Of a stretch of DNA of 64,000 nucleotides, positions 1 through 64,000 are shown one piece after another. A program made the position numbers and the translations under genes. This DNA is from Nakamurella flava (GTDB lineage: Bacteria; Actinomycetota; Actinomycetes; Mycobacteriales; Nakamurellaceae): assembly GCF_005298075.1 (NCBI RefSeq), contig NZ_SZZH01000001.1, forward strand, positions 1,984,001 to 2,048,000, in the 5' to 3' direction. The notes below the pieces were generated by a model. That model was not told the DNA's origin. It did not search any database and worked only from the letters and a program-made list of their open reading frames with translations. Numbering within the stretch: the first letter of the stretch is position 1; each line of letters begins with the position of its first letter.

Positions 1-2
1 TG

Positions 3-1802
3 GTCAGCGGCGAGTGGTTCGTCAAACTCCTGGCCACCGCGTGCGTGGGCATGGTGTTCTTCACGCCGTTCTTCTCCAACGACGTCTACCGCCAGGTCTT
101 CTCCTCCGGCAACATGGCCGGGTTCCTGTCCCCTTTCCCGCTGGCCGACCTCAAACAGGTCAAGCAGGCACTGAACGAGCTGCCGCCGGGAAAGACGGTG
201 GTCCTGCCGCCGACCGAGACTGCGAAGCTGGTCAGCGACAGCAACGGGGTGGACCACAAATTCATCGACAAGTTCTTCATCTACTACCTGGACAAACCGA
301 GTTACTACTACGGACTCACCGGGGACGTGAAGAACAAGTTCGAGTTCTTCCTCATCCTGCGGGGGCTGTACTACCAGCAGGACTGGTGGCTCAACGTCGC
401 CCGCGACATCGGTGTCCGGTACATCGTGGTCAATCGCAAGATCCACTCCAACGAGGGGGTCGGGGCCGAGTACCTGCCCAAGGTGGAGAGCTACGTCGAA
501 CCCGCGCTGGCCCGGCTCACGCCCGACGTGCAATTGCGGATGAGCAACGAGAGCTACGCCCTGTACGAGATCGTGGATCAACCCCCACCGGACCGCCCGG
601 TGCTGCTGGTCGACTCCAGCTGGCAGACGTATCTGGACCTGGTGTTCAACCGGCGGAACCTGTCCCGCTGCTACTCCTTCGAGTACACGCCGTACGCCGA
701 CGTCGACCGGGTCATCAGCGACCGGCAGACCATGCTGCTCACCGACGACCCCCACACCTCGGCCCTGAACCTCTACCTGATGCAACATCCGAAGGCGTTC
801 TCCGGGCCGGACTCCCGGATGTTCGCCTTCAACCCCGATGTGGTGGCGTCGAACTACTACCTGTCCCCGATGTTCCGGGCGTTCCTGCTGTTCTCCATCA
901 CCAAGTGGAACCGCATGGACATGATCACCCCGGGCGTCTTCGGCACGTTACGCGGATCGTTCATCGGCATCCCCCGTGCGACCGAGATCAGCGTGCCGGT
1001 CAAGGTCGCCGAACCCGGCCGCTACCACGTGCTCATGCGCACCGCCGATACCGCCAACCGGCTGCACATCACGGCCCCCAGCCTCGGGTACGACCAGACC
1101 CCCGAACTGCGGTCGCCCGCGGCGAACGTCAAGTTCTTTCCGACCGACCAGGTGTACAACCCGGACCGGGTGGCGGTCGACACCTCCGGCATGACCGTCG
1201 AGGACCTCGAGGCCAGGATCCCCGATCAACTGGTCGCGGTGAACTCCGGCTACTCCTACCAGGACCTCGGCGTCGTCGACGCCAAGGCCGGGACCCACAC
1301 CTTCACCATCGACAAGCTGGACAGCAATCCGATGCTGTTCGAGGGCATGGTCCTGGTACCGGAGGCCGACTACCAGGCCCTGGCCCTGCCTGCGACCGTC
1401 ACCCCGATCACCGACCCGAACACGTTGGGCTGTTCGGAGCGCACGACCAGCAGCGGCGGCAAGGACGGCTACGTCGACCCCGCCGCCAACCCGGCCCACG
1501 CCGACCTCACCCAGGACGAGCTGCTCAACCTGGCCGCCGCCGACGTGCAGGACCTGGAGCCCCCGGAGGGCGGGACCCTCGACTCCAAATGGCTGGGGGT
1601 CGGCCTGACCCTGGCCCTGCTCATCGTCAGCGGCCTGCTCGTGCGCTGGCGCGCCCGGTGGTCGCCCACCGTTGACGGCCCCGATCCCGACGCCCCGGCG
1701 GGTCCGGATCCCCCGGACCCGACCCTCACCGACCCGGAACCACCCGATCGCCACGACGACCGGGGGCGCGAGCCACCCCGGACGAAGGAGATGCCGTCAT
1801 GA
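3..1802 (+). CDS. Large membrane protein, C-terminal part (5' end outside window)
   Basis: The reading frame is open to the left edge, so the start lies outside the window; about 599 residues are visible. The first visible residues form the end of a hydrophobic segment (FVKLLATACVGMVFF). A long, mostly soluble extracytoplasmic region follows, and one clear membrane segment lies near residues 525-545 (LGVGLTLALLIVSGLLV), then a Pro/Asp-rich cytoplasmic tail. This layout resembles the C-terminal half of polytopic glycosyltransferase-C or YfhO-like membrane proteins, but I see no diagnostic motif. It overlaps the next gene by ATGA, so the two are probably translationally coupled. An in-frame TTA leucine codon, rare in such a genome, sits at 948-950. 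Role in polysaccharide assembly is inferred from context. Confidence 0.75.
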   Translation, partial: VSGEWFVKLLATACVGMVFFTPFFSNDVYRQVFSSGNMAGFLSPFPLADLKQVKQALNELPPGKTVVLPPTETAKLVSDSNGVDHKFIDKFFIYYLDKPSYYYGLTGDVKNKFEFFLILRGLYYQQDWWLNVARDIGVRYIVVNRKIHSNEGVGAEYLPKVESYVEPALARLTPDVQLRMSNESYALYEIVDQPPPDRPVLLVDSSWQTYLDLVFNRRNLSRCYSFEYTPYADVDRVISDRQTMLLTDDPHTSALNLYLMQHPKAFSGPDSRMFAFNPDVVASNYYLSPMFRAFLLFSITKWNRMDMITPGVFGTLRGSFIGIPRATEISVPVKVAEPGRYHVLMRTADTANRLHITAPSLGYDQTPELRSPAANVKFFPTDQVYNPDRVAVDTSGMTVEDLEARIPDQLVAVNSGYSYQDLGVVDAKAGTHTFTIDKLDSNPMLFEGMVLVPEADYQALALPATVTPITDPNTLGCSERTTSSGGKDGYVDPAANPAHADLTQDELLNLAAADVQDLEPPEGGTLDSKWLGVGLTLALLIVSGLLVRWRARWSPTVDGPDPDAPAGPDPPDPTLTDPEPPDRHDDRGREPPRTKEMPS

Positions 1803-3034
1803 CCGCACCCGCCCGCCGCATCGTCTTCCTCGGCACCCACGGGCAGTACAACATCGGCGACGAGCTGCTGCTCGAGACGTTCCTGACCGAGCTGGGCCCG
1901 CAGCACCGGTACGTCGTCAACAGCTACGACCCGGCCTTCACCCGGGCCCAGCTGGCGGAACGGTTCGCCGTGACCGTCATCGACACCGCGACCGAACGTG
2001 GCCGGTTGCTGCGTGCACTGCGCTCGGGCGACGTGCTGTGCTTCGGCGGCGGCTCCATCGTCAAGGAGCTGTACGCCAGCACCGGACGGCACCGGTGGTC
2101 GACGCTGCTGATGATCCTGGCCATCGTCACCTACACCCGGCTGGTCGCCCGTAAACCGATCGCCATGCTGAACGTCGGGGTCGGGCCGGTGCGTTCGGCG
2201 GGCGGTCGGCGGCTTGCCCGCATGATCCTGTCCCAGGTCGACGAGCTGACCGTCCGCGACGAGCGTTCCCTGCGGCTGTGCCAGGAGCTCGGGGTCCCGG
2301 CCCGGGCGGTCACCGACGCGGTGTTCTCGGTCGACCCGGGGTCCCTGGTGGGCGGCGCACCCCCACCGGCCCGCCCGGTGGACGGCCCGGTCCGGGTGGC
2401 GCTGAACCTCAACATCGACGTCGAGAACCCGGCGAACTGGGAGTCGTTCCTGGCCGGGCTCGCCCAGGCGCTGACCGTGCTGCACGCCCGGCAGCCGATC
2501 GAGATCCACACCCTGCCCATGCAGACCGGGTTCAAGGAACACGACGACGCCGACGTGCTGGCCGGGTTCGCCGTTCGCCTCCCCGGCATCCCCGTGGTGC
2601 GGCACGACCCACGTTCCCCCGGTGATGTCGCCGCGATCATCGGCGACTGCGACGTGGTCGTGTCCGAACGGCTGCACGCCATCGTGCTCGCCTCGATCCT
2701 CGGGGTGCCCGCGTTCGCCCTGGTCTACGACCAAAAGGTCGCCGAGCTGGCCGCCATGCTGCGGATGGAGCAGTGGAGCGTCGACATCAACGCGCCGTTC
2801 GACGCCGACGCCCTGGCCGATCGGCTCGGTGACCTCGTGCGGGACCGCGATGAGGTGGCCCGGCAGTTCCTGCAGGTCAGTGGTGCGCTGCGGGACCGGG
2901 CGCGGGGCGAGTTCGAGCGGGCGCGGCGGTGGGTCGCCGGTACGCCGTCCGGCGGGTCGGATCAGGCGGATTCCGGTCCGGTCCTGGTCAACGGGGCGGC
3001 CTCGAGCCGCCCGGAGGTGTCGACGGCCCGGTGA
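1799..3034 (+). CDS. Polysaccharide pyruvyl transferase family protein
   Basis: 411 residues. The N-terminus GTHGQYNIGDELLLE matches the conserved opening of the polysaccharide pyruvyl transferase (CsaB/WcaK-like) family. The middle carries CFGGGSIVKELY and NVGVGPVRS, and the C-terminal half carries VVVSERLHAIVLASILGVP, the characteristic SxRLHA block. Family members transfer pyruvate from phosphoenolpyruvate onto sugars of surface polymers as ketals, although the superfamily also includes sugar-transferring relatives. The start ATG overlaps the stop of the upstream membrane protein (ATGA), so the two form an operon. Its 3' end overlaps the convergent acyltransferase gene by about 70 bases. 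The donor and acceptor cannot be read from sequence. Confidence 0.88.
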   Translation: MTAPARRIVFLGTHGQYNIGDELLLETFLTELGPQHRYVVNSYDPAFTRAQLAERFAVTVIDTATERGRLLRALRSGDVLCFGGGSIVKELYASTGRHRWSTLLMILAIVTYTRLVARKPIAMLNVGVGPVRSAGGRRLARMILSQVDELTVRDERSLRLCQELGVPARAVTDAVFSVDPGSLVGGAPPPARPVDGPVRVALNLNIDVENPANWESFLAGLAQALTVLHARQPIEIHTLPMQTGFKEHDDADVLAGFAVRLPGIPVVRHDPRSPGDVAAIIGDCDVVVSERLHAIVLASILGVPAFALVYDQKVAELAAMLRMEQWSVDINAPFDADALADRLGDLVRDRDEVARQFLQVSGALRDRARGEFERARRWVAGTPSGGSDQADSGPVLVNGAASSRPEVSTAR

Positions 3035-4149
3035 GACGACGGGGCCGGGGTGCCCTTGGCCGGCACGTCCGGCCGCCAGAAGCGGCGCTCGACGAAGCGG
3101 TACGAGACCTCGGCGCAGGCCAGGGTGGCGACGACGTTGGCCGGGATCCAGGCCCAGGTGCCGGCCAGGGACGGCGTCAGGGCCCAGGCCATGAAGTTCT
3201 GCCACAGGTAGATCGAGTAGGACCGGCGGCCGATGGCCGTCATGGGGCGGCTACGCAGTAGTCGGGTGACGGGGTCGTCGAGCCGGCCGAGGGTCTCCTT
3301 GCCGACCAGACTCCAGACCAAGGCCGCGGCCAGAACCGTCGCCACGGCCATGCCGCCGACGTAGCTGACGGTGCCGTCCAGGGGCAGGGTGAGCGCGGCG
3401 ACCAGCAGGCCGAGCAGCGCCACCGCCGGGATCCACCGCGCCTGTGCCACGGCGGTCAGGCTGTTCTCGGCGCGGCGCCAGCAGTACCACTGGGCGAGCA
3501 GACAGCCGAGCAGGATGCCCTCCGCCCGCAGGGGGCTGGCCAGGTAACTGATGTTCACCGAGTGCCAGGCCAGGAACGAGACGGCCTGCAGGAGCACCGA
3601 ACCGGCGGCGGCGAGGCCCGTGATCCACATCAGCGTCGTCCGCCGGACCCGTGGGAGCAGGACGATCAGCACCAGCGGCCACAGCAGGTAGAACTGTTCC
3701 TCCACGGACAGCGACCACAGGTGGTCGACCTGCCAGGGCACGTCGTGCTGCAGGACGCCCGCCCAGTTCAAGGTGTAGGTCAGGAGCCCGGCGTCGGTGA
3801 CGGCGGTGACGACGAGGTTGCGCGTCGAATGGTCGAGCAGCACCGCTGTGACCGTGAAGACCAGGCTCAGGAGCAGCACGGCGGGCAGCAGCCGGCGAGC
3901 GCGCCGGACGTAGAAGCGACCCAGCGCGATGCGGCCGTGCCGGTCCCATTCGCCGATGAGCAGGCTGGTGATCAGAAAGCCGCTCAGCACGAAGAACATG
4001 TCGACGCCGATGAACCCGCCGGGGACCGCGTTCGGCACCAGGTGGATCAACGACGTGAAGATGACGGCGATCGTGCGGACGCCGTCCAGCGACGGCATCC
4101 GGCGCAGGCGCCGGGTCGGCTCGATGGAGCGGGCGGCGTCAAGGGTCAT
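2962..4149 (-). CDS. Acyltransferase 3 family membrane protein (OafA/YrhL-like)
   Basis: 395 residues from the ATG at 4149. An upstream in-frame extension is possible but lacks family similarity. The opening MPSLDGVRTIAV, the histidine in SLIHL, GVDMFFVLSGFLIT and WSLSVEEQFYLLWP are hallmark motifs of integral-membrane acyltransferase 3 proteins. About ten hydrophobic segments are visible. These enzymes acylate (commonly O-acetylate) sugars on exported polysaccharides. The first His is the proposed catalytic residue and is present. The C-terminal tail overlaps the end of the convergent pyruvyl transferase gene. The acceptor is unknown; a role in decorating the polysaccharide made by neighbouring genes is inferred. 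Confidence 0.88.
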   Translation of the reverse strand: MTLDAARSIEPTRRLRRMPSLDGVRTIAVIFTSLIHLVPNAVPGGFIGVDMFFVLSGFLITSLLIGEWDRHGRIALGRFYVRRARRLLPAVLLLSLVFTVTAVLLDHSTRNLVVTAVTDAGLLTYTLNWAGVLQHDVPWQVDHLWSLSVEEQFYLLWPLVLIVLLPRVRRTTLMWITGLAAAGSVLLQAVSFLAWHSVNISYLASPLRAEGILLGCLLAQWYCWRRAENSLTAVAQARWIPAVALLGLLVAALTLPLDGTVSYVGGMAVATVLAAALVWSLVGKETLGRLDDPVTRLLRSRPMTAIGRRSYSIYLWQNFMAWALTPSLAGTWAWIPANVVATLACAEVSYRFVERRFWRPDVPAKGTPAPSSHRAVDTSGRLEAAPLTRTGPESA

Positions 4150-4321
4150 AGCGGGGCCATCCTGACGAATGCGGAAGCGCCAGGCACCCTGGCAGATCGG
4201 ATACATATCGCCAGATCCGGTCACCGTTCGTCAAGATGCCGGGCCCCAAACGGGGCAATATCACCCCATGGGGGCGCCGGCGGCGGTCACGGCGGGTCGT
4301 CGAGCGGGGCCCTACCTGCAC

Positions 4322-4502
4322 ACAACCGAGCCCCCTAGGCACAACCGAGCCCCCTGCGCACAACGGTGCCCCCGGTGGGATTCGAACCCACACCTGGTGA
4401 CCCTCCTTGACGCGGCCCTGCCTGCGCACAACGGTGCCCCCGGTGGGATTCGAACCCACACCTGGTGACCCTCCTTGACGCGGCCCTGCCTGCGCACAAC
4501 GG
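4322..4502 (-). repeat. Decaying tandem array of tRNA 3'-half copies
   Basis: Two units of exactly 68 bases (4355-4422 and 4423-4490) precede the intact tRNA at 4503-4576. Read on the minus strand, each unit carries the tRNA's variable region, T-arm (GTGGGTTCGAATCCCAC) and 3' acceptor strand plus ACC. The D-arm and 5' acceptor strand are missing; a spacer GCAGGGCCGCGTCAAGG takes the place of the anticodon arm. Further out, two shorter 15-base pieces (4322-4336 and 4341-4355, acaaccgagccccct) look like more eroded acceptor ends. The units cannot fold into full tRNAs. They look like tandem partial duplications of the neighbouring gene. An origin as attachment-site scars is possible, but no integrase is visible. 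Confidence 0.8.
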
Positions 4503-4576
4503 TGCCCCCGGTGGGATTCGAACCCACACCTGTGACCCTTTTAAGGGGCCTGCCTCTGCCGTTGGGCTACGGGGGC
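4503..4576 (-). tRNA. tRNA with UAA anticodon but short variable loop
   Basis: 74 bases folding as a standard cloverleaf. The acceptor stem is GCCCCCG/CGGGGGC with discriminator A. The D-arm is GCC...GGC, the anticodon stem GGCCC/GGGTC with loop CTTAAAA, and the T-arm GTGGG-TTCGAAT-CCCAC. Position 33 is T and the anticodon reads TAA, nominally Leu(UUA). The variable region has only about six bases, whereas bacterial tRNA-Leu is class II with a long variable arm. Identity is therefore uncertain. The CCA end is only partly encoded (CC then G). Two tandem partial copies of its 3' half lie immediately beyond its 3' end. It could be a functional unusual tRNA or a degenerate one. Confidence 0.75.
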
Positions 4577-4666
4577 TCCACCGACGGCAATCAGCGTAGG
4601 GGGCGGCGAGGGCCTACCCGCGGAACTCGTCGGTCGAGTGACCCGGGGATGTAGCAAGATGACGGG

Positions 4667-5143
4667 ATGCCCGCACCCGTGACTTCGGCCGTCCCCTCGG
4701 AGGGTCTGCTGCAGATCGGCGAGGTGGCGACGCGCACCGACCTGTCGGTCCGGACGATCCGGCACTGGGAGGACATCGGGCTGATCAGCCCCAGCGCCCG
4801 CAGCCGCGGCGGCTTCCGGTTGTACTCCTTGGAGGATGTCGCGCGCATCCGCCTGTTGCGGTACATGAAGCCGTTGAACTTCACCCTGGAACAGATGCGC
4901 GAACTCCTCGAGCTGCGGGACCAGGTGGTCGCCTCGGGAGGTGCCGGCGACCGGGGTCTCGTCTGGCCCCCGTCCAGCGCGGTGGCCGACGCCGACACGG
5001 CCAGCAGGGTGGTGCTCGACCTCGAGCGCTACACCGAACTCGCCGCCCGTCGACTGCAGCAGTTGCACCAGCAGATCGGCGAGGTCGAGGAGTTCGTGGC
5101 CCAGCTGCGGGAAGAGGTCAATCGAGGGCGCGGCGCGAGCTGA
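4667..5143 (+). CDS. MerR family transcriptional regulator
   Basis: 158 residues. Residues about 14-45 form the MerR winged helix-turn-helix (LLQIGEVATRTDLSVRTIRH then WEDIGLISPSARS), followed by GGFRLYSLEDVARIRLLRYM, the second half of the DNA-binding domain. A coiled-coil-like dimerisation helix runs from about residue 110 to the end (LDLERYTELAARRLQQLHQQ). There is no Cys-rich C-terminus, so a metal sensor of the classical kind is unlikely. It lies alone between the tRNA (opposite strand) and a convergent acyltransferase gene, which its 3' end overlaps by 26 bases. Target genes and ligand are unknown. Confidence 0.9.
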   Translation: MPAPVTSAVPSEGLLQIGEVATRTDLSVRTIRHWEDIGLISPSARSRGGFRLYSLEDVARIRLLRYMKPLNFTLEQMRELLELRDQVVASGGAGDRGLVWPPSSAVADADTASRVVLDLERYTELAARRLQQLHQQIGEVEEFVAQLREEVNRGRGAS

Positions 5144-6359
5144 CCCGGCGACGTGCGCCGGGCGGAGTCGGCCCGTCGTCACCGGCCCCGGATGCGCGCC
5201 ACCAGCGCGGCGTCCAGGACTTCAGCGCGAGGGCCGGGGCTTCGACGGCCGTCCAACTCACAAGGGCCAGGCCCAGGCTGATCGAGGTGGCCGCGAGGAC
5301 GAACACCGCTAGTGGCCAGTCGGCCGCGCCGAGCAGGAGCAGTGTCATCTGGACCGGCCAGGCGTAGATGTAGAGCCCGTAGGACACGTCACGTCGGGAA
5401 CCGACACGGTGCAGTCCCGTGGCGGCACCGACGAAGAGGATGACGTACGCCACCGCCGCCGGAGCGAGCACGAGGTAGGCGGCCCGCGATTGTGGGTCCC
5501 GACCGAAGAACGCCGCCGCGGCCAGGGCACCGGCGAGGAGGACCACGGCCGCCAGCGCACCCCGGCCACGTAGTGGAATGCGATCGGCCCACTGGTAGGC
5601 GAGCACCCCGGCGACGAACATCGACCCGAGGCGGAGGAACAGCCACCTGACGTCTCCGTCACCGGTGACGATTCCGGCTGACAGCAGGTCGACGACCGCC
5701 GCGCCCATGAGCAGCGCACCGACGACGACCATCGCACCGCGGCGGCGCCGAATGAGCCCGAGGGCTCCGATGACCGCGACTCCGAGATAGCAGGCGAATT
5801 CGTAGAAGAGCGTGTAGAGGGACCCGTTGACCGGGCGTCCGTCGAACAGCCCGCGGACGGTGAACTGGTCGATGTAGAGCGCGGCGTTCGAGAGCAGATA
5901 ACCGACCGCGGAGTCCGATCCCGTCAGCGGGAAGCCGGCGAGGGTTCCGTACCGCAACACCTGGGCCAGGGGCAGGAAGACGGCCACCGTGACGACGAGA
6001 CAGGCCCAGAACCCCGGCAGGATGCGGAGCGCGCGGCGCCAGAGGAATCGGCCGGTGGTCGGTGAGGACACCGCGCTCCGAGCGATCAGGAACCCGCTCA
6101 GGGCGAAGAACCCGTCGACGGCGACCGTGCCCATGTCGACGATGCCACCGGTCAGGTCGCCGAGCGGATCGGTGCCGCCGGACATCGTCAGGCTGTGCGA
6201 GAGCAGCACCAGCGCGGCGAGGGCCAGACGGAGCGCGTTGACGCTGTTGTGACGGGGGTCGAACCGCGCGGCGATCGAGTCGGCCCGCCGGGGCGCGGCG
6301 AATTCGGGCAGACCGGTACCGGTGACTCGTCCGGTCGAGGTGACCTCGACATCGCTCAT
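5118..6359 (-). CDS. Acyltransferase 3 family membrane protein
   Basis: 413 residues from the ATG at 6359, chosen because GGGGGA lies five bases upstream. An N-terminal soluble stretch leads into the acyltransferase-3 fold: RHNSVNALRLALAALVLLSH (His in LLSHSL), GTVAVDGFFALSGFLIARS and RRALRILPGFW. About ten membrane segments follow. The enzyme probably acylates a cell-surface glycan. It is the second member of this family within 4 kb and shares only family-level similarity with the one ending at 2962. Its divergent neighbour is a secreted GH5-like hydrolase, and the shared upstream region may hold a common control site. Substrate unknown. Confidence 0.87.
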   Translation of the reverse strand: MSDVEVTSTGRVTGTGLPEFAAPRRADSIAARFDPRHNSVNALRLALAALVLLSHSLTMSGGTDPLGDLTGGIVDMGTVAVDGFFALSGFLIARSAVSSPTTGRFLWRRALRILPGFWACLVVTVAVFLPLAQVLRYGTLAGFPLTGSDSAVGYLLSNAALYIDQFTVRGLFDGRPVNGSLYTLFYEFACYLGVAVIGALGLIRRRRGAMVVVGALLMGAAVVDLLSAGIVTGDGDVRWLFLRLGSMFVAGVLAYQWADRIPLRGRGALAAVVLLAGALAAAAFFGRDPQSRAAYLVLAPAAVAYVILFVGAATGLHRVGSRRDVSYGLYIYAWPVQMTLLLLGAADWPLAVFVLAATSISLGLALVSWTAVEAPALALKSWTPRWWRASGAGDDGPTPPGARRRVSSRRALD

Positions 6360-6805
6360 GCGATCCCCCGTTACCAAGAGTCAAATCTCCTCTCACGTAA
6401 GAGTAGACCGGCACATCTGTTCCCGACACCGGGTCGCGGTCACGCGATCGAGCGTTGTGTCCCCGGGGCCCGCCATTCGCTCCGACAGACGGGACGGCAT
6501 CGAGGCGTTCGCGCTACGGCAATCGAGTTGCGGGTGTCACGACCAGTGGGCGTGGCGCGAGAAAGACGAGGCACGGTGGTGAGAACTCACTCCAATGGGC
6601 TACCTCACGTAATGTTAGAGTAGCGACCGATCGTCCGTTTCGTGCCTGGCTCAGCAGCCCAGTTGCACTCGAGACCCGCCCCGTTGTCCATGTCCGCCCG
6701 CTCCAGCGGCCCCCCGACTGGCCACCTCCAGCGAGAGGAACGCATGTCGAGCCGAGATGCCCTCCGGCACGAACTGGTGACGACGCTCCCGAACGGCAGG
6801 TTGCA
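6360..6805 (+). other. Divergent intergenic region with twin CTCACGTAA sites
   Basis: 446 bases without a convincing gene between the divergent acyltransferase and GH5-like genes. It is less GC-rich than the flanks. Near the acyltransferase end, 6393-6407 reads CTCACGTAAGAGTAG. Near the middle, 6604-6623 reads CTCACGTAATGTTAGAGTAG, the same two blocks with five bases inserted. Such paired sites in a divergent promoter region may be operators or promoter elements, but nothing here proves it. No start codon with a good ribosome site gives a credible protein. Confidence 0.4.
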
Positions 6806-7951
6806 ATGAGTCACCCCACGGCGCCGCAGGCTGCGCCACCCCCGGGTCCGGTCCGCCGTCGGCGACGATGGCCGGTCGTTCTGGTGACGCTGGCCGTCCT
6901 CGCGCTCGCCGTCGTCGTCGTTCGCGCGCTCAGCAGTGGCGGCACGCCCGCTGCCACGGCCCCGGAGACACCGACGGCGGCGCAGACCTCCGGGCCGCTC
7001 GCCGCCACCACCACTGCCGAGACGACGACGCCGGCGGACGGCGTGCCCGCCCTGACCGTGCAGGGCAACCGGATCCTGCGGGACGGTGTGCCGTGGTGGC
7101 TGCTGGGCTACAACTCCTTCACCTGGTCGGCCAACTGCGGGCACCCCGAAGAGCTGATGACCCAGGACCAGGTCGACCAGTGGCTCTCGTCCATGCGCCA
7201 CGACGGCCACGGCGCCGTCCGGCTCTTCTTCTTCCAGGGGTGGAGCCTCGAACGTCTCGACGCCCTGCTGGCCTCCGCCGAGCGCAACAACATCTACGTC
7301 ATCCTCACGATCGACAACGCACTCCCGGACTGTGGGGAGGAGCGCAAGACCGCGGAGTGGTTCCGCGACTCGCAGAAGGCCGCCTCCTACCAGGCGTGGA
7401 TGACGACGCTGCTCCAGCGCTACAAGGGCAACACCACCATCGCCTGGTTCGAGTACTTCAACGAGCCCGGGTGGGAGGACGGCGGCCTCCTGGACTTCAT
7501 CACGCGCATGCACGACGTCGCGGTGACGATCGACCCCGACCGGCTCTGGTCATCGGGGACCATCGCTCCGTACGCCGTCGGTGGGCCGGACAACTTCCGC
7601 GCCATCAACGAGTCCCGTGCCGTCGACATCGTCTCCCTGCACGAATACGACTTCCGCGACGCCGAAACGCATTTCGGTCCGGCCACCCGCGAGAACGCAG
7701 CCGGCAAACCGGTTCTGGTCGGCGAGTTCGGGGTCATCGACTACAACGTCGACGCAGCCGGCTGCCAGGCCGACATCGCACTGCGCGCCGACCGGGTGCA
7801 GCGCAAGGCCGAGGCCTACATCACCGTCGACGGATACGTCGGCGCACTCGCCTGGTCCTGGCAACCGGGCCGCGGCGTGGGCCCGTGCTCGAGCCCCGGG
7901 GTCGACCAGGACCAGCAGGTGCAGGACCTTCTCCGGACCATCACCCGATGA
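6806..7951 (+). CDS. Secreted or membrane-anchored GH5-like glycoside hydrolase
   Basis: 381 residues from the ATG at 6806, with AGG six bases upstream. An RRRRRW-type basic stretch precedes one hydrophobic segment (VVLVTLAVLALAVVVVRAL, about residues 22-40), so the protein is exported or anchored by its N-terminus. An Ala/Thr-rich linker follows. The catalytic TIM-barrel begins near residue 75. FEYFNEPGWE carries the NEP acid/base glutamate and VGEFGV the expected nucleophile glutamate of clan GH-A (GH5/cellulase-like). It would cleave a beta-linked glycan, possibly the polymer made by the locus. The downstream glycosyltransferase gene starts 31 bases later, so the two are likely cotranscribed. 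The subfamily and substrate cannot be assigned. Confidence 0.82.
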   Translation: MSHPTAPQAAPPPGPVRRRRRWPVVLVTLAVLALAVVVVRALSSGGTPAATAPETPTAAQTSGPLAATTTAETTTPADGVPALTVQGNRILRDGVPWWLLGYNSFTWSANCGHPEELMTQDQVDQWLSSMRHDGHGAVRLFFFQGWSLERLDALLASAERNNIYVILTIDNALPDCGEERKTAEWFRDSQKAASYQAWMTTLLQRYKGNTTIAWFEYFNEPGWEDGGLLDFITRMHDVAVTIDPDRLWSSGTIAPYAVGGPDNFRAINESRAVDIVSLHEYDFRDAETHFGPATRENAAGKPVLVGEFGVIDYNVDAAGCQADIALRADRVQRKAEAYITVDGYVGALAWSWQPGRGVGPCSSPGVDQDQQVQDLLRTITR

Positions 7952-7982
7952 CGGATACCCGACGACCAGGAGGAACGGACGA

Positions 7983-9248
7983 ATGACCGATCGCGTCCTG
8001 ATCATCAGTACGGCACCGCCGGTGCCCGTCGACAACGGCAAGCGCATGGTGCTCAGCGGCCTGCTGGACTACTTCGCCGGTCGGCTGGGTGCGGAGAACG
8101 TGCACTACACCCTGCTGGGCGCACCAGGAGCCGAGCGCCCCGGCTTTCCCGGCATCGCCCACCGCCTCGACCCACCCAGCACGATCGGCCAGCTGTCGGT
8201 CCTGCTGGGTCGATTGGCCCGGGACAGCTCCTACACCGTGCAGGAAGCGATGCTGGGCTCGCCGGCCCTGCGGGAGCAGATCCAGGCGTTGGTGTCATGG
8301 CTCCGTCCCACCATCGAGATCTACGACACCCTCCGGATGGGCCAGCACGCGCCGACCGGCTCCGTCGGCCGGCAGTACCTGTACCTGGACGATCTGTTCT
8401 CCCTCCGCTACGAACGCATGCTGCGGTTCGACCGGGACAACGACGTCCAGATCGATCCGCTCGGCGAATTCGCCAGCAACGTGCCCGGACCGCTGCGCGC
8501 CCTGGTCCGTCGCCCCGCTGTCTATCGGCGTGTCCTCAAGCTGGAACAGCGCCGGATCGAACGCCGCGAGGTCACCATGGCCCGGCGGTTCGACACCAGC
8601 ATGCTCATCAACCCCAACGAGGTGGCCACTCTGCGGCAGCGCGCCGGCACCGACGGGGTGCGCCAGATCAGCGGCCTCCTGCCGTCGGTGGAACCCGTTC
8701 ACCGCGAACCGGTTTCGCCCCCGGAACTGCTGTTCCTCGGCCGCCTGAACATCCCCCACAACGAGGACGCGATCTCGGCGTTCCTGCAGTCGGTCATGCC
8801 CACCCTCGTCGACACGATGCCCGGGGTCGTGCTGCGTGTCGTCGGCAGCGGGGCGTCGGACCGGTTGCGGGCACTGGCCGCGCCGTTCGGCGACCAGGTC
8901 CGGATGGAGGGCTTCGTCCCCGACCTGGAGCCACTCTTCTCCCGGGTGACCGCGTCGGTCGCGCCGCTGCGCTTCGGCACCGGCATCAAGATCAAGACCC
9001 TCGACACGCTGGCCCGGGGGGTACCGGTCCTCACCACCGCACTGGGGGTCGACGGCCTGGACGTCTCCCCCGACGGCCGCGACGGGATCCTCGTCTGTGA
9101 CGACCTGTCCGCCTGGCCCGACCTGCTGCGCGAACTGACCGTGCGCAGTGAGAACCAGCTGCTCTCGAAGGCAGCGGTCACCTACTTCGACCGCACCTTC
9201 TCCCGGCGGGTCGTCGAGCAGCAGTACGACGAGCTGTTCGGCCTGTAG
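7983..9248 (+). CDS. Glycosyltransferase, GT4-like (group 1)
   Basis: 421 residues. The start ATG at 7983 has a strong AGGAGG site ten bases upstream. The N-terminal Rossmann half opens with RVLIISTAPPVPVDNGKRM, typical of GT-B enzymes that begin with a glycine/asparagine-rich loop. The C-terminal half has LLFLGRLNIPHNEDA, VVGSGASDRLRAL and the nucleotide-sugar-binding stretch FGTGIKIKTLDTLARGVPVL. It probably adds a sugar to a lipid-linked intermediate at the cytoplasmic face. It follows the GH5-like gene closely and ends at a strong bidirectional hairpin. The convergent gene beyond that hairpin encodes a similar GT4 protein. Donor and linkage are unknown. Confidence 0.87.
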   Translation: MTDRVLIISTAPPVPVDNGKRMVLSGLLDYFAGRLGAENVHYTLLGAPGAERPGFPGIAHRLDPPSTIGQLSVLLGRLARDSSYTVQEAMLGSPALREQIQALVSWLRPTIEIYDTLRMGQHAPTGSVGRQYLYLDDLFSLRYERMLRFDRDNDVQIDPLGEFASNVPGPLRALVRRPAVYRRVLKLEQRRIERREVTMARRFDTSMLINPNEVATLRQRAGTDGVRQISGLLPSVEPVHREPVSPPELLFLGRLNIPHNEDAISAFLQSVMPTLVDTMPGVVLRVVGSGASDRLRALAAPFGDQVRMEGFVPDLEPLFSRVTASVAPLRFGTGIKIKTLDTLARGVPVLTTALGVDGLDVSPDGRDGILVCDDLSAWPDLLRELTVRSENQLLSKAAVTYFDRTFSRRVVEQQYDELFGL

Positions 9249-9252
9249 ACCG

Positions 9253-9287
9253 TCCCGTGCGTCGCCCAAGGTGGGCGACGCACGGGA
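9253..9287. terminator. Bidirectional hairpin terminator
   Basis: A perfect 16-bp inverted repeat (TCCCGTGCGTCGCCCA with its complement) around a three-base loop fills the 43-base gap between two convergent glycosyltransferase genes. No long U-run follows on either side, so it is a GC-type hairpin that could stop transcription from both directions. Confidence 0.75.
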
Positions 9288-9291
9288 ACCG

Positions 9292-10530
9292 TCACCGGGC
9301 GGTGTCCGCGGCGAGCGCCGCGCGCAGGCGGTCGATCTGGCGCCCGCCGTCCAGCTCCTCGGAGATGAACCGGCGGCCGGCCCGGGCCAGGCGATCCCGA
9401 CTCGCCGGATCCGCGAGCAGGCCCGACACAGCATCCGCGAACGCCCGCTCCTCGTCCGCGATCAGCAGGTGCTCGCCGTCGCGCCAGGGCAGTCCGCGCG
9501 CCCCGACCGAGGTGGACACCACGGGCAGCGAGGCCGCCATCGCCTCCACCATCTTGATGTTCACCCCGGCGCCCGCGAGCACCGGATTGAGGAAGACGTC
9601 GGCGCCGGCGAGGACCGGCGCCACATCGGGGACGTCGACCAGGACCTCGGCGCCGGCGGCCTCGAGTTCTTCGACCAGCGCGGGGGATGCGCGGCGGCCG
9701 GCCACCCGGAAGCGGGCCGGGGTGCCGGCGCCCGTCGTCCTGTCCCGTACCCCGGGCCAGATTCGCTGCGCGAACCAGCGGATGCCCTCGATGTTGTTGG
9801 CGAAGTCGAGAGAGCCGAGGAACAGCAGGACCGGTTCGCGCCCGGTGGCGCTCGTGTCGACCGGGGGGCGGCCGACAATCGGTCGATCCCCGACGAACGG
9901 CGGCACGAAGAGCACGGTCCGACCGGTGTGCCGGCGGCGGGCTTCGGCGTCCTTCTCACCGATCTCGGCGAAGGCGACGATCGTCGGGTCCGCGTGCAGA
10001 CGGCGTTCGGCCCGGCGGAGCTTGGCCGCCTCCAGGCGGTACATCAACGATCGCGGCAGGGAGGAGGATCGCGCGAGCGCGTCGAAGTAGTCCGACTCGA
10101 TGTTGTAGGAGCGGACGAGCATCGGCAGTCGCAGCGCGCGGGCCAGCGCCAACGCCGTCGGAGCCGACCGGAAGCTGACGGCGACGACGGCGTCCCACGG
10201 GGTCCTGTCGTGGTCCGCCGCCAGCTGGGCCACGAGCGCGGCGGGCACCGGGCGGGAGGCGAACACGTAGGGCTGCGGGGACAGCAGTGCCGCGGCACCC
10301 TCCCGACGCGGAACGAAGTGCAGCGCCGTACCGGCGGGCAGCGCCGCGCGGTGGGCGTCCTGCGCCGGAAGATCCAGGACGCCGGGCACGACGACGGTCA
10401 GCTCGACCCCCGCCGCGGCCGCCGCCCGGAGCAGGTTCAGCGACTCCACCCGCCCGCCGGCGTCGGCGGGCACGAACGCCTCCTCGACCACGACGAGCCA
10501 GCGGGCCGGGGTTCCGGCGGACGGGCTCAC
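9292..10530 (-). CDS. Glycosyltransferase, GT4-like (group 1)
   Basis: 412 residues from a GTG at 10530 that overlaps the upstream stop as GTGA, indicating translational coupling. The frame remains open further upstream, but that part is antisense-like and is ignored. GT-B features are LVVVEEAFVPADAGGRVESL at the N-terminus, SYNIESDYFDAL, LLFLGSLDFANNIEGI, and the donor-binding block AGVNIKMVEAMAASLPVV. The VEAMAASLP region holds the glutamate expected in GT4 enzymes. It is the last gene of a minus-strand polysaccharide operon that runs from the hydroxyacid oxidase through RfbF, the Wzz-like protein and the polymerase. The sugar it transfers is unknown. Confidence 0.88.
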   Translation of the reverse strand: MSPSAGTPARWLVVVEEAFVPADAGGRVESLNLLRAAAAAGVELTVVVPGVLDLPAQDAHRAALPAGTALHFVPRREGAAALLSPQPYVFASRPVPAALVAQLAADHDRTPWDAVVAVSFRSAPTALALARALRLPMLVRSYNIESDYFDALARSSSLPRSLMYRLEAAKLRRAERRLHADPTIVAFAEIGEKDAEARRRHTGRTVLFVPPFVGDRPIVGRPPVDTSATGREPVLLFLGSLDFANNIEGIRWFAQRIWPGVRDRTTGAGTPARFRVAGRRASPALVEELEAAGAEVLVDVPDVAPVLAGADVFLNPVLAGAGVNIKMVEAMAASLPVVSTSVGARGLPWRDGEHLLIADEERAFADAVSGLLADPASRDRLARAGRRFISEELDGGRQIDRLRAALAADTAR

Positions 10531-11822
10531 GGCGCGACCGGCTGCACGTCGCTGGTCGTCGATGCGGCGGCCGCCAGTGGCTCCGCCGCCGACGGACCCC
10601 GGCCACCGGCGGTCGCCGCGGGATGCCAGTCGCCCCGTTCGGTGCGTTTCCACAGCCCGGACTGCCGACGCCGCACGTGGCGGTACGCCCCGCCGAGCGC
10701 CGCTGCGTTCGTCATCGCGAACTGGTACGGGGCGGCGCAGCCGCGGTTGTTCGAGACCGCGCCGACCGTCGCCGCCGTGTAAGCGGCCAGCTGGGGGACG
10801 AGCAGCCATCGGCCCAGCCGGTGGTGTCGGGCCGCCTGCGCCGAGCTCAGCAGGATCACCGGAAGCAGCGGCGGCACGACGATGGAACGCAGCACACGGT
10901 GACCACCGAAAGCGACCGCGGTCCAGCCGTGCCGGGGGTGCAGCAGGCCCAGATTGCCCAGCGAGACCTGCCAGATCCCGGCCGCGATCCGCTGCCGACG
11001 CTCGAAGTCGTCGCGCTTGCTGGTCGAGGTGCGTTCGTACACGGCCGCGTCGTTGGCCTGCCGGACCAGCAGGCCGCGACTCAGAGCATCGATGGGGATC
11101 CAATAGTCGTCGGCGAACACCCCGGCGGGGATGGGACGGAAGTGCTCGCGGCGCACCGCGAAGATCCCCCCGTCGGCACCCACGACGCGGCCGATGATGC
11201 CTTCGGCGTCCTTGAGCGCTGATTCGAAGCGCCAGTAGAGCGATTCGCCGGCCCCGTGGGCGCCGTCCCCCACCGGGAGCTTCCGACCGCTGACGACGGC
11301 CACCTCGGGGCGGTCGAAGCTGCGGACGATGGCCCGCACCGACCCGGGATCCAGCGAGCCGTTCGCATCCGTCAGGACGACGATGTCCCCCCGCGCCTCC
11401 TGCATGCCCCGGTTGATCGCCGCGCTCTTGCCACCGCGCGCGCTGACGGTGACGACGCGCATGCAGGGGTGGGGGACGGACATCGCCTTCTCGGCGGTGC
11501 CGTCGGAGGAGCCGTCGTCCACGACCAGCACCTCCAGACGGTCGGCCGGGTAGTCGAGTGCGGCCGTGTCACGGATCTTCTGGGCGATGAACCGGCCCTC
11601 GTTGTACGCCGGGATCAGGACCGTCACGGTGGGTTGCCGGTCGACGGACCCAGAGGCATCCGTGGCGTGGCCCCGGCCCCGGCGGGCCGCCCGGGCGACG
11701 GTGTGGGCCGCCAGCGGGTAACCGACATGCGTCAGCAGGACCAGGCCGATCCCGCTCAGCGAGACCCCGGAGGCCAGCCTTCCGGGCGGCGACGGCGGAC
11801 GGGTGTGGCGACGGATGCCCAT
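10527..11822 (-). CDS. Membrane glycosyltransferase family 2
   Basis: 431 residues from the ATG at 11822, chosen because GAGGA lies eight bases upstream. One N-terminal membrane segment precedes a GT-A domain: PTVTVLIPAYNEGRFIAQKI, VVDDGSSDGTAEK, LTDANGSLDPG (DxD-like) and FADDYWIPIDALS, with RRQRIAAG where processive GT2 enzymes have QxxRW. Two or more membrane helices follow at the C-terminus. Such proteins link sugars at the membrane and some also extrude the chain. It is coupled to the next GT4 gene by GTGA. The upstream polymerase-like gene ends 66 bases away, so the gene belongs to the same operon. Confidence 0.88.
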   Translation of the reverse strand: MGIRRHTRPPSPPGRLASGVSLSGIGLVLLTHVGYPLAAHTVARAARRGRGHATDASGSVDRQPTVTVLIPAYNEGRFIAQKIRDTAALDYPADRLEVLVVDDGSSDGTAEKAMSVPHPCMRVVTVSARGGKSAAINRGMQEARGDIVVLTDANGSLDPGSVRAIVRSFDRPEVAVVSGRKLPVGDGAHGAGESLYWRFESALKDAEGIIGRVVGADGGIFAVRREHFRPIPAGVFADDYWIPIDALSRGLLVRQANDAAVYERTSTSKRDDFERRQRIAAGIWQVSLGNLGLLHPRHGWTAVAFGGHRVLRSIVVPPLLPVILLSSAQAARHHRLGRWLLVPQLAAYTAATVGAVSNNRGCAAPYQFAMTNAAALGGAYRHVRRRQSGLWKRTERGDWHPAATAGGRGPSAAEPLAAAASTTSDVQPVAP

Positions 11823-11888
11823 GTCGGAAGTCCTCAAACTCGGCAGCGGGTGGCGTGAGCAGTCGGCCGATCACCCCCGGAGGGGTTG

Positions 11889-13187
11889 TCAGCGCGCGGA
11901 GCTGGAGACGATCCGACCCGGCGGTCGGGGCCAGGTCTCGTCGTCGACGTTCGGTGCGCGGGCGGCCAGGCCGTCCGGGTCGTCCTCCATCTGCGGGCCC
12001 CGGCGGGGTGACCACAGGGTGACCAGCGCCAGGACCGGGACGGTGATGATCGCCGTCGTCAGACCGGGCTGCAGCAGCAGCAGCGTGAGCAGCAACGGGA
12101 CGGACAGCGTGCGGCTGGGTCCGCCCCAGAAGGCCAGGAGGAACATCCCCGCCAGGATCAGGCCGGCCAGCAGGCCGTACTCGTAGAAGATCTTCACGGG
12201 GGTGGGAACCAGCAGTCCGACAAGCCCGGAGTCGTTGACGACGCGCTGCGAGGACCCCGGTCCCCACCCGAGCACCATGGCCAGCGGATCCGAGATCCAC
12301 TGGGGCGTGATGACCTCGTACGGCAGGGTGGAGCGCAGGGCGGCGGACGAGTTGTCGGACTGCACCTCGGTCGACCGGCTCAGCAGCACCTCGCCGAACG
12401 TCGTCAACGACGTGGCCACGACCGTCAGGACGCCCAGGAACCAGTAGGGGGCCAGGATCGACCGCGCGCGGCTCAGGAGCAGCACCACCACGCCGCCGAT
12501 GACCAGTACGACACCGGACCCGGACACCGTGGCGACCAGCCCCACGATCAGCACCACGATCGCCCAGATGGATGACCGGGACAGCAGCGCGGCCAGCAGT
12601 CCCAGACCGAGGAACGCCGAGGTGATGGAGGGCTCGAGCCCGATCCAGGCGGTGCCCTTGTAGATGGGCGAGCCGTAGAAGATCGGGATCAGCGTGTTGA
12701 ACCCCTCGAGCAGGAACGACGGGGGGACGACCCGCGCCACGACGTCCACGTACTGCACGCCGGCCAGCTGCGAACCCACCATGGCCAGTGTCGCCACCGC
12801 CAGGACCACGGTCGTCCGGGTCAGGTACCGCAGCAGCAGGACGAATCCCGCCCGGCCGGTGTCGACCAGCCGGAAGGTGAAGGGCAACCAGACGGCCAGC
12901 ACCAGGAGCCAGGCGTTGACGCTGATGTCGGCGTTCGGCAGCCAGGCCTGCTGGAGCAGCATGGCGACCCCGGTCACCCCACCCATGGCCAGCCACCAGC
13001 AGAAGCGGAGCCGGTCCAGGCAGATCACGTGGCAGATCGCCGCCGCCGCCACCCAGCCCAGGATGAGCACCGTGGTCATGCCGATGAACGGCACTCCGGG
13101 GATACCCACCCGCTGGGTCAGGATGACGAGGATGAGAAGAGCCGCCACCCAGCGTGCGGACCGCCGCTCCGTCGCGTTCGGCTGCAC
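11889..13187 (-). CDS. O-antigen polymerase/ligase-like membrane protein
   Basis: 432 residues from a GTG at 13187, four bases after the stop of the Wzz-like gene. About eleven or twelve hydrophobic segments cover almost the whole length, broken by a larger extracytoplasmic loop near residues 280-345 (EVQSDNSSAALRSTLPYEVI, then WGPGSSQRVVNDSG). This arrangement is typical of Wzy/WaaL-type polymerases and ligases. Primary sequence is poorly conserved in that group, so the call rests on topology and on its position between a chain-length regulator and glycosyltransferases. It would polymerise lipid-linked repeat units outside the membrane. Confidence 0.72.
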   Translation of the reverse strand: MQPNATERRSARWVAALLILVILTQRVGIPGVPFIGMTTVLILGWVAAAAICHVICLDRLRFCWWLAMGGVTGVAMLLQQAWLPNADISVNAWLLVLAVWLPFTFRLVDTGRAGFVLLLRYLTRTTVVLAVATLAMVGSQLAGVQYVDVVARVVPPSFLLEGFNTLIPIFYGSPIYKGTAWIGLEPSITSAFLGLGLLAALLSRSSIWAIVVLIVGLVATVSGSGVVLVIGGVVVLLLSRARSILAPYWFLGVLTVVATSLTTFGEVLLSRSTEVQSDNSSAALRSTLPYEVITPQWISDPLAMVLGWGPGSSQRVVNDSGLVGLLVPTPVKIFYEYGLLAGLILAGMFLLAFWGGPSRTLSVPLLLTLLLLQPGLTTAIITVPVLALVTLWSPRRGPQMEDDPDGLAARAPNVDDETWPRPPGRIVSSSAR

Positions 13188-13191
13188 GGCC

Positions 13192-14511
13192 TTACTTCGC
13201 CAGGACCAGAGTCGGGCGGGCGCGGGAGAACGATTCGAGGATGTGCAGGGTCCGGCTCAGGGTGGTGCGCCCGCTCTGGACGACGACGTGGGCGCGAACG
13301 TCCGACTGTCCCTCCAGCAGGGCCGCCGCATCGCTGTCCGCGACGACGACCGCCACCAGCAGATCGGCACCGTTCTGCAGCATCACGTCCTCGCGGACGT
13401 CCCGACCCAGCAGGCCGAGGGCCGCTGCCCGGTCCTCCACCTGCTCGGGCTGGATGACGATGACCCGACGGCCGTGGGCCCCGATGAAACCGGCCAGTTC
13501 CTCACCGATCGCCTTGCTCTGGGCGATCGTTCCGGGGGCGGCGACGACGGCGACGGTGTCGATGCGGGAATCGAGGCACTCCCCCGCCAACTTGGCCACC
13601 TGGCCGGAGCTGTTCACCTCGGTGTGCGGCAACAACGTGCGCAGCGCGCGGCCGGACGACACCCGCAGGCCGCGCAGGCCCAGCAGGAGCGCGGCGAGCC
13701 CGCCGAGCAGCAGACCCGCGACCAGCCCGATGGCGGCACCGATCGGGCGTCCCAATCCTGCCGCCGAAGCGGTGGTCGCCGGGTCGGTCACCGACAGCGC
13801 GTTGGTCTGGCCGATGATGGCGTCCTGCCGGGTGCCCAGGGCGGCCCCGAGCTGGTTCTTACGCGCCAGCTCGGCCTCCGTCTGCGGGAGCGTCTGGTCG
13901 TTGAGCACCGAAGTGGAGTCCTGCAAGGCGGTGGTGAGCGCAGCCTGGCGACCGGCCTGAGCGACAGTGATCACCGCGGAGGCGACCACGTTGGCCGAGT
14001 TCACCGCCTGCTGCTCGTCCGGCGCCGTGACGGTGACGGTGACGAGGCGGGTGTCGGTCTCCCACTTTGCACTCAACCGGGCCGACAGATCGGTCGCGGT
14101 CGTCTGCAACGCGGCGGCGGCCTGGTCCAGGACGGTCTGGTTCACCGCCGTCCGGGCCAACGTCTGCCCGGTCTGCTTGGCCACGTTGCTGTCCGGTGAC
14201 GTCACGGTGTACTCGATGACCGCCGAGGCCTTGTAGCCACCGCCACCCGACACCCCGAAGCCGATGAGCGCGCCGACCAGGGCGCACACCAACAGGAGCA
14301 CCGGTCGCGCCAGCAACAGGCCGGTCGGCGGCAGTGTGCCGCGGTCCAGGATGTCCGCCGTGTCCCCGGCGTCGGCCGTCGTCGCGGACGGGCGGCCGAC
14401 CGCCCCATGACGGGGGCGTCCGGCGCGGCTGCCGTTCTCCGGTTCGGGCTGCCCGCCACGCGGGCGCAGGCTGCTGCCGCGGGCCTGTCGCTGCGGGTTG
14501 GTCGTCGTCAT
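13192..14511 (-). CDS. Wzz-like chain-length protein with degenerate kinase-like tail
   Basis: 439 residues. A long basic N-terminus is followed by membrane segment 1 (LLLARPVLLLVCALVGALI, about 66-85), a periplasmic alpha/beta region with TSPDSNVAKQTGQTLARTAV, and membrane segment 2 (GRPIGAAIGLVAGLLLGGLA) near residues 245-270. The C-terminal 160 residues resemble the Rossmann-like domain of BY-kinases, but where the Walker A GKS should be the sequence reads AAPGTIAQSKAIGEEL; no intact P-loop and no Tyr cluster are seen. It therefore looks like a polysaccharide co-polymerase with an inactive kinase module. It sits between RfbF and the polymerase. A complete Wzz-kinase exists at 44236-45798. 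Confidence 0.8.
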   Translation of the reverse strand: MTTTNPQRQARGSSLRPRGGQPEPENGSRAGRPRHGAVGRPSATTADAGDTADILDRGTLPPTGLLLARPVLLLVCALVGALIGFGVSGGGGYKASAVIEYTVTSPDSNVAKQTGQTLARTAVNQTVLDQAAAALQTTATDLSARLSAKWETDTRLVTVTVTAPDEQQAVNSANVVASAVITVAQAGRQAALTTALQDSTSVLNDQTLPQTEAELARKNQLGAALGTRQDAIIGQTNALSVTDPATTASAAGLGRPIGAAIGLVAGLLLGGLAALLLGLRGLRVSSGRALRTLLPHTEVNSSGQVAKLAGECLDSRIDTVAVVAAPGTIAQSKAIGEELAGFIGAHGRRVIVIQPEQVEDRAAALGLLGRDVREDVMLQNGADLLVAVVVADSDAAALLEGQSDVRAHVVVQSGRTTLSRTLHILESFSRARPTLVLAK

Positions 14512-14598
14512 GGTGGGGTTGGCTCTCTCTCGTCGTCCCGGGCGGATGAACGCCGGTGGGCGGTGCGCCGGGCCCGGTGGGGCCCGGCGGCGGGGGGA

Positions 14599-15432
14599 TC
14601 AGTCCTTCCAGACCTTCCAGGGCGCGTCGCCGCTGTCCCAACGCTTGTTCAGATCGGTCCAGTCGCGGAACGTGTCCATGCCGGCCCAGAAACCCTCGTG
14701 CGCGAAGATGCCGAGCTGGCCGTCCCGCGCCACCCGCTGCAGCGGCGCCTGCTCCAGGAGCAGGCCGGGCTCGTCGTCCAGGTAACGGTCGGCGAACTCA
14801 CGCTGGAACAGGAAGAACCCGCCGGACACCCAGCCGGTGGCCAGGGTCGGCTTCTCGTTGAACTCGACGACCTGCTTGGCGGCCTCGTCGACGTGCACCT
14901 CGCCGAACCGGCTGGTCGGGTGGACCCCGGTCACGGTGGCCAGGCGGCCGGACTCGACGTGCTGCTGCAGCTGCGCGGACAGGTTGACGTCCCCGATGCC
15001 GTCGCCGTACGTCAGGGCGAACGTCGGGGCGTCACCCAGGTACTTGCGGATGCGGCGGATGCGGCCACCCGTGCCGGTCTCCAGACCGGTCTCGGCGAAG
15101 GTGACCTCCCAGTTCTCCTCCAGCGTCTCGTCGTGGAAGACGGGCGCCTGCTGCGAGCCGAGGTGCAGGGTGAAGTCGTTGACCTGCTCGCGCATCTCGA
15201 GGAAATGACGCTTGATGAGCTCGCTCTTGTAGCCGAGGCAGAGGATGAACCGGCGGAAGCCGTGCGCCTCGTAGGTCTTCATGATGTGCCAGAGGATCGG
15301 CTTGCCGCCGATGTCCACCAGCGGCTTGGGCAGCTTCTCGCTGGCCTCGCGCAACCGGGTTCCCATCCCGCCGCAGAGGATCACGACCGGGATGTCGGCC
15401 GGGTTCGGGGTGGTGCCTTCGATGGTCGTCAT
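14599..15432 (-). CDS. rfbF: Glucose-1-phosphate cytidylyltransferase
   Basis: 277 residues. The signature VVILCGGMGTRLREASEKLP gives the nucleotide-binding loop. KPLVDIGGKPILWHIMKTYE, TYGDGIGDVNL (metal-binding Asp) and FNEKPTLATGWVSGGFF match RfbF enzymes, which make CDP-glucose from CTP and glucose-1-phosphate. CDP-glucose is the entry point to CDP-linked dideoxy and modified sugars. The genes that could act next (SDR, RmlC-like and SAF-type dehydrogenase) lie 6 kb away at 19842-22698 rather than beside it. It belongs to the minus-strand operon that continues into the Wzz-like gene 87 bases downstream. Confidence 0.93.
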   Translation of the reverse strand: MTTIEGTTPNPADIPVVILCGGMGTRLREASEKLPKPLVDIGGKPILWHIMKTYEAHGFRRFILCLGYKSELIKRHFLEMREQVNDFTLHLGSQQAPVFHDETLEENWEVTFAETGLETGTGGRIRRIRKYLGDAPTFALTYGDGIGDVNLSAQLQQHVESGRLATVTGVHPTSRFGEVHVDEAAKQVVEFNEKPTLATGWVSGGFFLFQREFADRYLDDEPGLLLEQAPLQRVARDGQLGIFAHEGFWAGMDTFRDWTDLNKRWDSGDAPWKVWKD

Positions 15433-15501
15433 GTCATCCCTCGGGTGGTCGGGTCGGGTGGGTCGGAAGTGGTCGGTGAAGTCGTCCGGACGTGGTCCGG
15501 C

Positions 15502-16671
15502 TCAGGCCCGCACGACGAGGTCGGGGGGCACCGCGTCCGCCCTCGTGAGCCCGGCCAGAGCCAGGCTGTGCCGCAGGTCGTCGGTCAGGGCGTCCAGCGC
15601 GGCGGTCACGCCCGTAGCGCCGTCCGCCGCCAGGGCCCAGAGCGCCGGTCGGCCGATCATGACGGCACGCGCGCCCAGGGCGAGTGCGACCAGGACGTCG
15701 AGGCCGCTGGTGATGCCGCCGTCGACGAGGACCGGGACCTGATCACCGACAGCCGCGACGACCTCGGCCAGCGCCAGGGCGCTCGGCACCGCCCGGTCCA
15801 GCTGGCGGCCGGCGTGGTTGGAGACCACGATCCCCGCTGCCCCGGCCTGGACGCAGTCCTGGGCGGCATCGCCCCGCAGGACGCCCTTGACCAGCACGGG
15901 CAGACCGGTCGCTCGGGTCAACCAGTCGATGGTCTCCAGAGTGATGGACGGATCCTGGGCGGCGGCGGCCCGCGCGGCGACGTTGTCCGACCGGATATCC
16001 GCCGGCAGGTACGGCCTGACGTTGACCAGGTACTCGTCGTCGGGCATGGAGATGCGGACGCCGGCGACCTTGCGCTTGCGCCCGACGTAAGGCGTGTCGC
16101 CGGTCAGGACCAGGGCCCGGGCGCCGGCGTCGACGGCCGCCTCGACGATGCGCATCGTCACGTCACGACGTTGCATGACGTAGACCTGGAACCACCACGG
16201 GGCGTCGAGCGCCCCCATGTGGGCGCCGAAAGCGGCCACCGGCACGGACGAACGGGTCGAGAGCACGAACAGGGCCCGGGCCGCGGCCGCGCCGGACCCG
16301 GTCGCGGGCTCGGCGTCGACGGATGCCAACTGGTGGAACGCCGACGGTGCGACCGCGATGGGGGTTGCGTACCGATGGCCGAACAGGTCGACCGAGGTGT
16401 CGACCTGTCCGACGTCACGCAGGGGCCAGGGGCGCAGACGGAAGCTGTCCCACGCCTGCGCGGCCTCGTGCCGGGTGAGTTCGGCGCCGGCGCCGGAGTC
16501 GTAGTACTCGAAGACGGCGGACGACAGCACGGACCGGGCGGTCGCCAGGTGCTCGGCGAGAACGGGCAGCACGTCTTCCTTTCCGGAACTCTGGACGACC
16601 GGGTCTGGTCGAAGGGGCGCCACGTCAACGAGGCGCAGTACCGCTCCCCCGCGGTGAGATGACCGACGCAT
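15502..16671 (-). CDS. FMN-dependent alpha-hydroxy acid oxidase/dehydrogenase
   Basis: 389 residues from the ATG at 16671; the ribosome site is weak and an internal start a few codons later is possible. The protein follows the glycolate oxidase/lactate dehydrogenase TIM-barrel pattern: FEYYDSGAGAELT, PIAVAPSAFHQLA, VLTGDTPYVGRKRK, LPVLVKGVLRGDAA (FMN-contacting Lys), SNHAGRQLDRAV (active-site His and Arg) and VLVDGGITSGLDVL. The usual signature is SNHGGRQ; here one Gly is Ala. Members oxidise L-lactate, glycolate, mandelate or similar 2-hydroxyacids. It is the first gene of the run leading to rfbF, but a link to polysaccharide synthesis is not obvious, and it may simply be adjacent. Confidence 0.85.
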   Translation of the reverse strand: MRRSSHRGGAVLRLVDVAPLRPDPVVQSSGKEDVLPVLAEHLATARSVLSSAVFEYYDSGAGAELTRHEAAQAWDSFRLRPWPLRDVGQVDTSVDLFGHRYATPIAVAPSAFHQLASVDAEPATGSGAAAARALFVLSTRSSVPVAAFGAHMGALDAPWWFQVYVMQRRDVTMRIVEAAVDAGARALVLTGDTPYVGRKRKVAGVRISMPDDEYLVNVRPYLPADIRSDNVAARAAAAQDPSITLETIDWLTRATGLPVLVKGVLRGDAAQDCVQAGAAGIVVSNHAGRQLDRAVPSALALAEVVAAVGDQVPVLVDGGITSGLDVLVALALGARAVMIGRPALWALAADGATGVTAALDALTDDLRHSLALAGLTRADAVPPDLVVRA

Positions 16672-17207
16672 CGATCACGGAGAGTTCACCGCTTTCCTGC
16701 ATTCGAGGAGGGATGAACGTCGAAAACAGTATGCATCCCCGTTTTGCGACACGCAATGTGATGACGTCGACCCGGTACGCATCCGAGAGCACCAGGCGGA
16801 TGCGGCCGAATGGGTGATGACTGGAGAGCGACCATGTCGACAGCCGGTCTTTTCACCCCCACGGTGGTCCCTCCGGGGCACGACGCGCCGCCTGGGCCGC
16901 AGCGGTCCCCCGCGAAACCCGACGACCCACTCAACCGGGTACATCTGTCCGTCACTCCGATCGTGCCACCGCGGCCCCCGGTCGGGCCGTAGAGTGACCC
17001 TGCGTTCCCTCGGGAGGCCATCGGGTCTCCTCCTGCGCTTCTCCCGTCCGTCATTCGGATGCGAACGCTGCCCGGGCGGGAACGCTCCGCCACCCCGTTC
17101 GCCTCAGGCACGGCAGGTGCCTGGGGCGCCACGGCCTCGAGTCGGACGCTCGGGTTCGGGGTTCTCGTGCACGAGACCGTCAGAACCACCCGGGAAGGAA
17201 GCAGCAG
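16672..17207 (+). other. Intergenic region without convincing gene
   Basis: 536 bases between the divergent hydroxyacid oxidase and flippase genes. A 52-codon proline-rich frame starts at 16834 after GGAGAG, and a 34-codon frame starts at 16713 directly against an AGGAGG. Neither has family-like features, and the second has impossible spacing. The segment presumably contains promoters for both flanking genes, but I cannot place them. Confidence 0.4.
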
Positions 17208-18485
17208 ATGCGTTCACCGATCCCGGTCCGCGTTCGCCAGGTCGCGGGCCGCGTCAGCTGGACCGTCGTCGATCAGGTGCTGTCCGCCCTGTCGAACTTC
17301 CTGCTGTCGGTCCTCGTGGCCCGGACGGTCTCCGCGGACGTCTTCGGTGCCTTCTCGATGGCGTTCCTCATCTTCACCTTCCTCATCGGCGTCACCCGCG
17401 CGCTCATCGGCCAGCCGTTGCAGATCACGTTCGCCTCCGCCGAGCCCGCCGCCTTCCGTGTGGCCACCCGCTCGGCCCTCGGGGCGGCGGTCCTCGTGGG
17501 CGTCGTCTGCGGGGCCCTCTGCGTCCTGGCCGGCGTCCTCACCGGCGGCGAGCTGTCCACCGCGCTGATCGTGCTGGGCGTCTGCCTGCCCGGCCTGCTC
17601 GCCCAGGACATCAGCCGGATGGCGTTCTTCGCCCGCGGCCGGCCGGCGGCGGCGGCCGGCATCGACGCACTGTGGGCGGCCCTGCTGTTCCCCGCGCTCC
17701 TGGTCGCCCAGCTGCTGGGGCTGTCCGACATCGGGTGGCCCCTGGCGCTATGGGGGGTGTCGGCGCTGATCGCCGCCCTGGTTGGCCTGCGACTGCTCGG
17801 CGCGACGCCGCGGGTCGCCGGGGCCGCCCGGTGGGGCTGGCAGCAGCGTCCGCTGACGGGTTACCTGCTGGCCGAGTACGTGATGACCGCCGGGGTCGGC
17901 CAGATCGGCATCCTCGCCGTCGCGCTCACCGGTGACGCAGCGGGTGTGGGGTCGCTGCGGGCGGCGCAGGTCCTGCTCGGGCCGCTCGGGATCCTGGTGG
18001 CCGCGTCGTTCCTGTTCGCCATCCCCGAGATCGCCCGCCGGCCGGACATCTCGGCCGGCGCACTGACCCGGCTCGGTCTGACGATGATCAGCGCGATGGG
18101 CGGGATCACCGCCGTCTACTGCGTCGTCGTCCTGCTGCTCCCCGACGGCGTTGGCCTCGGGCTGCTCGGTGACACCTGGAGCGGCGCGCAGACCGTGCTG
18201 CTGCCGATGTCGGTGACCGCCTTCTTCGCCGCACTGGGCACCGCCCCGGCATCCGTGCTCTACGGGCTCGGGCAGGCCCGCAAGACGTTCTCGATCCAGG
18301 TGTGGAAGGCCCCGCTGCTCGTGGTCCTGCTGGCCGTGAGCATCCCCCTGTGGGGGGCCGTGGGGGCGGCCTGGGCCATCGCCGTCACCGAGATCGTCAC
18401 GCTGCCCCTGTGGCTCCTGAAGGCGCGGGCGGCCGTGCGGGAGCGGTCGGCGTCGACGGTCGCCGCGACGCCGACGGTCCAGTGA
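17208..18485 (+). CDS. Polysaccharide flippase (Wzx/MATE-like)
   Basis: 425 residues with GGAAGGAAG six bases before the ATG. Twelve or so hydrophobic segments span the chain, starting with TVVDQVLSALSNFLLSVLVA and continuing with FGAFSMAFLIFTFLIGVTRA, which matches the first two helices of Wzx-type MOP-superfamily exporters (FGxFS, then a conserved Arg). Such proteins flip undecaprenyl-linked repeat units. The stop overlaps the start of the next small membrane protein (TGATG), so they are cotranscribed. A second flippase of the same superfamily lies at 46085-47581, suggesting two separate export routes or polymers. Confidence 0.85.
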   Translation: MRSPIPVRVRQVAGRVSWTVVDQVLSALSNFLLSVLVARTVSADVFGAFSMAFLIFTFLIGVTRALIGQPLQITFASAEPAAFRVATRSALGAAVLVGVVCGALCVLAGVLTGGELSTALIVLGVCLPGLLAQDISRMAFFARGRPAAAAGIDALWAALLFPALLVAQLLGLSDIGWPLALWGVSALIAALVGLRLLGATPRVAGAARWGWQQRPLTGYLLAEYVMTAGVGQIGILAVALTGDAAGVGSLRAAQVLLGPLGILVAASFLFAIPEIARRPDISAGALTRLGLTMISAMGGITAVYCVVVLLLPDGVGLGLLGDTWSGAQTVLLPMSVTAFFAALGTAPASVLYGLGQARKTFSIQVWKAPLLVVLLAVSIPLWGAVGAAWAIAVTEIVTLPLWLLKARAAVRERSASTVAATPTVQ

Positions 18486-18874
18486 TGGCCGGCCTGATCC
18501 CGACCTGGATGCGGGATCTGCTGCCCGACCTGAGCTTCCTGGACCCGTGGACCCGGCCGGGCCCGGTGGCGGACATCTGGGCCTTCGCCTCGTTGACGGC
18601 GATGATCGTGGCGTCCGTCGCCGTGATCCGCGGCGGGAGATGGCCGTGGCGGGTCGTTCTCGTTCTGGCTGCCGGATCGTGGCCGCTCCCGGACCACCCG
18701 GCCCAGGGGCCGATCCTGTTCGATCTCAGCTACCAGCACGGGGTGCACGCGGCGGATCTGCTGAGCGTCGTCGCCGTGGTCGTCGCTGTCCTGCCCTGGG
18801 GGCGGTTCCGGCGGCCCGGCCGACCCACATCAGGGTCGACCGGGCAGCAGGAACGGCGGCGTCAGGACCGGTAG
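18485..18874 (+). CDS. Small membrane protein of unknown function
   Basis: 129 residues, translationally coupled to the flippase by a TGATG overlap. Three hydrophobic segments are visible: WAFASLTAMIVASVAVI, WRVVLVLAAGSWPL and AADLLSVVAVVVAVLPW, with a basic, Gln/Arg-rich tail. It carries no recognised motif. Its length, composition and coupling suggest an accessory of the flippase or of the surface polymer, but that is inference. The last 13 bases overlap the convergent glycosyltransferase gene. Confidence 0.6.
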   Translation: MAGLIPTWMRDLLPDLSFLDPWTRPGPVADIWAFASLTAMIVASVAVIRGGRWPWRVVLVLAAGSWPLPDHPAQGPILFDLSYQHGVHAADLLSVVAVVVAVLPWGRFRRPGRPTSGSTGQQERRRQDR

Positions 18875-19845
18875 GGCGAACGCCTGGTGGCCTGACCCTT
18901 GAGATAGGCCAGATGGTGACGACGGGCGTCCCGGTCGCGTCGCAGGACGGCCACCCCCAGCCGCGGGAGGAATCCGGCCATCAGGACGGCCCGCATGAAG
19001 GTCGCCACGACCGGCCCGTTGTGGTCGACCAGATAGGACGCCATCGACGCGCCCTTCTGCTGCGGCATCTTGGGCAGCTGTGCGCCGCGGCGCGCCGTCT
19101 CGCGCGGTCCCGAGCTGCTGGTGGCGTGCCGGACCAGCAGATCGGTGCGCAGGCGCTGCCGGAGTCCGGCCTCCCGCACCGCACGCCCGAAGGCCATGTC
19201 TTCGTTGTAGACGAAGTAGCGCTCGTCGAAACCGCCCAGCCGCAGGAAGGTCTCGCGCCGTACCGCCAGGCAGGCGCCGGTGATCCAGCCCAGCTCGATC
19301 TCCTCGCCGACCTGCGGTCGGGCGACGACCCCGGCTCGGGGCCAGCGACGATGCAGACCGAAGGCATAGACCAGGGCGCGACGGGGAGTCGGCTCCCAGC
19401 CACCCACGCCGAGCTCGATGCGACCGTCGGCGCCGGTCGTCGCCGCTGCCACACTGCCCAGGGTCGGGTCAGCGGCCAGATCGGCGACCAACGACTCCAG
19501 CACCGCCGAGGTGGGCCGGGTGTCCGGGTTGACGAAGACCAGGTAGTCCGCCGTCGACGATCGCGCCCCCAGGTTCGCCGCCCGGGCGAAGCCGACGTTC
19601 TCCCCGTCGAGGCAGCGCGTCCCGGCCCGGCCGGCGACCAGCGCCGGCACACCGTCGGCGCCCGAGGCGTTGTCCACCACTGCGACCGGGACGGTGGGGC
19701 CGAGGGCGTCGAGCAGACCGGCCACCTGAGCGTGGCTGTGGTAGGTCACCAGGACGACCTCGTACGACGGCGCGGAATCCGCGCCGACCGGCTCGGCCTG
19801 CCGACCCGCGGCCGGACCGGCCGTGTCGTCGAGCGTGTCGGTCAC
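18862..19845 (-). CDS. Glycosyltransferase family 2 (rhamnosyltransferase-like)
   Basis: 327 residues from a GTG at 19845 that overlaps the preceding stop (GTGA). The GT-A fold is shown by YEVVLVTYHSHAQVAGLL, VAVVDNASGADG, GENVGFARAANLGAR, YLVFVNPDTRP (DxD equivalent) and FDERYFVYNEDMAFGRAVRE, the late acidic motif. These match the WbbL/rhamnosyltransferase branch of GT2. It is the last gene of the four-gene minus-strand operon that begins at 22698 and makes a modified sugar, so it is a good candidate to transfer that sugar. Acceptor unknown. Confidence 0.88.
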   Translation of the reverse strand: MTDTLDDTAGPAAGRQAEPVGADSAPSYEVVLVTYHSHAQVAGLLDALGPTVPVAVVDNASGADGVPALVAGRAGTRCLDGENVGFARAANLGARSSTADYLVFVNPDTRPTSAVLESLVADLAADPTLGSVAAATTGADGRIELGVGGWEPTPRRALVYAFGLHRRWPRAGVVARPQVGEEIELGWITGACLAVRRETFLRLGGFDERYFVYNEDMAFGRAVREAGLRQRLRTDLLVRHATSSSGPRETARRGAQLPKMPQQKGASMASYLVDHNGPVVATFMRAVLMAGFLPRLGVAVLRRDRDARRHHLAYLKGQATRRSPYRS

Positions 19846-21128
19846 GCGAACACCTGCGCCTGTTCCTGACGGAGCTTGTCGATGAGGCGCCCCTCGGGCA
19901 CCACGACGTCGTCATAGGTCAGCGTCTGGTCCTTGGCCACCGGCCGCACCAGGGTGCAGCCCTCGGCCACCCCCATCGGCAGCAGGCGCTCGGACGCGGT
20001 GACGTCGGCCCGCTCGCACTCGCCGTAGGAGTGGTAGCCACCCAGCGCGTCGATGACGGTCCCGGCGGGCAGGTCGGTCTTGGCCGTCGCGACGACCTCG
20101 ACCTGCGGCGCGCCCGCGGACGCGATGACCACGTCGGCGAAGTCCACCGCCCGGGCCAGGCTGGTGGGCACCTCGAAATGGCAGAGGTGGTAAGGGGTGT
20201 AGAAGCTGTACAGCGGGCCCTGACCGAGCTTGTACAGGTTCAGGTAATGCTCCTGCACCGGGTCGCTGATGGTGGCCAGGCAGTAGACGCCCGGTCCGGG
20301 CTGCGAGCCGACGACGTAGTCGACCACGCCGCCCAGCTCGCGCAGCTGGTCCACGTCGTAGGCCTTGGTCAGCTCATCGACGTGCCCGCGGTGGTCGGCG
20401 CCGCGCATGCCGCGCTTCTCCACCGTCATGCCGACGGCGTTGGCCACGATGGCCTGCTCGAACGACACCTTGGTGCCGTCGGCGAAGCTGGTGACCATGT
20501 GCGGGTCCTGGCCCCACTGGCGGGCGAAGCCCTCCTGGGTGGTGGGGTTGCGGAAGCGGTCCTGCAGACCCTTGATGTTGCCCAGCACGAGCGGGGTCAG
20601 TCCCAGCCCGGAGACGAACCGGTGCAGGTTGATCTCGACGCCCGGCTGGTCGCCGTCGACCCCGGAGAAGATGAGACCGGCGGCCCGGGCCCGGTGCGCG
20701 AGCAACGGTCCGACGGTGCCGTCCAGCTCGGCGTTCATGGTGACGACGTGCTTGCCGGCCTCGAACGCGGCCAGCGTGACCGCCGCACCGAACTCCACCG
20801 CACCGGTGACATCGCAGATGACATCGATGTTCTCGGCCGCACAGATGGCGAACGGGTCCTCGGTGACGACCGGACGACCGGCCTCGATCGCGCGGTCGAC
20901 GGCGGCGGCCGAATCGGCGGTGACCAGATCGTCGACACCGGCTTCGCGGTACGCGCGCTCGGCACCGGCCAGCCGGCGGTTCGAGACGGCGGCCAGCACC
21001 ATGCCCGGCGTGTACTGCACGATCTGCCGGGCGACCCCGCGGCCCATGAACCCGGCGCCGATCATCCCGACCCGGATCGGCCGACCCTGCGCCTGCCGAC
21101 GGGCCAGGGCGGAATCGACGAGCATCAT
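19842..21128 (-). CDS. NAD(P)-dependent oxidoreductase with SAF-like C-terminus
   Basis: 428 residues from an ATG at 21128 that overlaps the epimerase stop (ATGA). The N-terminal Rossmann fold is IRVGMIGAGFMGRGVARQIV. AVSNRRLAGAERAY and VTGAVEFGAAVTLAAFEAGK resemble homoserine-dehydrogenase-like enzymes. The C-terminal part with LPAGTVIDALGGY and YDDVVVPEG looks like an SAF (antifreeze-like/beta-clip) domain. Proteins of this build occur in sugar-nucleotide clusters, but their reaction is not well established. Flanked by RmlC-like and GT2 genes, it may reduce or oxidise a keto-sugar intermediate. The specific substrate cannot be inferred from sequence. Confidence 0.82.
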   Translation of the reverse strand: MMLVDSALARRQAQGRPIRVGMIGAGFMGRGVARQIVQYTPGMVLAAVSNRRLAGAERAYREAGVDDLVTADSAAAVDRAIEAGRPVVTEDPFAICAAENIDVICDVTGAVEFGAAVTLAAFEAGKHVVTMNAELDGTVGPLLAHRARAAGLIFSGVDGDQPGVEINLHRFVSGLGLTPLVLGNIKGLQDRFRNPTTQEGFARQWGQDPHMVTSFADGTKVSFEQAIVANAVGMTVEKRGMRGADHRGHVDELTKAYDVDQLRELGGVVDYVVGSQPGPGVYCLATISDPVQEHYLNLYKLGQGPLYSFYTPYHLCHFEVPTSLARAVDFADVVIASAGAPQVEVVATAKTDLPAGTVIDALGGYHSYGECERADVTASERLLPMGVAEGCTLVRPVAKDQTLTYDDVVVPEGRLIDKLRQEQAQVFA

Positions 21129-21670
21129 CGGGCGGCCCCGGACAGCTCGAGAAGCGGCCAGTTGGCGTCCTTCTCGCTGATCTTGGTGATCGGCACCGGC
21201 CAGCTCAGCCCCAGGGCCGGGTCGTCGTGCCGCAGCCCGCGCTCCTGACCGGGGGTGTACCGCTCGCTGACCTGGTACATGACCTCGGTGTCCGGGACCA
21301 GGGTCTGGTACCCGTGGCCGAACATCGGCGGGACGTACAGCGCCCGTCGGTTCTTGGCGCTGAGCTCGACCGAGACGTGCTGCAGATAGGTCGGCGAGTC
21401 CGGCCGCAGGTCGACGATCTGGTCGACGATGGCCCCGGCGATGCAACGGACCAGCTTGGCCTCGGTGGCCGGCGGCAGCTGGTAGTGCATGCCACGCAGG
21501 GTTCCGGCCTCGTAGTTGTACGAGATGTTGCACTGCACGACGTCCGGCAGCAGACCGTGCTCGGCGAACTCGTCCTGGCAGAAGCTGCGGGCGAAGAAGC
21601 CGCGATCGTCCTCACGCAGTTCGAGGTCGATGATGGCGACCCCGGCGATGGGGGTGGTCTCGAACTTCAT
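21125..21670 (-). CDS. RmlC-like dTDP/CDP-4-keto-sugar 3,5-epimerase
   Basis: 181 residues, the usual RmlC length. Motifs are REDDRGFFARSFCQDEF, GTLRGMHYQLPPATEAKLVR (catalytic His and nearby Lys), YVPPMFGHGYQTL and a C-terminal HDDPALGLSWP. The cupin-type epimerase inverts C3 and/or C5 of 4-keto-6-deoxy nucleotide sugars. No dTDP-glucose pathway genes (RmlA, RmlB, RmlD) are in this window, while a CDP-glucose synthetase (rfbF) is. The substrate may thus be a CDP-linked 4-keto sugar, as in tyvelose/ascarylose-type pathways. Two bases separate it from the upstream SDR gene. Confidence 0.88.
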   Translation of the reverse strand: MKFETTPIAGVAIIDLELREDDRGFFARSFCQDEFAEHGLLPDVVQCNISYNYEAGTLRGMHYQLPPATEAKLVRCIAGAIVDQIVDLRPDSPTYLQHVSVELSAKNRRALYVPPMFGHGYQTLVPDTEVMYQVSERYTPGQERGLRHDDPALGLSWPVPITKISEKDANWPLLELSGAAR

Positions 21671-21672
21671 GG

Positions 21673-22698
21673 TTACTTGACCGTCCAGAGGAGCTCGGCG
21701 TCGATCTGCTTGGTCTTGAGCAGGTATTCCAGCTGCTTGAGCCGGGTGTGGCCGCGGCCGGTGAAGGTCTCCGGGTCGAGGTCGATCGAGGAGAAGATCT
21801 TGGACAGCTGCTCGGCGCCGGAGGCGGCGTCCCAGTCGCAGGAGAAGCCCGGCAGCTCGGCGTGGATCTTGTCGAAATTCACGCGGTAGCTACGGTTGTC
21901 GGCGCCCGGCGCTCCGAACTCGGTGGTGCAACCGGGGAATGCGGCGGCCACGGTCTCGGCGATGTCGCGGACCTGGTAGTTCTGCTCGTTGCTGCCGACG
22001 TTGAACACCTGGTTGTGGATCGCCTCGCGGGGGGCGTCCAGCGCGCAGCGGATGGCCTTGCCGATGTCCATGGCGTGGACCAGCGGGCGCCACGGGGTGC
22101 CGTCCGAGGTCATCGAGATCTTGCGGGTGGTGTACGCCAGACCCGAGAGGTTGTTCAGCACGATGTCGAACCGCATGCGGGGCGAGGCGCCGAAGGCGGT
22201 GGCGTTGCGCATGAAGGTCGGGGAGAAGTCGTCGTCGGCGATGGCCGACACGTCCTTCTCCACCAGGGCCTTGCAGTCCGCGTAGGCGGTCTGCGGGTTG
22301 ACCGGCGAGGACTCGTCGACGATGCCCTCGGCCACGCCGTACACCGAACAGGACGACATGTGGATGAAGCGCTGCACCCCGGCGGCCTTGGCCAGCTTCG
22401 CCAGCCGCACGGTCCCCTTGTGGTTGACCTGGTAGGTCAGGTCACCCAGCAGGTCGCCCATCGGATCGTTCGACAGCTCGGCCATGTGCACGATGGCGTC
22501 GAAGCCCTCGAGCTGCTCCTGGGTGACCTCGCGGACGTCCTGGTCGATGGTGTACACCGTGCGGTCGGTACCGCGGTACAGCCAGCCCGACTTGAAGTAG
22601 CCGGTGTCCAGGCCGACGACGTCGTGGCCGCGTCGACTCAGTTCCGGGGCCAACAGACTGCCGAGGTACCCCTCGGTGCCGGTCACCAGAATGCGCAT
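21673..22698 (-). CDS. SDR-family nucleotide-sugar epimerase/dehydratase
   Basis: 341 residues. The start at 22698 is supported by GGAGGA five bases upstream. MRILVTGTEGYLGSLLAPEL gives the TGxxGxxG cofactor site, SSCSVYGVAEG the serine, and YADCKALVEKDV the YxxxK catalytic pair of extended short-chain dehydrogenases. RNATAFGASPRMRFDIV and WRPLVHAMDIGKAI are typical of UDP/CDP-sugar epimerases and dehydratases. It is the first gene of a four-gene operon with the RmlC-like epimerase, the SAF-type dehydrogenase and a GT2. Whether it is a 4,6-dehydratase or a C4 epimerase/reductase cannot be decided here. Confidence 0.87.
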   Translation of the reverse strand: MRILVTGTEGYLGSLLAPELSRRGHDVVGLDTGYFKSGWLYRGTDRTVYTIDQDVREVTQEQLEGFDAIVHMAELSNDPMGDLLGDLTYQVNHKGTVRLAKLAKAAGVQRFIHMSSCSVYGVAEGIVDESSPVNPQTAYADCKALVEKDVSAIADDDFSPTFMRNATAFGASPRMRFDIVLNNLSGLAYTTRKISMTSDGTPWRPLVHAMDIGKAIRCALDAPREAIHNQVFNVGSNEQNYQVRDIAETVAAAFPGCTTEFGAPGADNRSYRVNFDKIHAELPGFSCDWDAASGAEQLSKIFSSIDLDPETFTGRGHTRLKQLEYLLKTKQIDAELLWTVK

Positions 22699-23396
22699 CA
22701 ATCCTCCAAGTAACGGGGTCCGTCCGCTGCGGACCCGTGGTGGGGCACGCGGTTCACCGCCCGGCAGGTCGTCGCCACGACCACCGGACGAAGCGCGCCC
22801 GCCGAACGGGTCGCTGTGGATCGCGACCACCGGACCCCCCGGACGTCAGGAAACGAGAAGACGACCGGGAAAGGGCACCGGTCAGGACTGCGTCGGCCCC
22901 CGTGGCGCACTGCGAATCAACGATCCAGGCACAAACACTACGGCCTTCCGGGCGAGAAGTCGGACGTATGGGGTCAACAATCAGCAGAACGTGACCAAAT
23001 GCGGGGATGTTCGCGCTCCGTGGTCCACTTTCGATGAGCCACCCGGGAATTCTCACCGTATCGATCGTCACCGTCCGCGGTCGGGGCCGTGACGTCCGAT
23101 TTCGGACTTCCGCGACAAGTAGGTCGGACGGCCCGGCGACGGACCGATATCACGGAGTGCTCACGCCGGTTCGACCGCGTGCCCCCATGGGGCCACGGGG
23201 CCACGGATCGAGGCAATGCAGATGACCTAGAACAGGCCCTGCAGATTGATCACCCACCGTCCGCATTCCCTCCGACGACGGAGTTTGACGTTCAGCCTTG
23301 TGACTCTTCAGAACCGACCCGTAGCGTTACTCAGTGTGATTTGAGGTGACTCCGGGTAGCGGGGTCGGCCCATCCGCCCCCGCGACAAGGACTGAG
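22699..23396 (+). other. Long divergent intergenic region
   Basis: 698 bases between the divergent sugar operon and the GH26-like gene, with lower GC than its flanks. A 7-bp hairpin (22716-22736, GGGTCCG...CGGACCC) sits in the leader of the SDR gene, just upstream of its GGAGG. A 6-bp inverted repeat GTCCGA-TT-TCGGAC lies near 23096-23109. No credible coding frame or RNA gene was recognised. The length and composition fit a regulatory region for genes of extracellular products. Confidence 0.4.
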
Positions 23397-25010
23397 ATGA
23401 CGATGAGCCCCCAGCGACGGCGTGCCGCCGACCCGCCCCCGCCCCCCACCGCGGCCCATGGTGGCCGCCGCGCGAGCACTCGACTGCTCGCCGTTCTCGG
23501 CCTCGTCGTGACCGTGCTGGCCGGGTTGGTGACGACTCAATTTCCCGCCACCGCCGCGTCGGCGCCCGCCGGCATCCAGCTGTCGGCCGCTGCCTCGGTC
23601 GACGACGGCGATTCCTCGCTGGTCTACTCGGGACGCGGTTGGGACACCTGCACCCGCGCCTGGTCCGGATGCAACCTCACCGCATCCCTGGAGCGGTACC
23701 GATTCGCCACCGCCGCCGGCGACACGGTCACCCTGCGGTTCACGGGGACCGGCGTGCGACTGTTCGCCTTCAAGGAGCCGCAGGGCGGTATCGGCTCCGT
23801 GCGCATCGACGGGGTCAGCCGAGACGTCGACTACTACGCCCGCAGCCAGACGCTGACCGAGGTGTTCTCCGCCCAGTCACTGACCTCGGGCGACCACACC
23901 CTGACGCTGAGCTGGACCGGCCGCCGCGGCAACGGATCCTCGGCCAACATCAACCTCGACCGCATCGAGATCACCGACGGCGTTCCCTCGGCGTCCCCGA
24001 CGCCGACCACGTCGACACCGGTGCCCACCACCGCGCCCTCGACGACGTCACCGGCCCCGACAACGCCCACGACTCCCCCGACCAGCACCCCCTCCACGAC
24101 GACTCCCCCCACCACCACGGCTCCGACCACCGGCAATCCGTCCACCGGGGACCGGGCGTGGCTCTCGGGTGGTAGCGGAGCCGGTATGGGCGACGGGTCC
24201 TTCGGAGCCTGGCGGGGTAGTCCTACCCCGATCGCGACGACCTGGTCCGACACCGACTTCGACAACGCTTCGCACGCCTACCAGTTCTATCCCGGCCAGG
24301 ACTACCAGAACTGGACCGGTTCGATCGACTGGTCCCCCGGTGCCCTGTGGGGTGCGAGCTGGTCGACCGCGGCCTCGGGCGCGCTGGACGACAAGTGGAT
24401 CGCGATGATGAAGAACGCGCGGTCGACCTGGACCAGCAAGTCGCGCGGCACCTTCTACATCCGCTTCGCCCACGAGATGAACGGCAACTGGTTCCAGCAT
24501 TCCGTGCGGGCCTCGGAGATCAACGACTTCAAGACCGCCTGGCAGCGCATGGCCCGCATCAAGCAGGCCTACTTCCCGGAGGCCAAGCTGGTCTTCAACA
24601 CCAACGCCAACACCGTGCAGTCCCCCTATTACGACTGGCGGCAGCTCTGGCCCGGTGACGCCTACGTCGACGTGTACGCCACGGACTTCTACTCCCAGCA
24701 CTGGAAGTTCCCGATGTTCGACGGCACCGGCGCCCCGCTCCAGCTCGAAGCCCACCGTCAGTTCGCCGCGGCCCACGGCAAGCCGTTCGCCGTTCCCGAG
24801 TGGGGCATCAACATGGACTCGGGCGGGGATCAGCCGGCCTACATCCAGTTCATGTACGACTTCTTCAGTCGCAACGGTGGAACCGGAGGCGGGAAGCTGC
24901 TCTACGAGTGCTACTTCAACTACCTCTACGCCAACAACCAGTACTCGTTGTTCCCGTCCAACCGGACCCGGGCCCCGCAGTCGGCGGCGCTGTACCAGAA
25001 GTTGTTCTGA
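23397..25010 (+). CDS. Secreted GH26-like glycoside hydrolase with N-terminal beta module
   Basis: 537 residues. A basic N-terminus and hydrophobic stretch (LLAVLGLVVTVLAGLVTTQF, about 30-50) form an export signal ending in ATAASA. Residues about 60-185 are a beta-sandwich-like module (SLVYSGRGWDTCTRAWSG, VTLRFTGTGVRLFAFKEP, INLDRIEITDG) that resembles carbohydrate-binding or Gal-binding domains. A Pro/Thr/Ser linker of about 60 residues follows. The C-terminal domain carries FYIRFAHEMNGNWF, with the HEMNG acid/base glutamate of GH26, and AVPEWGINMDSG with the likely nucleophile. GH26 enzymes cut beta-mannans and related beta-glycans. It is secreted and lies beside glycosyltransferases, so it may process the locus polymer. 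Confidence 0.85.
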   Translation: MTMSPQRRRAADPPPPPTAAHGGRRASTRLLAVLGLVVTVLAGLVTTQFPATAASAPAGIQLSAAASVDDGDSSLVYSGRGWDTCTRAWSGCNLTASLERYRFATAAGDTVTLRFTGTGVRLFAFKEPQGGIGSVRIDGVSRDVDYYARSQTLTEVFSAQSLTSGDHTLTLSWTGRRGNGSSANINLDRIEITDGVPSASPTPTTSTPVPTTAPSTTSPAPTTPTTPPTSTPSTTTPPTTTAPTTGNPSTGDRAWLSGGSGAGMGDGSFGAWRGSPTPIATTWSDTDFDNASHAYQFYPGQDYQNWTGSIDWSPGALWGASWSTAASGALDDKWIAMMKNARSTWTSKSRGTFYIRFAHEMNGNWFQHSVRASEINDFKTAWQRMARIKQAYFPEAKLVFNTNANTVQSPYYDWRQLWPGDAYVDVYATDFYSQHWKFPMFDGTGAPLQLEAHRQFAAAHGKPFAVPEWGINMDSGGDQPAYIQFMYDFFSRNGGTGGGKLLYECYFNYLYANNQYSLFPSNRTRAPQSAALYQKLF

Positions 25011-25033
25011 TCCCATCCCGACGGCCCACGGAG

Positions 25034-25069
25034 GCGGCCGGTGACCGATGCACGTCGGTCACCGGCCGC
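25034..25069. terminator. Bidirectional hairpin terminator
   Basis: A perfect 15-bp inverted repeat (GCGGCCGGTGACCGA and complement) with a six-base loop lies between the convergent GH26-like and GT2 genes. Its right arm includes the last codons of the GT2 gene. There is no U-tract. Confidence 0.7.
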
Positions 25070-25958
25070 TGCCGGACCTGACCTCCACCCGGCGGACCAG
25101 CTGGTTTCCGCGTCGCGCCCCCTGCAGTCGGCCGACGCAACCACCGAGGGAACGGGACGCGACGACGAGATCATCCCGGTGCCGGGCGGTCACCACCGTG
25201 CTGACCGGCCGAGCCCAGCGGCGAATCTCCTTCCACCGCAACGCGTCCCGTATCGAGCGGGGCCGCAGACCGAAGTTCTCGAAGCGAGCAGTGAGCTCCG
25301 CCTCCCCCATCGCCCACTGCCGGGCCTGACGAAAGGCCGGAACGGGTCGATCGCGCAACCGGTAGTGCACGACCGCATCGGCGGCGAAGACGACCGGGCG
25401 GGCGCCGGCGAGCTGCATCCGCCAACACAGGTCGGTGTCCTCCGTGACGGTCAGGCTCTCGTCGAACCCGCCGACCTGGTCGAAAGCCGCGCGCCGCACC
25501 GAGAGCGCGCAACCCGACGACCAGGGCAGGAAATCGTGGTGGGTCATCGGCCCGTGCGACTGCATGTCACCCCAGCCGGCCCGCAACCGGGGCCGGTTCA
25601 AGGCATCCAGGTCGATGTGGGCGGCGACGATGTCGGCCCCGTCCAGGGCGGCGGCGACGGCCGCCGTGTACCCGGGCGCCACGACGTCGTCGTCGTCGAG
25701 GAAGAGCAGGCCGTCGAATCTGGCCTGCTGCGCACCGGCGTTGCGCGCGGCGGCCACCGTCCGGTCGGACGGGACCTCGATCAATTCCAGCACCGGCAGG
25801 GCGTCGCGCCACCGATCGATGACGGCGTCGACGGCCCCGGGGACCCCGTTGTGGACGACGACGATCTGATCGGGTCCGGTGACCTGCTCCGCGAGCGCCG
25901 CCAGTTGCTCGGCCAGGACAGCACGCCCCACGGTGGCGATGATCGCCGTCGTCCTCAT
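25059..25958 (-). CDS. Glycosyltransferase family 2
   Basis: 299 residues from the ATG at 25958, with GGGGG seven bases upstream. A 45-base in-frame upstream extension exists but is not needed. GT-A motifs are RTTAIIATVGRAVLAEQL, VVHNGVPGAVDAV, VAAARNAGAQQARFDGLLF followed by LDDDDVVAPGY (DxD), and VGGFDESLTVTEDTDLCWR, the distal acidic motif. The basic C-terminus (SIRDALRWKEIRRWARP) may associate with the membrane. Its neighbours are a GH26-like hydrolase (convergent) and a FemAB-like acyltransferase upstream in the same direction. Sugar and acceptor unknown. Confidence 0.88.
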   Translation of the reverse strand: MRTTAIIATVGRAVLAEQLAALAEQVTGPDQIVVVHNGVPGAVDAVIDRWRDALPVLELIEVPSDRTVAAARNAGAQQARFDGLLFLDDDDVVAPGYTAAVAAALDGADIVAAHIDLDALNRPRLRAGWGDMQSHGPMTHHDFLPWSSGCALSVRRAAFDQVGGFDESLTVTEDTDLCWRMQLAGARPVVFAADAVVHYRLRDRPVPAFRQARQWAMGEAELTARFENFGLRPRSIRDALRWKEIRRWARPVSTVVTARHRDDLVVASRSLGGCVGRLQGARRGNQLVRRVEVRSGSGR

Positions 25959-26136
25959 CGAGGACCCCCTTCGTGTCGCCCCGAGGTCGTCCGGGACGCG
26001 CACGTCCCGCTTGCGAACCTAGATCTCGGAGCCACTCAGGGGGAACAGTCGGCCGACCGGGCCGACGGCCCGCACCTCGTCCAGCAGCCACGACGCGGCC
26101 GGACGTGGCCCAACTCACCTACCGGCGAACCGCCAC

Positions 26137-27405
26137 TCAGCCGGTGCGGACCAGACCGGCGACCTGCCGGGGCGACGGACCGTCAGCGGCCGGTACGGAC
26201 GGTGATCCGACCTCCACCGACCGCCCGGCGGACGGGGCGGCCGGGGGTTGCGTCGACTTCCGCTGCCGGCGGGTGAACTGCATCGCGTGACGCGCAGCCT
26301 TGACGGTGCTGAGCGCACCGAAGACTCCGTAGCGGGCGGCCAGCGATCGCCCGCCCGCGCCGTAGGCGAAATCGTGTCCGACCCACAGGGTTTCGCTCCA
26401 CCTCAGCTTCGACACGCTCGGACCGGGCGAGAAGTTGACCATGGCGTCGCCCCGCTCCACCGCCGTCCGGACGACCTCGGACTGCAGCAGCGTGGTGGGG
26501 CCGAGGTTCCACACGGACGGCAGGAATCCCGAGGAATGCACGTAGGCGGTGCCGGGCGCCCGCAGAGCCAACTGGGCGGCCACCACCTCGCCGTCGATGA
26601 CCAGTTCGAACATCGAAGCCAGACCCTCACGGGCCAGCACAGGCAGCACGGTACGGAGCAACTCCCGGTGACGGACGTCGGCATAGGCGTCGTGGTGGTC
26701 GATGCCCGACGAGTCGTTCGCCGATCGGCTGCGGTGCAGGTCGAGGAACCGATCCAGGGCCGCCCGGTCGAGGTCCGCGCCGGTGAGCTCACGGACCTCG
26801 GTGCATCCCGGGTGCTTCGCGAGGCGGTTCGTGCTGCGCCGGATGCTCTCCTTGACGTTCCGCTTCAGCGCCGACCGCGTCGCCGCCCAGGTCGACTCCA
26901 CCGTCAACATCACGCAGGCCCGGGACCGGACGTGCTCACCGAACGAGACCGGGGCGTCCCCGAAGGCCCATTCGGGCTCGAACCAGCCCTGGTCCTCCCC
27001 CAGCGAGATCTCGCACCAGTCGGCCGACGGGTCGCCGATCGTCGCCCCGACCACCATGCGGGAGACCTCGCGGCCCCACCCCGGGGCCGCCAGCCGGCCG
27101 GGCATCTCCAACGGAGAGCTGAAACCGCACCCGACGGGGATCATCCGTCGCGCCGCCTTGACCGGGCCGACCGACAGCTGCTGGACGAACATCGGGGCCA
27201 CCCCGACGAGCGCACCGGTGTCCGTCCGCCGCACCAGGACGAGCGCGGACTCCAGGTCGTAGGTGCGCAGCCAGCCCAGCACCCACACCGGGTGCAGGAA
27301 CGGATTGGCCGGAGCCGGCTGCAGGTGGAACAGCGACACCCACTCGTCCATCAGGGTGTCATCCGGCTCACTAGACCGAACGATGCTGACGGATAGTGTG
27401 CCCAT
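26137..27405 (-). CDS. FemAB/BioF2-type acyltransferase (GNAT superfamily)
   Basis: 422 residues. The pattern NPFLHPVWVLGWLRTY near the N-terminus, VKESIRRSTNRL in the middle, and SMFELVIDGEVVAAQLAL then SVWNLGPTTLLQSEVVRTAV in the second half match the BioF2-like acetyltransferase domain found in polysaccharide loci (often called cellulose-biosynthesis CelD-like or FemAB-like). These proteins transfer acyl or aminoacyl groups, but a precise reaction is not assigned. The C-terminal 60 residues are low-complexity and Pro/Ser-rich. It precedes the GT2 gene by about 180 bases on the same strand. Confidence 0.78.
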   Translation of the reverse strand: MGTLSVSIVRSSEPDDTLMDEWVSLFHLQPAPANPFLHPVWVLGWLRTYDLESALVLVRRTDTGALVGVAPMFVQQLSVGPVKAARRMIPVGCGFSSPLEMPGRLAAPGWGREVSRMVVGATIGDPSADWCEISLGEDQGWFEPEWAFGDAPVSFGEHVRSRACVMLTVESTWAATRSALKRNVKESIRRSTNRLAKHPGCTEVRELTGADLDRAALDRFLDLHRSRSANDSSGIDHHDAYADVRHRELLRTVLPVLAREGLASMFELVIDGEVVAAQLALRAPGTAYVHSSGFLPSVWNLGPTTLLQSEVVRTAVERGDAMVNFSPGPSVSKLRWSETLWVGHDFAYGAGGRSLAARYGVFGALSTVKAARHAMQFTRRQRKSTQPPAAPSAGRSVEVGSPSVPAADGPSPRQVAGLVRTG

Positions 27406-27539
27406 CGGTACTCAACTCCGGCGTTAGGGGGATTTTCGCCCGTCAGGCTAACCCATCGCTGCGGAACGCGAGGGGTGAATGTCCGAAATCTCCGTTCGCG
27501 AACGGGGGACCCCTGTCCGTGGCCGGAGTGCGGCTCGGG

Positions 27540-28553
27540 TCAACCGAGCGACAACGCCAGCCCGTCGAGGATGTCGTGTTCGGACACCGTCATCGCCTGC
27601 AGCCCGGTCCGTTCGGCCACCAGATCCGCCAGGATCGCGAGGATCAGGGCCCCGCCACCGATGACGTCGACCCGGCCGGGATGCATGTAGCCCAGCGCCG
27701 CCCGGTCGGCCCGGGTGGCGCCCAGGAAGAACTCCGCCACCTCGCGGGTCCGGTCGAAGCCGACGGTGCTCAGGTGGATGCGATCGGCGTCGTAGGTCGT
27801 CAGCCCCAGGGCGGCGGCGGCCACCGTGGTCGCGGTCCCGGCGACCGGCACGAACCGCCGGACGACCGTGCCCGCGCCGTCGGCCAGGGGAATCGCGTCC
27901 AGGCCGCGGGACAGCTGCTCACGGACCCAGCGCACCGCGGACCCGCGTTCCGACGCCGTCGGCGGATCGGAGTGCAGCAGCCGTTCGGTCAGCCGTACGC
28001 AGCCCAGGTCGATGCTGATCGCCCCGAAGAGCCGGGTGGTCAGGCCGCCGGCGGCACCGGCCACGCGTTCACCGGTCACCAGCTCGGTCGAACCGCCGCC
28101 GATGTCGACCACCAGGAACGGGCCGGTCGCGGGGTCGAGCTCGCCGACCGCTCCGGTGAAGGAGAGCGCGGCCTCCTCGGTACCGGTGATGACCTCGGGA
28201 TCCTGACCCAGGACGTCGCGCACCATGGCGACGAAGTCCGCGGTGTTGTCGGCGTCGCGGCTGGCCGAGGTGGCGGCCATCCGCACCCGCGTCGCCCCCG
28301 TCTGCCGCAGCGTGCCGGCGTAGTCGGTCAGCGCCCGCTGGGTCCGGTCGATCGCCGCGGGCGACAGGCGGCCGGTCGCGTCGACCCCCTCCCCCAGCCG
28401 GACGACCCGCATCTCGCGATGCACCTCGACAAGCGGTGGGCCGCCGTCGCCGACCCCAGTGGTCGGCAGGTCGGCGACGAGCAGCCGGATCGAATTGGTG
28501 CCGCAGTCGATCGCCCCGACGCGGAGCCGGTCGGACGATGCCACCTCAGACAT
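27540..28553 (-). CDS. ppx: Exopolyphosphatase / pppGpp phosphohydrolase family
   Basis: 337 residues. RVGAIDCGTNSIRLLVADL is the phosphate-1 ATPase-like motif, VVDIGGGSTELVTG the phosphate-2 motif, and FVPVAGTATTVAAAALGL and VDVIGGGALILAILADL complete the Ppx/GppA fold. It lacks the long C-terminal HD-like extension of proteobacterial Ppx, as is usual in actinomycetes. Enzymes of this family hydrolyse terminal phosphate from polyphosphate or pppGpp. Its start overlaps the end of the DUF501 gene by eight bases, in the eno-ftsB-DUF501-ppx order known from mycobacteria. Confidence 0.92.
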   Translation of the reverse strand: MSEVASSDRLRVGAIDCGTNSIRLLVADLPTTGVGDGGPPLVEVHREMRVVRLGEGVDATGRLSPAAIDRTQRALTDYAGTLRQTGATRVRMAATSASRDADNTADFVAMVRDVLGQDPEVITGTEEAALSFTGAVGELDPATGPFLVVDIGGGSTELVTGERVAGAAGGLTTRLFGAISIDLGCVRLTERLLHSDPPTASERGSAVRWVREQLSRGLDAIPLADGAGTVVRRFVPVAGTATTVAAAALGLTTYDADRIHLSTVGFDRTREVAEFFLGATRADRAALGYMHPGRVDVIGGGALILAILADLVAERTGLQAMTVSEHDILDGLALSLG

Positions 28554-29091
28554 TCGTCCCGGCCGATCCGCCGGAGCCGGGGTCGGGGTCGGACGGGTCG
28601 AGGCGCGCGCACGGGGTCGCCCCGCGGAAGAAGTCGGGGAGCCGGTCGACGGCCTCGTCGCCCAGCGGGTTGATCCCCCGGCCGACGGCGAGGGAGTGCG
28701 CGACCAGCACGTGCAGGCACTTGACCCGCGTCGGCATGCCGCCGGCCGTGACGTCGATGCCGAGGTCGTCGATGGCGTTGCGCTGCGCGAGGTACTGCTC
28801 GTGGGCGACCTGGTAGGCCGCGGCCAGTTCCGGGTCGTGGTCCAACCGTTCGGTCATCTCCCGCATGACCCCCTCGGCCTCCATCCGGCCCACCGCCGAG
28901 TTCAGCGCGCGACAGCACAGGTAGTACAGGGTCGGGAACGGGCTGCCGTCAGGCAGCCGCGGGCTGGTCTGCACGACCGCCGGCACCTGGTGGTCACAGC
29001 GGTAGGCGACGGCCAGCAGGCCGCGGGGGGCGCGACCCAGCTCGGAGGTCAGTGCGTCGACATCGGCCGGGGTCACCGGCTGCCACTTCAT
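28546..29091 (-). CDS. DUF501 family protein
   Basis: 181 residues from the ATG at 29091. Conserved features of DUF501 are GRAPRGLLAVAYRCDHQVPA, PFPTLYYLCCRALNSAVGRM with paired cysteines, and GGMPTRVKCLHVLVAHSLAV followed by GRGINPLGDEAV. The HVLVAHSLAxGxGxNPxGDE block is highly characteristic. The function is not established. It is translationally linked to ppx downstream (8-base overlap) and follows the ftsB-like gene by 20 bases, an arrangement shared by many actinomycetes. Soluble and cytoplasmic by composition. Confidence 0.92.
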   Translation of the reverse strand: MKWQPVTPADVDALTSELGRAPRGLLAVAYRCDHQVPAVVQTSPRLPDGSPFPTLYYLCCRALNSAVGRMEAEGVMREMTERLDHDPELAAAYQVAHEQYLAQRNAIDDLGIDVTAGGMPTRVKCLHVLVAHSLAVGRGINPLGDEAVDRLPDFFRGATPCARLDPSDPDPGSGGSAGTNV

Positions 29092-29111
29092 GGAATGCGT
29101 ACCGATCGAGG

Positions 29112-29672
29112 TCAGGAGGGTTCGGACAGAGTCGCCCACAGGTCGCCGTACCAGGGCCCCGACGGCGGGGCCGCGGTGCCGGAGCCGGCGTCGGTGGGAT
29201 CGAGCGCGGGGGCGTGCACCACGAAGACGGTGTCGCCGGGCTTGACGTACTGCAGCCGGCGACGCGCCTCGGCGGTCACATAGTCGGGATCGAGCAGCGC
29301 TTCCCGACGCGCCACCAGATCGGTCTTCTGCTGCTCGAGCGTCTGCTCGGTCTCCTGGGCCGCCGACAGGATCTGCCGCTGCTGCAGGTAACTGCGCAGC
29401 GGGAAGGCCAGCGAGAGCGCGACCGCGCACAGCACGAGCCCGAGTGCGGTGATCTGCCGGGTGAGCCGGGAGCGGGGCAGCAGCGTGCGACCGGCGGGCT
29501 TGGCCGGTCCGGAGACCCCGCGTCCGCTGCGCCGGGCCAGTCCCGTGGCGGCGGTGGTCGGCGCGGTGCCCGGGCGGTTCGCGCGGGGTCGCGCCGCGCG
29601 CCGGGGTCGACCCGAACGGCCGGTCCGCCGCGCCCCGTCGGACGCCCCGGAGGTGGGCTTTTCGGAGCTCAT
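29112..29672 (-). CDS. FtsB/DivIC-like septum formation initiator protein
   Basis: 186 residues from the ATG at 29672. A long basic, disordered N-terminus (about 75 residues rich in Arg, Pro and Thr) precedes a single membrane segment (ITALGLVLCAVALSLAF), an extracytoplasmic coiled coil (YLQQRQILSAAQETEQTLEQ) and the motif DPDYVTAEARRRLQYVKPGD, which is typical of actinobacterial FtsB/DivIC proteins. It probably links FtsQ/FtsL-type divisome proteins at the septum. It follows eno and precedes DUF501 and ppx, as in M. tuberculosis Rv1023-Rv1026. Confidence 0.9.
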   Translation of the reverse strand: MSSEKPTSGASDGARRTGRSGRPRRAARPRANRPGTAPTTAATGLARRSGRGVSGPAKPAGRTLLPRSRLTRQITALGLVLCAVALSLAFPLRSYLQQRQILSAAQETEQTLEQQKTDLVARREALLDPDYVTAEARRRLQYVKPGDTVFVVHAPALDPTDAGSGTAAPPSGPWYGDLWATLSEPS

Positions 29673-29842
29673 GCCCTGCACCCCGCCGCCGTCACGTCCA
29701 CCGGTCCCGCCACCACCACACACCCATCTGTCCGTCGAGGCGTCGTGTCCGACGCCCACCCACCGACGTCGGCACTCACCGAGAACGACGGGGTGCTGTC
29801 ATTCTGCGGGTCGCACGCCGATGACGGGCGAAGACACGAGCA

Positions 29843-29869
29843 GCCGGTCGGGTGGGAAACCCGACCGGC
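29843..29869 (-). terminator. Hairpin downstream of eno
   Basis: An 11-bp inverted repeat (GCCGGTCGGGT and complement) with a five-base loop lies 30 bases after the eno stop and before the ftsB-like start at 29672. It may attenuate transcription between eno and the division/ppx genes. No U-run is present. Confidence 0.5.
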
Positions 29870-29898
29870 CGCCCGGTGCCGATGGTGCGACCGCGACG

Positions 29899-31338
<1,440 letters not shown>

Positions 31339-31408
31339 TCAGCTTCCGGTCGCCCGGCAGGTGCGCAGCAGGGGTCGCAAACGGGACGAGGAGTCGACCC
31401 GTGCTCGA

Positions 31409-32407
31409 TCAGAGTGCCCGCAGCCGCGGCAGCACGTGCTCGCCGTAGAGCCGCAGGAACCGCTCCTGGTCCTCTCCGGGGGCGTGGAAGACCAGGTGGG
31501 TGAAGCCGAGATCGAGGTAGCGCCGGATCTTCTCGACGTGCTCATCCGGGTCAGTGGAGACGATCCACCGGGACGCAGCCTTTTCCACCGGCAGCTCATC
31601 GGCCAGCCGCTGCATCTCGATCGGGTCCTCGACGCCGCTCTTCTGCTCGGGCGACAGCGCCAGCGCGGCCCAGTTGGCCGTGTCGGCCAAGGCCCGGTCG
31701 GCGTCCGGGTCGAACGACACCTTCATCTCGATGAGCAGGTCGAGATCGGACAGGGTGCGCCCGATCTTGCCCGCGCCCTCGGCCAGCGCCGGGAGCAGGG
31801 TTTCGGAGTACAGCTCGGGGGCCTTGCCGGAGGTGGTGATGAACCCGTCGGCGACACGGCCGGCCAACCGGGTGGCGGCCGGACCGGAGGCCCCGATGTA
31901 CAGCGGTACCGGCTGGGTGGGCTTGTCGTAGATGGTGGCCTTGTCGGTCGAGTAGAAGGTGCCGTCGAAGGTCACCCGGTCCTCGGTCCACAACTTCTTG
32001 ATGAGCGTCACCGCCTCCTTGAGGCGGGCGAAGCGTTCCTTGCCGTCCGGCCACTCCAGGCCCAGCGCGACCTCGTTGAGGGACTCCCCCGAGCCGACGC
32101 CCAGGATGACCCGCTCGGGGTACAGCAGTCCGAGGGTGGCGAACGCCTGGGCGATGACGGCCGGGTGGTAGCGGAACGTGGGCGTCAGCACCGACGTGCC
32201 CAGCAGTAGCCGCTCGGTCCGCGCCCCCACCGCGCCGAGCCACGGCAGGGCGGCCGGTGCGTGTCCCCCGTCGTGCCGCCAGGGCTGCAGGTGGTCGGAG
32301 ATGAAGACCGAGTCGAAGCCCTGTTCCTCCGCGGTCACGGAGAACCGGATGAGATCGTTCGGACCGAACTGCTCGGCCGACGCCTTGTAACCGAGTCGGA
32401 TGCCCAT
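31409..32407 (-). CDS. fgd: F420-dependent glucose-6-phosphate dehydrogenase
   Basis: 332 residues from the ATG at 32407, with AGGA close upstream. The sequence follows mycobacterial FGD1: LGYKASAEQFGPNDLIRFSV, SDHLQPWRHDGGHAPAALPW, LLLGTSVLTPTFRYHPAVIA, GVGSGESLNEVALG, DGFITTSGKAPELY and ASRWIVSTDPDEHVEKI. The His in SDH and the nearby Trp are conserved F420-site residues. It oxidises glucose-6-phosphate and reduces cofactor F420, feeding F420H2-dependent reductases. The presence of F420 metabolism supports an actinomycete host. It sits between eno and the methionine genes without obvious operon linkage. Confidence 0.92.
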   Translation of the reverse strand: MGIRLGYKASAEQFGPNDLIRFSVTAEEQGFDSVFISDHLQPWRHDGGHAPAALPWLGAVGARTERLLLGTSVLTPTFRYHPAVIAQAFATLGLLYPERVILGVGSGESLNEVALGLEWPDGKERFARLKEAVTLIKKLWTEDRVTFDGTFYSTDKATIYDKPTQPVPLYIGASGPAATRLAGRVADGFITTSGKAPELYSETLLPALAEGAGKIGRTLSDLDLLIEMKVSFDPDADRALADTANWAALALSPEQKSGVEDPIEMQRLADELPVEKAASRWIVSTDPDEHVEKIRRYLDLGFTHLVFHAPGEDQERFLRLYGEHVLPRLRAL

Positions 32408-32536
32408 CGATGTCCTGCCTTCTGTCGCCCCCGGGTCATCCCCATCCTGGCACCGCACCGTGACCGGCCGGTGAAGTCCGACACCAAGCCCCAATCCCCC
32501 GCGCGAGCGCGGCCGACCTCCGCGGGTCCCCGGATG

Positions 32537-33709
32537 TCAGTTGCCGACGGCATCCCGGACGACATCCGCGACGGCCCCGGCTTCGATGAGGAAACCGTCG
32601 TGGCCGTACTCCGAGTGCAGGACGTGCAGTGCCCGGCAGGCGGGGGCGGTGGCCAGCACCTCGCCCTGGGCGGGCGGGAACAGGCGATCGGAATCCACCA
32701 CCGCAACGGTCAGCTCGGCCGTGATGCGGTGCAGGGCGGCGGTGATGCCCCCGCGGCCCCGGCCGATGTCGTGGGAGTTCATCGCCTCGGTGAGCACCAG
32801 GTAGGAGTTCGGGTCGAAGCGGCGGCCGAGCTTGCGGCCGTGGTGGCGCAGGTAGGACTGCACGGCGAACTGTTCGGCGGCACCGTCGACGGCCGGCTGC
32901 GGGTCACGGCCGAAGCGCACGTCGAGCTCGAGCGCGCTGCGGTAGGTGGCGTGGGCGATCTGGCGGGCCACCGCCATCCCCCGCACCGGTCCGGCGCCGG
33001 GGTAGTAGTCGCCGCCGCGGAACTCGGGGTCGAGTCGGATCGCGTCGAGTTGCGGTGTGCTCCAGGCGATCTGGTCGCCGCTGAAGGCCGCGCCGGTGGC
33101 GATGGCGACCGATCGGGCGACCCGGTCGGGATGACCGACCGCCCACTCCACGGCTCGCATCCCGCCCATCGACCCGCCGACGACGGTGTGGAACCGCTCG
33201 ATGCCCAGGTGGTCGGCGAAGGCGACCTCGGCGGCCACCTGGTCGCGGACGGTGATCCGCGGGAATCGCGATCCCCACGGCCGGCCGTCCGGCGCCGGGG
33301 ACGACGGGCCGGTGGTCCCCCGGCAGCCGCCCAGCACGTTGGCGGCCAGGACGTAGAGCCGGTCGGTGTCCAGCGGGGCGCCGGGGCCGATCAACCCGTC
33401 CCACCAGCCCGGGGTCGGCTGCTGGGGTCCGGCCGGCCCGACGACGTGGCTGTCCCCGGTCAACGCGTGCAGCACCAGCACGGCGTTGTCGCGCCGGGCG
33501 TTCAGGCGCCCCCACTGCTCGTAGGCCACGGTGAGGGCGGGCAGCGTGGTGCCGTCCTCGACCGTCAGTCGGCCGAGATCGGCGAACCAGCGGTCGGTCC
33601 CGGCGTCCGGTCGGTCGGCCGGGCGACCGCCGGTCACCGGCCCGACGGCGACCACGGGGTCGCCACCGGACCGATGCACCGACGTCATCGCCGAGGTCGG
33701 TCTGTCCAC
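32537..33709 (-). CDS. metX: Homoserine O-acetyltransferase
   Basis: 390 residues from a GTG at 33709; an ATG at 33688 is an alternative, and neither has a strong ribosome site. The alpha/beta-hydrolase motifs are VLVLHALTGDSHVVGPAGPQ, PGWWDGLIGPGAPLDTDR, NVLGGCRGTTGPSSPAPDGR and the nucleophile elbow VVGGSMGGMRAVEW. YLVLTEAMNSHDIGRGRG and SEYGHDGFL, with the catalytic His, complete the enzyme. It acetylates L-homoserine with acetyl-CoA for methionine synthesis. It lies seven bases after metY, so the two form an operon under the upstream SAM-responsive leader. Confidence 0.93.
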   Translation of the reverse strand: MDRPTSAMTSVHRSGGDPVVAVGPVTGGRPADRPDAGTDRWFADLGRLTVEDGTTLPALTVAYEQWGRLNARRDNAVLVLHALTGDSHVVGPAGPQQPTPGWWDGLIGPGAPLDTDRLYVLAANVLGGCRGTTGPSSPAPDGRPWGSRFPRITVRDQVAAEVAFADHLGIERFHTVVGGSMGGMRAVEWAVGHPDRVARSVAIATGAAFSGDQIAWSTPQLDAIRLDPEFRGGDYYPGAGPVRGMAVARQIAHATYRSALELDVRFGRDPQPAVDGAAEQFAVQSYLRHHGRKLGRRFDPNSYLVLTEAMNSHDIGRGRGGITAALHRITAELTVAVVDSDRLFPPAQGEVLATAPACRALHVLHSEYGHDGFLIEAGAVADVVRDAVGN

Positions 33710-33716
33710 GGACCGG

Positions 33717-35033
33717 TCAGTCCTGCTTGGCCGCCCGGAAGCCGGCCTCCAGGTCGGCGAGGATGTCGTCGATCCCCTCGATGCCGACGGCCAACCGGAT
33801 CAGGCCCGGGGTGACACCGGTGGTCAGCTGCTCCTCCGGGCTGAGCTGGCCGTGCGTGGTCGACGCCGGGTGGATGACCAGCGAGCGGACGTCACCGATG
33901 TTGGCCAGGTTGGTGAACAGCTCGAGCGCGTCGCTGAACGCCGCGCCGGCCGCCACCCCGCCCTTGATCTCGAAGGAGACGATGGGCCCGCCGCCCCGGG
34001 GGGCGTACTTGCGCTGCAGGTGGTTCCACCGGCTGGACTCCAACGCCGGGTAGGACACCGACTCGACCTCAGGCCGGTCGGCCAGCCAGCGGGCCACCGC
34101 CTCGGCGTTGGCGTTGTGCCGCTCGACCCGCAGCGACAGCGTCTCGATGCCCTGCGAGATGAGGAACGCGTTGAACGGCGAGATGGCCGGGCCGACGTCG
34201 CGGAGCAGCTGCAGCCGGGCCTTGAAGATGAACGCCACGTTGGCCTTGAACAGGCCCTCCGGGCCGAGGTCGCGCCCCCAGACCAGGTTGTTGTAGCTGG
34301 GGTCGGGGTTGTTGAAGCCGGGGAAGCGCCCCGGGTCGGCCTGCCAGTCGAAGTTCCCCGAGTCGACGATGACGCCGCCGATCGCGGTGCCGTGCCCGCC
34401 CAGGTACTTGGTCGCCGACTGGACGACGATGTCGGCGCCGTGCTCGATCGGCCGGATCAGCCAGGGCGTGGGCACCGTGTTGTCGACGATCAGCGGCACC
34501 CCGGCCTCATGGGCGACGCCCGCGACCCCGGCGATGTCGAGCACGTCGAGCAGGGGGTTGGAGATGGTCTCGCCGTACAGCGCCTTGGTGTTGGGCTTGA
34601 TCGCGGCCCGCCAGGACTCGAGATCGTCCGGATCGTCGACGAAGTCGACGGTGATGCCGAGCTTGGGCAGCGTGTAGTGGAACAGGTTGTAGGTGCCGCC
34701 GTAGAGACGCGGCGAGGAAACGACATGGTCGCCGGCCTGGGCGATGGTGAGGATGGCGACGCTCTCGGCGGCCTGCCCGGACGCGAGCAGCAGCGCCCCT
34801 ACCCCACCCTCCAGGGAGGCGATGCGATCCTCGACCACGGCCTGGGTCGGGTTCATGATCCGGGTGTAGATGTTGCCGAGTTCCTCGAGCGCGAACAGCT
34901 TGCGGCCGTGCTCGGACGAGTCGAAGGCGTACGACGTCGTCTGGTAGATCGGCAGCGCCCGCGCCTTGGTGGTGGGGTCGGGCTGCTGGCCGGCATGGAT
35001 CTGACGCGTGTCGAAGGACCAGTTGGTGCTCAT
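33717..35033 (-). CDS. metY: O-acetylhomoserine sulfhydrylase (PLP-dependent)
   Basis: 438 residues from the ATG at 35033, with AGGAG nine or ten bases upstream. Cys/Met-metabolism PLP enzyme motifs are FDTRQIHAGQQPDPTTKARA, PIYQTTSYAFDSSEHG, YTRIMNPTQAVVEDRIASLE, LLLASGQAAESVAIL and the PLP-lysine region DIVVQSATKYLGGHGTAIGG. It makes homocysteine from O-acetylhomoserine and sulfide. It is the first gene of the metY-metX operon. A SAM-IV-like aptamer and an 8-bp palindrome precede it, so expression should drop when S-adenosylmethionine is abundant. Confidence 0.94.
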   Translation of the reverse strand: MSTNWSFDTRQIHAGQQPDPTTKARALPIYQTTSYAFDSSEHGRKLFALEELGNIYTRIMNPTQAVVEDRIASLEGGVGALLLASGQAAESVAILTIAQAGDHVVSSPRLYGGTYNLFHYTLPKLGITVDFVDDPDDLESWRAAIKPNTKALYGETISNPLLDVLDIAGVAGVAHEAGVPLIVDNTVPTPWLIRPIEHGADIVVQSATKYLGGHGTAIGGVIVDSGNFDWQADPGRFPGFNNPDPSYNNLVWGRDLGPEGLFKANVAFIFKARLQLLRDVGPAISPFNAFLISQGIETLSLRVERHNANAEAVARWLADRPEVESVSYPALESSRWNHLQRKYAPRGGGPIVSFEIKGGVAAGAAFSDALELFTNLANIGDVRSLVIHPASTTHGQLSPEEQLTTGVTPGLIRLAVGIEGIDDILADLEAGFRAAKQD

Positions 35034-35055
35034 CGGGGATGCACTCCTGCCGAGA

Positions 35056-35071
35056 CAGGGACCGGTCCCTG
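35056..35071 (-). promoter_or_regulatory. Palindrome in the metY leader
   Basis: CAGGGACCGGTCCCTG is a perfect 16-base palindrome between the SAM-IV-like aptamer and the metY ribosome site. It may form part of the switch expression platform, for example a hairpin that competes with an anti-terminator or sequesters the ribosome site. A protein operator is an alternative. Confidence 0.4.
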
Positions 35072-35093
35072 GTCGGATGACCTCTGGGGTCCC

Positions 35094-35215
35094 GGTCCGC
35101 GCTTGCGAACCGCCACCGCAGCGGCCCGCCTGGTCGTCACCCGGGGCACCCCCACCGCGGAAGGAGGGTTGCCGCCCAGCCGGCCGGGGCCTGTGGCTGG
35201 GACTCAAGACCGTGC
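35094..35215 (-). promoter_or_regulatory. SAM-IV-like riboswitch upstream of metY
   Basis: On the minus strand the leader contains GGTCTTGAGTCCCAGCC (P1/P2 start), GGCCGGCTGGGCGGCAACCC (P2 return and the GGCAACC SAM-binding core), GGTGGGGGTGCCCCGGGTGA, and the closing GACGACC that pairs with the initial GGTC. The distal GTTCGCAAGCGCGGACC matches the 3' part I remember for the SAM-IV family, which is found in actinomycetes upstream of methionine genes. The position about 60 bases before metY fits. The exact boundaries are estimates. Recognition is by memory of the consensus and was not computed. Confidence 0.8.
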
Positions 35216-35356
35216 CCGGAGTGTAACGGCGATGTGTCGCCGCCGTTCGGCCGGGTGGGTGAACGTCCGACCTCGCCGTCGTGACGGTTGTGAGATGGGC
35301 CGCGATCCGCGGCCGCGGCACCGAACCCCGCGCCCGGCCGGGCCAGACTGGACGGC

Positions 35357-35686
35357 ATGTCCCCCCGCGCCCTGGTCACCGCGTTCCGCGTCGTCTCCAT
35401 CGCCGAGGCCGTCTCCTGGACGGGCCTGCTCATTGGCATGTACTTCAAGTGGATCGCCGGGACGACCGAGGTCGGGGTCAAGGTCTTCGGCCCGATCCAC
35501 GGCGGGATCTTCGTGGCCTACGTCGTCGTGGCGCTGCTGACCGCTCGGGCCCAGCGCTGGACCTGGATCACCACCGGCCTCGCCCTGGTCGCGTCGATCC
35601 CCCCGTTCTTCACCCTGTGGTTCGAGCGGTGGGCGCTGCGCACCGGCCGACTGGACCCGCAGCGGGCCCTGCGCACGGCCGGCTGA
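35357..35686 (+). CDS. DUF3817 family membrane protein
   Basis: 109 residues with three hydrophobic segments (VVSIAEAVSWTGLLIGMYFK, HGGIFVAYVVVALLTA and WITTGLALVASIPPFFTLWF). FRVVSIAEAVSW, KVFGPIHGG and FERWAL match the conserved pattern of DUF3817 proteins, which are common in actinomycetes and resemble a membrane segment of heme/copper-type carriers in size only. The function is unknown. It stands divergent from the metY leader and convergent with mntH, whose stop is ten bases away. Confidence 0.85.
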   Translation: MSPRALVTAFRVVSIAEAVSWTGLLIGMYFKWIAGTTEVGVKVFGPIHGGIFVAYVVVALLTARAQRWTWITTGLALVASIPPFFTLWFERWALRTGRLDPQRALRTAG

Positions 35687-35696
35687 GCCCGGTACG

Positions 35697-37031
35697 TCAG
35701 GCCGACCCGCTGATCACTCCGACGATCAGCACCGCGTTGAGGGCGACGATCGCCGCCGCGATCAGCCAGCCGAGCACCCGGACCGGGCGTCCGCTGACCG
35801 AACCCTCCATCACCGTCGCGTCGCCGGTCAGCCGCAGCAGCGGCACGAGCACGAACGGCAGCCCGAACGAGAGCACCACCTGCGACAGGATCAGCACGGT
35901 CGTCGGGTCGGCACCGACGGCGAGCAGCACCAGGGCGGGCGCGAGGGTCACGGCCCGCCGGACGAACAGGTTGATCCGGCGGCGCAGCAGACCCTCCATG
36001 ATCGCGCTCCCGGCGTAACAGCCGACCGATGTCGAGGCCAGGCCGGAGGCGAGCAGGCCGAGCCCGAACAGCACCCCGATGCCGGTGCCCAGCGTGGCGC
36101 TGACCGCGGCGTGCGCGCCCTCGATGGTGTCGACGTCGTCCCGTCCACGCAGGGCCGAGGCGGCCAGCAGCAGCATCGAGATGTTGACCGCACCGGCGAG
36201 CAGCATGGCCAGGACGACATCGAGCCGAGTGGCCCGCAGCAGCCGGGTGCGCGCCGGCCCGGCCGGGGTCCGCTGGTCCCCCGCTCCGAACCGGTCCCGG
36301 GTGAGTGCCGAGTGGAGGTAGACCACGTGCGGCATGACGGTGGCGCCGAGCATGGCCGCCGCCAGCAGCACCGATCCCAGGCCGTCGAAGCGGGGCACCA
36401 GTCCGGCGGCCACCTCCGCCGGGTCGGGTGGGGCGACGAAGAGCCCGGACACGAAGCCGATGGCGATGACGAGCAGGAACGCCGTGATGACGCGTTCGAA
36501 CGGCCGCTGGCCGCCGCGGTCCTGCACGGCCAGCAGCCCCAGGGACACGACGCCCGAGATGAGACCGCCCAGCACCAGTGGGACGTCGAACAGCAGGTAC
36601 AGCGCCACCGCTCCGCCGATCACCTCGGCCAGGTCGGTGGCCATCGCGACGGCCTCGGCCTGCGCCCAGTAGGCCAACCGGCCCGGGGTGCGCAGCCGGC
36701 GGCCGAGCAGCTGCGGCAGGGACGCGCCGGTGACGATGCCGAGCGACGCCGAGAGGTACTGGACCAGACCGGCCGCCGCGGTCGCGACGACCAGCACCCA
36801 GGTCAGCAGGTAGCCGTACGACGCCCCGGCCGACAGGTTCGCGGCGACGTTGCCCGGGTCGACGTAGGCGACCGCGGCCACGAACGCGGGGCCGAGCGCC
36901 GACCGCAGGGCCAGACGCGAGCGTCGCAGGCGTGAACCGGGTACCGCCGCGCTGGAGGCACCGGGCAGGGTGTCGCGGGTCCGCGAGCGCTCGGTGTCGG
37001 CCGCCGCCCGGCTCGCGTGTCGGTCCTCCAC
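35697..37031 (-). CDS. mntH: Nramp family divalent metal transporter
   Basis: 444 residues from a GTG at 37031; the start is uncertain, since the frame runs further upstream into the divergent gene. Eleven or so membrane segments. Helix 1 carries AAVAYVDPGNVAANLSAGAS with the metal-binding DPGN, and helix 6 carries GATVMPHVVYLHSALT with the MPH motif. These two motifs define the Nramp/MntH proton-coupled Mn(II)/Fe(II) importers. No metal-sensor gene or MntR site is apparent nearby. The convergent neighbour is the DUF3817 gene. Confidence 0.9.
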   Translation of the reverse strand: MEDRHASRAAADTERSRTRDTLPGASSAAVPGSRLRRSRLALRSALGPAFVAAVAYVDPGNVAANLSAGASYGYLLTWVLVVATAAAGLVQYLSASLGIVTGASLPQLLGRRLRTPGRLAYWAQAEAVAMATDLAEVIGGAVALYLLFDVPLVLGGLISGVVSLGLLAVQDRGGQRPFERVITAFLLVIAIGFVSGLFVAPPDPAEVAAGLVPRFDGLGSVLLAAAMLGATVMPHVVYLHSALTRDRFGAGDQRTPAGPARTRLLRATRLDVVLAMLLAGAVNISMLLLAASALRGRDDVDTIEGAHAAVSATLGTGIGVLFGLGLLASGLASTSVGCYAGSAIMEGLLRRRINLFVRRAVTLAPALVLLAVGADPTTVLILSQVVLSFGLPFVLVPLLRLTGDATVMEGSVSGRPVRVLGWLIAAAIVALNAVLIVGVISGSA

Positions 37032-37100
37032 CGGTCCCGCTTCTCCGTTCCGCTCGATCCGCTGTTCGACGCTGCCCCGGTCGCCCGGCGCGGCCCCCCG

Positions 37101-38174
37101 ATGGGGCAGCATGCCATCGTGAGTTCCCTCCCCGTCGCCCGCACACCAGATCCGTCGCTCGCCCCGCCGCTGCGCTGGGGGGTACTCGCGCCGGGCCGTA
37201 TCGCGGCCGGCTTCACGGAGGCGCTGCACCGCCACACCCGGCAGCGGGTGGTGGCCGTCGGTTCCCGGTCGGCCGAGCGGGCGGCCGCCTTCGCCCACCG
37301 GTTCGGCATCGCCCGCTCCCACGGCTCCTACCAGGCACTGGTGCAGGACTCGCAGGTCGATGCGGTCTATGTGGCCTCCCCGCACAGCGAGCACCACGCG
37401 CAGGCCCTGCTGGCGATCGCCGCCGGCAAACCGGTACTGGTGGAGAAGGCGTTCACCCGCAACGCCCGCGAGGCCCGGGAGGTCGTCGATGCGGCCGCCA
37501 CGGCGGGGGTGCTGGTGATGGAGGCGATGTGGACGCGGTTCCTGCCGCAGACCGACGTCCTCGGACAGCTGCTGGCCGACGGGGCCCTCGGCGAGGTGAC
37601 GACCGTGCTGGCCGACCACGGTCAGTACTTCACCCCGGACCCGACGGACCGGTTGTTCGATCCGCACCTGGCCGGCGGGGCCCTGCTCGACCTCGGCGTG
37701 TACCCGCTGTCCCTGGCCTCGTTCGTCCTCGGGGTGCCCGGGACACATCCTCCGGTGGACGACGCCCCGGGCGTCGTCGCGGTCGGCACGCGCACGGAGA
37801 CGGGTGTCGACGCCCAGGTCTCCCTGGTGCTGAGCGCAGGCCGCGCGCAGGCCTGCCTGTCGACGACGTTGCTGGCCGTCACGCCGACCACGGCCGCGGT
37901 CTGTGGAACGGCGGGCCGGGTGGAGTTCACCGGCCCGTTCTATGCCCCCGCGACGATGACGCTCTGGCCCACCGGATCCGACGACCCGCTGGTGCGGCCG
38001 GCCGACGACCTGCCGGGGTCGGGCGGGATGGCCTACGAGGCGGCGCATTTCGCGACGCTGGTGGACGGCGGCGCGACCGTGTCGCCGCTGTTGCCGCCGT
38101 CGGAGTCGGTCGCCGTACTCGAGCTGATCGACGAGGTGCGTCGGCGGCTCGGGGTGGTCTACCCGGGCGAGTGA
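37101..38174 (+). CDS. Gfo/Idh/MocA family oxidoreductase
   Basis: 357 residues from the ATG at 37101 (a GTG at 37119 is possible). The Rossmann half has LRWGVLAPGRIAAGFTEAL and VVAVGSRSAERAAAFAHRFG. VDAVYVASPHSEHHAQALLA and GKPVLVEKAFTRNAREAREV contain the EK(A/P) motif with the catalytic Lys. MEAMWTRFLPQ and GGALLDLGVYPLSLASFVLG are typical of the C-terminal dimerisation half of dihydrodiol-dehydrogenase-like members. It would oxidise or reduce a sugar or cyclitol with NAD(P). It is divergent from mntH and overlaps the mazG end by 16 bases. Substrate unknown. Confidence 0.88.
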   Translation: MGQHAIVSSLPVARTPDPSLAPPLRWGVLAPGRIAAGFTEALHRHTRQRVVAVGSRSAERAAAFAHRFGIARSHGSYQALVQDSQVDAVYVASPHSEHHAQALLAIAAGKPVLVEKAFTRNAREAREVVDAAATAGVLVMEAMWTRFLPQTDVLGQLLADGALGEVTTVLADHGQYFTPDPTDRLFDPHLAGGALLDLGVYPLSLASFVLGVPGTHPPVDDAPGVVAVGTRTETGVDAQVSLVLSAGRAQACLSTTLLAVTPTTAAVCGTAGRVEFTGPFYAPATMTLWPTGSDDPLVRPADDLPGSGGMAYEAAHFATLVDGGATVSPLLPPSESVAVLELIDEVRRRLGVVYPGE

Positions 38175-38860
38175 TCGCCCTGCAACCGGGAGGCCTGGGT
38201 GCGGGCGACGGCCCGGAGTTCCGACTCCGGATCGTCTCCCGCCGCCCCGGCCCGCGCGGCGATGCGGTAGAGCCGCTCGCCGACCGAGTCGCCGGTGGGC
38301 AGATCGAGGGGTAGACCGTGCCGGGCCGTCCGGGCGCCGATCTTGCCGGCCAGTGCGGCGGCGGGTTGGCCGAGCGCCACGCCGTCCAGCGGACCGGACC
38401 GGCCGGGTTCGGCCGTCTTGAGTTCGTCCCAGCGGCGCTGCTGGTCCGCGGCCGTGTGCAGCCGTTCCCGTTCGGTGGGGTCGGCGAAGACGTGCGGGTG
38501 CCGGCGGACCAGCTTGTCGACCAGATCGCCGGCGACGTCGTCGATGTCGAAACCGCCCTGTTCCGCGGGGGTCTCGGCGGCGATGCGGGCGTGGAAGAGG
38601 ACCTGCAGCAGGACGTCGCCGAGTTCCTCACGGACGGCGGCGGCGTCGCCCCGTTCGATGGCGTCGACGAGCTCGTAGCACTCTTCGACCAGGTAGCGGA
38701 GCAGGGTCGCGGGCGTCTGCTCGGCATCCCACGGGCAGCCGCCGGGGGAACGCAACCGGTCCATCACCGCGATGGCGTCGAGCAGGGTGTGACCCGCCGG
38801 GGGCTGCTCGGCGGGGTTGCCGACGATCGCCGGGGCGAGGGGTGGGAAGCGGTCGGTCAC
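38159..38860 (-). CDS. mazG: MazG family nucleoside triphosphate pyrophosphohydrolase
   Basis: 233 residues from a GTG at 38860 that overlaps the preceding stop (GTGA). SPGGCPWDAEQTPATLLRYL is the classic MazG opening, and EECYELVDAIERGDAAAVRE followed by ELGDVLLQVLFHARIA carries the EExxE...ExxD magnesium site. KLVRRHPHVFAD is also conserved. MazG cleaves NTPs, including ppGpp-related and oxidised nucleotides, to NMP and pyrophosphate. The C-terminal third is divergent. In mycobacteria mazG lies between mfd and lpqU-eno; here it follows the SurA-like lipoprotein, and eno is 7 kb away. Confidence 0.93.
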   Translation of the reverse strand: MTDRFPPLAPAIVGNPAEQPPAGHTLLDAIAVMDRLRSPGGCPWDAEQTPATLLRYLVEECYELVDAIERGDAAAVREELGDVLLQVLFHARIAAETPAEQGGFDIDDVAGDLVDKLVRRHPHVFADPTERERLHTAADQQRRWDELKTAEPGRSGPLDGVALGQPAAALAGKIGARTARHGLPLDLPTGDSVGERLYRIAARAGAAGDDPESELRAVARTQASRLQGDHSPG

Positions 38861-39819
38861 AAGCCGTCCCCGACCGGGATCACGGCGACGGACAGGGGAT
38901 CCCAGGCGCCGATCCTCGGGTTGACGGTGACCCCCACCTGCTCGGCCGTGGGGGCGAGCAACAGGGCGCCGAGGTCGAAGATGGCCGACAACTGCTGGCT
39001 GGGGCCGCCGCCGGCCCCCTGGGAGGCCGCGGCCAGGTCGTCGGCGGTCAACCGGCCCGGCTGCTCCTGCCGGCTGGTGATCCGCAGGACGGCGACCCCG
39101 CCGTCCGCGGCCGGAGCGAGGATGACGTCGCCGACCGCGGCGTGGTAGACGCCGAGCGCTCCGAGGGCCGGCCGCGTGGTGAGCTGGAACTGCTGGCGCA
39201 CCGGGTTGCTGGACGTGGAAACCTCGGTGTCGACGACGTCGGGCTGGCTGAGCCAGCGTGTCCGGGTGGCCACCGCGGCCGCCCGGTCGGCGACCAGGAC
39301 GCCGTCGACGCCGACGGACACGTCGGTGACGGCCGCTCCCTCGGCGGGCAGCGCGGCGAACCATCGCTCGAGGAGCAGCAGGTCCCGGACGGCGCGCCGG
39401 CCGACGTCGCCGGACCCGCCGGTGGCGGACGCCGACTGGGCCAGGGCGGTGCTGACCTCCTGCTCGGAGACGGTGATGCCGGCCCGGGCGGCCGCCTGCT
39501 CGAGCAACTGGGAGCGGATCGCCGACGTCGCCTGGCCGCGGTTGTAGTACGCGGTCTCGACGGGACCGGGCCCGGTGGTCGGGGAGGTGGCGCCGGCCTG
39601 GATGGCGGTGACCGCGCTGGCTGCGGCGGCGAACACGTCCGCTTCCGAGATCGCGACGTCACCCACCTCGGCCGCCGCGGATGGCGGTGGCGTGGCACAG
39701 GAGGCCAGGACGGGCAGAACGAAAAGCGTCCCGGCCAGTGCCGCGAGCAGTCGACGCGGCACCCGTGACCGTCCGCAACCGGGCCGCGCCGCACCGGTCG
39801 CCTTCTGGCGGTAACTCAC
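38857..39819 (-). CDS. SurA-N-like lipoprotein
   Basis: About 320 residues from a GTG at 39819; the start is uncertain, and 39762 or 39906 are alternatives. A basic n-region (RVPRRLLAALAG) and hydrophobic core end in VLASCATPP, a lipobox with Cys. The mature part begins with AAEVGDVAISEADVFAAAAS and continues with IRSQLLEQAAARAGITVSEQ, similar to the SurA N-terminal chaperone domain. No PPIase domain is obvious. It probably acts at the outer face of the membrane in protein folding. It is coupled to mazG by GTGA. Confidence 0.78.
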   Translation of the reverse strand: MSYRQKATGAARPGCGRSRVPRRLLAALAGTLFVLPVLASCATPPPSAAAEVGDVAISEADVFAAAASAVTAIQAGATSPTTGPGPVETAYYNRGQATSAIRSQLLEQAAARAGITVSEQEVSTALAQSASATGGSGDVGRRAVRDLLLLERWFAALPAEGAAVTDVSVGVDGVLVADRAAAVATRTRWLSQPDVVDTEVSTSSNPVRQQFQLTTRPALGALGVYHAAVGDVILAPAADGGVAVLRITSRQEQPGRLTADDLAAASQGAGGGPSQQLSAIFDLGALLLAPTAEQVGVTVNPRIGAWDPLSVAVIPVGDGL

Positions 39820-39949
39820 CCACGAAAGACTGCCACACGGCCCCGGAGTCCTCGGGACGTGGTGCGGCCTGCTGCCCGGAAGAGAGCTTTCCTCAGCATT
39901 ACTCATGCGCATAGCGTCATCAATACGTGACTCGTAGTAAGGCAGGCCG

Positions 39950-41332
39950 ATGCCCCTCTCTCGCCGTCGTTTCCTGTCCGTCGCCTCGGCCACCGCCGGG
40001 CTGACGGTGGCCTCTCTCGCGGGTCCACGGTCGGCGCTGGCCGCGGGTTCGTCGTTCACCGTCGCGGTCATCCCGGACACCCAGCAGGAGGTCTTCGGAT
40101 CGGACCGCCGCTTCGGCCAGCGCACCCGGTGGCTGGCCGACAACCGCTCGGCCCTCGGCCTGGCCTTCGTCGCCCACACCGGGGACGTCGTGAACTGGGA
40201 CACCCCCGACCACTCCCAGTACGCCGTCGCCAGCCAGGCGTTCGAGAACCTCGACCGGGCCGGCATCGGTTGGCTGCCCAGCATCGGCAACCACGACACC
40301 GCCGCGGTCGGGGTCGGCGGCAGCGCCGCGGACCCCCGCCGTACGCGCGCCCTGGTCCGCGACACCACCACCTTCAACGACTACTTCCCGACCTCCCGGA
40401 TGCGCTCCCTGAGCGGGACGTTCGAGAACGGGAAGATCGACAACGCCTACTCCACCTTCACCGCCGGCGGCGCGCAGTGGATGCTGCTGAGCCTGGAACT
40501 CTGGCCGCGCGCCGCGGCGGTGGCCTGGGCCGACGCGGTGCTGGCGGCCCATCCCCGCCACAACGTCATCCTGTCCACCCACAGCCACCTGAACGGCGAC
40601 GGCACCGTCTACGGCCGCGCCGACTACGGCGACACCAGCCCTCAACAGCTCCTCGACCAGCTCCTCCGCCCCCGCGCCAATGTCAAGATCGTGCTGTCCG
40701 GGCACGTGGGCCTGGCCGGGCACCGCATCGACACCCACACCGACGGTTCCCGCTTCGCCTCGTTCCTCGGCACCTTCCATTCCAACAGCACCAACCCCGT
40801 CCAGCTCCTGACCATCGACCCGGACGCCGGCACCATCGCGACCCGGTTCACGGCCCCCGCCAACGGCCAGACCTGGCCCGAGTACGCCACGACCGTCGAC
40901 GGGATGACCTTCTCCCGCTCCAGTGACGGGGCCGAGTCGAGCCGGGCCGTGGCTCTGCAAGCACGGGTCAACGCTCGGTTCGTGACGGCCGAGGCGGCCG
41001 GCACGCGCTCCCTCATCGCGAATCGGGACGGAGTGGGGCTCTGGGAGACCTTCGACCTGGTCTCACTCGCCGATGGCGGGAGTGCTCTGCGAGCCCGGGC
41101 CAACGGCCGGTTCGTCTGCGCCGACGGCGCCGGCTCGCTGCCGTTGATCGCCAACCGGGACGCGGTCGGCACATGGGAGACCTTTGATCTCGTCCCGACC
41201 GGGGGCGGGGACGCCCTACGGTCCCGGGCCAACGGTCTGTTCGTCTGCGCCGACGGGGCCGGCAGTCAGCCGCTACAGGCGAACCGGTCGGCCGCGGGGT
41301 TGTGGGAGACCCTGGTCATCGTCGGCGCCTGA
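39950..41332 (+). CDS. Tat-exported metallophosphoesterase with beta-trefoil tail
   Basis: 460 residues. The N-terminus MPLSRRRFLSVASATAGLTV is a Tat signal with cleavage after AALA-like residues. The calcineurin-like phosphoesterase core shows VAVIPDTQQE, FVAHTGDVVNWD, PSIGNHDTAA, ILSTHSHLNGDG and IVLSGHVGLAGH, giving the full set of metal-binding residues. From about residue 325, three repeats of about 42 residues each end in ANRDxxGxWETFDLV-like motifs (the third is diverged), resembling a fascin/ricin-type beta-trefoil. It likely hydrolyses phosphate esters outside the cell, with the trefoil binding a glycan or surface. Substrate unknown. Confidence 0.87.
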   Translation: MPLSRRRFLSVASATAGLTVASLAGPRSALAAGSSFTVAVIPDTQQEVFGSDRRFGQRTRWLADNRSALGLAFVAHTGDVVNWDTPDHSQYAVASQAFENLDRAGIGWLPSIGNHDTAAVGVGGSAADPRRTRALVRDTTTFNDYFPTSRMRSLSGTFENGKIDNAYSTFTAGGAQWMLLSLELWPRAAAVAWADAVLAAHPRHNVILSTHSHLNGDGTVYGRADYGDTSPQQLLDQLLRPRANVKIVLSGHVGLAGHRIDTHTDGSRFASFLGTFHSNSTNPVQLLTIDPDAGTIATRFTAPANGQTWPEYATTVDGMTFSRSSDGAESSRAVALQARVNARFVTAEAAGTRSLIANRDGVGLWETFDLVSLADGGSALRARANGRFVCADGAGSLPLIANRDAVGTWETFDLVPTGGGDALRSRANGLFVCADGAGSQPLQANRSAAGLWETLVIVGA

Positions 41333-41375
41333 ACCCCAGGACGGACGCACCCCGCGGCACAGCGGACGCGGAGAC

Positions 41376-41410
41376 GACGACGGCCCGACCGCAAGGGTCG
41401 GGCCGTCGTC
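41376..41410. terminator. Bidirectional hairpin terminator
   Basis: A perfect 15-bp inverted repeat (GACGACGGCCCGACC and complement) with loop GCAAG lies between the convergent phosphoesterase and sugar transferase genes. A G-run follows on the plus strand; no U-tract is seen. Confidence 0.75.
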
Positions 41411-41439
41411 GGGGGGGCCTGCGCTGAGAGCTGGGACGG

Positions 41440-43011
41440 CTAGAACGCCCCGGAGCCGGTCATGACCGCCTTGACGGTCTTGAACATGATGACCAGGTCG
41501 CCGGTGATGGACCAGTTCTCGACGTAGAAGACGTCGAGACGGACCGAGTCGTCCCAGCTGAGGTTGGACCGGCCGGAGACCTGCCACAGGCCGGTCATGC
41601 CCGGCTTGACCAGCAGGCGCAACCGCGCCTCGTCCTCGTAGAGATCGACCTCGGCCTTGAGCGGCGGCCGGGGGCCGACGAGGCTCATGTCGCCCTTGAC
41701 GACGTTGAACAGCTGCGGCAGCTCGTCGATCGAGTAGCGCCGGATGATGCGGCCGACCGAAGTGACCCGGGGGTCGTTCTTCATCTTGAACAGGACGTTG
41801 TTGCCGGCGTCCTGCTGCTCGACCCGCAGGGCCTGCAGCTGGCTCTCCGCGTCGGTGACCATCGACCGGAACTTGATCATCCGGAAGATCTCGCCGTTGA
41901 TCCCGACCCGCTCCTGACGGAAGAAGACCGGGCCGCGGCTGGTCAGCTTGATGGCCACTGCCACCCCGATCAGGATCGGGGAGAACAGGGTGATGAGCAG
42001 GCTGGCCCCGACGACGTCGAACGCCTTCTTCAGCAGGCGGTTCGCGCCGTGGTACGTCGGGCGGTCGACGTGGATCAGGGGCAGACCGTCCACCGGCTGG
42101 GTGTGGATGCGCGGGCCGGCGATGTTGGTCAGGGCCGGCGCCAGGATCAGCTCGGCGTCGGTGTCCTCCAGGGCCCAGGACAGCTTGCGGACGGACGTGG
42201 GGCCGAACGCGGCGCTGGACGTCACCGCGACTGAATCGGCGCCGGTGCTCCGAACGACGTCGACGATGTCGTCGAAGTCGCCGACGACCGGCACACCGTC
42301 GACGGCCAGGACGGGACCCCCGTCGGCGTCGACCGCTCGCCGGGACTGGTGCAGGCAGACGCCGATCACCTGGTAGCCGGCCCGCGGGGTCCGCTTGAGT
42401 TCCTGGACCAGTTCGGTCACCGTCGCGAGGTTGCCGACGGCCAGCACCTTGGACTGGTACTCGCCGGCGTCCCGGACCCGGTGCAGCCACCGGCGCCAGA
42501 CGTAGCGACTCACCAGCAGGGCGGCCAGACCCACGGGCAGCATGACGAGCAGGTAGCCGCGGGACAGTTCCAGCTTGAACAGGTACGACATGATCGCCGC
42601 GAAACCGAAGACGGCGAAGGTGGCGTTGATGATCCGCTTGTACTCGGCGGCGCCGTAACCGCAGAAGCGCGGGTCCCGGGAACCGAAGACGTTCAGGGCC
42701 AGCAACCACACGACGGCCAGGACCACCGTGGTGGCGGCGTACGGGAGACCGGTGGCCACGAGCGTCTCGCCGGCGCCGATGGTCGGCAGCGGCTCGGTGT
42801 GGACGACGATGCCGGCCAGGATCAGCGCAGCGAGGTCGGTCAACAGCAGTCGGCTGGCGTACCGGGCGCCCCAGCGACGGCGACCGCCGCGGGCGGTGGC
42901 GTCGCCGGGCTGAGCACTCGAGGGAGTGGCTGCGCCGGATCCCACCATCGGGGTGGCCGCATGCCGCGCCCTCCGCCCCCGAAAGCCGATTCCGTCCGTC
43001 GTCAGTGCCAT
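41440..43011 (-). CDS. Polyprenyl-phosphate sugar-1-phosphate transferase (WbaP/CpsE-like)
   Basis: 523 residues from the ATG at 43011, with GAGGGTGAG upstream. Four N-terminal membrane segments precede a Rossmann-like domain (KVLAVGNLATVTELVQEL) and a fifth membrane segment at FDVVGASLLITLFSPILIGV. The catalytic domain carries FFRQERVGINGEIFRMIKFR, SMVTDAESQL, RRYSIDELPQLFNVVKGDMS, LVGPRPPLKAEV and LVKPGMTGLWQVSGRSNLSW. This enzyme starts repeat-unit assembly by moving a sugar-1-phosphate from a UDP/CDP-sugar to undecaprenyl phosphate. It is the only such initiating transferase in the window and may serve both glycosyltransferase sets. Confidence 0.94.
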   Translation of the reverse strand: MALTTDGIGFRGRRARHAATPMVGSGAATPSSAQPGDATARGGRRRWGARYASRLLLTDLAALILAGIVVHTEPLPTIGAGETLVATGLPYAATTVVLAVVWLLALNVFGSRDPRFCGYGAAEYKRIINATFAVFGFAAIMSYLFKLELSRGYLLVMLPVGLAALLVSRYVWRRWLHRVRDAGEYQSKVLAVGNLATVTELVQELKRTPRAGYQVIGVCLHQSRRAVDADGGPVLAVDGVPVVGDFDDIVDVVRSTGADSVAVTSSAAFGPTSVRKLSWALEDTDAELILAPALTNIAGPRIHTQPVDGLPLIHVDRPTYHGANRLLKKAFDVVGASLLITLFSPILIGVAVAIKLTSRGPVFFRQERVGINGEIFRMIKFRSMVTDAESQLQALRVEQQDAGNNVLFKMKNDPRVTSVGRIIRRYSIDELPQLFNVVKGDMSLVGPRPPLKAEVDLYEDEARLRLLVKPGMTGLWQVSGRSNLSWDDSVRLDVFYVENWSITGDLVIMFKTVKAVMTGSGAF

Positions 43012-43561
43012 CTCACCCTCGAATTCTGCTCGCAGTCTCACGCGCGGCCTGGTGACGCAGTGCTGTTGTGCGTCACACCAGAGCGGGAAACTCTCCCCTC
43101 GCGATCGGCAGAAGAGTGATCCTCGCCGACCACCCGAATCTACCGTCTGACCTCACTCAGAGCGAAGACCCTGATGGCGTATTCCCCTTTTCGAGTGGCT
43201 GTTCACTCTCTGGGGCTCGTCATGAGCGAAACACGATGACCCAGTGTCGATTGAGTCGCCTGTTCCCGCGGTGGACCAGCAGACACGGAGGGTCAATGTG
43301 GCTCTGGTCACGCAGAAACGTGGTACTCGGATGGGTCAGGGCGGATGCGAACCCAGCCGGGATGGATGCTCGGGACGCTCAGCGTTGCTGATCGGTGGGG
43401 GCCAGCCAGGAGCGTAACCGAAAAAGCCCCGAACGAGGACGAGAGGTCCTCGGTCGGGGCAATCGGAGCACAACGGATGAACAGCCGGTGACTACCGTCG
43501 GGCGGTACCGGATCGAGCCTGGTCACGGCTCGGCAAGGATCGGCCGGTGGCCGACCGGCGG
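43012..43561 (-). other. Intergenic region between sugar transferase and TagD-like genes
   Basis: 550 bases. It contains the rho-independent terminator of the TagD-like gene (43426-43460) and, nearer 43011, the presumed promoter of the sugar transferase. A short inverted repeat GAGTG...CACTC lies near 43191-43206. A 31-codon frame at 43297 has a near-perfect GGAGGG site but no family-like features and is not called. No other gene is recognised. Confidence 0.45.
43426..43460 (-). terminator. Rho-independent terminator of the TagD-like gene
   Basis: Two 15-base arms (GCCCCGAACGAGGAC on the plus strand) pair with one internal mismatch around a five-base loop. On the minus strand the stem is followed by TTTTT, a classical intrinsic terminator, about 100 bases after the stop of the cytidylyltransferase gene. 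Confidence 0.85.
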
Positions 43562-43996
43562 TCAGACAGCGGCCGAACGACCCTCGGTCGCGGCGGTCAG
43601 CGCCCGCCGCAGCTGGGTGCTCGACGTGTGGATGGTGTACGGGAAGTACTCGATCTCGACGCCGTGCTCGGCGAAATCCTGCTCGAGCCGGATCCCCTTG
43701 GGAGTCCCCCGCCAGTCGTCACCCTTGAAGAGCACGTCGAACCGCAGTTCCCGCCAGGTGTCGACCTTGTCCGGAACCACCTCGGCCACCGCGCGGTCCA
43801 CGACGTCGATGTGCGACACGATCTCCAGCCGCTCGGCGAGCGGGATGAACGGCCGCGCCCCCTTGGTCAGCTCCAGCATCTCGTCGGAGACGACGCCGGC
43901 GATCAGGAAGTCACACCGGCTTTTGGCGTGCCGCAGGATGTTGAGGTGACCGATATGGAACAGGTCATAAGCGCCAGGGGCATAGCCGATGCGCAC
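43562..43996 (-). CDS. Glycerol-3-phosphate cytidylyltransferase-like (TagD) protein
   Basis: 144 residues from a GTG at 43996, preferred because GGAG sits five bases upstream (a TTG 15 bases earlier is the alternative). RIGYAPGAYDLFHIGHLNIL carries the HxGH nucleotidyl-transfer motif, and TIHTSSTQLRRAL resembles the C-terminal SSTxIR motif. Family members join CTP to glycerol-3-phosphate or similar alcohol phosphates, giving CDP-glycerol for teichoic-acid-like polymers or for glycerol-phosphate decoration. It is transcribed alone, with its own intrinsic terminator. The alcohol phosphate used cannot be determined. Confidence 0.88.
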   Translation of the reverse strand: MRIGYAPGAYDLFHIGHLNILRHAKSRCDFLIAGVVSDEMLELTKGARPFIPLAERLEIVSHIDVVDRAVAEVVPDKVDTWRELRFDVLFKGDDWRGTPKGIRLEQDFAEHGVEIEYFPYTIHTSSTQLRRALTAATEGRSAAV

Positions 43997-44235
43997 AGTG
44001 ACTCCAATCAAAAGGGGTAAGTGTTGCAGTCACCCTTCGGCCCCCCATTGGACACCCGAGCGCTACCTTCTGATTGAGAGTAATCGAGTGGACGCCCCAA
44101 ATGGAGCAGCGTCACCCGGTCGGGCTTAAGAAAGCCCCGGTCTCATCACGAAGCGTGGCGTCCCGTGATGCTCGCTCGATCTGACGTCATATGGCAGTAG
44201 CTGGCCGGTTGCGCGCCGTCATCCGACTGCCCGCG

Positions 44236-45798
44236 TCAGATCTCGCCGTCATCCGAGGGCGCCGCCCGGCGACCCCGGGGCCGGTCGGCCGACGGCGGGG
44301 ACGAGCGATCGAACGACGATGGCAGGGGGGCGTGTCGCTCTGCGTTCGACTCCTCGACCCTCTTGCCCTTGCGGTTCAGACGGAGGCGCTTCGAGCGGGT
44401 CGGCGATTCGGCCCCGTACGTGTTGTACCGCGCCGCTCCATAGGAGGCTCCCCCGCCCGGCGGGACCATGGTCAACACCGACCCGAGATTGCGGGCGCCG
44501 ACGGCGTCCAGCGACCGCACCGCCGCGGCGATGTCGGCGCGGGAGGTCCTCCCGTAACGGACGATCAGGATCGCGCCATCGGCGAGAGTGGCCGCGATGG
44601 CGGCGTCGGTCACCGGGACCAGGGGTGGCGTGTCGATGACGACCATCTCGAAGGATGTGGACAGTGACGCCATCAGTTCGGCCATCACCGGGCTCCCCAG
44701 CAACTCCGAGGGGTTGGGCGGGATGGTGCCGCTGGCCAGGAGGGTCAACGGCAGGTTGCCCCACGGCTGGAGCGCGTCGTTGATGTCGACCCCACCCAAC
44801 AGGACATCGGTCAGTCCGACGGCCCGCTCCAGCTCGAGGTAATCGGCCACCTTCGGTCGCCGGAGGTCCGCCTCGACCAGCAGGGTGCGCCGGCCCGATT
44901 CGGCAAAGGCGACGGCCAGATTGGCCGCCGTGGAGGACTTGCCCTCATCGGGCAGGGACGACGTCACGACGAGCGTTCGGACGGGTTCCTGCAGATCCAC
45001 GAACTGCAGATTCGTCCGCAGTTGCCGAAAGGCTTCGGCCCGGCCCGATTGGGCAGACCGATCCACGATGAGCGGTGAGCGCCGAGCACCCCGGTCGCTG
45101 GCGATCGTGGCCAGAACGGGTGCCCCGGTCAGCTCGCGGAGGGCCTGCGGAGAACGCACCGTGGTGTCCAGGATCGTGCGCAGAATGGCGAGTGCCAGGC
45201 CGGCGGCCAGGCCCACCACGAGTCCGAGGGCATAGTTCAACGTCTTCTTCGGGGAGACCGGCACCGGGTTCAAGGTGGGCCCGGACACGACGTTGAGAAC
45301 GACGGTGGGATTGTCGGTTCCCCGGTTCTCGAGCTGCTGGACCATGGTGCCGAAGGTGTCGGCGACGCCGGTGGCGATGGCCAGGGAGGTCGCGGGCGAC
45401 GATGCGGTCACGGTGGCCGACAGCAGAACGGTGTTCAGATCGGCGGAGGCCGTGATCGACGACTGGACCTGGTCCCGGGTCAGCGCGGGATTTTTCTCGA
45501 CCACCAGGTCGGACAGCTTCTCACTGGTCAACAACCCGACGTAGGAGTTCACCCGGCGCTGGGCGTACTGGTCGGCCTGCAGGGGTGTTCCGTCCCCGTT
45601 CGTCGGGGTGGACGCGAACCAGGTGATCGAACTCTGGTACTGCGGGGTGGCCTTGGCGGTGATCAGCACCCCCGCGCCCAGGCCCAGAACAGCGAGGAGC
45701 AGCACCAGCCACCACGACTTGCGGATGGCCCTGCCGTACGCCCGCATGTCCAGCGCGCCGGAGTGCGCCTTGAGCTCGGCGGCAGTGTCGTTCGGCAT
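44236..45798 (-). CDS. Wzz/BY-kinase fusion (polysaccharide co-polymerase and tyrosine kinase)
   Basis: 520 residues. Membrane segment 1 (WWLVLLLAVLGLGAGVLIT) and segment 2 (LGLVVGLAAGLALAIL) flank a periplasmic Wzz-like region with ATPQYQSSITWFASTP and NSYVGLLTSEKLSDLVVEKN. The cytoplasmic kinase domain has Walker A SSLPDEGKSSTAANLA, Walker A' LLVEADLRRPK and Walker B FEMVVIDTPPLVP. The C-terminal tail carries a Tyr cluster (SYGAARYNTYG), a typical autophosphorylation site. It would control chain length and export of the polymer. It is divergent from the second flippase and separate from the Wzz-like gene at 13192-14511. Confidence 0.93.
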   Translation of the reverse strand: MPNDTAAELKAHSGALDMRAYGRAIRKSWWLVLLLAVLGLGAGVLITAKATPQYQSSITWFASTPTNGDGTPLQADQYAQRRVNSYVGLLTSEKLSDLVVEKNPALTRDQVQSSITASADLNTVLLSATVTASSPATSLAIATGVADTFGTMVQQLENRGTDNPTVVLNVVSGPTLNPVPVSPKKTLNYALGLVVGLAAGLALAILRTILDTTVRSPQALRELTGAPVLATIASDRGARRSPLIVDRSAQSGRAEAFRQLRTNLQFVDLQEPVRTLVVTSSLPDEGKSSTAANLAVAFAESGRRTLLVEADLRRPKVADYLELERAVGLTDVLLGGVDINDALQPWGNLPLTLLASGTIPPNPSELLGSPVMAELMASLSTSFEMVVIDTPPLVPVTDAAIAATLADGAILIVRYGRTSRADIAAAVRSLDAVGARNLGSVLTMVPPGGGASYGAARYNTYGAESPTRSKRLRLNRKGKRVEESNAERHAPLPSSFDRSSPPSADRPRGRRAAPSDDGEI

Positions 45799-46084
45799 GC
45801 GTCCCCCTCGGTACCACGTACGCCCGATCGGCACCGGACCGGCCACTTCTGCCCCGAACCGGCCCACCCCGGCTCCGGTCGTCCCCTTCACCCCGATAGG
45901 AGGAGCTGAACCTCAGCGGAGTCCCGTTCGGCGATGATACTCAGGCAGGTTGATCCATTCGGCTTCCCATTCCCCAGAAGGTCCCTTCAGTGCTTGATCC
46001 TTGCGATCCGTCCGCCCGCTCTTCGGGGCGCACCACGGTTCCCAGTCTTCGCGGCCTCCCCGCGCCCGGCGGGGCAGCCACGAG

Positions 46085-47581
46085 ATGAGGGATGCACCGG
46101 GTACCGGACGGCCATCGGGCGACGGGGAGCGGTCGGACGCGCACTCGCGGCCGGCTGCGGCCATGGAGCCGGCCGAGATCGAGCGGGAGATCGAGGAACT
46201 CGAGCAGACAGATCTCGATCAGGGGCCGGTGTCGGGTTCGACGTCCCCGGCCCATCTCGGCCCGGTCCGAAAGGACCGCAGCGGCGACGTCGCCGGCAAC
46301 ATGCTGGCCACTTTGATCGGCAATTTCTTTCCCCCGCTCGCAATGCTCGTCACAGCCCCGGTGCTGGCTCACGCACTGGGCGTCACCGGGCGCGGCGAGG
46401 TGGCGGCGGCCACGGCGCCGCTCCTCCTGGTGCTGACGGCGGCGACCTTCGGCATCCCCCAGGCGGTGACCTACGTCATCGCCCGGTCACCGGCCAGCAC
46501 CGCCCGGGTCACCCGGATGGGGCTCATCCTGATCGTCGTCGCGGGTCTGGCCGCTACCGGTGCCGTGATCCTCGCGGCCGACTGGCTGTCCGGGCAGCAG
46601 AACTCGGTATCCCGGCTGATCGTCATCGCATCCCTCGCGGTCGTCCCCAGCCTGGCCGTCGCCGTGCTCCGCGGAGCGGCATCCGGTCTGCACCGTTGGC
46701 GTGTCGTCACCCGCGAACGCTTCCTGTCCGCGGTGTCGCGGGTGGTCCTCCTGGTCCCCCTGGCCCTGACCGGTCTGCTCAACCCCCTGACCGCCACCCT
46801 GGTGATCTCCGTCGGACCGCTCATCGGTGCGCTGGCCTACGTGCGGGCCCTGCGGGTCTCGCCGGAGGACATGCACGACGACGAGGATGTGCGGACCGAC
46901 GCCCGCACCATCCTGAGCTACGGCATGAGGGTGTGGGTGGGAGCCATCTCCGGCATCCTCCTGTCCCGCCTCGACCAGACGCTGATGACCCCGCTCGCCG
47001 GTTCCTATGAGCTGGGCCTCTACGTGGTGGCCGCGACGATCGCCGACATCCCGCTCATCATCAACGCCGCGGTCCGGGACGTGACGTTCTCCGCCGACGC
47101 CGCCCACGCGACCGACCGGCGCCTGGCCCAGTCGGCTCGGATCTCCAGCACCGCCTGCCTGGTGCTGGCGGTGGCCATTCTGGTGCCGATCGCGTGGTGG
47201 CTGCCGCTGCTCTTCGGCCCGGAGTTCTCACCGGCCGTCCCGGTCGCGATCATCCTGGTGATCGCGACGGTGCAGGGCGCCCCAGGGTCCATCGCCGGGG
47301 CGGGCCTCGCCGCCCGGGGCCGTCCTGGGCTGCGGAGCACCTCGCTGGTCGTCGCCTGCATCATCAACATCGGCCTGCTCGTCGTCATGGTCCCGTCGCT
47401 CGGGGCCATGGGCGCGGCCTGGGCAACGCTGATCGGCAGCTTCATCGCGGCCAACAGCAACATCTTCTTCCTGTGGAAGATCTTCGGTGTGTCGCCCTGG
47501 CAGTTCTACGGATTCCGTCGAGACGATTTCCACACCACGGTCCGTTTCGCGCGGCGAATGTTGAAAGGTGTGCGGCGTTGA
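46085..47581 (+). CDS. Polysaccharide flippase/exporter, second copy
   Basis: 498 residues from the ATG at 46085; an ATG at 46163 is an alternative, and the N-terminal 75 residues are hydrophilic, acidic and not conserved in the family. From residue about 75 onward twelve or more membrane segments follow: GNMLATLIGNFFPPLAMLVT, APVLAHALGVTGRGEVAAAT and SGILLSRLDQTLMTPLAGSY, where the conserved Arg-Asp of Wzx/MurJ-like MOP exporters appears. It should flip lipid-linked intermediates. It shares little obvious sequence with the flippase at 17208. The downstream glycosyltransferase starts inside its stop codon (TTGA). Confidence 0.86.
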   Translation: MRDAPGTGRPSGDGERSDAHSRPAAAMEPAEIEREIEELEQTDLDQGPVSGSTSPAHLGPVRKDRSGDVAGNMLATLIGNFFPPLAMLVTAPVLAHALGVTGRGEVAAATAPLLLVLTAATFGIPQAVTYVIARSPASTARVTRMGLILIVVAGLAATGAVILAADWLSGQQNSVSRLIVIASLAVVPSLAVAVLRGAASGLHRWRVVTRERFLSAVSRVVLLVPLALTGLLNPLTATLVISVGPLIGALAYVRALRVSPEDMHDDEDVRTDARTILSYGMRVWVGAISGILLSRLDQTLMTPLAGSYELGLYVVAATIADIPLIINAAVRDVTFSADAAHATDRRLAQSARISSTACLVLAVAILVPIAWWLPLLFGPEFSPAVPVAIILVIATVQGAPGSIAGAGLAARGRPGLRSTSLVVACIINIGLLVVMVPSLGAMGAAWATLIGSFIAANSNIFFLWKIFGVSPWQFYGFRRDDFHTTVRFARRMLKGVRR

Positions 47582-48549
47582 ATCCTCGCAGGCTCGGCTC
47601 CCGCATGTACGACGTGGCCGGTTGGCCGGCCGCCGCGCTGCTGCGGCTGGTCGATCGGGTCGACCAGCTGACGGGCTTCCCCTTCACCGAACCGTCGAGG
47701 CGCTGGTCCCGAACGTTGAACTGGCACGGACGTCGCATCACCGGGCGCGTCGCCCAACCGTTGTTGCGGATGTCCAATCGCTGGAACCGGCGCAGCATCC
47801 TGGGCGACGGTCCACCGATCTCGCTCACGTCCCACGGGTCCCGCGTCACGGGGGCATTCGCCACCATCGAATCCATCGGACTGGGGAGGACCCGGCCGCG
47901 GGAGATCGTCCTCTGGCTCAATTCGGCGGCGGAGATCGCTGATCTGGCGCCCGAGCTACGCCGGCTGCAGCGACGCGGCCTGACGGTGGTCCAGGTCGAG
48001 AACCTCGGACCGCACACCAAGTACTTCCCGTTCGTCCGCGACCGGTGGGACGGCGCCAGTCCGTTGGTGACGGCGGACGACGACCTGGTCTATCCCGCGG
48101 GGTGGCTCGCCCGATTGGTGAGGGCGGCGGCTGATCGGCCGGATGCTGTCAACGCGCACCGGGCCCACCACGTCGAGGTCGACCCCGATGGCGCATTGCT
48201 GCCCTACTCCCGGTGGACCGCCTGCCGCTCCGACCGGCCCGAGGTGCGCACCTTCGGCACCGGGCTCTCCGGGGTCTGGTACCCGCCGGCCATGCTCCGC
48301 CGGCTGCGGGAGCGGGGTACCGCCTTCGCCGACGTCTGTCCCCGGGCCGACGACATCTGGCTGCACTTCGTCGCCGTCGCCGACGGAATCCCGGTCCGGC
48401 AGATCAGAAGCGGGTCACGTCACTTCCCCGTACTGCGGGGGTCACAGGTGTCGAAGCTGCAGGCCGACAACGTCGGCCTGTCCGGCAACGACCGCCAGAT
48501 CAGGGCGACCTACACCGACGACGTACTCGGTCGGCTGGCCGCCGGTTGA
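47578..48549 (+). CDS. Putative glycosyltransferase with DDD motif
   Basis: 323 residues from a TTG at 47578 that overlaps the flippase stop (TTGA), with AAAGGTG upstream. ISLTSHGSRVTGAFATIESI, RPREIVLWLNSA and GPHTKYFPFVRDRW lead to SPLVTADDDLVYPAGWLARL, whose DDD is the expected nucleotide-sugar metal site. CPRADDIWLHFVAVADGIPV carries a later DD. This pattern is seen in GT-A-like proteins of capsule loci. It is coupled to the flippase, so it probably completes the repeat unit exported by it. Sugar unknown. Confidence 0.75.
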   Translation: MNPRRLGSRMYDVAGWPAAALLRLVDRVDQLTGFPFTEPSRRWSRTLNWHGRRITGRVAQPLLRMSNRWNRRSILGDGPPISLTSHGSRVTGAFATIESIGLGRTRPREIVLWLNSAAEIADLAPELRRLQRRGLTVVQVENLGPHTKYFPFVRDRWDGASPLVTADDDLVYPAGWLARLVRAAADRPDAVNAHRAHHVEVDPDGALLPYSRWTACRSDRPEVRTFGTGLSGVWYPPAMLRRLRERGTAFADVCPRADDIWLHFVAVADGIPVRQIRSGSRHFPVLRGSQVSKLQADNVGLSGNDRQIRATYTDDVLGRLAAG

Positions 48550-48569
48550 CCGGGCGCCGGCCCGCTTCT

Positions 48570-49541
48570 TCAGCCGGTCGTAGCGGGCGCGGTCGGTCGT
48601 GCGTACTCGGTGTACGTGCTGCCGATCGCGCCCCGCACGTAGCCCACGCCCTTCATCATGGTGCGGCGGCCCCGAGCGTGATGCCGCTGGGACCGGGTGA
48701 CCGTGCCCACCGCCATCCGCACGGCTCCGCCGGCCACCCGGATCGCGCCGCGGCCTGCCATCTCGGCCCGCACCAGAACTCGCCGCGCACCGGGCTCGGC
48801 GAGCACGATCGAGGTTCGGCTCCACGAGTTGCCGTAGCGCATCGCCCGCTTCGTCACCCACTGACGGGTGGTGCGAGCGGCGGGCACGTGATCCACCACG
48901 ATCGCCTCGTCGCACCACACCATGGGCAGACCCGCCCCTGTCAGCTGACGAGTGAACAGAGTGTCCGATCCGCCGCTGAGACCGAACGCCGAGTCGAATC
49001 GGAGGCCTGCGTCGCGGATCTTCGCCAGGTCCAGGAGCAGGTTGTTGGTCGCCGCGGTCTCGATCCGAGTCCCGGTCGGCATACGGCGCCGCTCGAAAAA
49101 CCCCCCCGCGGCGATCCATGGATCCAATGAGCCGATGAAGTCGGAGATCACCGGCCCGACCACCGCCGCTGGACGATGGGCCCGGTAGGTGGCCAGGAGG
49201 TCTCGCAACCAGTTCTCGCTGGGGGTCTCGTCGTCGTCGATGAAGATGAGGAGATCATCGTCGGGAGCCTGGTCGAGAGCATGGTTGCGCGCCGCGGCGA
49301 TTCCCGCCTGTGGCTCGATCGAGTACGAGATGCGAGGGTCGCCGATCAAGTCGACGACGGGGCGGGCGGCGCCCTCCGGGTCGTTGTCGACCACCAGCAC
49401 GCGGCAGGCGTCGGAGACGGTCTCGATCTGGACCAGGATCAGGGGCAGGGTCGCCCGCAATTCCTCCAGACGCCGGTAGGTGACCAGGGCGACGACCACG
49501 GAGAGCGCGGTGTCTTCCCCAGGCCGGTCCGAAGTGTTCAC
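48570..49541 (-). CDS. Glycosyltransferase family 2
   Basis: 323 residues from the GTG at 49541, preferred because GGCGGAG lies six bases before it; an ATG at 49577 would add 12 residues. GT-A motifs are SVVVALVTYRRLEELRATLP, VLVVDNDPEGAARPVVD, GIAAARNHALDQAPDDDLLI, FIDDDETPSENWL (DxD) and GLSGGSDTLFTRQL. The C-terminal region is basic and may contact the membrane. It is convergent with the glycosyltransferase ending at 48549 (20-base gap) and lies beyond the 3' end of the first giant secreted protein on the same strand. Sugar unknown. Confidence 0.88.
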   Translation of the reverse strand: MNTSDRPGEDTALSVVVALVTYRRLEELRATLPLILVQIETVSDACRVLVVDNDPEGAARPVVDLIGDPRISYSIEPQAGIAAARNHALDQAPDDDLLIFIDDDETPSENWLRDLLATYRAHRPAAVVGPVISDFIGSLDPWIAAGGFFERRRMPTGTRIETAATNNLLLDLAKIRDAGLRFDSAFGLSGGSDTLFTRQLTGAGLPMVWCDEAIVVDHVPAARTTRQWVTKRAMRYGNSWSRTSIVLAEPGARRVLVRAEMAGRGAIRVAGGAVRMAVGTVTRSQRHHARGRRTMMKGVGYVRGAIGSTYTEYARPTAPATTG

Positions 49542-49670
49542 GTGTGGCTCCGCCTTCTGCTGGCTGATGTGCGACATGTCATTCCATTCACTACAGGATC
49601 TCGGAGCCGAGACGGTCGGTCCGGTTCGGGCGCCGTCGCGCCGAGGCTGGGTCGTCGACCACCGCGCCGG

Positions 49671-52298
49671 TCAGGGTGCCGCAGCGGCACCGACGGTACG
49701 ACTGGTCGACGCCGTTCCTCCACGGTTGTCGGTCACCGTCAGCGTGACCGTGTAATCCCCCGGGGTGTCGTACGAGTGCCGAGCGCTCTGCCCACTGCCT
49801 GAGCTCCCGTCGCCGAAATCCCACCGATAGGTGGCGATCGAACCGTCCGGATCGGTGGATCCGGACCCGTTCACCGCGACGTCCATATAGCTCAGGGCCA
49901 TCGCGAAATCGGCTGAGGGCACGATATTGGCGGGGCCGGTTCCGGAACCCAGGGCGTAGTGCTCCTTCACCTGGTCCGCCGTCAGGACCACCGGGTAGAC
50001 AGCGGCCTCGTCCAGTGCCCCGGCGAAGTACGAGCTGGTCGACCCCCAGGTCTTGTCGCCACCGATCCGCCAGTAGCCGGTGTAGTTCTGGGCAGCCGTC
50101 TGCTTGTTCGTCCCGGCGATGGCGCCGTCCACGTACAGCTTCATCCCGTCCGGGCCCTGGGTGGCCACGACGTGATGCCACTGACCGTCGTTGTACGCCT
50201 TGGGTGAGGTCACCTTGTTCTGGACGCCGGTGTATGTGCCGAAGACCAGCCGCCCGTCATCCTGCATGTAGACGTGTCGGTCGTAGCTGCCCGAGAGCCC
50301 TTGCTGAGCGGAACCGAAACCGATCAGTTTGCCCCCACGAGAGGTGGCGGTCTTGAACCACAACTCTGTGGAATACACGCTGGGCGGAAGTGTCTGCGTG
50401 CCGGCGACAACGGTTCCGGTAGCGCCATCGAAGGTGCTGGCGGTGTTGCTGTCACCACTGATCGCACCCGCGGCGCCCCGGGTCACCGCCGGGCCGACGG
50501 CCCCGTCGTTGAAGCCGGCCCAGTCGTACGCGGTGGTGCCGGACGCCTCGCCCAGGCGCCAGAACAGGTTCGCTCCCTGGTCCTTCACCGCCCGCGAGTA
50601 CGGACTCAGCTCCGGCCCGTCAGCCGGCACGGTGACGGAGACGGTGTCGCCGCCGACCTGGTTGCCGTCCTTGTCAGTCGCGAAAACTCGGTACCGGTAG
50701 TCACCTGGGGCCAGACCGGTGTCGGTGAACCCGAGCGACGGCCGGTCCCAGTAGGTCGACGTCGCCGTCGTCGTATAGACCGGGGCCGCGGTGTTGCTGT
50801 TGCGGACCACCTTGTAGGTCAGGTTCATGTCGTCGCGGTCCCAGTTCGCCGAGAACGCCACCCGAACGGTGCCTTTCGTCAGCGAAACGAGACTTGGCGT
50901 GAACTTGGAACCGGTGAGCATCGGACCGGACTTCCCCGGGGCCGGCGGCTTGGTGGCAAAGCGGACCAGACCCTGCTGACCGGTTCCGTTGACCTGCGGG
51001 AACTCGCCACCGACCGAGATGTACTGGCCGGACCCGACGATGTTCCAGCCGGCCTGGTTCTGCCCGCTGACGGTCCCGGTCTTGAAGTCCGGGAACCAGT
51101 TGATCAACGACGGGCTCGGATTGCCCTGCCAATTGGTGTACCCGTGCGGATCCGATCCGATTGTTCCGGTGACCCCCTTCGAGAAGGCGAGCGCGAAACG
51201 TTGATTGGTCGACCATGGGTTCGACTGGAAGAACCCGCCGATGTTGCCGCAGTAGTGAGCGTGGCTGGTCGTGTACACCGCCGCGCTGGTCGCCCACACC
51301 GAATACGTGTCCCCGTGACAGTCCTCGATCCACCGGATCTCACCGCTGATCGGATCCACGGCGAAAGTCCCCTCCAGATTCCCCCCCGCACCGTAGTGAT
51401 ACCCCGTCCCGTACACCGACGACCCGTCGGTGGACAAACTGGTGATCGCCGCATTGGGACCCGCGTTACGCACCTTCTGATTGGCCGCGAAAGGCAACAA
51501 TGCCGACGAGCGTATGTCCACCGCAGCCAATCCGTACGCTGGACTTCCGTTGATGTTCTGGAACCCACCGCCTAGGACGAGTCGACTCTTGTCCGGCGAC
51601 AGGACCATCGCATTGACGGTGTAATCCGCCTGTGGCGCCCAGGTGGTCAATGCACCGTTGTCGGCCCGGAACGCGGCCAGCCGGGCACGGGGCTGACCGT
51701 TGGCCGCCGTGAACTGTCCACCGATGTACACCGTGTCATTGGTCGCCACAATGGACTTCACCCGTGATCCGACATTCACATTGAATGTCGTGATCAGCGC
51801 ACCCGTCGTGGCGTCGAAAGCCGCCACCCGGTTTCGCGCCGAACTACCACCCACCGTGGTGAATTCACCTGCCGCGTAGATCCGCTGACCGTCCGGCGAC
51901 GCAGCGACGGCCAGAACCTGACCGTTGAGGGCCGGCGGCACGAAGCCCGTCTTCAGGGCGCCGGTGGTGATGTCGTAGGCCAGCAGATTCGCCCGCGGCG
52001 TCAGGTTCGTGCCGGCGGCCGCACCCGCCGGACGCGCGTTCGCGAACTTGCCACCCGCATACACCGTGTTACCGATCGTCGCCTGCGACCACACCATCCC
52101 GTCGACCTGCACCGTCGGCAACGCATCCGCCGTCACCTGGTCGGCGGTCGGGCTCAGCACCGGACTCTTCCCAGTCCCCTGGTCGGCGGCCGCCGCCACA
52201 GCGGGAGGGACGACGACAATGGATGCCACGGTCAGCATCAGCGACGCGGCAATCGCCCATCCGCTCTTCAGGCGAGAGCGAGCAGCAGATCTGGGCAT
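49671..52298 (-). CDS. Secreted propeller-FN3-LamG-PKD protein (short paralogue)
   Basis: 875 residues, with GGGGGA eight bases before the ATG at 52298. The signal peptide (about 1-38) ends in AVAAAADQ. Residues 50-440 hold GGxF repeats (YAGGKFANARP, YAAGEFTTVGG, YIGGQFTAANG, VLGGGFQNING, SVGGEFPQVNG), suggesting a beta-propeller. An FN3-like domain follows at about 448-559, one LamG/jelly-roll domain at about 569-779 (GANLFWRLGEASGTTAYDWA, KLYVDGAIAGT), and one PKD domain at 793-875 (WDFGDGSSGSG). It lacks the extra LamG, the further PKD repeats and the C-terminal domain of its paralogues. No LPxTG or membrane tail is seen. It is probably a secreted glycan-binding protein; function unproven. 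Confidence 0.82.
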   Translation of the reverse strand: MPRSAARSRLKSGWAIAASLMLTVASIVVVPPAVAAAADQGTGKSPVLSPTADQVTADALPTVQVDGMVWSQATIGNTVYAGGKFANARPAGAAAGTNLTPRANLLAYDITTGALKTGFVPPALNGQVLAVAASPDGQRIYAAGEFTTVGGSSARNRVAAFDATTGALITTFNVNVGSRVKSIVATNDTVYIGGQFTAANGQPRARLAAFRADNGALTTWAPQADYTVNAMVLSPDKSRLVLGGGFQNINGSPAYGLAAVDIRSSALLPFAANQKVRNAGPNAAITSLSTDGSSVYGTGYHYGAGGNLEGTFAVDPISGEIRWIEDCHGDTYSVWATSAAVYTTSHAHYCGNIGGFFQSNPWSTNQRFALAFSKGVTGTIGSDPHGYTNWQGNPSPSLINWFPDFKTGTVSGQNQAGWNIVGSGQYISVGGEFPQVNGTGQQGLVRFATKPPAPGKSGPMLTGSKFTPSLVSLTKGTVRVAFSANWDRDDMNLTYKVVRNSNTAAPVYTTTATSTYWDRPSLGFTDTGLAPGDYRYRVFATDKDGNQVGGDTVSVTVPADGPELSPYSRAVKDQGANLFWRLGEASGTTAYDWAGFNDGAVGPAVTRGAAGAISGDSNTASTFDGATGTVVAGTQTLPPSVYSTELWFKTATSRGGKLIGFGSAQQGLSGSYDRHVYMQDDGRLVFGTYTGVQNKVTSPKAYNDGQWHHVVATQGPDGMKLYVDGAIAGTNKQTAAQNYTGYWRIGGDKTWGSTSSYFAGALDEAAVYPVVLTADQVKEHYALGSGTGPANIVPSADFAMALSYMDVAVNGSGSTDPDGSIATYRWDFGDGSSGSGQSARHSYDTPGDYTVTLTVTDNRGGTASTSRTVGAAAAP

Positions 52299-52480
52299 TG
52301 AGATTCCCCCACAGTCAGGTCTACGGCTAGCGAACCCGGACCCCGCGGCTTCACTCGATTGGCCTAGCGTAGACAACGCGGAGCGACACAGCAACGCCGA
52401 GGGGACAGATTCAGCCGGCCGAGTACGCCATGTGGGACTCCTTCGCCACGGTCGGTGCAGCGAATGACCACCCAACCGCA

Positions 52481-52513
52481 GCTGGCCCGGTCGACAACTC
52501 CGACCGGGCCAGC
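52481..52513 (-). terminator. Hairpin downstream of the 1499-residue paralogue
   Basis: A 13-bp inverted repeat (GCTGGCCCGGTCG and complement) with a seven-base loop lies 26 bases after the stop at 52539. Its stem core is shared with the terminator of the next paralogue at 57236-57269. No strong U-run. Confidence 0.65.
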
Positions 52514-52538
52514 GCACCGCGACATCAGATCGAACGGC

Positions 52539-55500
52539 TCACCCAAGCGGGATGGTGGTGATGGTGAGGTTGTCGAACGAGGCCACCACCGGAGCATTGG
52601 TCGCCGTCCCCGCCAGATACGCCTGCAACCCCACCGCACCCGGACCCTGCAACACCGACTCCGCATCCGTCACCGTCGACTGCCACCCCGCCGGCTCGGC
52701 CGCCGAGCTCTTCCACACCTTCGCCGACAACGTCGTGGTCCCCACACCCTGCGCCTGGAACCCCAACCGCAACACATCACCCGGAGCCCACGTCATCCCC
52801 GACACCGTCTGCGTCCGCAACACCGTCTCAGTCCCATTGACCACCTTGGCCAACTGGATCTGCACCGACGACGGCTGGATCCGCACCTTGAACCGGTAAT
52901 CCGAAGTCCCCACCCGACGCACCGCAACACTGGTGTACGTCCCACCACCCGTGCTCGCCTTGTCATACGTGAAATCCACCGTGCCCCGCAGATCCGACGC
53001 CGACACCGAGTTCAACCACGCCAACGGACCCGAACCCGCCTTCGCGATCTGCAAATTCCCCGTCCCATTGGCCACCGAGAACTGCGACGCACTCCCATTC
53101 AGAGTCCACGCACCACCGGTCTCCGCCGAACCCAAACCACCGGACACCGCCCGACCGAACGCATCGGACACATACGCCGTCGGCGTCGCCGGATTCGACA
53201 CCGTCACCGACCTCGTCACCGTGTTCGTCGCACCCTGATTGTCAGTGACCGTCAACGACACCTGATACGTCCCCGCCGCCCCATACGTGTGCGACGCCGT
53301 CCGACCAGTCTCCGCAGAGTTGTCACCGAAATCCCACGCCCACGCCGACACCGAACCATCCGCATCAGACGACGACCCACCATCAAAACTGGCCGCCAAA
53401 CCCGACACCGTCTCCGTGAACGCCGCCACCGGCGCCTTGTTCACCGGCGGCGGAGCCGTCACCGTCACCGACTTCGACACCGACGACGACGCACCATCAT
53501 CATCAGTCACCTTCAACGTCACCTGATAAGACCCAGCCGACCCATACGTATGCACCGCCGTCGCACCCGAATCAGAACCACCATCACCGAACGACCACTC
53601 ATACGACTTGACCGACCCATCAGAATCCGACGACCCCGTCCCATCCACCGTCGCCGTCAAACCCGCCGAGGTCACATCAAACGCCGCCACCGGCGGCGCA
53701 TTCGGCGGCGGCGCCGTCACCGTCACCTGCTGCGACGACACACCCGTCAAACCCTTGTCATCGGTCACCGTCAACGACACCGTGTACGTCCCCGCCCCGG
53801 CATACGTATGCGACGCCGTCGCACCCGAACCCGACCCACCATCACCAAACGACCACGCCCAAGACTTCACCGATCCGTCCGAATCCGACGAACCCGAACC
53901 ATCCACCGACAACGACAGGTCCTGACTGCCAGAGGTGAAGGATGCCGTGGGCGGACGGTTGGGCAGGGCTCCGGACTGGCCGAGCGCGTAGTGGTCGGCC
54001 ACCTGCTGCGCGGACAGCACGGATGGGTAGACGGCGGCCTCGTCCAATGAACCGGCAAGGTAGGAGCTGGTCGATCCCCAGGTGCGATCGCCGCCGATCC
54101 GCCAGTAACCGTCGTAGTTCTGGGCCCCGGCCTGAGGATTGGTGCCCACCACCGCTCCGTCGACGTACAGCTTCATCCCGCCGGCACCCTGGGTGGCGAC
54201 CACCTGGTGCCAGCGGCCGTCGTTGTAGCTGGCGGGCGAGGTCACGAGATTCTGGACCCCGGTGTAGGTGCCGAAGACCAGCCGTCCGTCGTTCTGCATG
54301 TAGACGTGCCGGTCGTAGCTCGCGGACAGACCCTGCTGGGCCGAGCCGAACCCGATCAGCTTGCCGCCCCGCGCAGTGGTCGTCTTGAACCAGACCTCGG
54401 CCGAGTACGTCGTGGGATTGCTGAACTTGTTGTCGGACGTCACCACCCCGGTCGTCCCGTCGACGGTGACCGCCGCATTGTTCACACCGGAGAGGGCCCC
54501 CGCGGCGCCAAGGGTGACGGCGCCTCGGTAGGTACCCGAATTCAGCTGCCGGCCGGAGTCGGCCGCGGTGACGCCACTGGATTCGGCCAGACGCCAGTAG
54601 AGAGTCGGCGCGTCGCGATAGACGGCAGCACCGTAGGCGTCCGCCGGTGCGGCAGGCACCGGGGAGACCCGCCCGGAAGCGACCCATTGGGCGATGACGT
54701 CATCGGGACTCAGGGCCGTCGGGTAGATCGACACGTCGTCGATGTCACCGATGAAGTAGTCCTTCGTGGGCCGGGACGCCCAGCCGCTGAGGTTGTCGCC
54801 GCCGATCCGCCAGAAACCGGGATAGACGGCCCCGGTGGTGGTGTCGGTCCGTTGGCCGACCTGCACACCGTCGACGAACAGCGTCATACCGTTCGGGCCG
54901 AGGGTCGAGACGACCTGATGCCACTGGCCGTCGTTGTAGCTCTTCGGGCTGCTGAGCACCCGCCGGGTGCCGCCGGACGAGACCCCGAAGGTGAGCTTGC
55001 CGTCGTTGGTCATGTAGACGTGTCGATCGGTCGTCACCGAGGCGCCGGCCGGCAACCGTCCGAAGCCGACGATCCGACCGCCCGACGTGGTGGTCGTCCG
55101 GAACCAGGCCGAAGTGGAAAACGTGGTCGGTGCGGACTGCAGCGAGGGGGCCGACACCCGACTGTCGGTCGTGCCGGTGAAGGTGCTCGCCGTGTTCGGA
55201 TCGCCGTTGAGGGACCCGGGCGCGCCCCGGGTCACCGCGGTCCCGACCGACGCGTCGGAGTACCCCGCCGAGTCGTAGGCCCAGCTCCCGGTTGCCTCAC
55301 CGAGCCGCCACAGACTGCTCGCGCCCTGCTGCCGCACCGTCGTGACGTAGTCGGTCGGGCCGGGAGGCGCGGTCGGGACGGTGACGTAGGCGGTGTCGCC
55401 GGCGACCTGGTTGCCGTCCTTGTCCAGGACGTAGAGGCGGTAGCGGTAATCACCCGGCGCGAGGCCGGTGTCGGTGAATCCGAGCGACGGCCGGTCCCAG

Positions 55501-57038
55501 TAGGTCGACGTCGCCGTCGTCGTATAGACCGGGGCGGCGGTGTTGCTGTTGCGGACGACCTTGTAGGTCAGGTTCATATCGTCGCGGTCCCAGTTCGCCT
55601 GGAATCCGACCCGGACCGTGCCCGGACCCTGGACCACCAGATTGGGCACGAATTTCGATCCGGTCAGGACCGGGCCCGACTTCCCCGGCGCCGGCGGCTT
55701 CGTCGCGAACCGCACCAGACCCTGCTGACCGGCCCCGTTGACCGTAGGGAACTCCCCGCCGACCGAGATGTACTGGCCGGACCCGACGATGTTCCATCCG
55801 GCCTGGTTCTGCCCGCTGACCTTGCCCGTCTGAAAATCGGGGAACCAGTTGATCAACGACGGGCTCGGATTGCCCTGCCAATTGGTGTACCCGTGCGGGT
55901 CAGCGGTGATCGTTCCGGTCGCGCCCTTGGAGAACGCCAGCGCGAAGCGCTGGTTGGTCGACCACGGATCAGACTGGAAGAACCCGCCGATGTTGCCGCA
56001 GTAGTGAGCGTGGCTGGTCGTGTACACCGCCGCGCTGGTCGCCCACACCGAATACGTGTCCCCGTGACAGTCCTCGATCCACCGGATCTCCCCACTGACC
56101 GGATCCGCGGCGAAAGTCCCCTCCAGATTCCCCCCCGCACCGTAGTGATACCCCGTCCCGTACACCGACGACCCGTCGGTGGACAGACTGGTGATCGCGG
56201 AATTCGTCCCTGCGTTGCGGACCTTCTGATTCGCCGCGTACGGCAGCAGCTCCCCGGTCGTCGCATCGATCGCGGCCAGACCGTAGGCCGCGGCCCCGTT
56301 GATGAACTGGAAGGCGCCGCCGACGATCAGCCGGCTGCCGTCCGGCGACAGCACCATCGCGTTGACGGTGTAATCGGCGGTCGGCGCCCAGGCGGTCAAC
56401 GCGCCGTTGGACGCCTGGTAGGCCGCGAACCGTGTGCGGGCCTGACCGTTGGCGGAGGTGAACTTGCCCCCGACGTAGACCGTGTCGTTCGTCGCGACGA
56501 TGGCCCGGACGGATGACTTGATGTTGACGCTGAACGTGGAGATCAGCGCACCCGTCGTGGCATCGAAGGCTGCGACCCCGTTGCGGACGGTCGATCCGCC
56601 GACCTCCAGGAAGTCGCCGCCGGCATAGACGCGCTTGCCGTCCGGCGAGACGGCGACGGCCAGAACCTGACCGTTGAGGGCCGGCGGCACGAAGCCCGTC
56701 TTCAGGGCCCCGGTGGTGATGTCGTAGGCCAGCAGGTTCGCCCGCGGCGTCTGATTGGTACCGGCGGCCGCACCCGCCGGCCTCGCGTTCGCGAAGCTTC
56801 CACCGGCGTAGACGGTGGTGCCGATCGTCGCCTGGGACCAGACCATCCCGTCGACCTGCACCGTCGGCAGGGCGTCCGCGGTGAGTTGATCGGCGGTCGG
56901 GCTGAGCACCGGACTCACACCGGGAGGCTGGTCCGCCGCCCTTGCCAATCCGGGCAGCCAAGCGACAAGCCCGGCGAACACCAGAACGGCCACCACGAAG
57001 ACAGAGACGGGTCGCCGACTGACGGTTGACCACTTCAT
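52539..57038 (-). CDS. Secreted propeller-FN3-LamG-PKD protein (middle paralogue)
   Basis: 1499 residues. The signal segment is VFVVAVLVFAGLVAWLPGLA, cleaved near ARAADQ. Domain order: GGxF propeller (about 50-440), FN3 (about 449-560), LamG 1 (about 569-785), LamG 2 (about 803-1018; YWRLAESSGVTAADSGRQ), three PKD domains (about 1031-1280; WSFGDGGSGSG, WSFGDGGSDSG, WDFGDNSAETG), and a C-terminal jelly-roll-like domain of about 210 residues (DAFGRAVSGGLGS to DNLTITTIP). Its last 457 codons are DNA-identical to those of the 57311 gene. No sorting signal is visible. It is likely secreted into the matrix; a binding role is inferred. Confidence 0.83.
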   Translation of the reverse strand: MKWSTVSRRPVSVFVVAVLVFAGLVAWLPGLARAADQPPGVSPVLSPTADQLTADALPTVQVDGMVWSQATIGTTVYAGGSFANARPAGAAAGTNQTPRANLLAYDITTGALKTGFVPPALNGQVLAVAVSPDGKRVYAGGDFLEVGGSTVRNGVAAFDATTGALISTFSVNIKSSVRAIVATNDTVYVGGKFTSANGQARTRFAAYQASNGALTAWAPTADYTVNAMVLSPDGSRLIVGGAFQFINGAAAYGLAAIDATTGELLPYAANQKVRNAGTNSAITSLSTDGSSVYGTGYHYGAGGNLEGTFAADPVSGEIRWIEDCHGDTYSVWATSAAVYTTSHAHYCGNIGGFFQSDPWSTNQRFALAFSKGATGTITADPHGYTNWQGNPSPSLINWFPDFQTGKVSGQNQAGWNIVGSGQYISVGGEFPTVNGAGQQGLVRFATKPPAPGKSGPVLTGSKFVPNLVVQGPGTVRVGFQANWDRDDMNLTYKVVRNSNTAAPVYTTTATSTYWDRPSLGFTDTGLAPGDYRYRLYVLDKDGNQVAGDTAYVTVPTAPPGPTDYVTTVRQQGASSLWRLGEATGSWAYDSAGYSDASVGTAVTRGAPGSLNGDPNTASTFTGTTDSRVSAPSLQSAPTTFSTSAWFRTTTTSGGRIVGFGRLPAGASVTTDRHVYMTNDGKLTFGVSSGGTRRVLSSPKSYNDGQWHQVVSTLGPNGMTLFVDGVQVGQRTDTTTGAVYPGFWRIGGDNLSGWASRPTKDYFIGDIDDVSIYPTALSPDDVIAQWVASGRVSPVPAAPADAYGAAVYRDAPTLYWRLAESSGVTAADSGRQLNSGTYRGAVTLGAAGALSGVNNAAVTVDGTTGVVTSDNKFSNPTTYSAEVWFKTTTARGGKLIGFGSAQQGLSASYDRHVYMQNDGRLVFGTYTGVQNLVTSPASYNDGRWHQVVATQGAGGMKLYVDGAVVGTNPQAGAQNYDGYWRIGGDRTWGSTSSYLAGSLDEAAVYPSVLSAQQVADHYALGQSGALPNRPPTASFTSGSQDLSLSVDGSGSSDSDGSVKSWAWSFGDGGSGSGATASHTYAGAGTYTVSLTVTDDKGLTGVSSQQVTVTAPPPNAPPVAAFDVTSAGLTATVDGTGSSDSDGSVKSYEWSFGDGGSDSGATAVHTYGSAGSYQVTLKVTDDDGASSSVSKSVTVTAPPPVNKAPVAAFTETVSGLAASFDGGSSSDADGSVSAWAWDFGDNSAETGRTASHTYGAAGTYQVSLTVTDNQGATNTVTRSVTVSNPATPTAYVSDAFGRAVSGGLGSAETGGAWTLNGSASQFSVANGTGNLQIAKAGSGPLAWLNSVSASDLRGTVDFTYDKASTGGGTYTSVAVRRVGTSDYRFKVRIQPSSVQIQLAKVVNGTETVLRTQTVSGMTWAPGDVLRLGFQAQGVGTTTLSAKVWKSSAAEPAGWQSTVTDAESVLQGPGAVGLQAYLAGTATNAPVVASFDNLTITTIPLG
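52549..53920. repeat. Copy A of a 1372-bp direct repeat
   Basis: Matches 57321-58692 at a constant offset of 4772 with no difference found by eye. It covers the codons for three PKD domains and the C-terminal domain. The coding strand uses G- and T-ending codons far more than the C-ending codons of adjacent segments, and the switch is abrupt at the repeat edge. Confidence 0.9.
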
Positions 57039-57235
57039 TCGACGACCACTCCCCCGGTTGTCCGCAGCTCGTCCTCACCGAAGGTCGACTGCAGTCATCA
57101 CTCTTTCGGCGCATCGTAATCGGACAACCGGTAGCGAAACAAGCCTAATGGGTGGTACGGCACTGGATGGCGGTAGGTGCCCTGGGGGTTGCGCACCACC
57201 CGGCGTAACACACGCACGCCTGCGGAAAAACGTGA

Positions 57236-57269
57236 GATGGCCCGGTCGGAAAGATCCGACCGGGCCATC
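57236..57269 (-). terminator. Hairpin terminator downstream of the large paralogue
   Basis: A 15-bp perfect inverted repeat (GATGGCCCGGTCGGA and complement) with a four-base loop lies 41 bases after the stop at 57311, followed on the minus strand by TCACGTTTTT. It shares the TGGCCCGGTCG core with the hairpin at 52481-52513. Confidence 0.8.
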
Positions 57270-57310
57270 ATCGTCACCGGAACCGCGTCACACGGACCCG
57301 TGAATCCGAA

Positions 57311-60300
57311 TCACTGCTTGGGGATGGTGGTGATGGTGAGGTTGTCGAACGAGGCCACCACCGGAGCATTGGTCGCCGTCCCCGCCAGATACGCCTGCAA
57401 CCCCACCGCACCCGGACCCTGCAACACCGACTCCGCATCCGTCACCGTCGACTGCCACCCCGCCGGCTCGGCCGCCGAGCTCTTCCACACCTTCGCCGAC
57501 AACGTCGTGGTCCCCACACCCTGCGCCTGGAACCCCAACCGCAACACATCACCCGGAGCCCACGTCATCCCCGACACCGTCTGCGTCCGCAACACCGTCT
57601 CAGTCCCATTGACCACCTTGGCCAACTGGATCTGCACCGACGACGGCTGGATCCGCACCTTGAACCGGTAATCCGAAGTCCCCACCCGACGCACCGCAAC
57701 ACTGGTGTACGTCCCACCACCCGTGCTCGCCTTGTCATACGTGAAATCCACCGTGCCCCGCAGATCCGACGCCGACACCGAGTTCAACCACGCCAACGGA
57801 CCCGAACCCGCCTTCGCGATCTGCAAATTCCCCGTCCCATTGGCCACCGAGAACTGCGACGCACTCCCATTCAGAGTCCACGCACCACCGGTCTCCGCCG
57901 AACCCAAACCACCGGACACCGCCCGACCGAACGCATCGGACACATACGCCGTCGGCGTCGCCGGATTCGACACCGTCACCGACCTCGTCACCGTGTTCGT
58001 CGCACCCTGATTGTCAGTGACCGTCAACGACACCTGATACGTCCCCGCCGCCCCATACGTGTGCGACGCCGTCCGACCAGTCTCCGCAGAGTTGTCACCG
58101 AAATCCCACGCCCACGCCGACACCGAACCATCCGCATCAGACGACGACCCACCATCAAAACTGGCCGCCAAACCCGACACCGTCTCCGTGAACGCCGCCA
58201 CCGGCGCCTTGTTCACCGGCGGCGGAGCCGTCACCGTCACCGACTTCGACACCGACGACGACGCACCATCATCATCAGTCACCTTCAACGTCACCTGATA
58301 AGACCCAGCCGACCCATACGTATGCACCGCCGTCGCACCCGAATCAGAACCACCATCACCGAACGACCACTCATACGACTTGACCGACCCATCAGAATCC
58401 GACGACCCCGTCCCATCCACCGTCGCCGTCAAACCCGCCGAGGTCACATCAAACGCCGCCACCGGCGGCGCATTCGGCGGCGGCGCCGTCACCGTCACCT
58501 GCTGCGACGACACACCCGTCAAACCCTTGTCATCGGTCACCGTCAACGACACCGTGTACGTCCCCGCCCCGGCATACGTATGCGACGCCGTCGCACCCGA
58601 ACCCGACCCACCATCACCAAACGACCACGCCCAAGACTTCACCGATCCGTCCGAATCCGACGAACCCGAACCATCCACCGACAACGACAGGTTCTCCCCG
58701 GCGGTGGTGAACGAGGACGTCGGAGCCTTGTTGGCCGGTGGGGCGGTCACGGTGACGTCCTTGGTCGTCGCGTTGGTCGCGCCCTTGTCGTCGGTCACCG
58801 TCAGCTTGACCGTGTAGGTCCCGCCAGCCGTGTAGGTGTGCGACGCGGTCGCACCGTCAGCGGTCGCACCGTCACCGAACTCCCAGTGGTAGCCGGCCAC
58901 GGTCCCGTCGGAATCCGACGAGGTGCTGCCGTCCACCGCCAGCGCCAGCTGGTTCGCCGTGGCCGTGAAGGCCGCGGTCGGAGCCGCGTTGGGCGGCGGG
59001 GCGGTCACGGTGACGTCCTTGGTCGTCGCGTTGGTCGCGCCCTTGTCGTCGGTCACCGTCAGCTTGACCGTGTAGGTCCCGCCAGCCGTGTAGGTGTGCG
59101 ACGCGGTCGCACCGTCAGCGGTCGCACCGTCACCTAACTCCCAGTGGTAGCCGGCCACGGTCCCGTCGGAATCCGACGAGGTGCTGCCGTCCACCGCCAG
59201 CGCCAGCTGGTTCGCCGTGGCCGTGAAGGCCGCGGTCGGAGCCTTGTTCGGCAGCGCACCGGTGGCGCCGAGCGAGTAGTGCGTCGCGACCTGATCCGCG
59301 CTCAGCACGGTCGGGTACACCGCCGCGTCGTCCAGGCTGCCGGCGAAGTACGCGCTGGACGAGCCCCAGGTGTTGTCGCCGCCGATCTTCCAGAAGCCGT
59401 CGTAACCCTGGGCCTGGGTCTGCGGGTTGGTGCCGACCAACGACCCGTCGATGTACAGCTTCATGCCGTCGGCGCCCTGCGAGGCGACCATGTGGTGCCA
59501 CTTGTCGTCGTTCAGCGCCGTCGGCGTGGTGATCGTGTTGAGCTGGCCGGTGTACGTGCCGAAGACCAAGTGGCCGTCGTCCTGCATGTAGACGTGCCGG
59601 TCGTAGGCCCCGGAGTTGCCGGACTGGTTGTTACCGAACCCGATGAGCTTGCCGCCCCGGTTGGTGGAGGTCTTGAACCAGATCTCCTCCGAGTAGGTGG
59701 TCGGGTTGGAGAACCCGTTGTCCGAGGTCGTCATGGCGCTGTTGCCGTCGTACGTGGCCGAGGTGCCGACCCCGCCGGACAGGGCGCCCGGGGCGCCGAG
59801 GGTGACCCCGTTGTAGTAGGTGCCCGAGTTCAGCGACCGCGACGAGTCGGCGGCGGTGGTGCCGGTCGACTCGTTCAGCCGCCAGAAGATCGCAGGCTGC
59901 GCGTCGTAGACGGCCGCACCGTAGGCGTCGGTCGGACGGGCCGGGATCGGCGAGGTCCGACCTGAATCCACGTACTGCTGCAGGACCTGGTCCGCAGTCA
60001 GCGCGGTCGCATAGACCGCGGCCTCGTCGATGTCACCGGCGAGGTAGCCGCTGTTGATGGCACCCGGCCATCCACCGAGGTTATCGCCGCCGACGTGCCA
60101 GTAACCGGTGTAGTTGTACGCGGTGGTGACGTCGGCGCGGCCGGCCACCCGGACACCGTCGACGTAGAGGTTCATACCGTCTGCGCCGAGGGTCGAGGTG
60201 ACGAAGTGCCACTGACCGTCGTTGTAGCTCTTGCCCGAGGTGACGGTCTGGGTCCCGTTGATGTAGACGCCGAAGTTGATGCGGCCCTCGTTGGTCATGT

Positions 60301-62332
60301 AGGTGTGCCGGTCGTAGTTCGACGACCAGTCACCCTGCGAGTCACCGAAGCCGATGATCTTGCCGCCGTTGGTGCTGGTGGTCCGCACCCACGCCGACTG
60401 GCTGAAGGTGGTCGGGGCGCTCTGCCGCACCCCGGCCACGACCTTGCTGCCGGTGGTGCCGTCGAAGGTGCTCGCGGTGTTGGTGTCCCCGTTGACCGCA
60501 CCCGCCGCTCCCCGGGTCACCGCGGGGCCGACGATGCCGTCGTTGAAGCCGGCCCAGTCGTACGCCGTGGTGCCGGACGCCTCGCCCAGCCGCCAGAACA
60601 GGTTGGCGCCCTGGTTCTTCACCGTCTGCGCGTACTGGCTCGGGTCCTGCCCGTCGGCCGGCACGGTGATGTAGGCGGTGTCGCCGGCGACCTGGTTGCC
60701 GTCCTTGTCGATCACATACAGGCGGTACCGGTAGTCCCCCGGGGCCAGCCCGGTGTCGGTGAAGCCCAGCGCCGGACGGTCCCAGTAGGTCGACGTCGCG
60801 GTCGTGGTGTAGACCGGCGCCGCGGTGTTGCTGTTGCGCACCACCTTGTAGGTCAGGTTCATGTCGTCCTTGTCCCAGTTGGCCTGGAAGGCGACGCGGA
60901 CACTGCCCTTGGCCAGGGACACCAGCGACGGGGTGAACTTGCTACCCGTCAGCACCGGACCGGACTTGCCGGGGGCCGGCGGCTTGGTCGCAAACCGCAC
61001 CAGGCCCTGCTGACCGGCCCCGTTGACCTGCGGGAACTCGCCGCCGACCGAGATGTACGGGCCCGAACCGACGATGTTCCAGCCGGCCTGGTTCTGCCCG
61101 CTGACGGTCCCGGTCTTGAAGTCCGGGAACCAGTTGATCAACGACGGGCTGGCGGTTCCCCGCCAGTCGTGGTAGCCCAGCGGGTCACCGGTGACGACGC
61201 CGGTCGCGTTCTTGGAGAACGCCAGCGCGAACCGCTGGTTGGTCGACCACGGGTCGGACTGCGGAAAACCACCGATGGTGCCGCAGTAGTGCGCGTGGCT
61301 GGTGGTGTAGACGGCCGCGGAGGTCGCCCACGCCGAGTAGGTGTCGCCGTGGCAGTCCTCGACCCAGTTGATCGCCCCGGTGTTCGGGTCGGCCGAGAAG
61401 GTGCCCTCGAGGTTGCCGCCGGGTCCGTAGACGTAACCGGTCCCGTAGATCGTGGTCCCGTCGGTGCTCAGGCTGTTGATCGCCGCATTGGCACCCGAGT
61501 TCTGGATCTTCTGATTGGCGTCGAAAGGCAGCAGGGTGCCCTGCGCGGTATCGATCGCGGCCAGGCCGTAGACCGTCGAACCGTTGATCGCCTGGAAGGC
61601 GCCGCCGACGATCAGCTTGGACTTGTCCGGGGACAGCACCATCGCGTTGACGGTGTAGTCGGCCGTGGGCGCCCACCCGGTGAGCGCACCGTTGGAGGCG
61701 GCGTACGCCGCGAGCCGGCTGCGGGGCTGGCCGTTGGCCGAGGTGAACTGCCCGCCCACGTAGACCGTGTCATTGGTGGCGACGATGGCCCGGACCCGGG
61801 ATCCGATGTTGACGTTGAACGTCGTGATCAGGGCACCGGTCGTGGCGTCGAACGCCGCGACGCGGTTGCGGAACTGATTGCCCCCGACCGTGGTGAAATC
61901 GCCCGCGGCGTAGATCCGCTTCCCGTCCGGCGACGCAGCAACGGCCAGAACCTGACCGTTGAGGGCCGGCGGCACAAAGCTGGTCTTGAGGGCCCCGGTG
62001 GTGATGTCGTAGGCCAGCAGGTTCGCCCGCGGCGTCAGGTTCGTGCCGGCGGCCGCACCCGCCGGACGCGCGTTCGCGAACTTGCCACCCGCATACACCG
62101 TGTTACCGATCGTCGCCTGCGACCACACCATCCCGTCGACCTGCACCGTCGGCAACGCATCCGCCGTCACCTGGTCGGCGGTCGGGCTCAGTACCGGGCT
62201 GGTGCCCGGCGGCAGGTCGGCCGCCACCGCGACGCTGGACGCGCCGACAGTGGTCACCACGCTGGCCGCGAACAGCCCAGCGATGGTCGCCAGCGACGTC
62301 AGACGCCGCCGGAGGGACGGGGCAGATCGCAT
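57311..62332 (-). CDS. Secreted propeller-FN3-LamG-PKD protein (large paralogue)
   Basis: About 1673 residues from the ATG at 62332, which has AGGAGAAG at good spacing. An ATG at 62353 overlaps the upstream stop (ATGA), has GGAG, and is a real alternative. The signal peptide is LATIAGLFAASVVTTVGASS. Domain order: GGxF propeller (about 50-450), FN3 (about 455-570), two LamG domains (about 570-1030), five PKD domains (about 1030-1460), and the C-terminal jelly-roll-like domain to the end. PKD 1 and 2 are a near-identical tandem pair. PKD 3-5 and the C-terminal domain are identical to the neighbouring paralogue. It is probably a secreted matrix protein. Confidence 0.83.
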   Translation of the reverse strand: MRSAPSLRRRLTSLATIAGLFAASVVTTVGASSVAVAADLPPGTSPVLSPTADQVTADALPTVQVDGMVWSQATIGNTVYAGGKFANARPAGAAAGTNLTPRANLLAYDITTGALKTSFVPPALNGQVLAVAASPDGKRIYAAGDFTTVGGNQFRNRVAAFDATTGALITTFNVNIGSRVRAIVATNDTVYVGGQFTSANGQPRSRLAAYAASNGALTGWAPTADYTVNAMVLSPDKSKLIVGGAFQAINGSTVYGLAAIDTAQGTLLPFDANQKIQNSGANAAINSLSTDGTTIYGTGYVYGPGGNLEGTFSADPNTGAINWVEDCHGDTYSAWATSAAVYTTSHAHYCGTIGGFPQSDPWSTNQRFALAFSKNATGVVTGDPLGYHDWRGTASPSLINWFPDFKTGTVSGQNQAGWNIVGSGPYISVGGEFPQVNGAGQQGLVRFATKPPAPGKSGPVLTGSKFTPSLVSLAKGSVRVAFQANWDKDDMNLTYKVVRNSNTAAPVYTTTATSTYWDRPALGFTDTGLAPGDYRYRLYVIDKDGNQVAGDTAYITVPADGQDPSQYAQTVKNQGANLFWRLGEASGTTAYDWAGFNDGIVGPAVTRGAAGAVNGDTNTASTFDGTTGSKVVAGVRQSAPTTFSQSAWVRTTSTNGGKIIGFGDSQGDWSSNYDRHTYMTNEGRINFGVYINGTQTVTSGKSYNDGQWHFVTSTLGADGMNLYVDGVRVAGRADVTTAYNYTGYWHVGGDNLGGWPGAINSGYLAGDIDEAAVYATALTADQVLQQYVDSGRTSPIPARPTDAYGAAVYDAQPAIFWRLNESTGTTAADSSRSLNSGTYYNGVTLGAPGALSGGVGTSATYDGNSAMTTSDNGFSNPTTYSEEIWFKTSTNRGGKLIGFGNNQSGNSGAYDRHVYMQDDGHLVFGTYTGQLNTITTPTALNDDKWHHMVASQGADGMKLYIDGSLVGTNPQTQAQGYDGFWKIGGDNTWGSSSAYFAGSLDDAAVYPTVLSADQVATHYSLGATGALPNKAPTAAFTATANQLALAVDGSTSSDSDGTVAGYHWELGDGATADGATASHTYTAGGTYTVKLTVTDDKGATNATTKDVTVTAPPPNAAPTAAFTATANQLALAVDGSTSSDSDGTVAGYHWEFGDGATADGATASHTYTAGGTYTVKLTVTDDKGATNATTKDVTVTAPPANKAPTSSFTTAGENLSLSVDGSGSSDSDGSVKSWAWSFGDGGSGSGATASHTYAGAGTYTVSLTVTDDKGLTGVSSQQVTVTAPPPNAPPVAAFDVTSAGLTATVDGTGSSDSDGSVKSYEWSFGDGGSDSGATAVHTYGSAGSYQVTLKVTDDDGASSSVSKSVTVTAPPPVNKAPVAAFTETVSGLAASFDGGSSSDADGSVSAWAWDFGDNSAETGRTASHTYGAAGTYQVSLTVTDNQGATNTVTRSVTVSNPATPTAYVSDAFGRAVSGGLGSAETGGAWTLNGSASQFSVANGTGNLQIAKAGSGPLAWLNSVSASDLRGTVDFTYDKASTGGGTYTSVAVRRVGTSDYRFKVRIQPSSVQIQLAKVVNGTETVLRTQTVSGMTWAPGDVLRLGFQAQGVGTTTLSAKVWKSSAAEPAGWQSTVTDAESVLQGPGAVGLQAYLAGTATNAPVVASFDNLTITTIPKQ
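57321..58692. repeat. Copy B of the 1372-bp direct repeat
   Basis: Pairs with 52549-53920. The match begins within the last two or three codons of each gene, where one ends in LG and the other in KQ, and stops abruptly inside a PKD domain. Outside these edges the two genes fall back to ordinary paralogue similarity. Confidence 0.9.
58743..59243. repeat. Tandem 258-bp PKD-coding repeat
   Basis: Two units (58743-58985 and 59001-59243) share 243 bases, with a period of 258 bases (86 codons). The only difference I see is one base that changes WEFGDG to WELGDG in the second unit along the DNA (the first PKD in the protein). Such near-identity implies a recent duplication or ongoing homogenisation. 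Confidence 0.88.
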
Positions 62333-62349
62333 CGGGTTCTTCTCCTGGT

Positions 62350-63099
62350 TCATGACGCAACTCCGGTGAACAGCGCGATCGGCGCGCCGGCCGCGTAGGC
62401 GAGGCTGAGGGTGGTGGGGCCGCTGAAGTCGGCCGGCAGGGTGAAGACGTAGACGCCCTGGGCGGACTGGCCCGGGGCGAGCGAGCCGGTCAGCGGCTTG
62501 GCCGGATCACCCTCGATGGAGCTGAACGGGGCACCCGACTGGTCCTGGACGTTCACGGAAACGCCGGCCAGGTCCACCGCGGTCGAGCCGGTGTTGCTGA
62601 CAGTCACGGTGTAAGCCAGGGCGGGCCCGGAGATCTCACCGACGCCCCGTCCGGTCGCATCGACCTGCTGCACGCCGTCGACCGTGGCGGTCACCTCCGG
62701 GTCGACGGCGACCGCCTGCTGGAACGAAGCCGGGGCCAAGGTCGTCTGCTCGACCGCGGCGACGGTCTGGTTGATGTCGCCGGCCGACGGCGGCGCGACC
62801 GGGGTGGTCGCGGGCGGGGCCTGCTCCGGGGTGCTCGGCGCGGTCGATTCGGACGAGCCCTGTCCGGCCGTGGCCGACGAGTCGGCGGCCGGGACGTCAG
62901 CGGCGGACGAAGCCGGGGTCGACGCGGTCGAGGAGCCCGGCCCGGGTCCCATGGACGACGGCGCGTCGACACCGGGGGGCGTGCTCCCGTCGGCACCGGA
63001 GGTCCCGGTGCAGGCCGCGGTCAGCACTGCCAGGGATGCGAGGGCAGCGACGAATGCACCGGAGCGCAGCCGTCGCGCGCTGGTCGGACGTGTGGTCAT
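62350..63099 (-). CDS. Lipoprotein with Ser/Thr/Pro linker and beta domain
   Basis: 249 residues, with GGGGGGG four bases before the ATG at 63099. FVAALASLAVLTAACTGTSG is a lipoprotein signal with lipobox LTAAC. About 80 residues of Ser/Pro/Thr/Ala linker follow. A C-terminal domain (about 115-249; YTVTVSNTGSTAVDLAGVSV, LAPGQSAQGVYVFTLP, LSLAYAAGAPIALFTG) resembles DUF4352-like beta-sandwich domains. It overlaps the possible upstream start of the large paralogue (ATGA) and so is probably in its operon. It may anchor or escort that secreted protein; this is inference. Confidence 0.72.
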   Translation of the reverse strand: MTTRPTSARRLRSGAFVAALASLAVLTAACTGTSGADGSTPPGVDAPSSMGPGPGSSTASTPASSAADVPAADSSATAGQGSSESTAPSTPEQAPPATTPVAPPSAGDINQTVAAVEQTTLAPASFQQAVAVDPEVTATVDGVQQVDATGRGVGEISGPALAYTVTVSNTGSTAVDLAGVSVNVQDQSGAPFSSIEGDPAKPLTGSLAPGQSAQGVYVFTLPADFSGPTTLSLAYAAGAPIALFTGVAS

Positions 63100-63649
63100 G
63101 AGGCCCCCCCGGGCTTGGATCGAACACGCCGGCGTCCCGCCGGCGCGACTGATGAGGTGGTGGTGCGAGTGTCGGCACCCGGAAATCCGAGCCCCCGCCG
63201 ATCGCCACCGATGCCTTCGCCTCGATGTCGCCGCCCCGTTGCGACCACCGGCGAGCACTCCGATGTCACAATGAGTGACAGCGCGGAGTCCGGTTGACCT
63301 GACCCCCGCGATGCGACTCGATCAGACTATCGGCTGACCGTGTCAAAAGTAACGGTCGGTCCATTTTCTCCTCATCGGATGGTGGTACTTCACCCTTTCG
63401 AGCTCACTGATCCGTCCCCTGGAAGGCGATCCGGGTGACCACCCGGTCGACATGCCGAATTCTGACCGTGCCGGATGACGGTCTCCCGGCCCGACGGTCC
63501 GGAGCATCCGGCGGCTCGCTCCACGCCGCTCCGGAGCCCACTTCGACGGATCGCCTAGACGATGACGAAAGCCGCCAGCCGGCCGGACAGGGTCCGGCCG
63601 GCTGGCGGCTTGCAGAGTGCGACGGTGGGCGTCTGGGTTGCCCGCTCGG
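63100..63649 (-). other. Intergenic region upstream of the lipoprotein gene
   Basis: 550 bases between the partial beta-helix-like gene and the lipoprotein gene on the same strand. It contains the terminator at 63571-63609. The AT-richer part at 63310-63400 is the likeliest promoter region for the lipoprotein and giant-protein genes. No credible reading frame is recognised. Confidence 0.45.
63571..63609 (-). terminator. Rho-independent terminator of the beta-helix-like gene
   Basis: An 18-bp perfect inverted repeat (GCCGCCAGCCGGCCGGAC and complement) with a three-base loop lies 41 bases after the stop at 63650, followed on the minus strand by TTTCGTC. It is the strongest stem in the window. 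Confidence 0.85.
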
Positions 63650-64000
63650 TTAGGAGTCGTAGCGGATGCCCGTGTCGCGTCCGACGGTCATCAACCCGTT
63701 GGTGTCCTCCCAGCGGTTGGTCAACAGACCGTAGACCGTGGACCGGGACTGGGAGACGATGCGAATCGCATATTTGGAGCCTCGGCCGAAGTCGTACTGG
63801 TTGCGGCCGAACCAGTTGTATTGCAGGGTCAAAGTGACCGTCGAAAACTTGCCGGGCTGGATGTTGACGCTGTTCTGGGCGTCATCGAACCAGTTCTTCT
63901 CGATGACCAGATTGTTGACCTGGGTGACATTCTGCGTGACCAACAGTGCCGCGCCACCGTGCAGCCCGTACTGACCCAATCCGTCGCCGGCCACTACCGA
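63650..64000 (-). CDS. Parallel beta-helix-like protein, C-terminal part (5' end outside window)
   Basis: The frame is open to the right edge; about 116 residues are visible. VTQVNNLVIEKNWFDDAQNS, TLTLQYNWFGRNQYDFGRGS and STVYGLLTNRWEDTNGLMTV show the N-x-F/W ladder pattern of right-handed parallel beta-helix proteins (pectate-lyase or NosD-like fold). No catalytic residues can be judged from this fragment. It ends with a strong intrinsic terminator and lies upstream of the lipoprotein gene on the same strand. It may belong to a secreted polysaccharide-binding or lyase-type protein. Confidence 0.6.
   Translation of the reverse strand, partial: SVVAGDGLGQYGLHGGAALLVTQNVTQVNNLVIEKNWFDDAQNSVNIQPGKFSTVTLTLQYNWFGRNQYDFGRGSKYAIRIVSQSRSTVYGLLTNRWEDTNGLMTVGRDTGIRYDS

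Follow-up and report, generated by a model that had tools for sequence, protein, structure and literature searches.

It is already known that tandem surface-protein genes undergo gene conversion. The Helicobacter pylori genes babA and babB have near-identical N- and C-terminal parts around a variable middle, which is described as intragenomic gene conversion in PMC4552749, a paper whose references include Pride and Blaser 2002. Gene conversion is likewise reported for PE_PGRS17/PE_PGRS18 and other Mycobacterium tuberculosis paralogues across many isolates (PMC1762029, PMC13061034), and 22 of the 26 genes in an account of long-lasting prokaryotic concerted evolution are said to code for proteins that belong to stable complexes (PMC6053082). 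The locus described here resembles each of these systems in part. Like babA/babB as presented in PMC4552749, it contains paralogous genes, here for putative surface proteins, with a near-identical end and a divergent remainder; unlike babA/babB, only one end is shared, the genes are adjacent and the base composition switches at the edge of the shared part. It has in common with PE_PGRS17/PE_PGRS18, as reported in PMC1762029, the apparent conversion of tandemly duplicated paralogues in a high-GC actinobacterium, whereas our analysis covers one genome plus relatives and a protein family other than those of the M. tuberculosis cases (PMC1762029, PMC13061034). As in the cases of PMC6053082, within-species paralogues are more alike than orthologues, but the homogenised part here, a terminal module, belongs to large and probably secreted proteins. 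The sharing of one lectin-fold end between genes whose heads remain distinct, concerted evolution of the same module in another genus and a block edge within 13 bases of an extreme strand-specific loss of optional C were not found in the open-access literature searched.

The window, by which we mean the whole 64,000-nucleotide stretch of DNA that was analysed, carries three minus-strand genes that sit in an exopolysaccharide-type gene cluster of a high-GC Nakamurella-group actinobacterium. Gene A (49671..52517, 948 aa) encodes a propeller-like head, one LamG and one PKD domain and lacks a terminal module, gene B (52539..57038, 1499 aa) encodes a propeller-like head, two LamG domains, three PKD domains and a terminal module, and gene C (57311..62353, 1680 aa) has the plan of B but five PKD domains. 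Judged by eye from their N-termini the three proteins are probably secreted, and they may act at the cell surface or in the matrix. A small minus-strand gene upstream of C (62350..63258), also present upstream of the orthologue in the nearest relative compared (G004), has no Pfam match; its product looks secreted or lipoprotein-like by eye. The terminal module of B (52542..53189, minus strand, 216 aa) yielded a structure model with a mean pLDDT of 96.5, and CBM66 chains match this model with TM-scores of 0.74–0.80 by target length at 15–17% identity. The module is thus predicted to be a beta sandwich of CBM66-like/concanavalin-A-like lectin fold with putative carbohydrate binding. Searches with its sequence found no PDB chain at E ≤ 1 and only a sub-threshold match in Pfam, and so no sequence tie to a described family.

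Genes B and C contain an identical block of 1372 bp, located at 52549..53920 in B and 57321..58692 in C (both minus strand, offset 4772), which in B comprises most of the PKD array and the terminal module. A first-pass annotation had claimed identity at the DNA level in the 3′ third of two adjacent genes, ending sharply within a PKD domain and at the last codons. Exact alignment of the copies confirms this with 0 mismatches, the flanking mismatches starting at 52548 and 53921, and 'third' is a fair label for a block that covers ∼30% of gene B and ∼27% of gene C. Both copies lie in the same reading frame; the upstream edge falls within a PKD domain and the downstream edge lies 7 bases ahead of the stop codon in B and C alike, after which the proteins end in …IPLG (B) and …IPKQ (C). 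The predicted loss of ∼4.8 kb with gene fusion upon recombination between the copies also holds by coordinate arithmetic alone: 4772 bp would be removed, leaving the head of C, one block and the last codons of B in frame. Beyond the block the best alignment of B and C shows 73% DNA identity, and A is about 78% identical to B or C. At an assumed identity of 78%, 0 differences in 1372 sites have a log10 probability of about −148, and chance identity is therefore ruled out. With 1201 of the 1372 bases as query, a search of the host genome returned the two full copies, one long 65% match and one 28-bp match at 93%.

Sequence comparison indicates that A, B and C are a lineage-specific triplication of a gene for a propeller–LamG–PKD protein. 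Their heads form one clade apart from the G004 orthologue (SH-aLRT 97, quick method), within which the head of A groups with B; by synteny C is the positional orthologue of the single G004 gene, and A and B are extra. The terminal-module protein groups with the G004 orthologue (SH-aLRT 99). The remainder of B and C shows them to be old paralogues, with third positions identical at 0.48–0.70 per 60-codon window upstream of the block and at 0.26 in the first, short window. Since this divergence is old, the block must have been homogenised much later: the B–C segment is more alike than the flanking paralogous divergence allows. The identical B and C copies are also closer to each other than their tail is to the G004 orthologue (72% DNA identity), a comparison that is weak by itself because A, B and C are a lineage-specific triplication as well. 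The same excess of within-genome likeness is seen more cleanly in the gene pair D1/D2 and in terminal modules of another genus (see below). The family is moreover a mosaic of tracts: besides the 1372 bp between B and C there is an exact A–C tract of 170 bp (A 51988..52157, C 62022–62191, minus strand) and a near-exact A–B tract (A 51223..51436, B 55972–56185, minus strand) in which stretches of 119 and 78 bp match exactly. We applied a permutation test on synonymous codons, for which 30 of 33 within-genome pairs had sufficient sites. All three pairs of the host genome showed over-long identical runs (longest 447, 54 and 37 codons), whereas in other genomes 1 of 27 pairs did so (21 codons); among cross-genome controls 4 of 40 passed p < 0.05, with runs of 14–18 codons.

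Concerted ends were also observed outside these three genes. In D1/D2, located just outside the window, the C-terminal 240 residues cluster by genome (identity of 85.8% and 77.2% within versus 64–73% between genomes), and the orthologue grouping was rejected (AU p 4e-5). For the D1/D2 heads, grouping by genome was not formally rejected (AU p 0.0595), which we count against conversion; orthology of the heads is clear for one of the two. In the four species covered of another genus, two terminal modules within one gene share 100, 99.0, 76.6 and 72.8% DNA identity, whereas modules of different species share 55–67% and heads 67–74%. The PKD plus lectin-fold end is thus concerted in that genus, the copies within a gene being closer than any copy of another species, although separate duplications in each of the four species may have produced the same likeness. 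Between separate genes near-identical tails are rare: 56 sets of loci gave 52 tail pairs, of which 2 were of this kind, one of them inside a single gene. Paired tails also track their heads at four loci (G001, G014, G008 and G013), and both points are again counted against conversion.

The codon usage of the block switches abruptly. At fourfold sites we found G at.76, T at.17, C at.07 and A at 0, compared to a C fraction of.46–.47 upstream, and in both B and C the composition change point lies at most 13 bp from the upstream edge of the block. Leucine is encoded by TTG in place of CTG, and T replaces C at two-choice sites. Across 484 kb of sampled host DNA, fourfold C fell below 0.10 in 36 of 5540 windows of 80 codons, all 36 of them in B or C; none of the other gene models in this sample contained such a window. 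GGG runs occur at 34 per kb on the sense strand and 0 on the antisense strand of the block, and the non-template strand is thus rich in G and poor in C. The longer A–C and A–B tracts are C-poor as well (fourfold C of.18 and.19), and the PKD/tail coding of the G004 orthologue is ordinary (C of.60). This switch, absent from the first-pass annotation, is the most unusual feature of the locus.

The exact identity, the older divergence outside the block, the additional tracts shared with A and the same module evolving in concert elsewhere are all direct observations. Most likely, the end of one gene was copied over that of the other by recent recombination. We favor, with a probability of roughly 0.8, a local triplication followed by ectopic homologous recombination, i.e. 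gene conversion, which overwrote one tail with the other; that the route was conversion and not another way of copying is our inference. A single gene with propeller head, LamG, PKD stalk and lectin module would have triplicated after the split from the nearest relative compared, conversion between neighbours would then have copied several stretches, and the latest event would have replaced the whole PKD and terminal end of B or C by that of the other. Upstream the tract may have stopped where the PKD arrays run out of register, downstream where the homology of the genes ends. Of the two origins offered by the first-pass annotation, active homogenisation agrees with the old paralogy outside the block, the tracts in A, the C-terminal halves of D1/D2 and the modules of the other genus, while the odd composition would fit a very recent transfer from another organism.

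Such a transfer would have pasted a C-poor block from another genome, plasmid or phage at the PKD junction of one gene and subsequently of the second, or re-tailed a truncated A-like gene. The restriction of all 36 low-C windows to B or C within the host sample and the switch at the upstream edge in both genes would fit, and gene A shows that a tail-less form exists. However, the module groups with its orthologue in the nearest relative, where the coding is ordinary, and the longer tracts in A are C-poor too; no donor matched in the plasmid collection, the phage collection gave one unconvincing 138-bp match at 70% and viral contigs only three distant PKD-region relatives. We consider a foreign origin improbable. 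Even less credit is due to an assembly artefact, with a repeat collapsed or duplicated or near-identical copies polished to identity. The assembly does consist of 13 contigs, and a look-alike locus in another genome (G092, 1917 bp, 100%), whose copies are separated by a few N, may be a product of scaffolding; against this, the window is free of N, each copy has unique flanks and an intact frame, true copies would still need near identity, and repeats of the same kind occur without N at two further loci (G052 and G098). Strong purifying selection on protein or DNA is almost inconceivable as the cause of the identity: the protein sequence of the terminal module is conserved and widely distributed, but the silent sites, which are identical too, refute it, and the G004 tail differs by ∼28% in DNA. 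No inverted repeats joining the block edges were present among the 13 and 20 pairs around the two copies, and no recombinase gene among the neighbouring proteins scanned. A mobile element or integron-like cassette was rejected on this basis and because the genome search returned two full copies only. In antigenic-variation cassette systems silent partial donors feed one expression site and the copied part varies. Such a system was rejected as well, since here both copies end intact long genes and are identical, and the heads are what differ.

Gene conversion is an ordinary explanation of the identity, but the recoding is not ordinary. For the edges of composition and identity to coincide, either both genes must long have had a C-poor end or a discrete block must have come in. 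We regard a causal link between homogenisation and the C-poor coding strand as improbable, with a G-clustered non-template strand favoring R-loops and recombination between neighbours that share the end module; composition could then drive the copying, or repeated copying could leave a strand-specific scar. Immunoglobulin switch regions likewise have a non-template strand rich in G and poor in C. The likeness of the block to these regions and their R-loops, as covered in PMC5485518, is one of composition only, and the host here is a bacterium. If composition were cause or scar of recombination, it would be a mark by which homogenising DNA could be recognised in the sequences of high-GC bacteria; B and C are in addition a site where draft assemblies and strain comparisons may err.

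The idea that homogenised DNA is C-depleted came from two loci (G052 and L064) and others. In a paired listing of 100 loci, restricted to sense frames judged by third-position GC and gene identity with antisense and other-frame ORFs left out, fourfold C was lower in repeated DNA in 11 of 15 sense genes, B and C counting twice for one block; the four exceptions were D1, D2 and two low-GC genes of one locus (L127). For propeller-family genes outside the host, best repeat identity correlated with the change in fourfold C (Spearman −0.335, p 0.006, n = 67, including the cases that prompted the idea), and the change differed between 8 genes with repeats of at least 85% and 59 others (p 0.001). This correlation may be partly mechanical, as silent sites with few letters match by chance more often. 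A test fixed before analysis was run on 20 new loci, using ORFs of at least 500 aa with a PKD motif in place of the planned 600 aa with PKD hits. The prediction agreed in 1 of 4 rows: one row was an antisense frame, one had N between the copies (G092), and of the remaining two G098 agreed and L213 disagreed. The correlation over 18 rows was −0.30 (p 0.23), and a general link was thus not validated.

The block RNA folds more weakly (−44.5 kcal/mol per 120 nt) than random synonymous recodings with the codon usage found elsewhere in B and C (−51.8, sd 1.3) and comes near to versions in which its own codons were shuffled (−45.9, sd 1.1), a result compatible both with selection favoring weak RNA structure and with a mutational cause. 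Finally, a terminator-like hairpin lies 3′ of C (57236..57269, minus strand), and one with the same core lies 3′ of B (52481–52513); with 6 terminator-like sites found in 49000–64000 versus 5.5 expected by chance, the shared core weakly hints that homologous 3′ ends were already present in both genes.

Genes A (49671-52517), B (52539-57038) and C (57311-62353) occupy the minus strand in head-to-tail order and carry propeller-like heads that match Rax2/DUF5122 in Pfam. LamG-type sequence occupies one stretch in A and two stretches each in B and C, and Pfam assigns 1, 3 and 5 PKD domains to A, B and C, respectively. Gene A stops in its own PKD and has no terminal module, so a tail-less form coexists with two tailed genes. 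The extra module at the ends of B and C gave only sub-threshold Pfam matches and no match in a PDB sequence search; an alignment of 53 copies shows seven invariant columns, and high-confidence structure prediction gives a beta sandwich of the concanavalin-A/CBM66 type. Judged by eye from their N-termini, the proteins are probably secreted.

The first-pass annotation had proposed an identical cassette in B and C, and exact comparison bears this out: 52549-53920 and 57321-58692 agree over 1372 bp without a mismatch. The upstream edge of this block lies within a PKD domain and the downstream edge 7 bases ahead of the stop codon in both genes. Querying the genome with 1201 of the block's bases revealed no third copy. 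In the parts of B and C upstream of the block, third-position identity is 0.48-0.70 per 60-codon window (0.26 in the first, short window). Gene A shares an exact tract of 170 bp with C and tracts of 119 bp and 78 bp with B. In a synonymous-codon permutation test all three pairs among A, B and C exceeded expectation, as did 1 of 27 pairs from other genomes (three further pairs had too few sites); cross-genome controls reached p<0.05 in 4 of 40 cases, with runs of 14-18 codons.

Codon usage switches at the block. Its fourfold sites are G.76, T.17, C.07 and A 0, whereas fourfold C is.46-.47 in upstream B and C and ranges over.41-.58 across five more genes in the window. Asp is encoded by 23 GAT and 6 GAC codons in the block versus 21 and 118 upstream, and Leu by 18 TTG and 4 CTG versus 9 and 78. 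The likelihood change point for optional C falls at 53919-53916 in B (two-unit support 53907-53931; block edge 53920) and at 58691-58688 in C (58679-58697; block edge 58692). Towards the downstream end the bias weakens through the last codons (fourfold C.27 in the final 40-codon window of C), so that only the upstream edge is sharp. A scan of 484 kb of the genome (the window, locus L142, which shares 2 kb with it, and 20 sampled stretches) used 296 crude gene models and 5540 80-codon windows; C is below 0.10 in 36 of these, every one in B or C. Among the other genes, L163:17277-18740 comes closest in composition: it reads by eye like a phage terminase and has one window with C.10 and G.69. The orthologous end in the nearest relative, G004, is ordinary (fourfold C.60); of the sites that carry C in G004, 71% are G and 19% are T in B's block (n=118), versus 38% and 10% upstream (n=264). 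The longer shared tracts are also C-poor (A-C.18, A-B.19); the shorter ones have C of.29 (14 sites),.29 (7 sites) and.55 (11 sites), the last not C-poor. GGG and CCC runs on the sense strand number 34 and 0 per kb in the block, compared with upstream values of 22 and 15 (B) and 20 and 12 (C), a composition from which we infer that the block may be prone to R-loops. Elsewhere, two PKD repeats of Arthrobacter sp. H14-L1 (L064:12946-13485) are 98% identical with fourfold C.08, and the coding sequence on either side is more ordinary.

In the tree, A, B and C form one clade adjoining a single G004 gene. Synteny with G004 takes in C and the gene upstream of it and picks up again downstream of A, which makes C the positional orthologue, with A and B as extra genes. 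Gene conversion accounts for the identity of the B/C block and for its ends: the tract would be limited upstream by PKD arrays out of register and downstream by the end of homology. Its date is bounded solely by 0 differences in 1372 sites. Gene conversion does not explain the composition of the block. If the block was acquired from outside, its protein nevertheless groups with that of the nearest relative, and a search for a donor in plasmid and phage collections and viral contigs found none. If instead the block evolved in place, optional C was lost from one strand of the shared part alone. A general association of C-poor coding with homogenised repeats, so far a tentative lead, is present in a family sample that includes the cases that prompted the idea; in a pre-specified test only 1 of 4 rows agreed (1 of 2 usable rows), and the correlation over 18 rows gave p 0.23.

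With one genome sampled per species, near-identical tail pairs were only 2 of 52 (56 sets of loci), namely B/C and a pair within a single G052 gene. In four genomes that also have two such genes each (G001, G014, G008 and G013), tail and head histories agree. In another genus, g26, all four species reached by searches carry two terminal modules in one gene, which are 100% (G052), 72.8% (G060), 99.0% (G098) and 76.6% (G104) identical within the gene; between species the modules are 55-67% and the heads 67-74% identical. Independent duplication in each species would also produce this pattern, although it needs more events. The G052 repeat (L143:11718-12679 and 12699-13660) spans 962 bp at 100% identity inside one gene and that of G098 (L201) 599 bp at 99.3%, each covering PKD and/or terminal module. 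In G009, L044:13275-14918 holds pieces of a same-family gene in several frames, with two stops in one frame, and is possibly a decayed or misassembled copy. A 2.3-kb direct repeat of 91% identity in Candidatus Anammoxibacter (L127:9839-12173 and 13370-15707), reached via PKD similarity, spans two adjacent long ORFs and is not C-depleted.

By its gene content, the setting of A, B and C is that of an exopolysaccharide-type locus. One flank holds a sugar transferase, a Wzz-like protein, a polysaccharide-export-type membrane protein and a family-2 glycosyltransferase; the other holds a small gene, then D1 and D2, with a glycosyltransferase farther out. D1 and D2 (L142:1651-3420 and 3873-6050) are an adjacent pair, located just past the end of the window, with unlike heads and C-terminal parts about 86% identical; the N-terminal part of each matches the lectin-fold module at the ends of B and C. 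D2 has a beta-helix match slightly below the Pfam cut-off and D1 has none in Pfam. Their C-terminal parts group by genome (AU p 4e-5), with identities of 85.8% in this genome, 77.2% in G004 and 64-73% between genomes. Of the two head pairs, one groups clearly by orthologue (95/95), and grouping of the heads by genome falls narrowly short of rejection (p 0.0595). Farther off in the window, a tandem repeat of about 180 bp (40952-41263, 73% identical) lies inside a calcineurin-like phosphoesterase gene or at its end.
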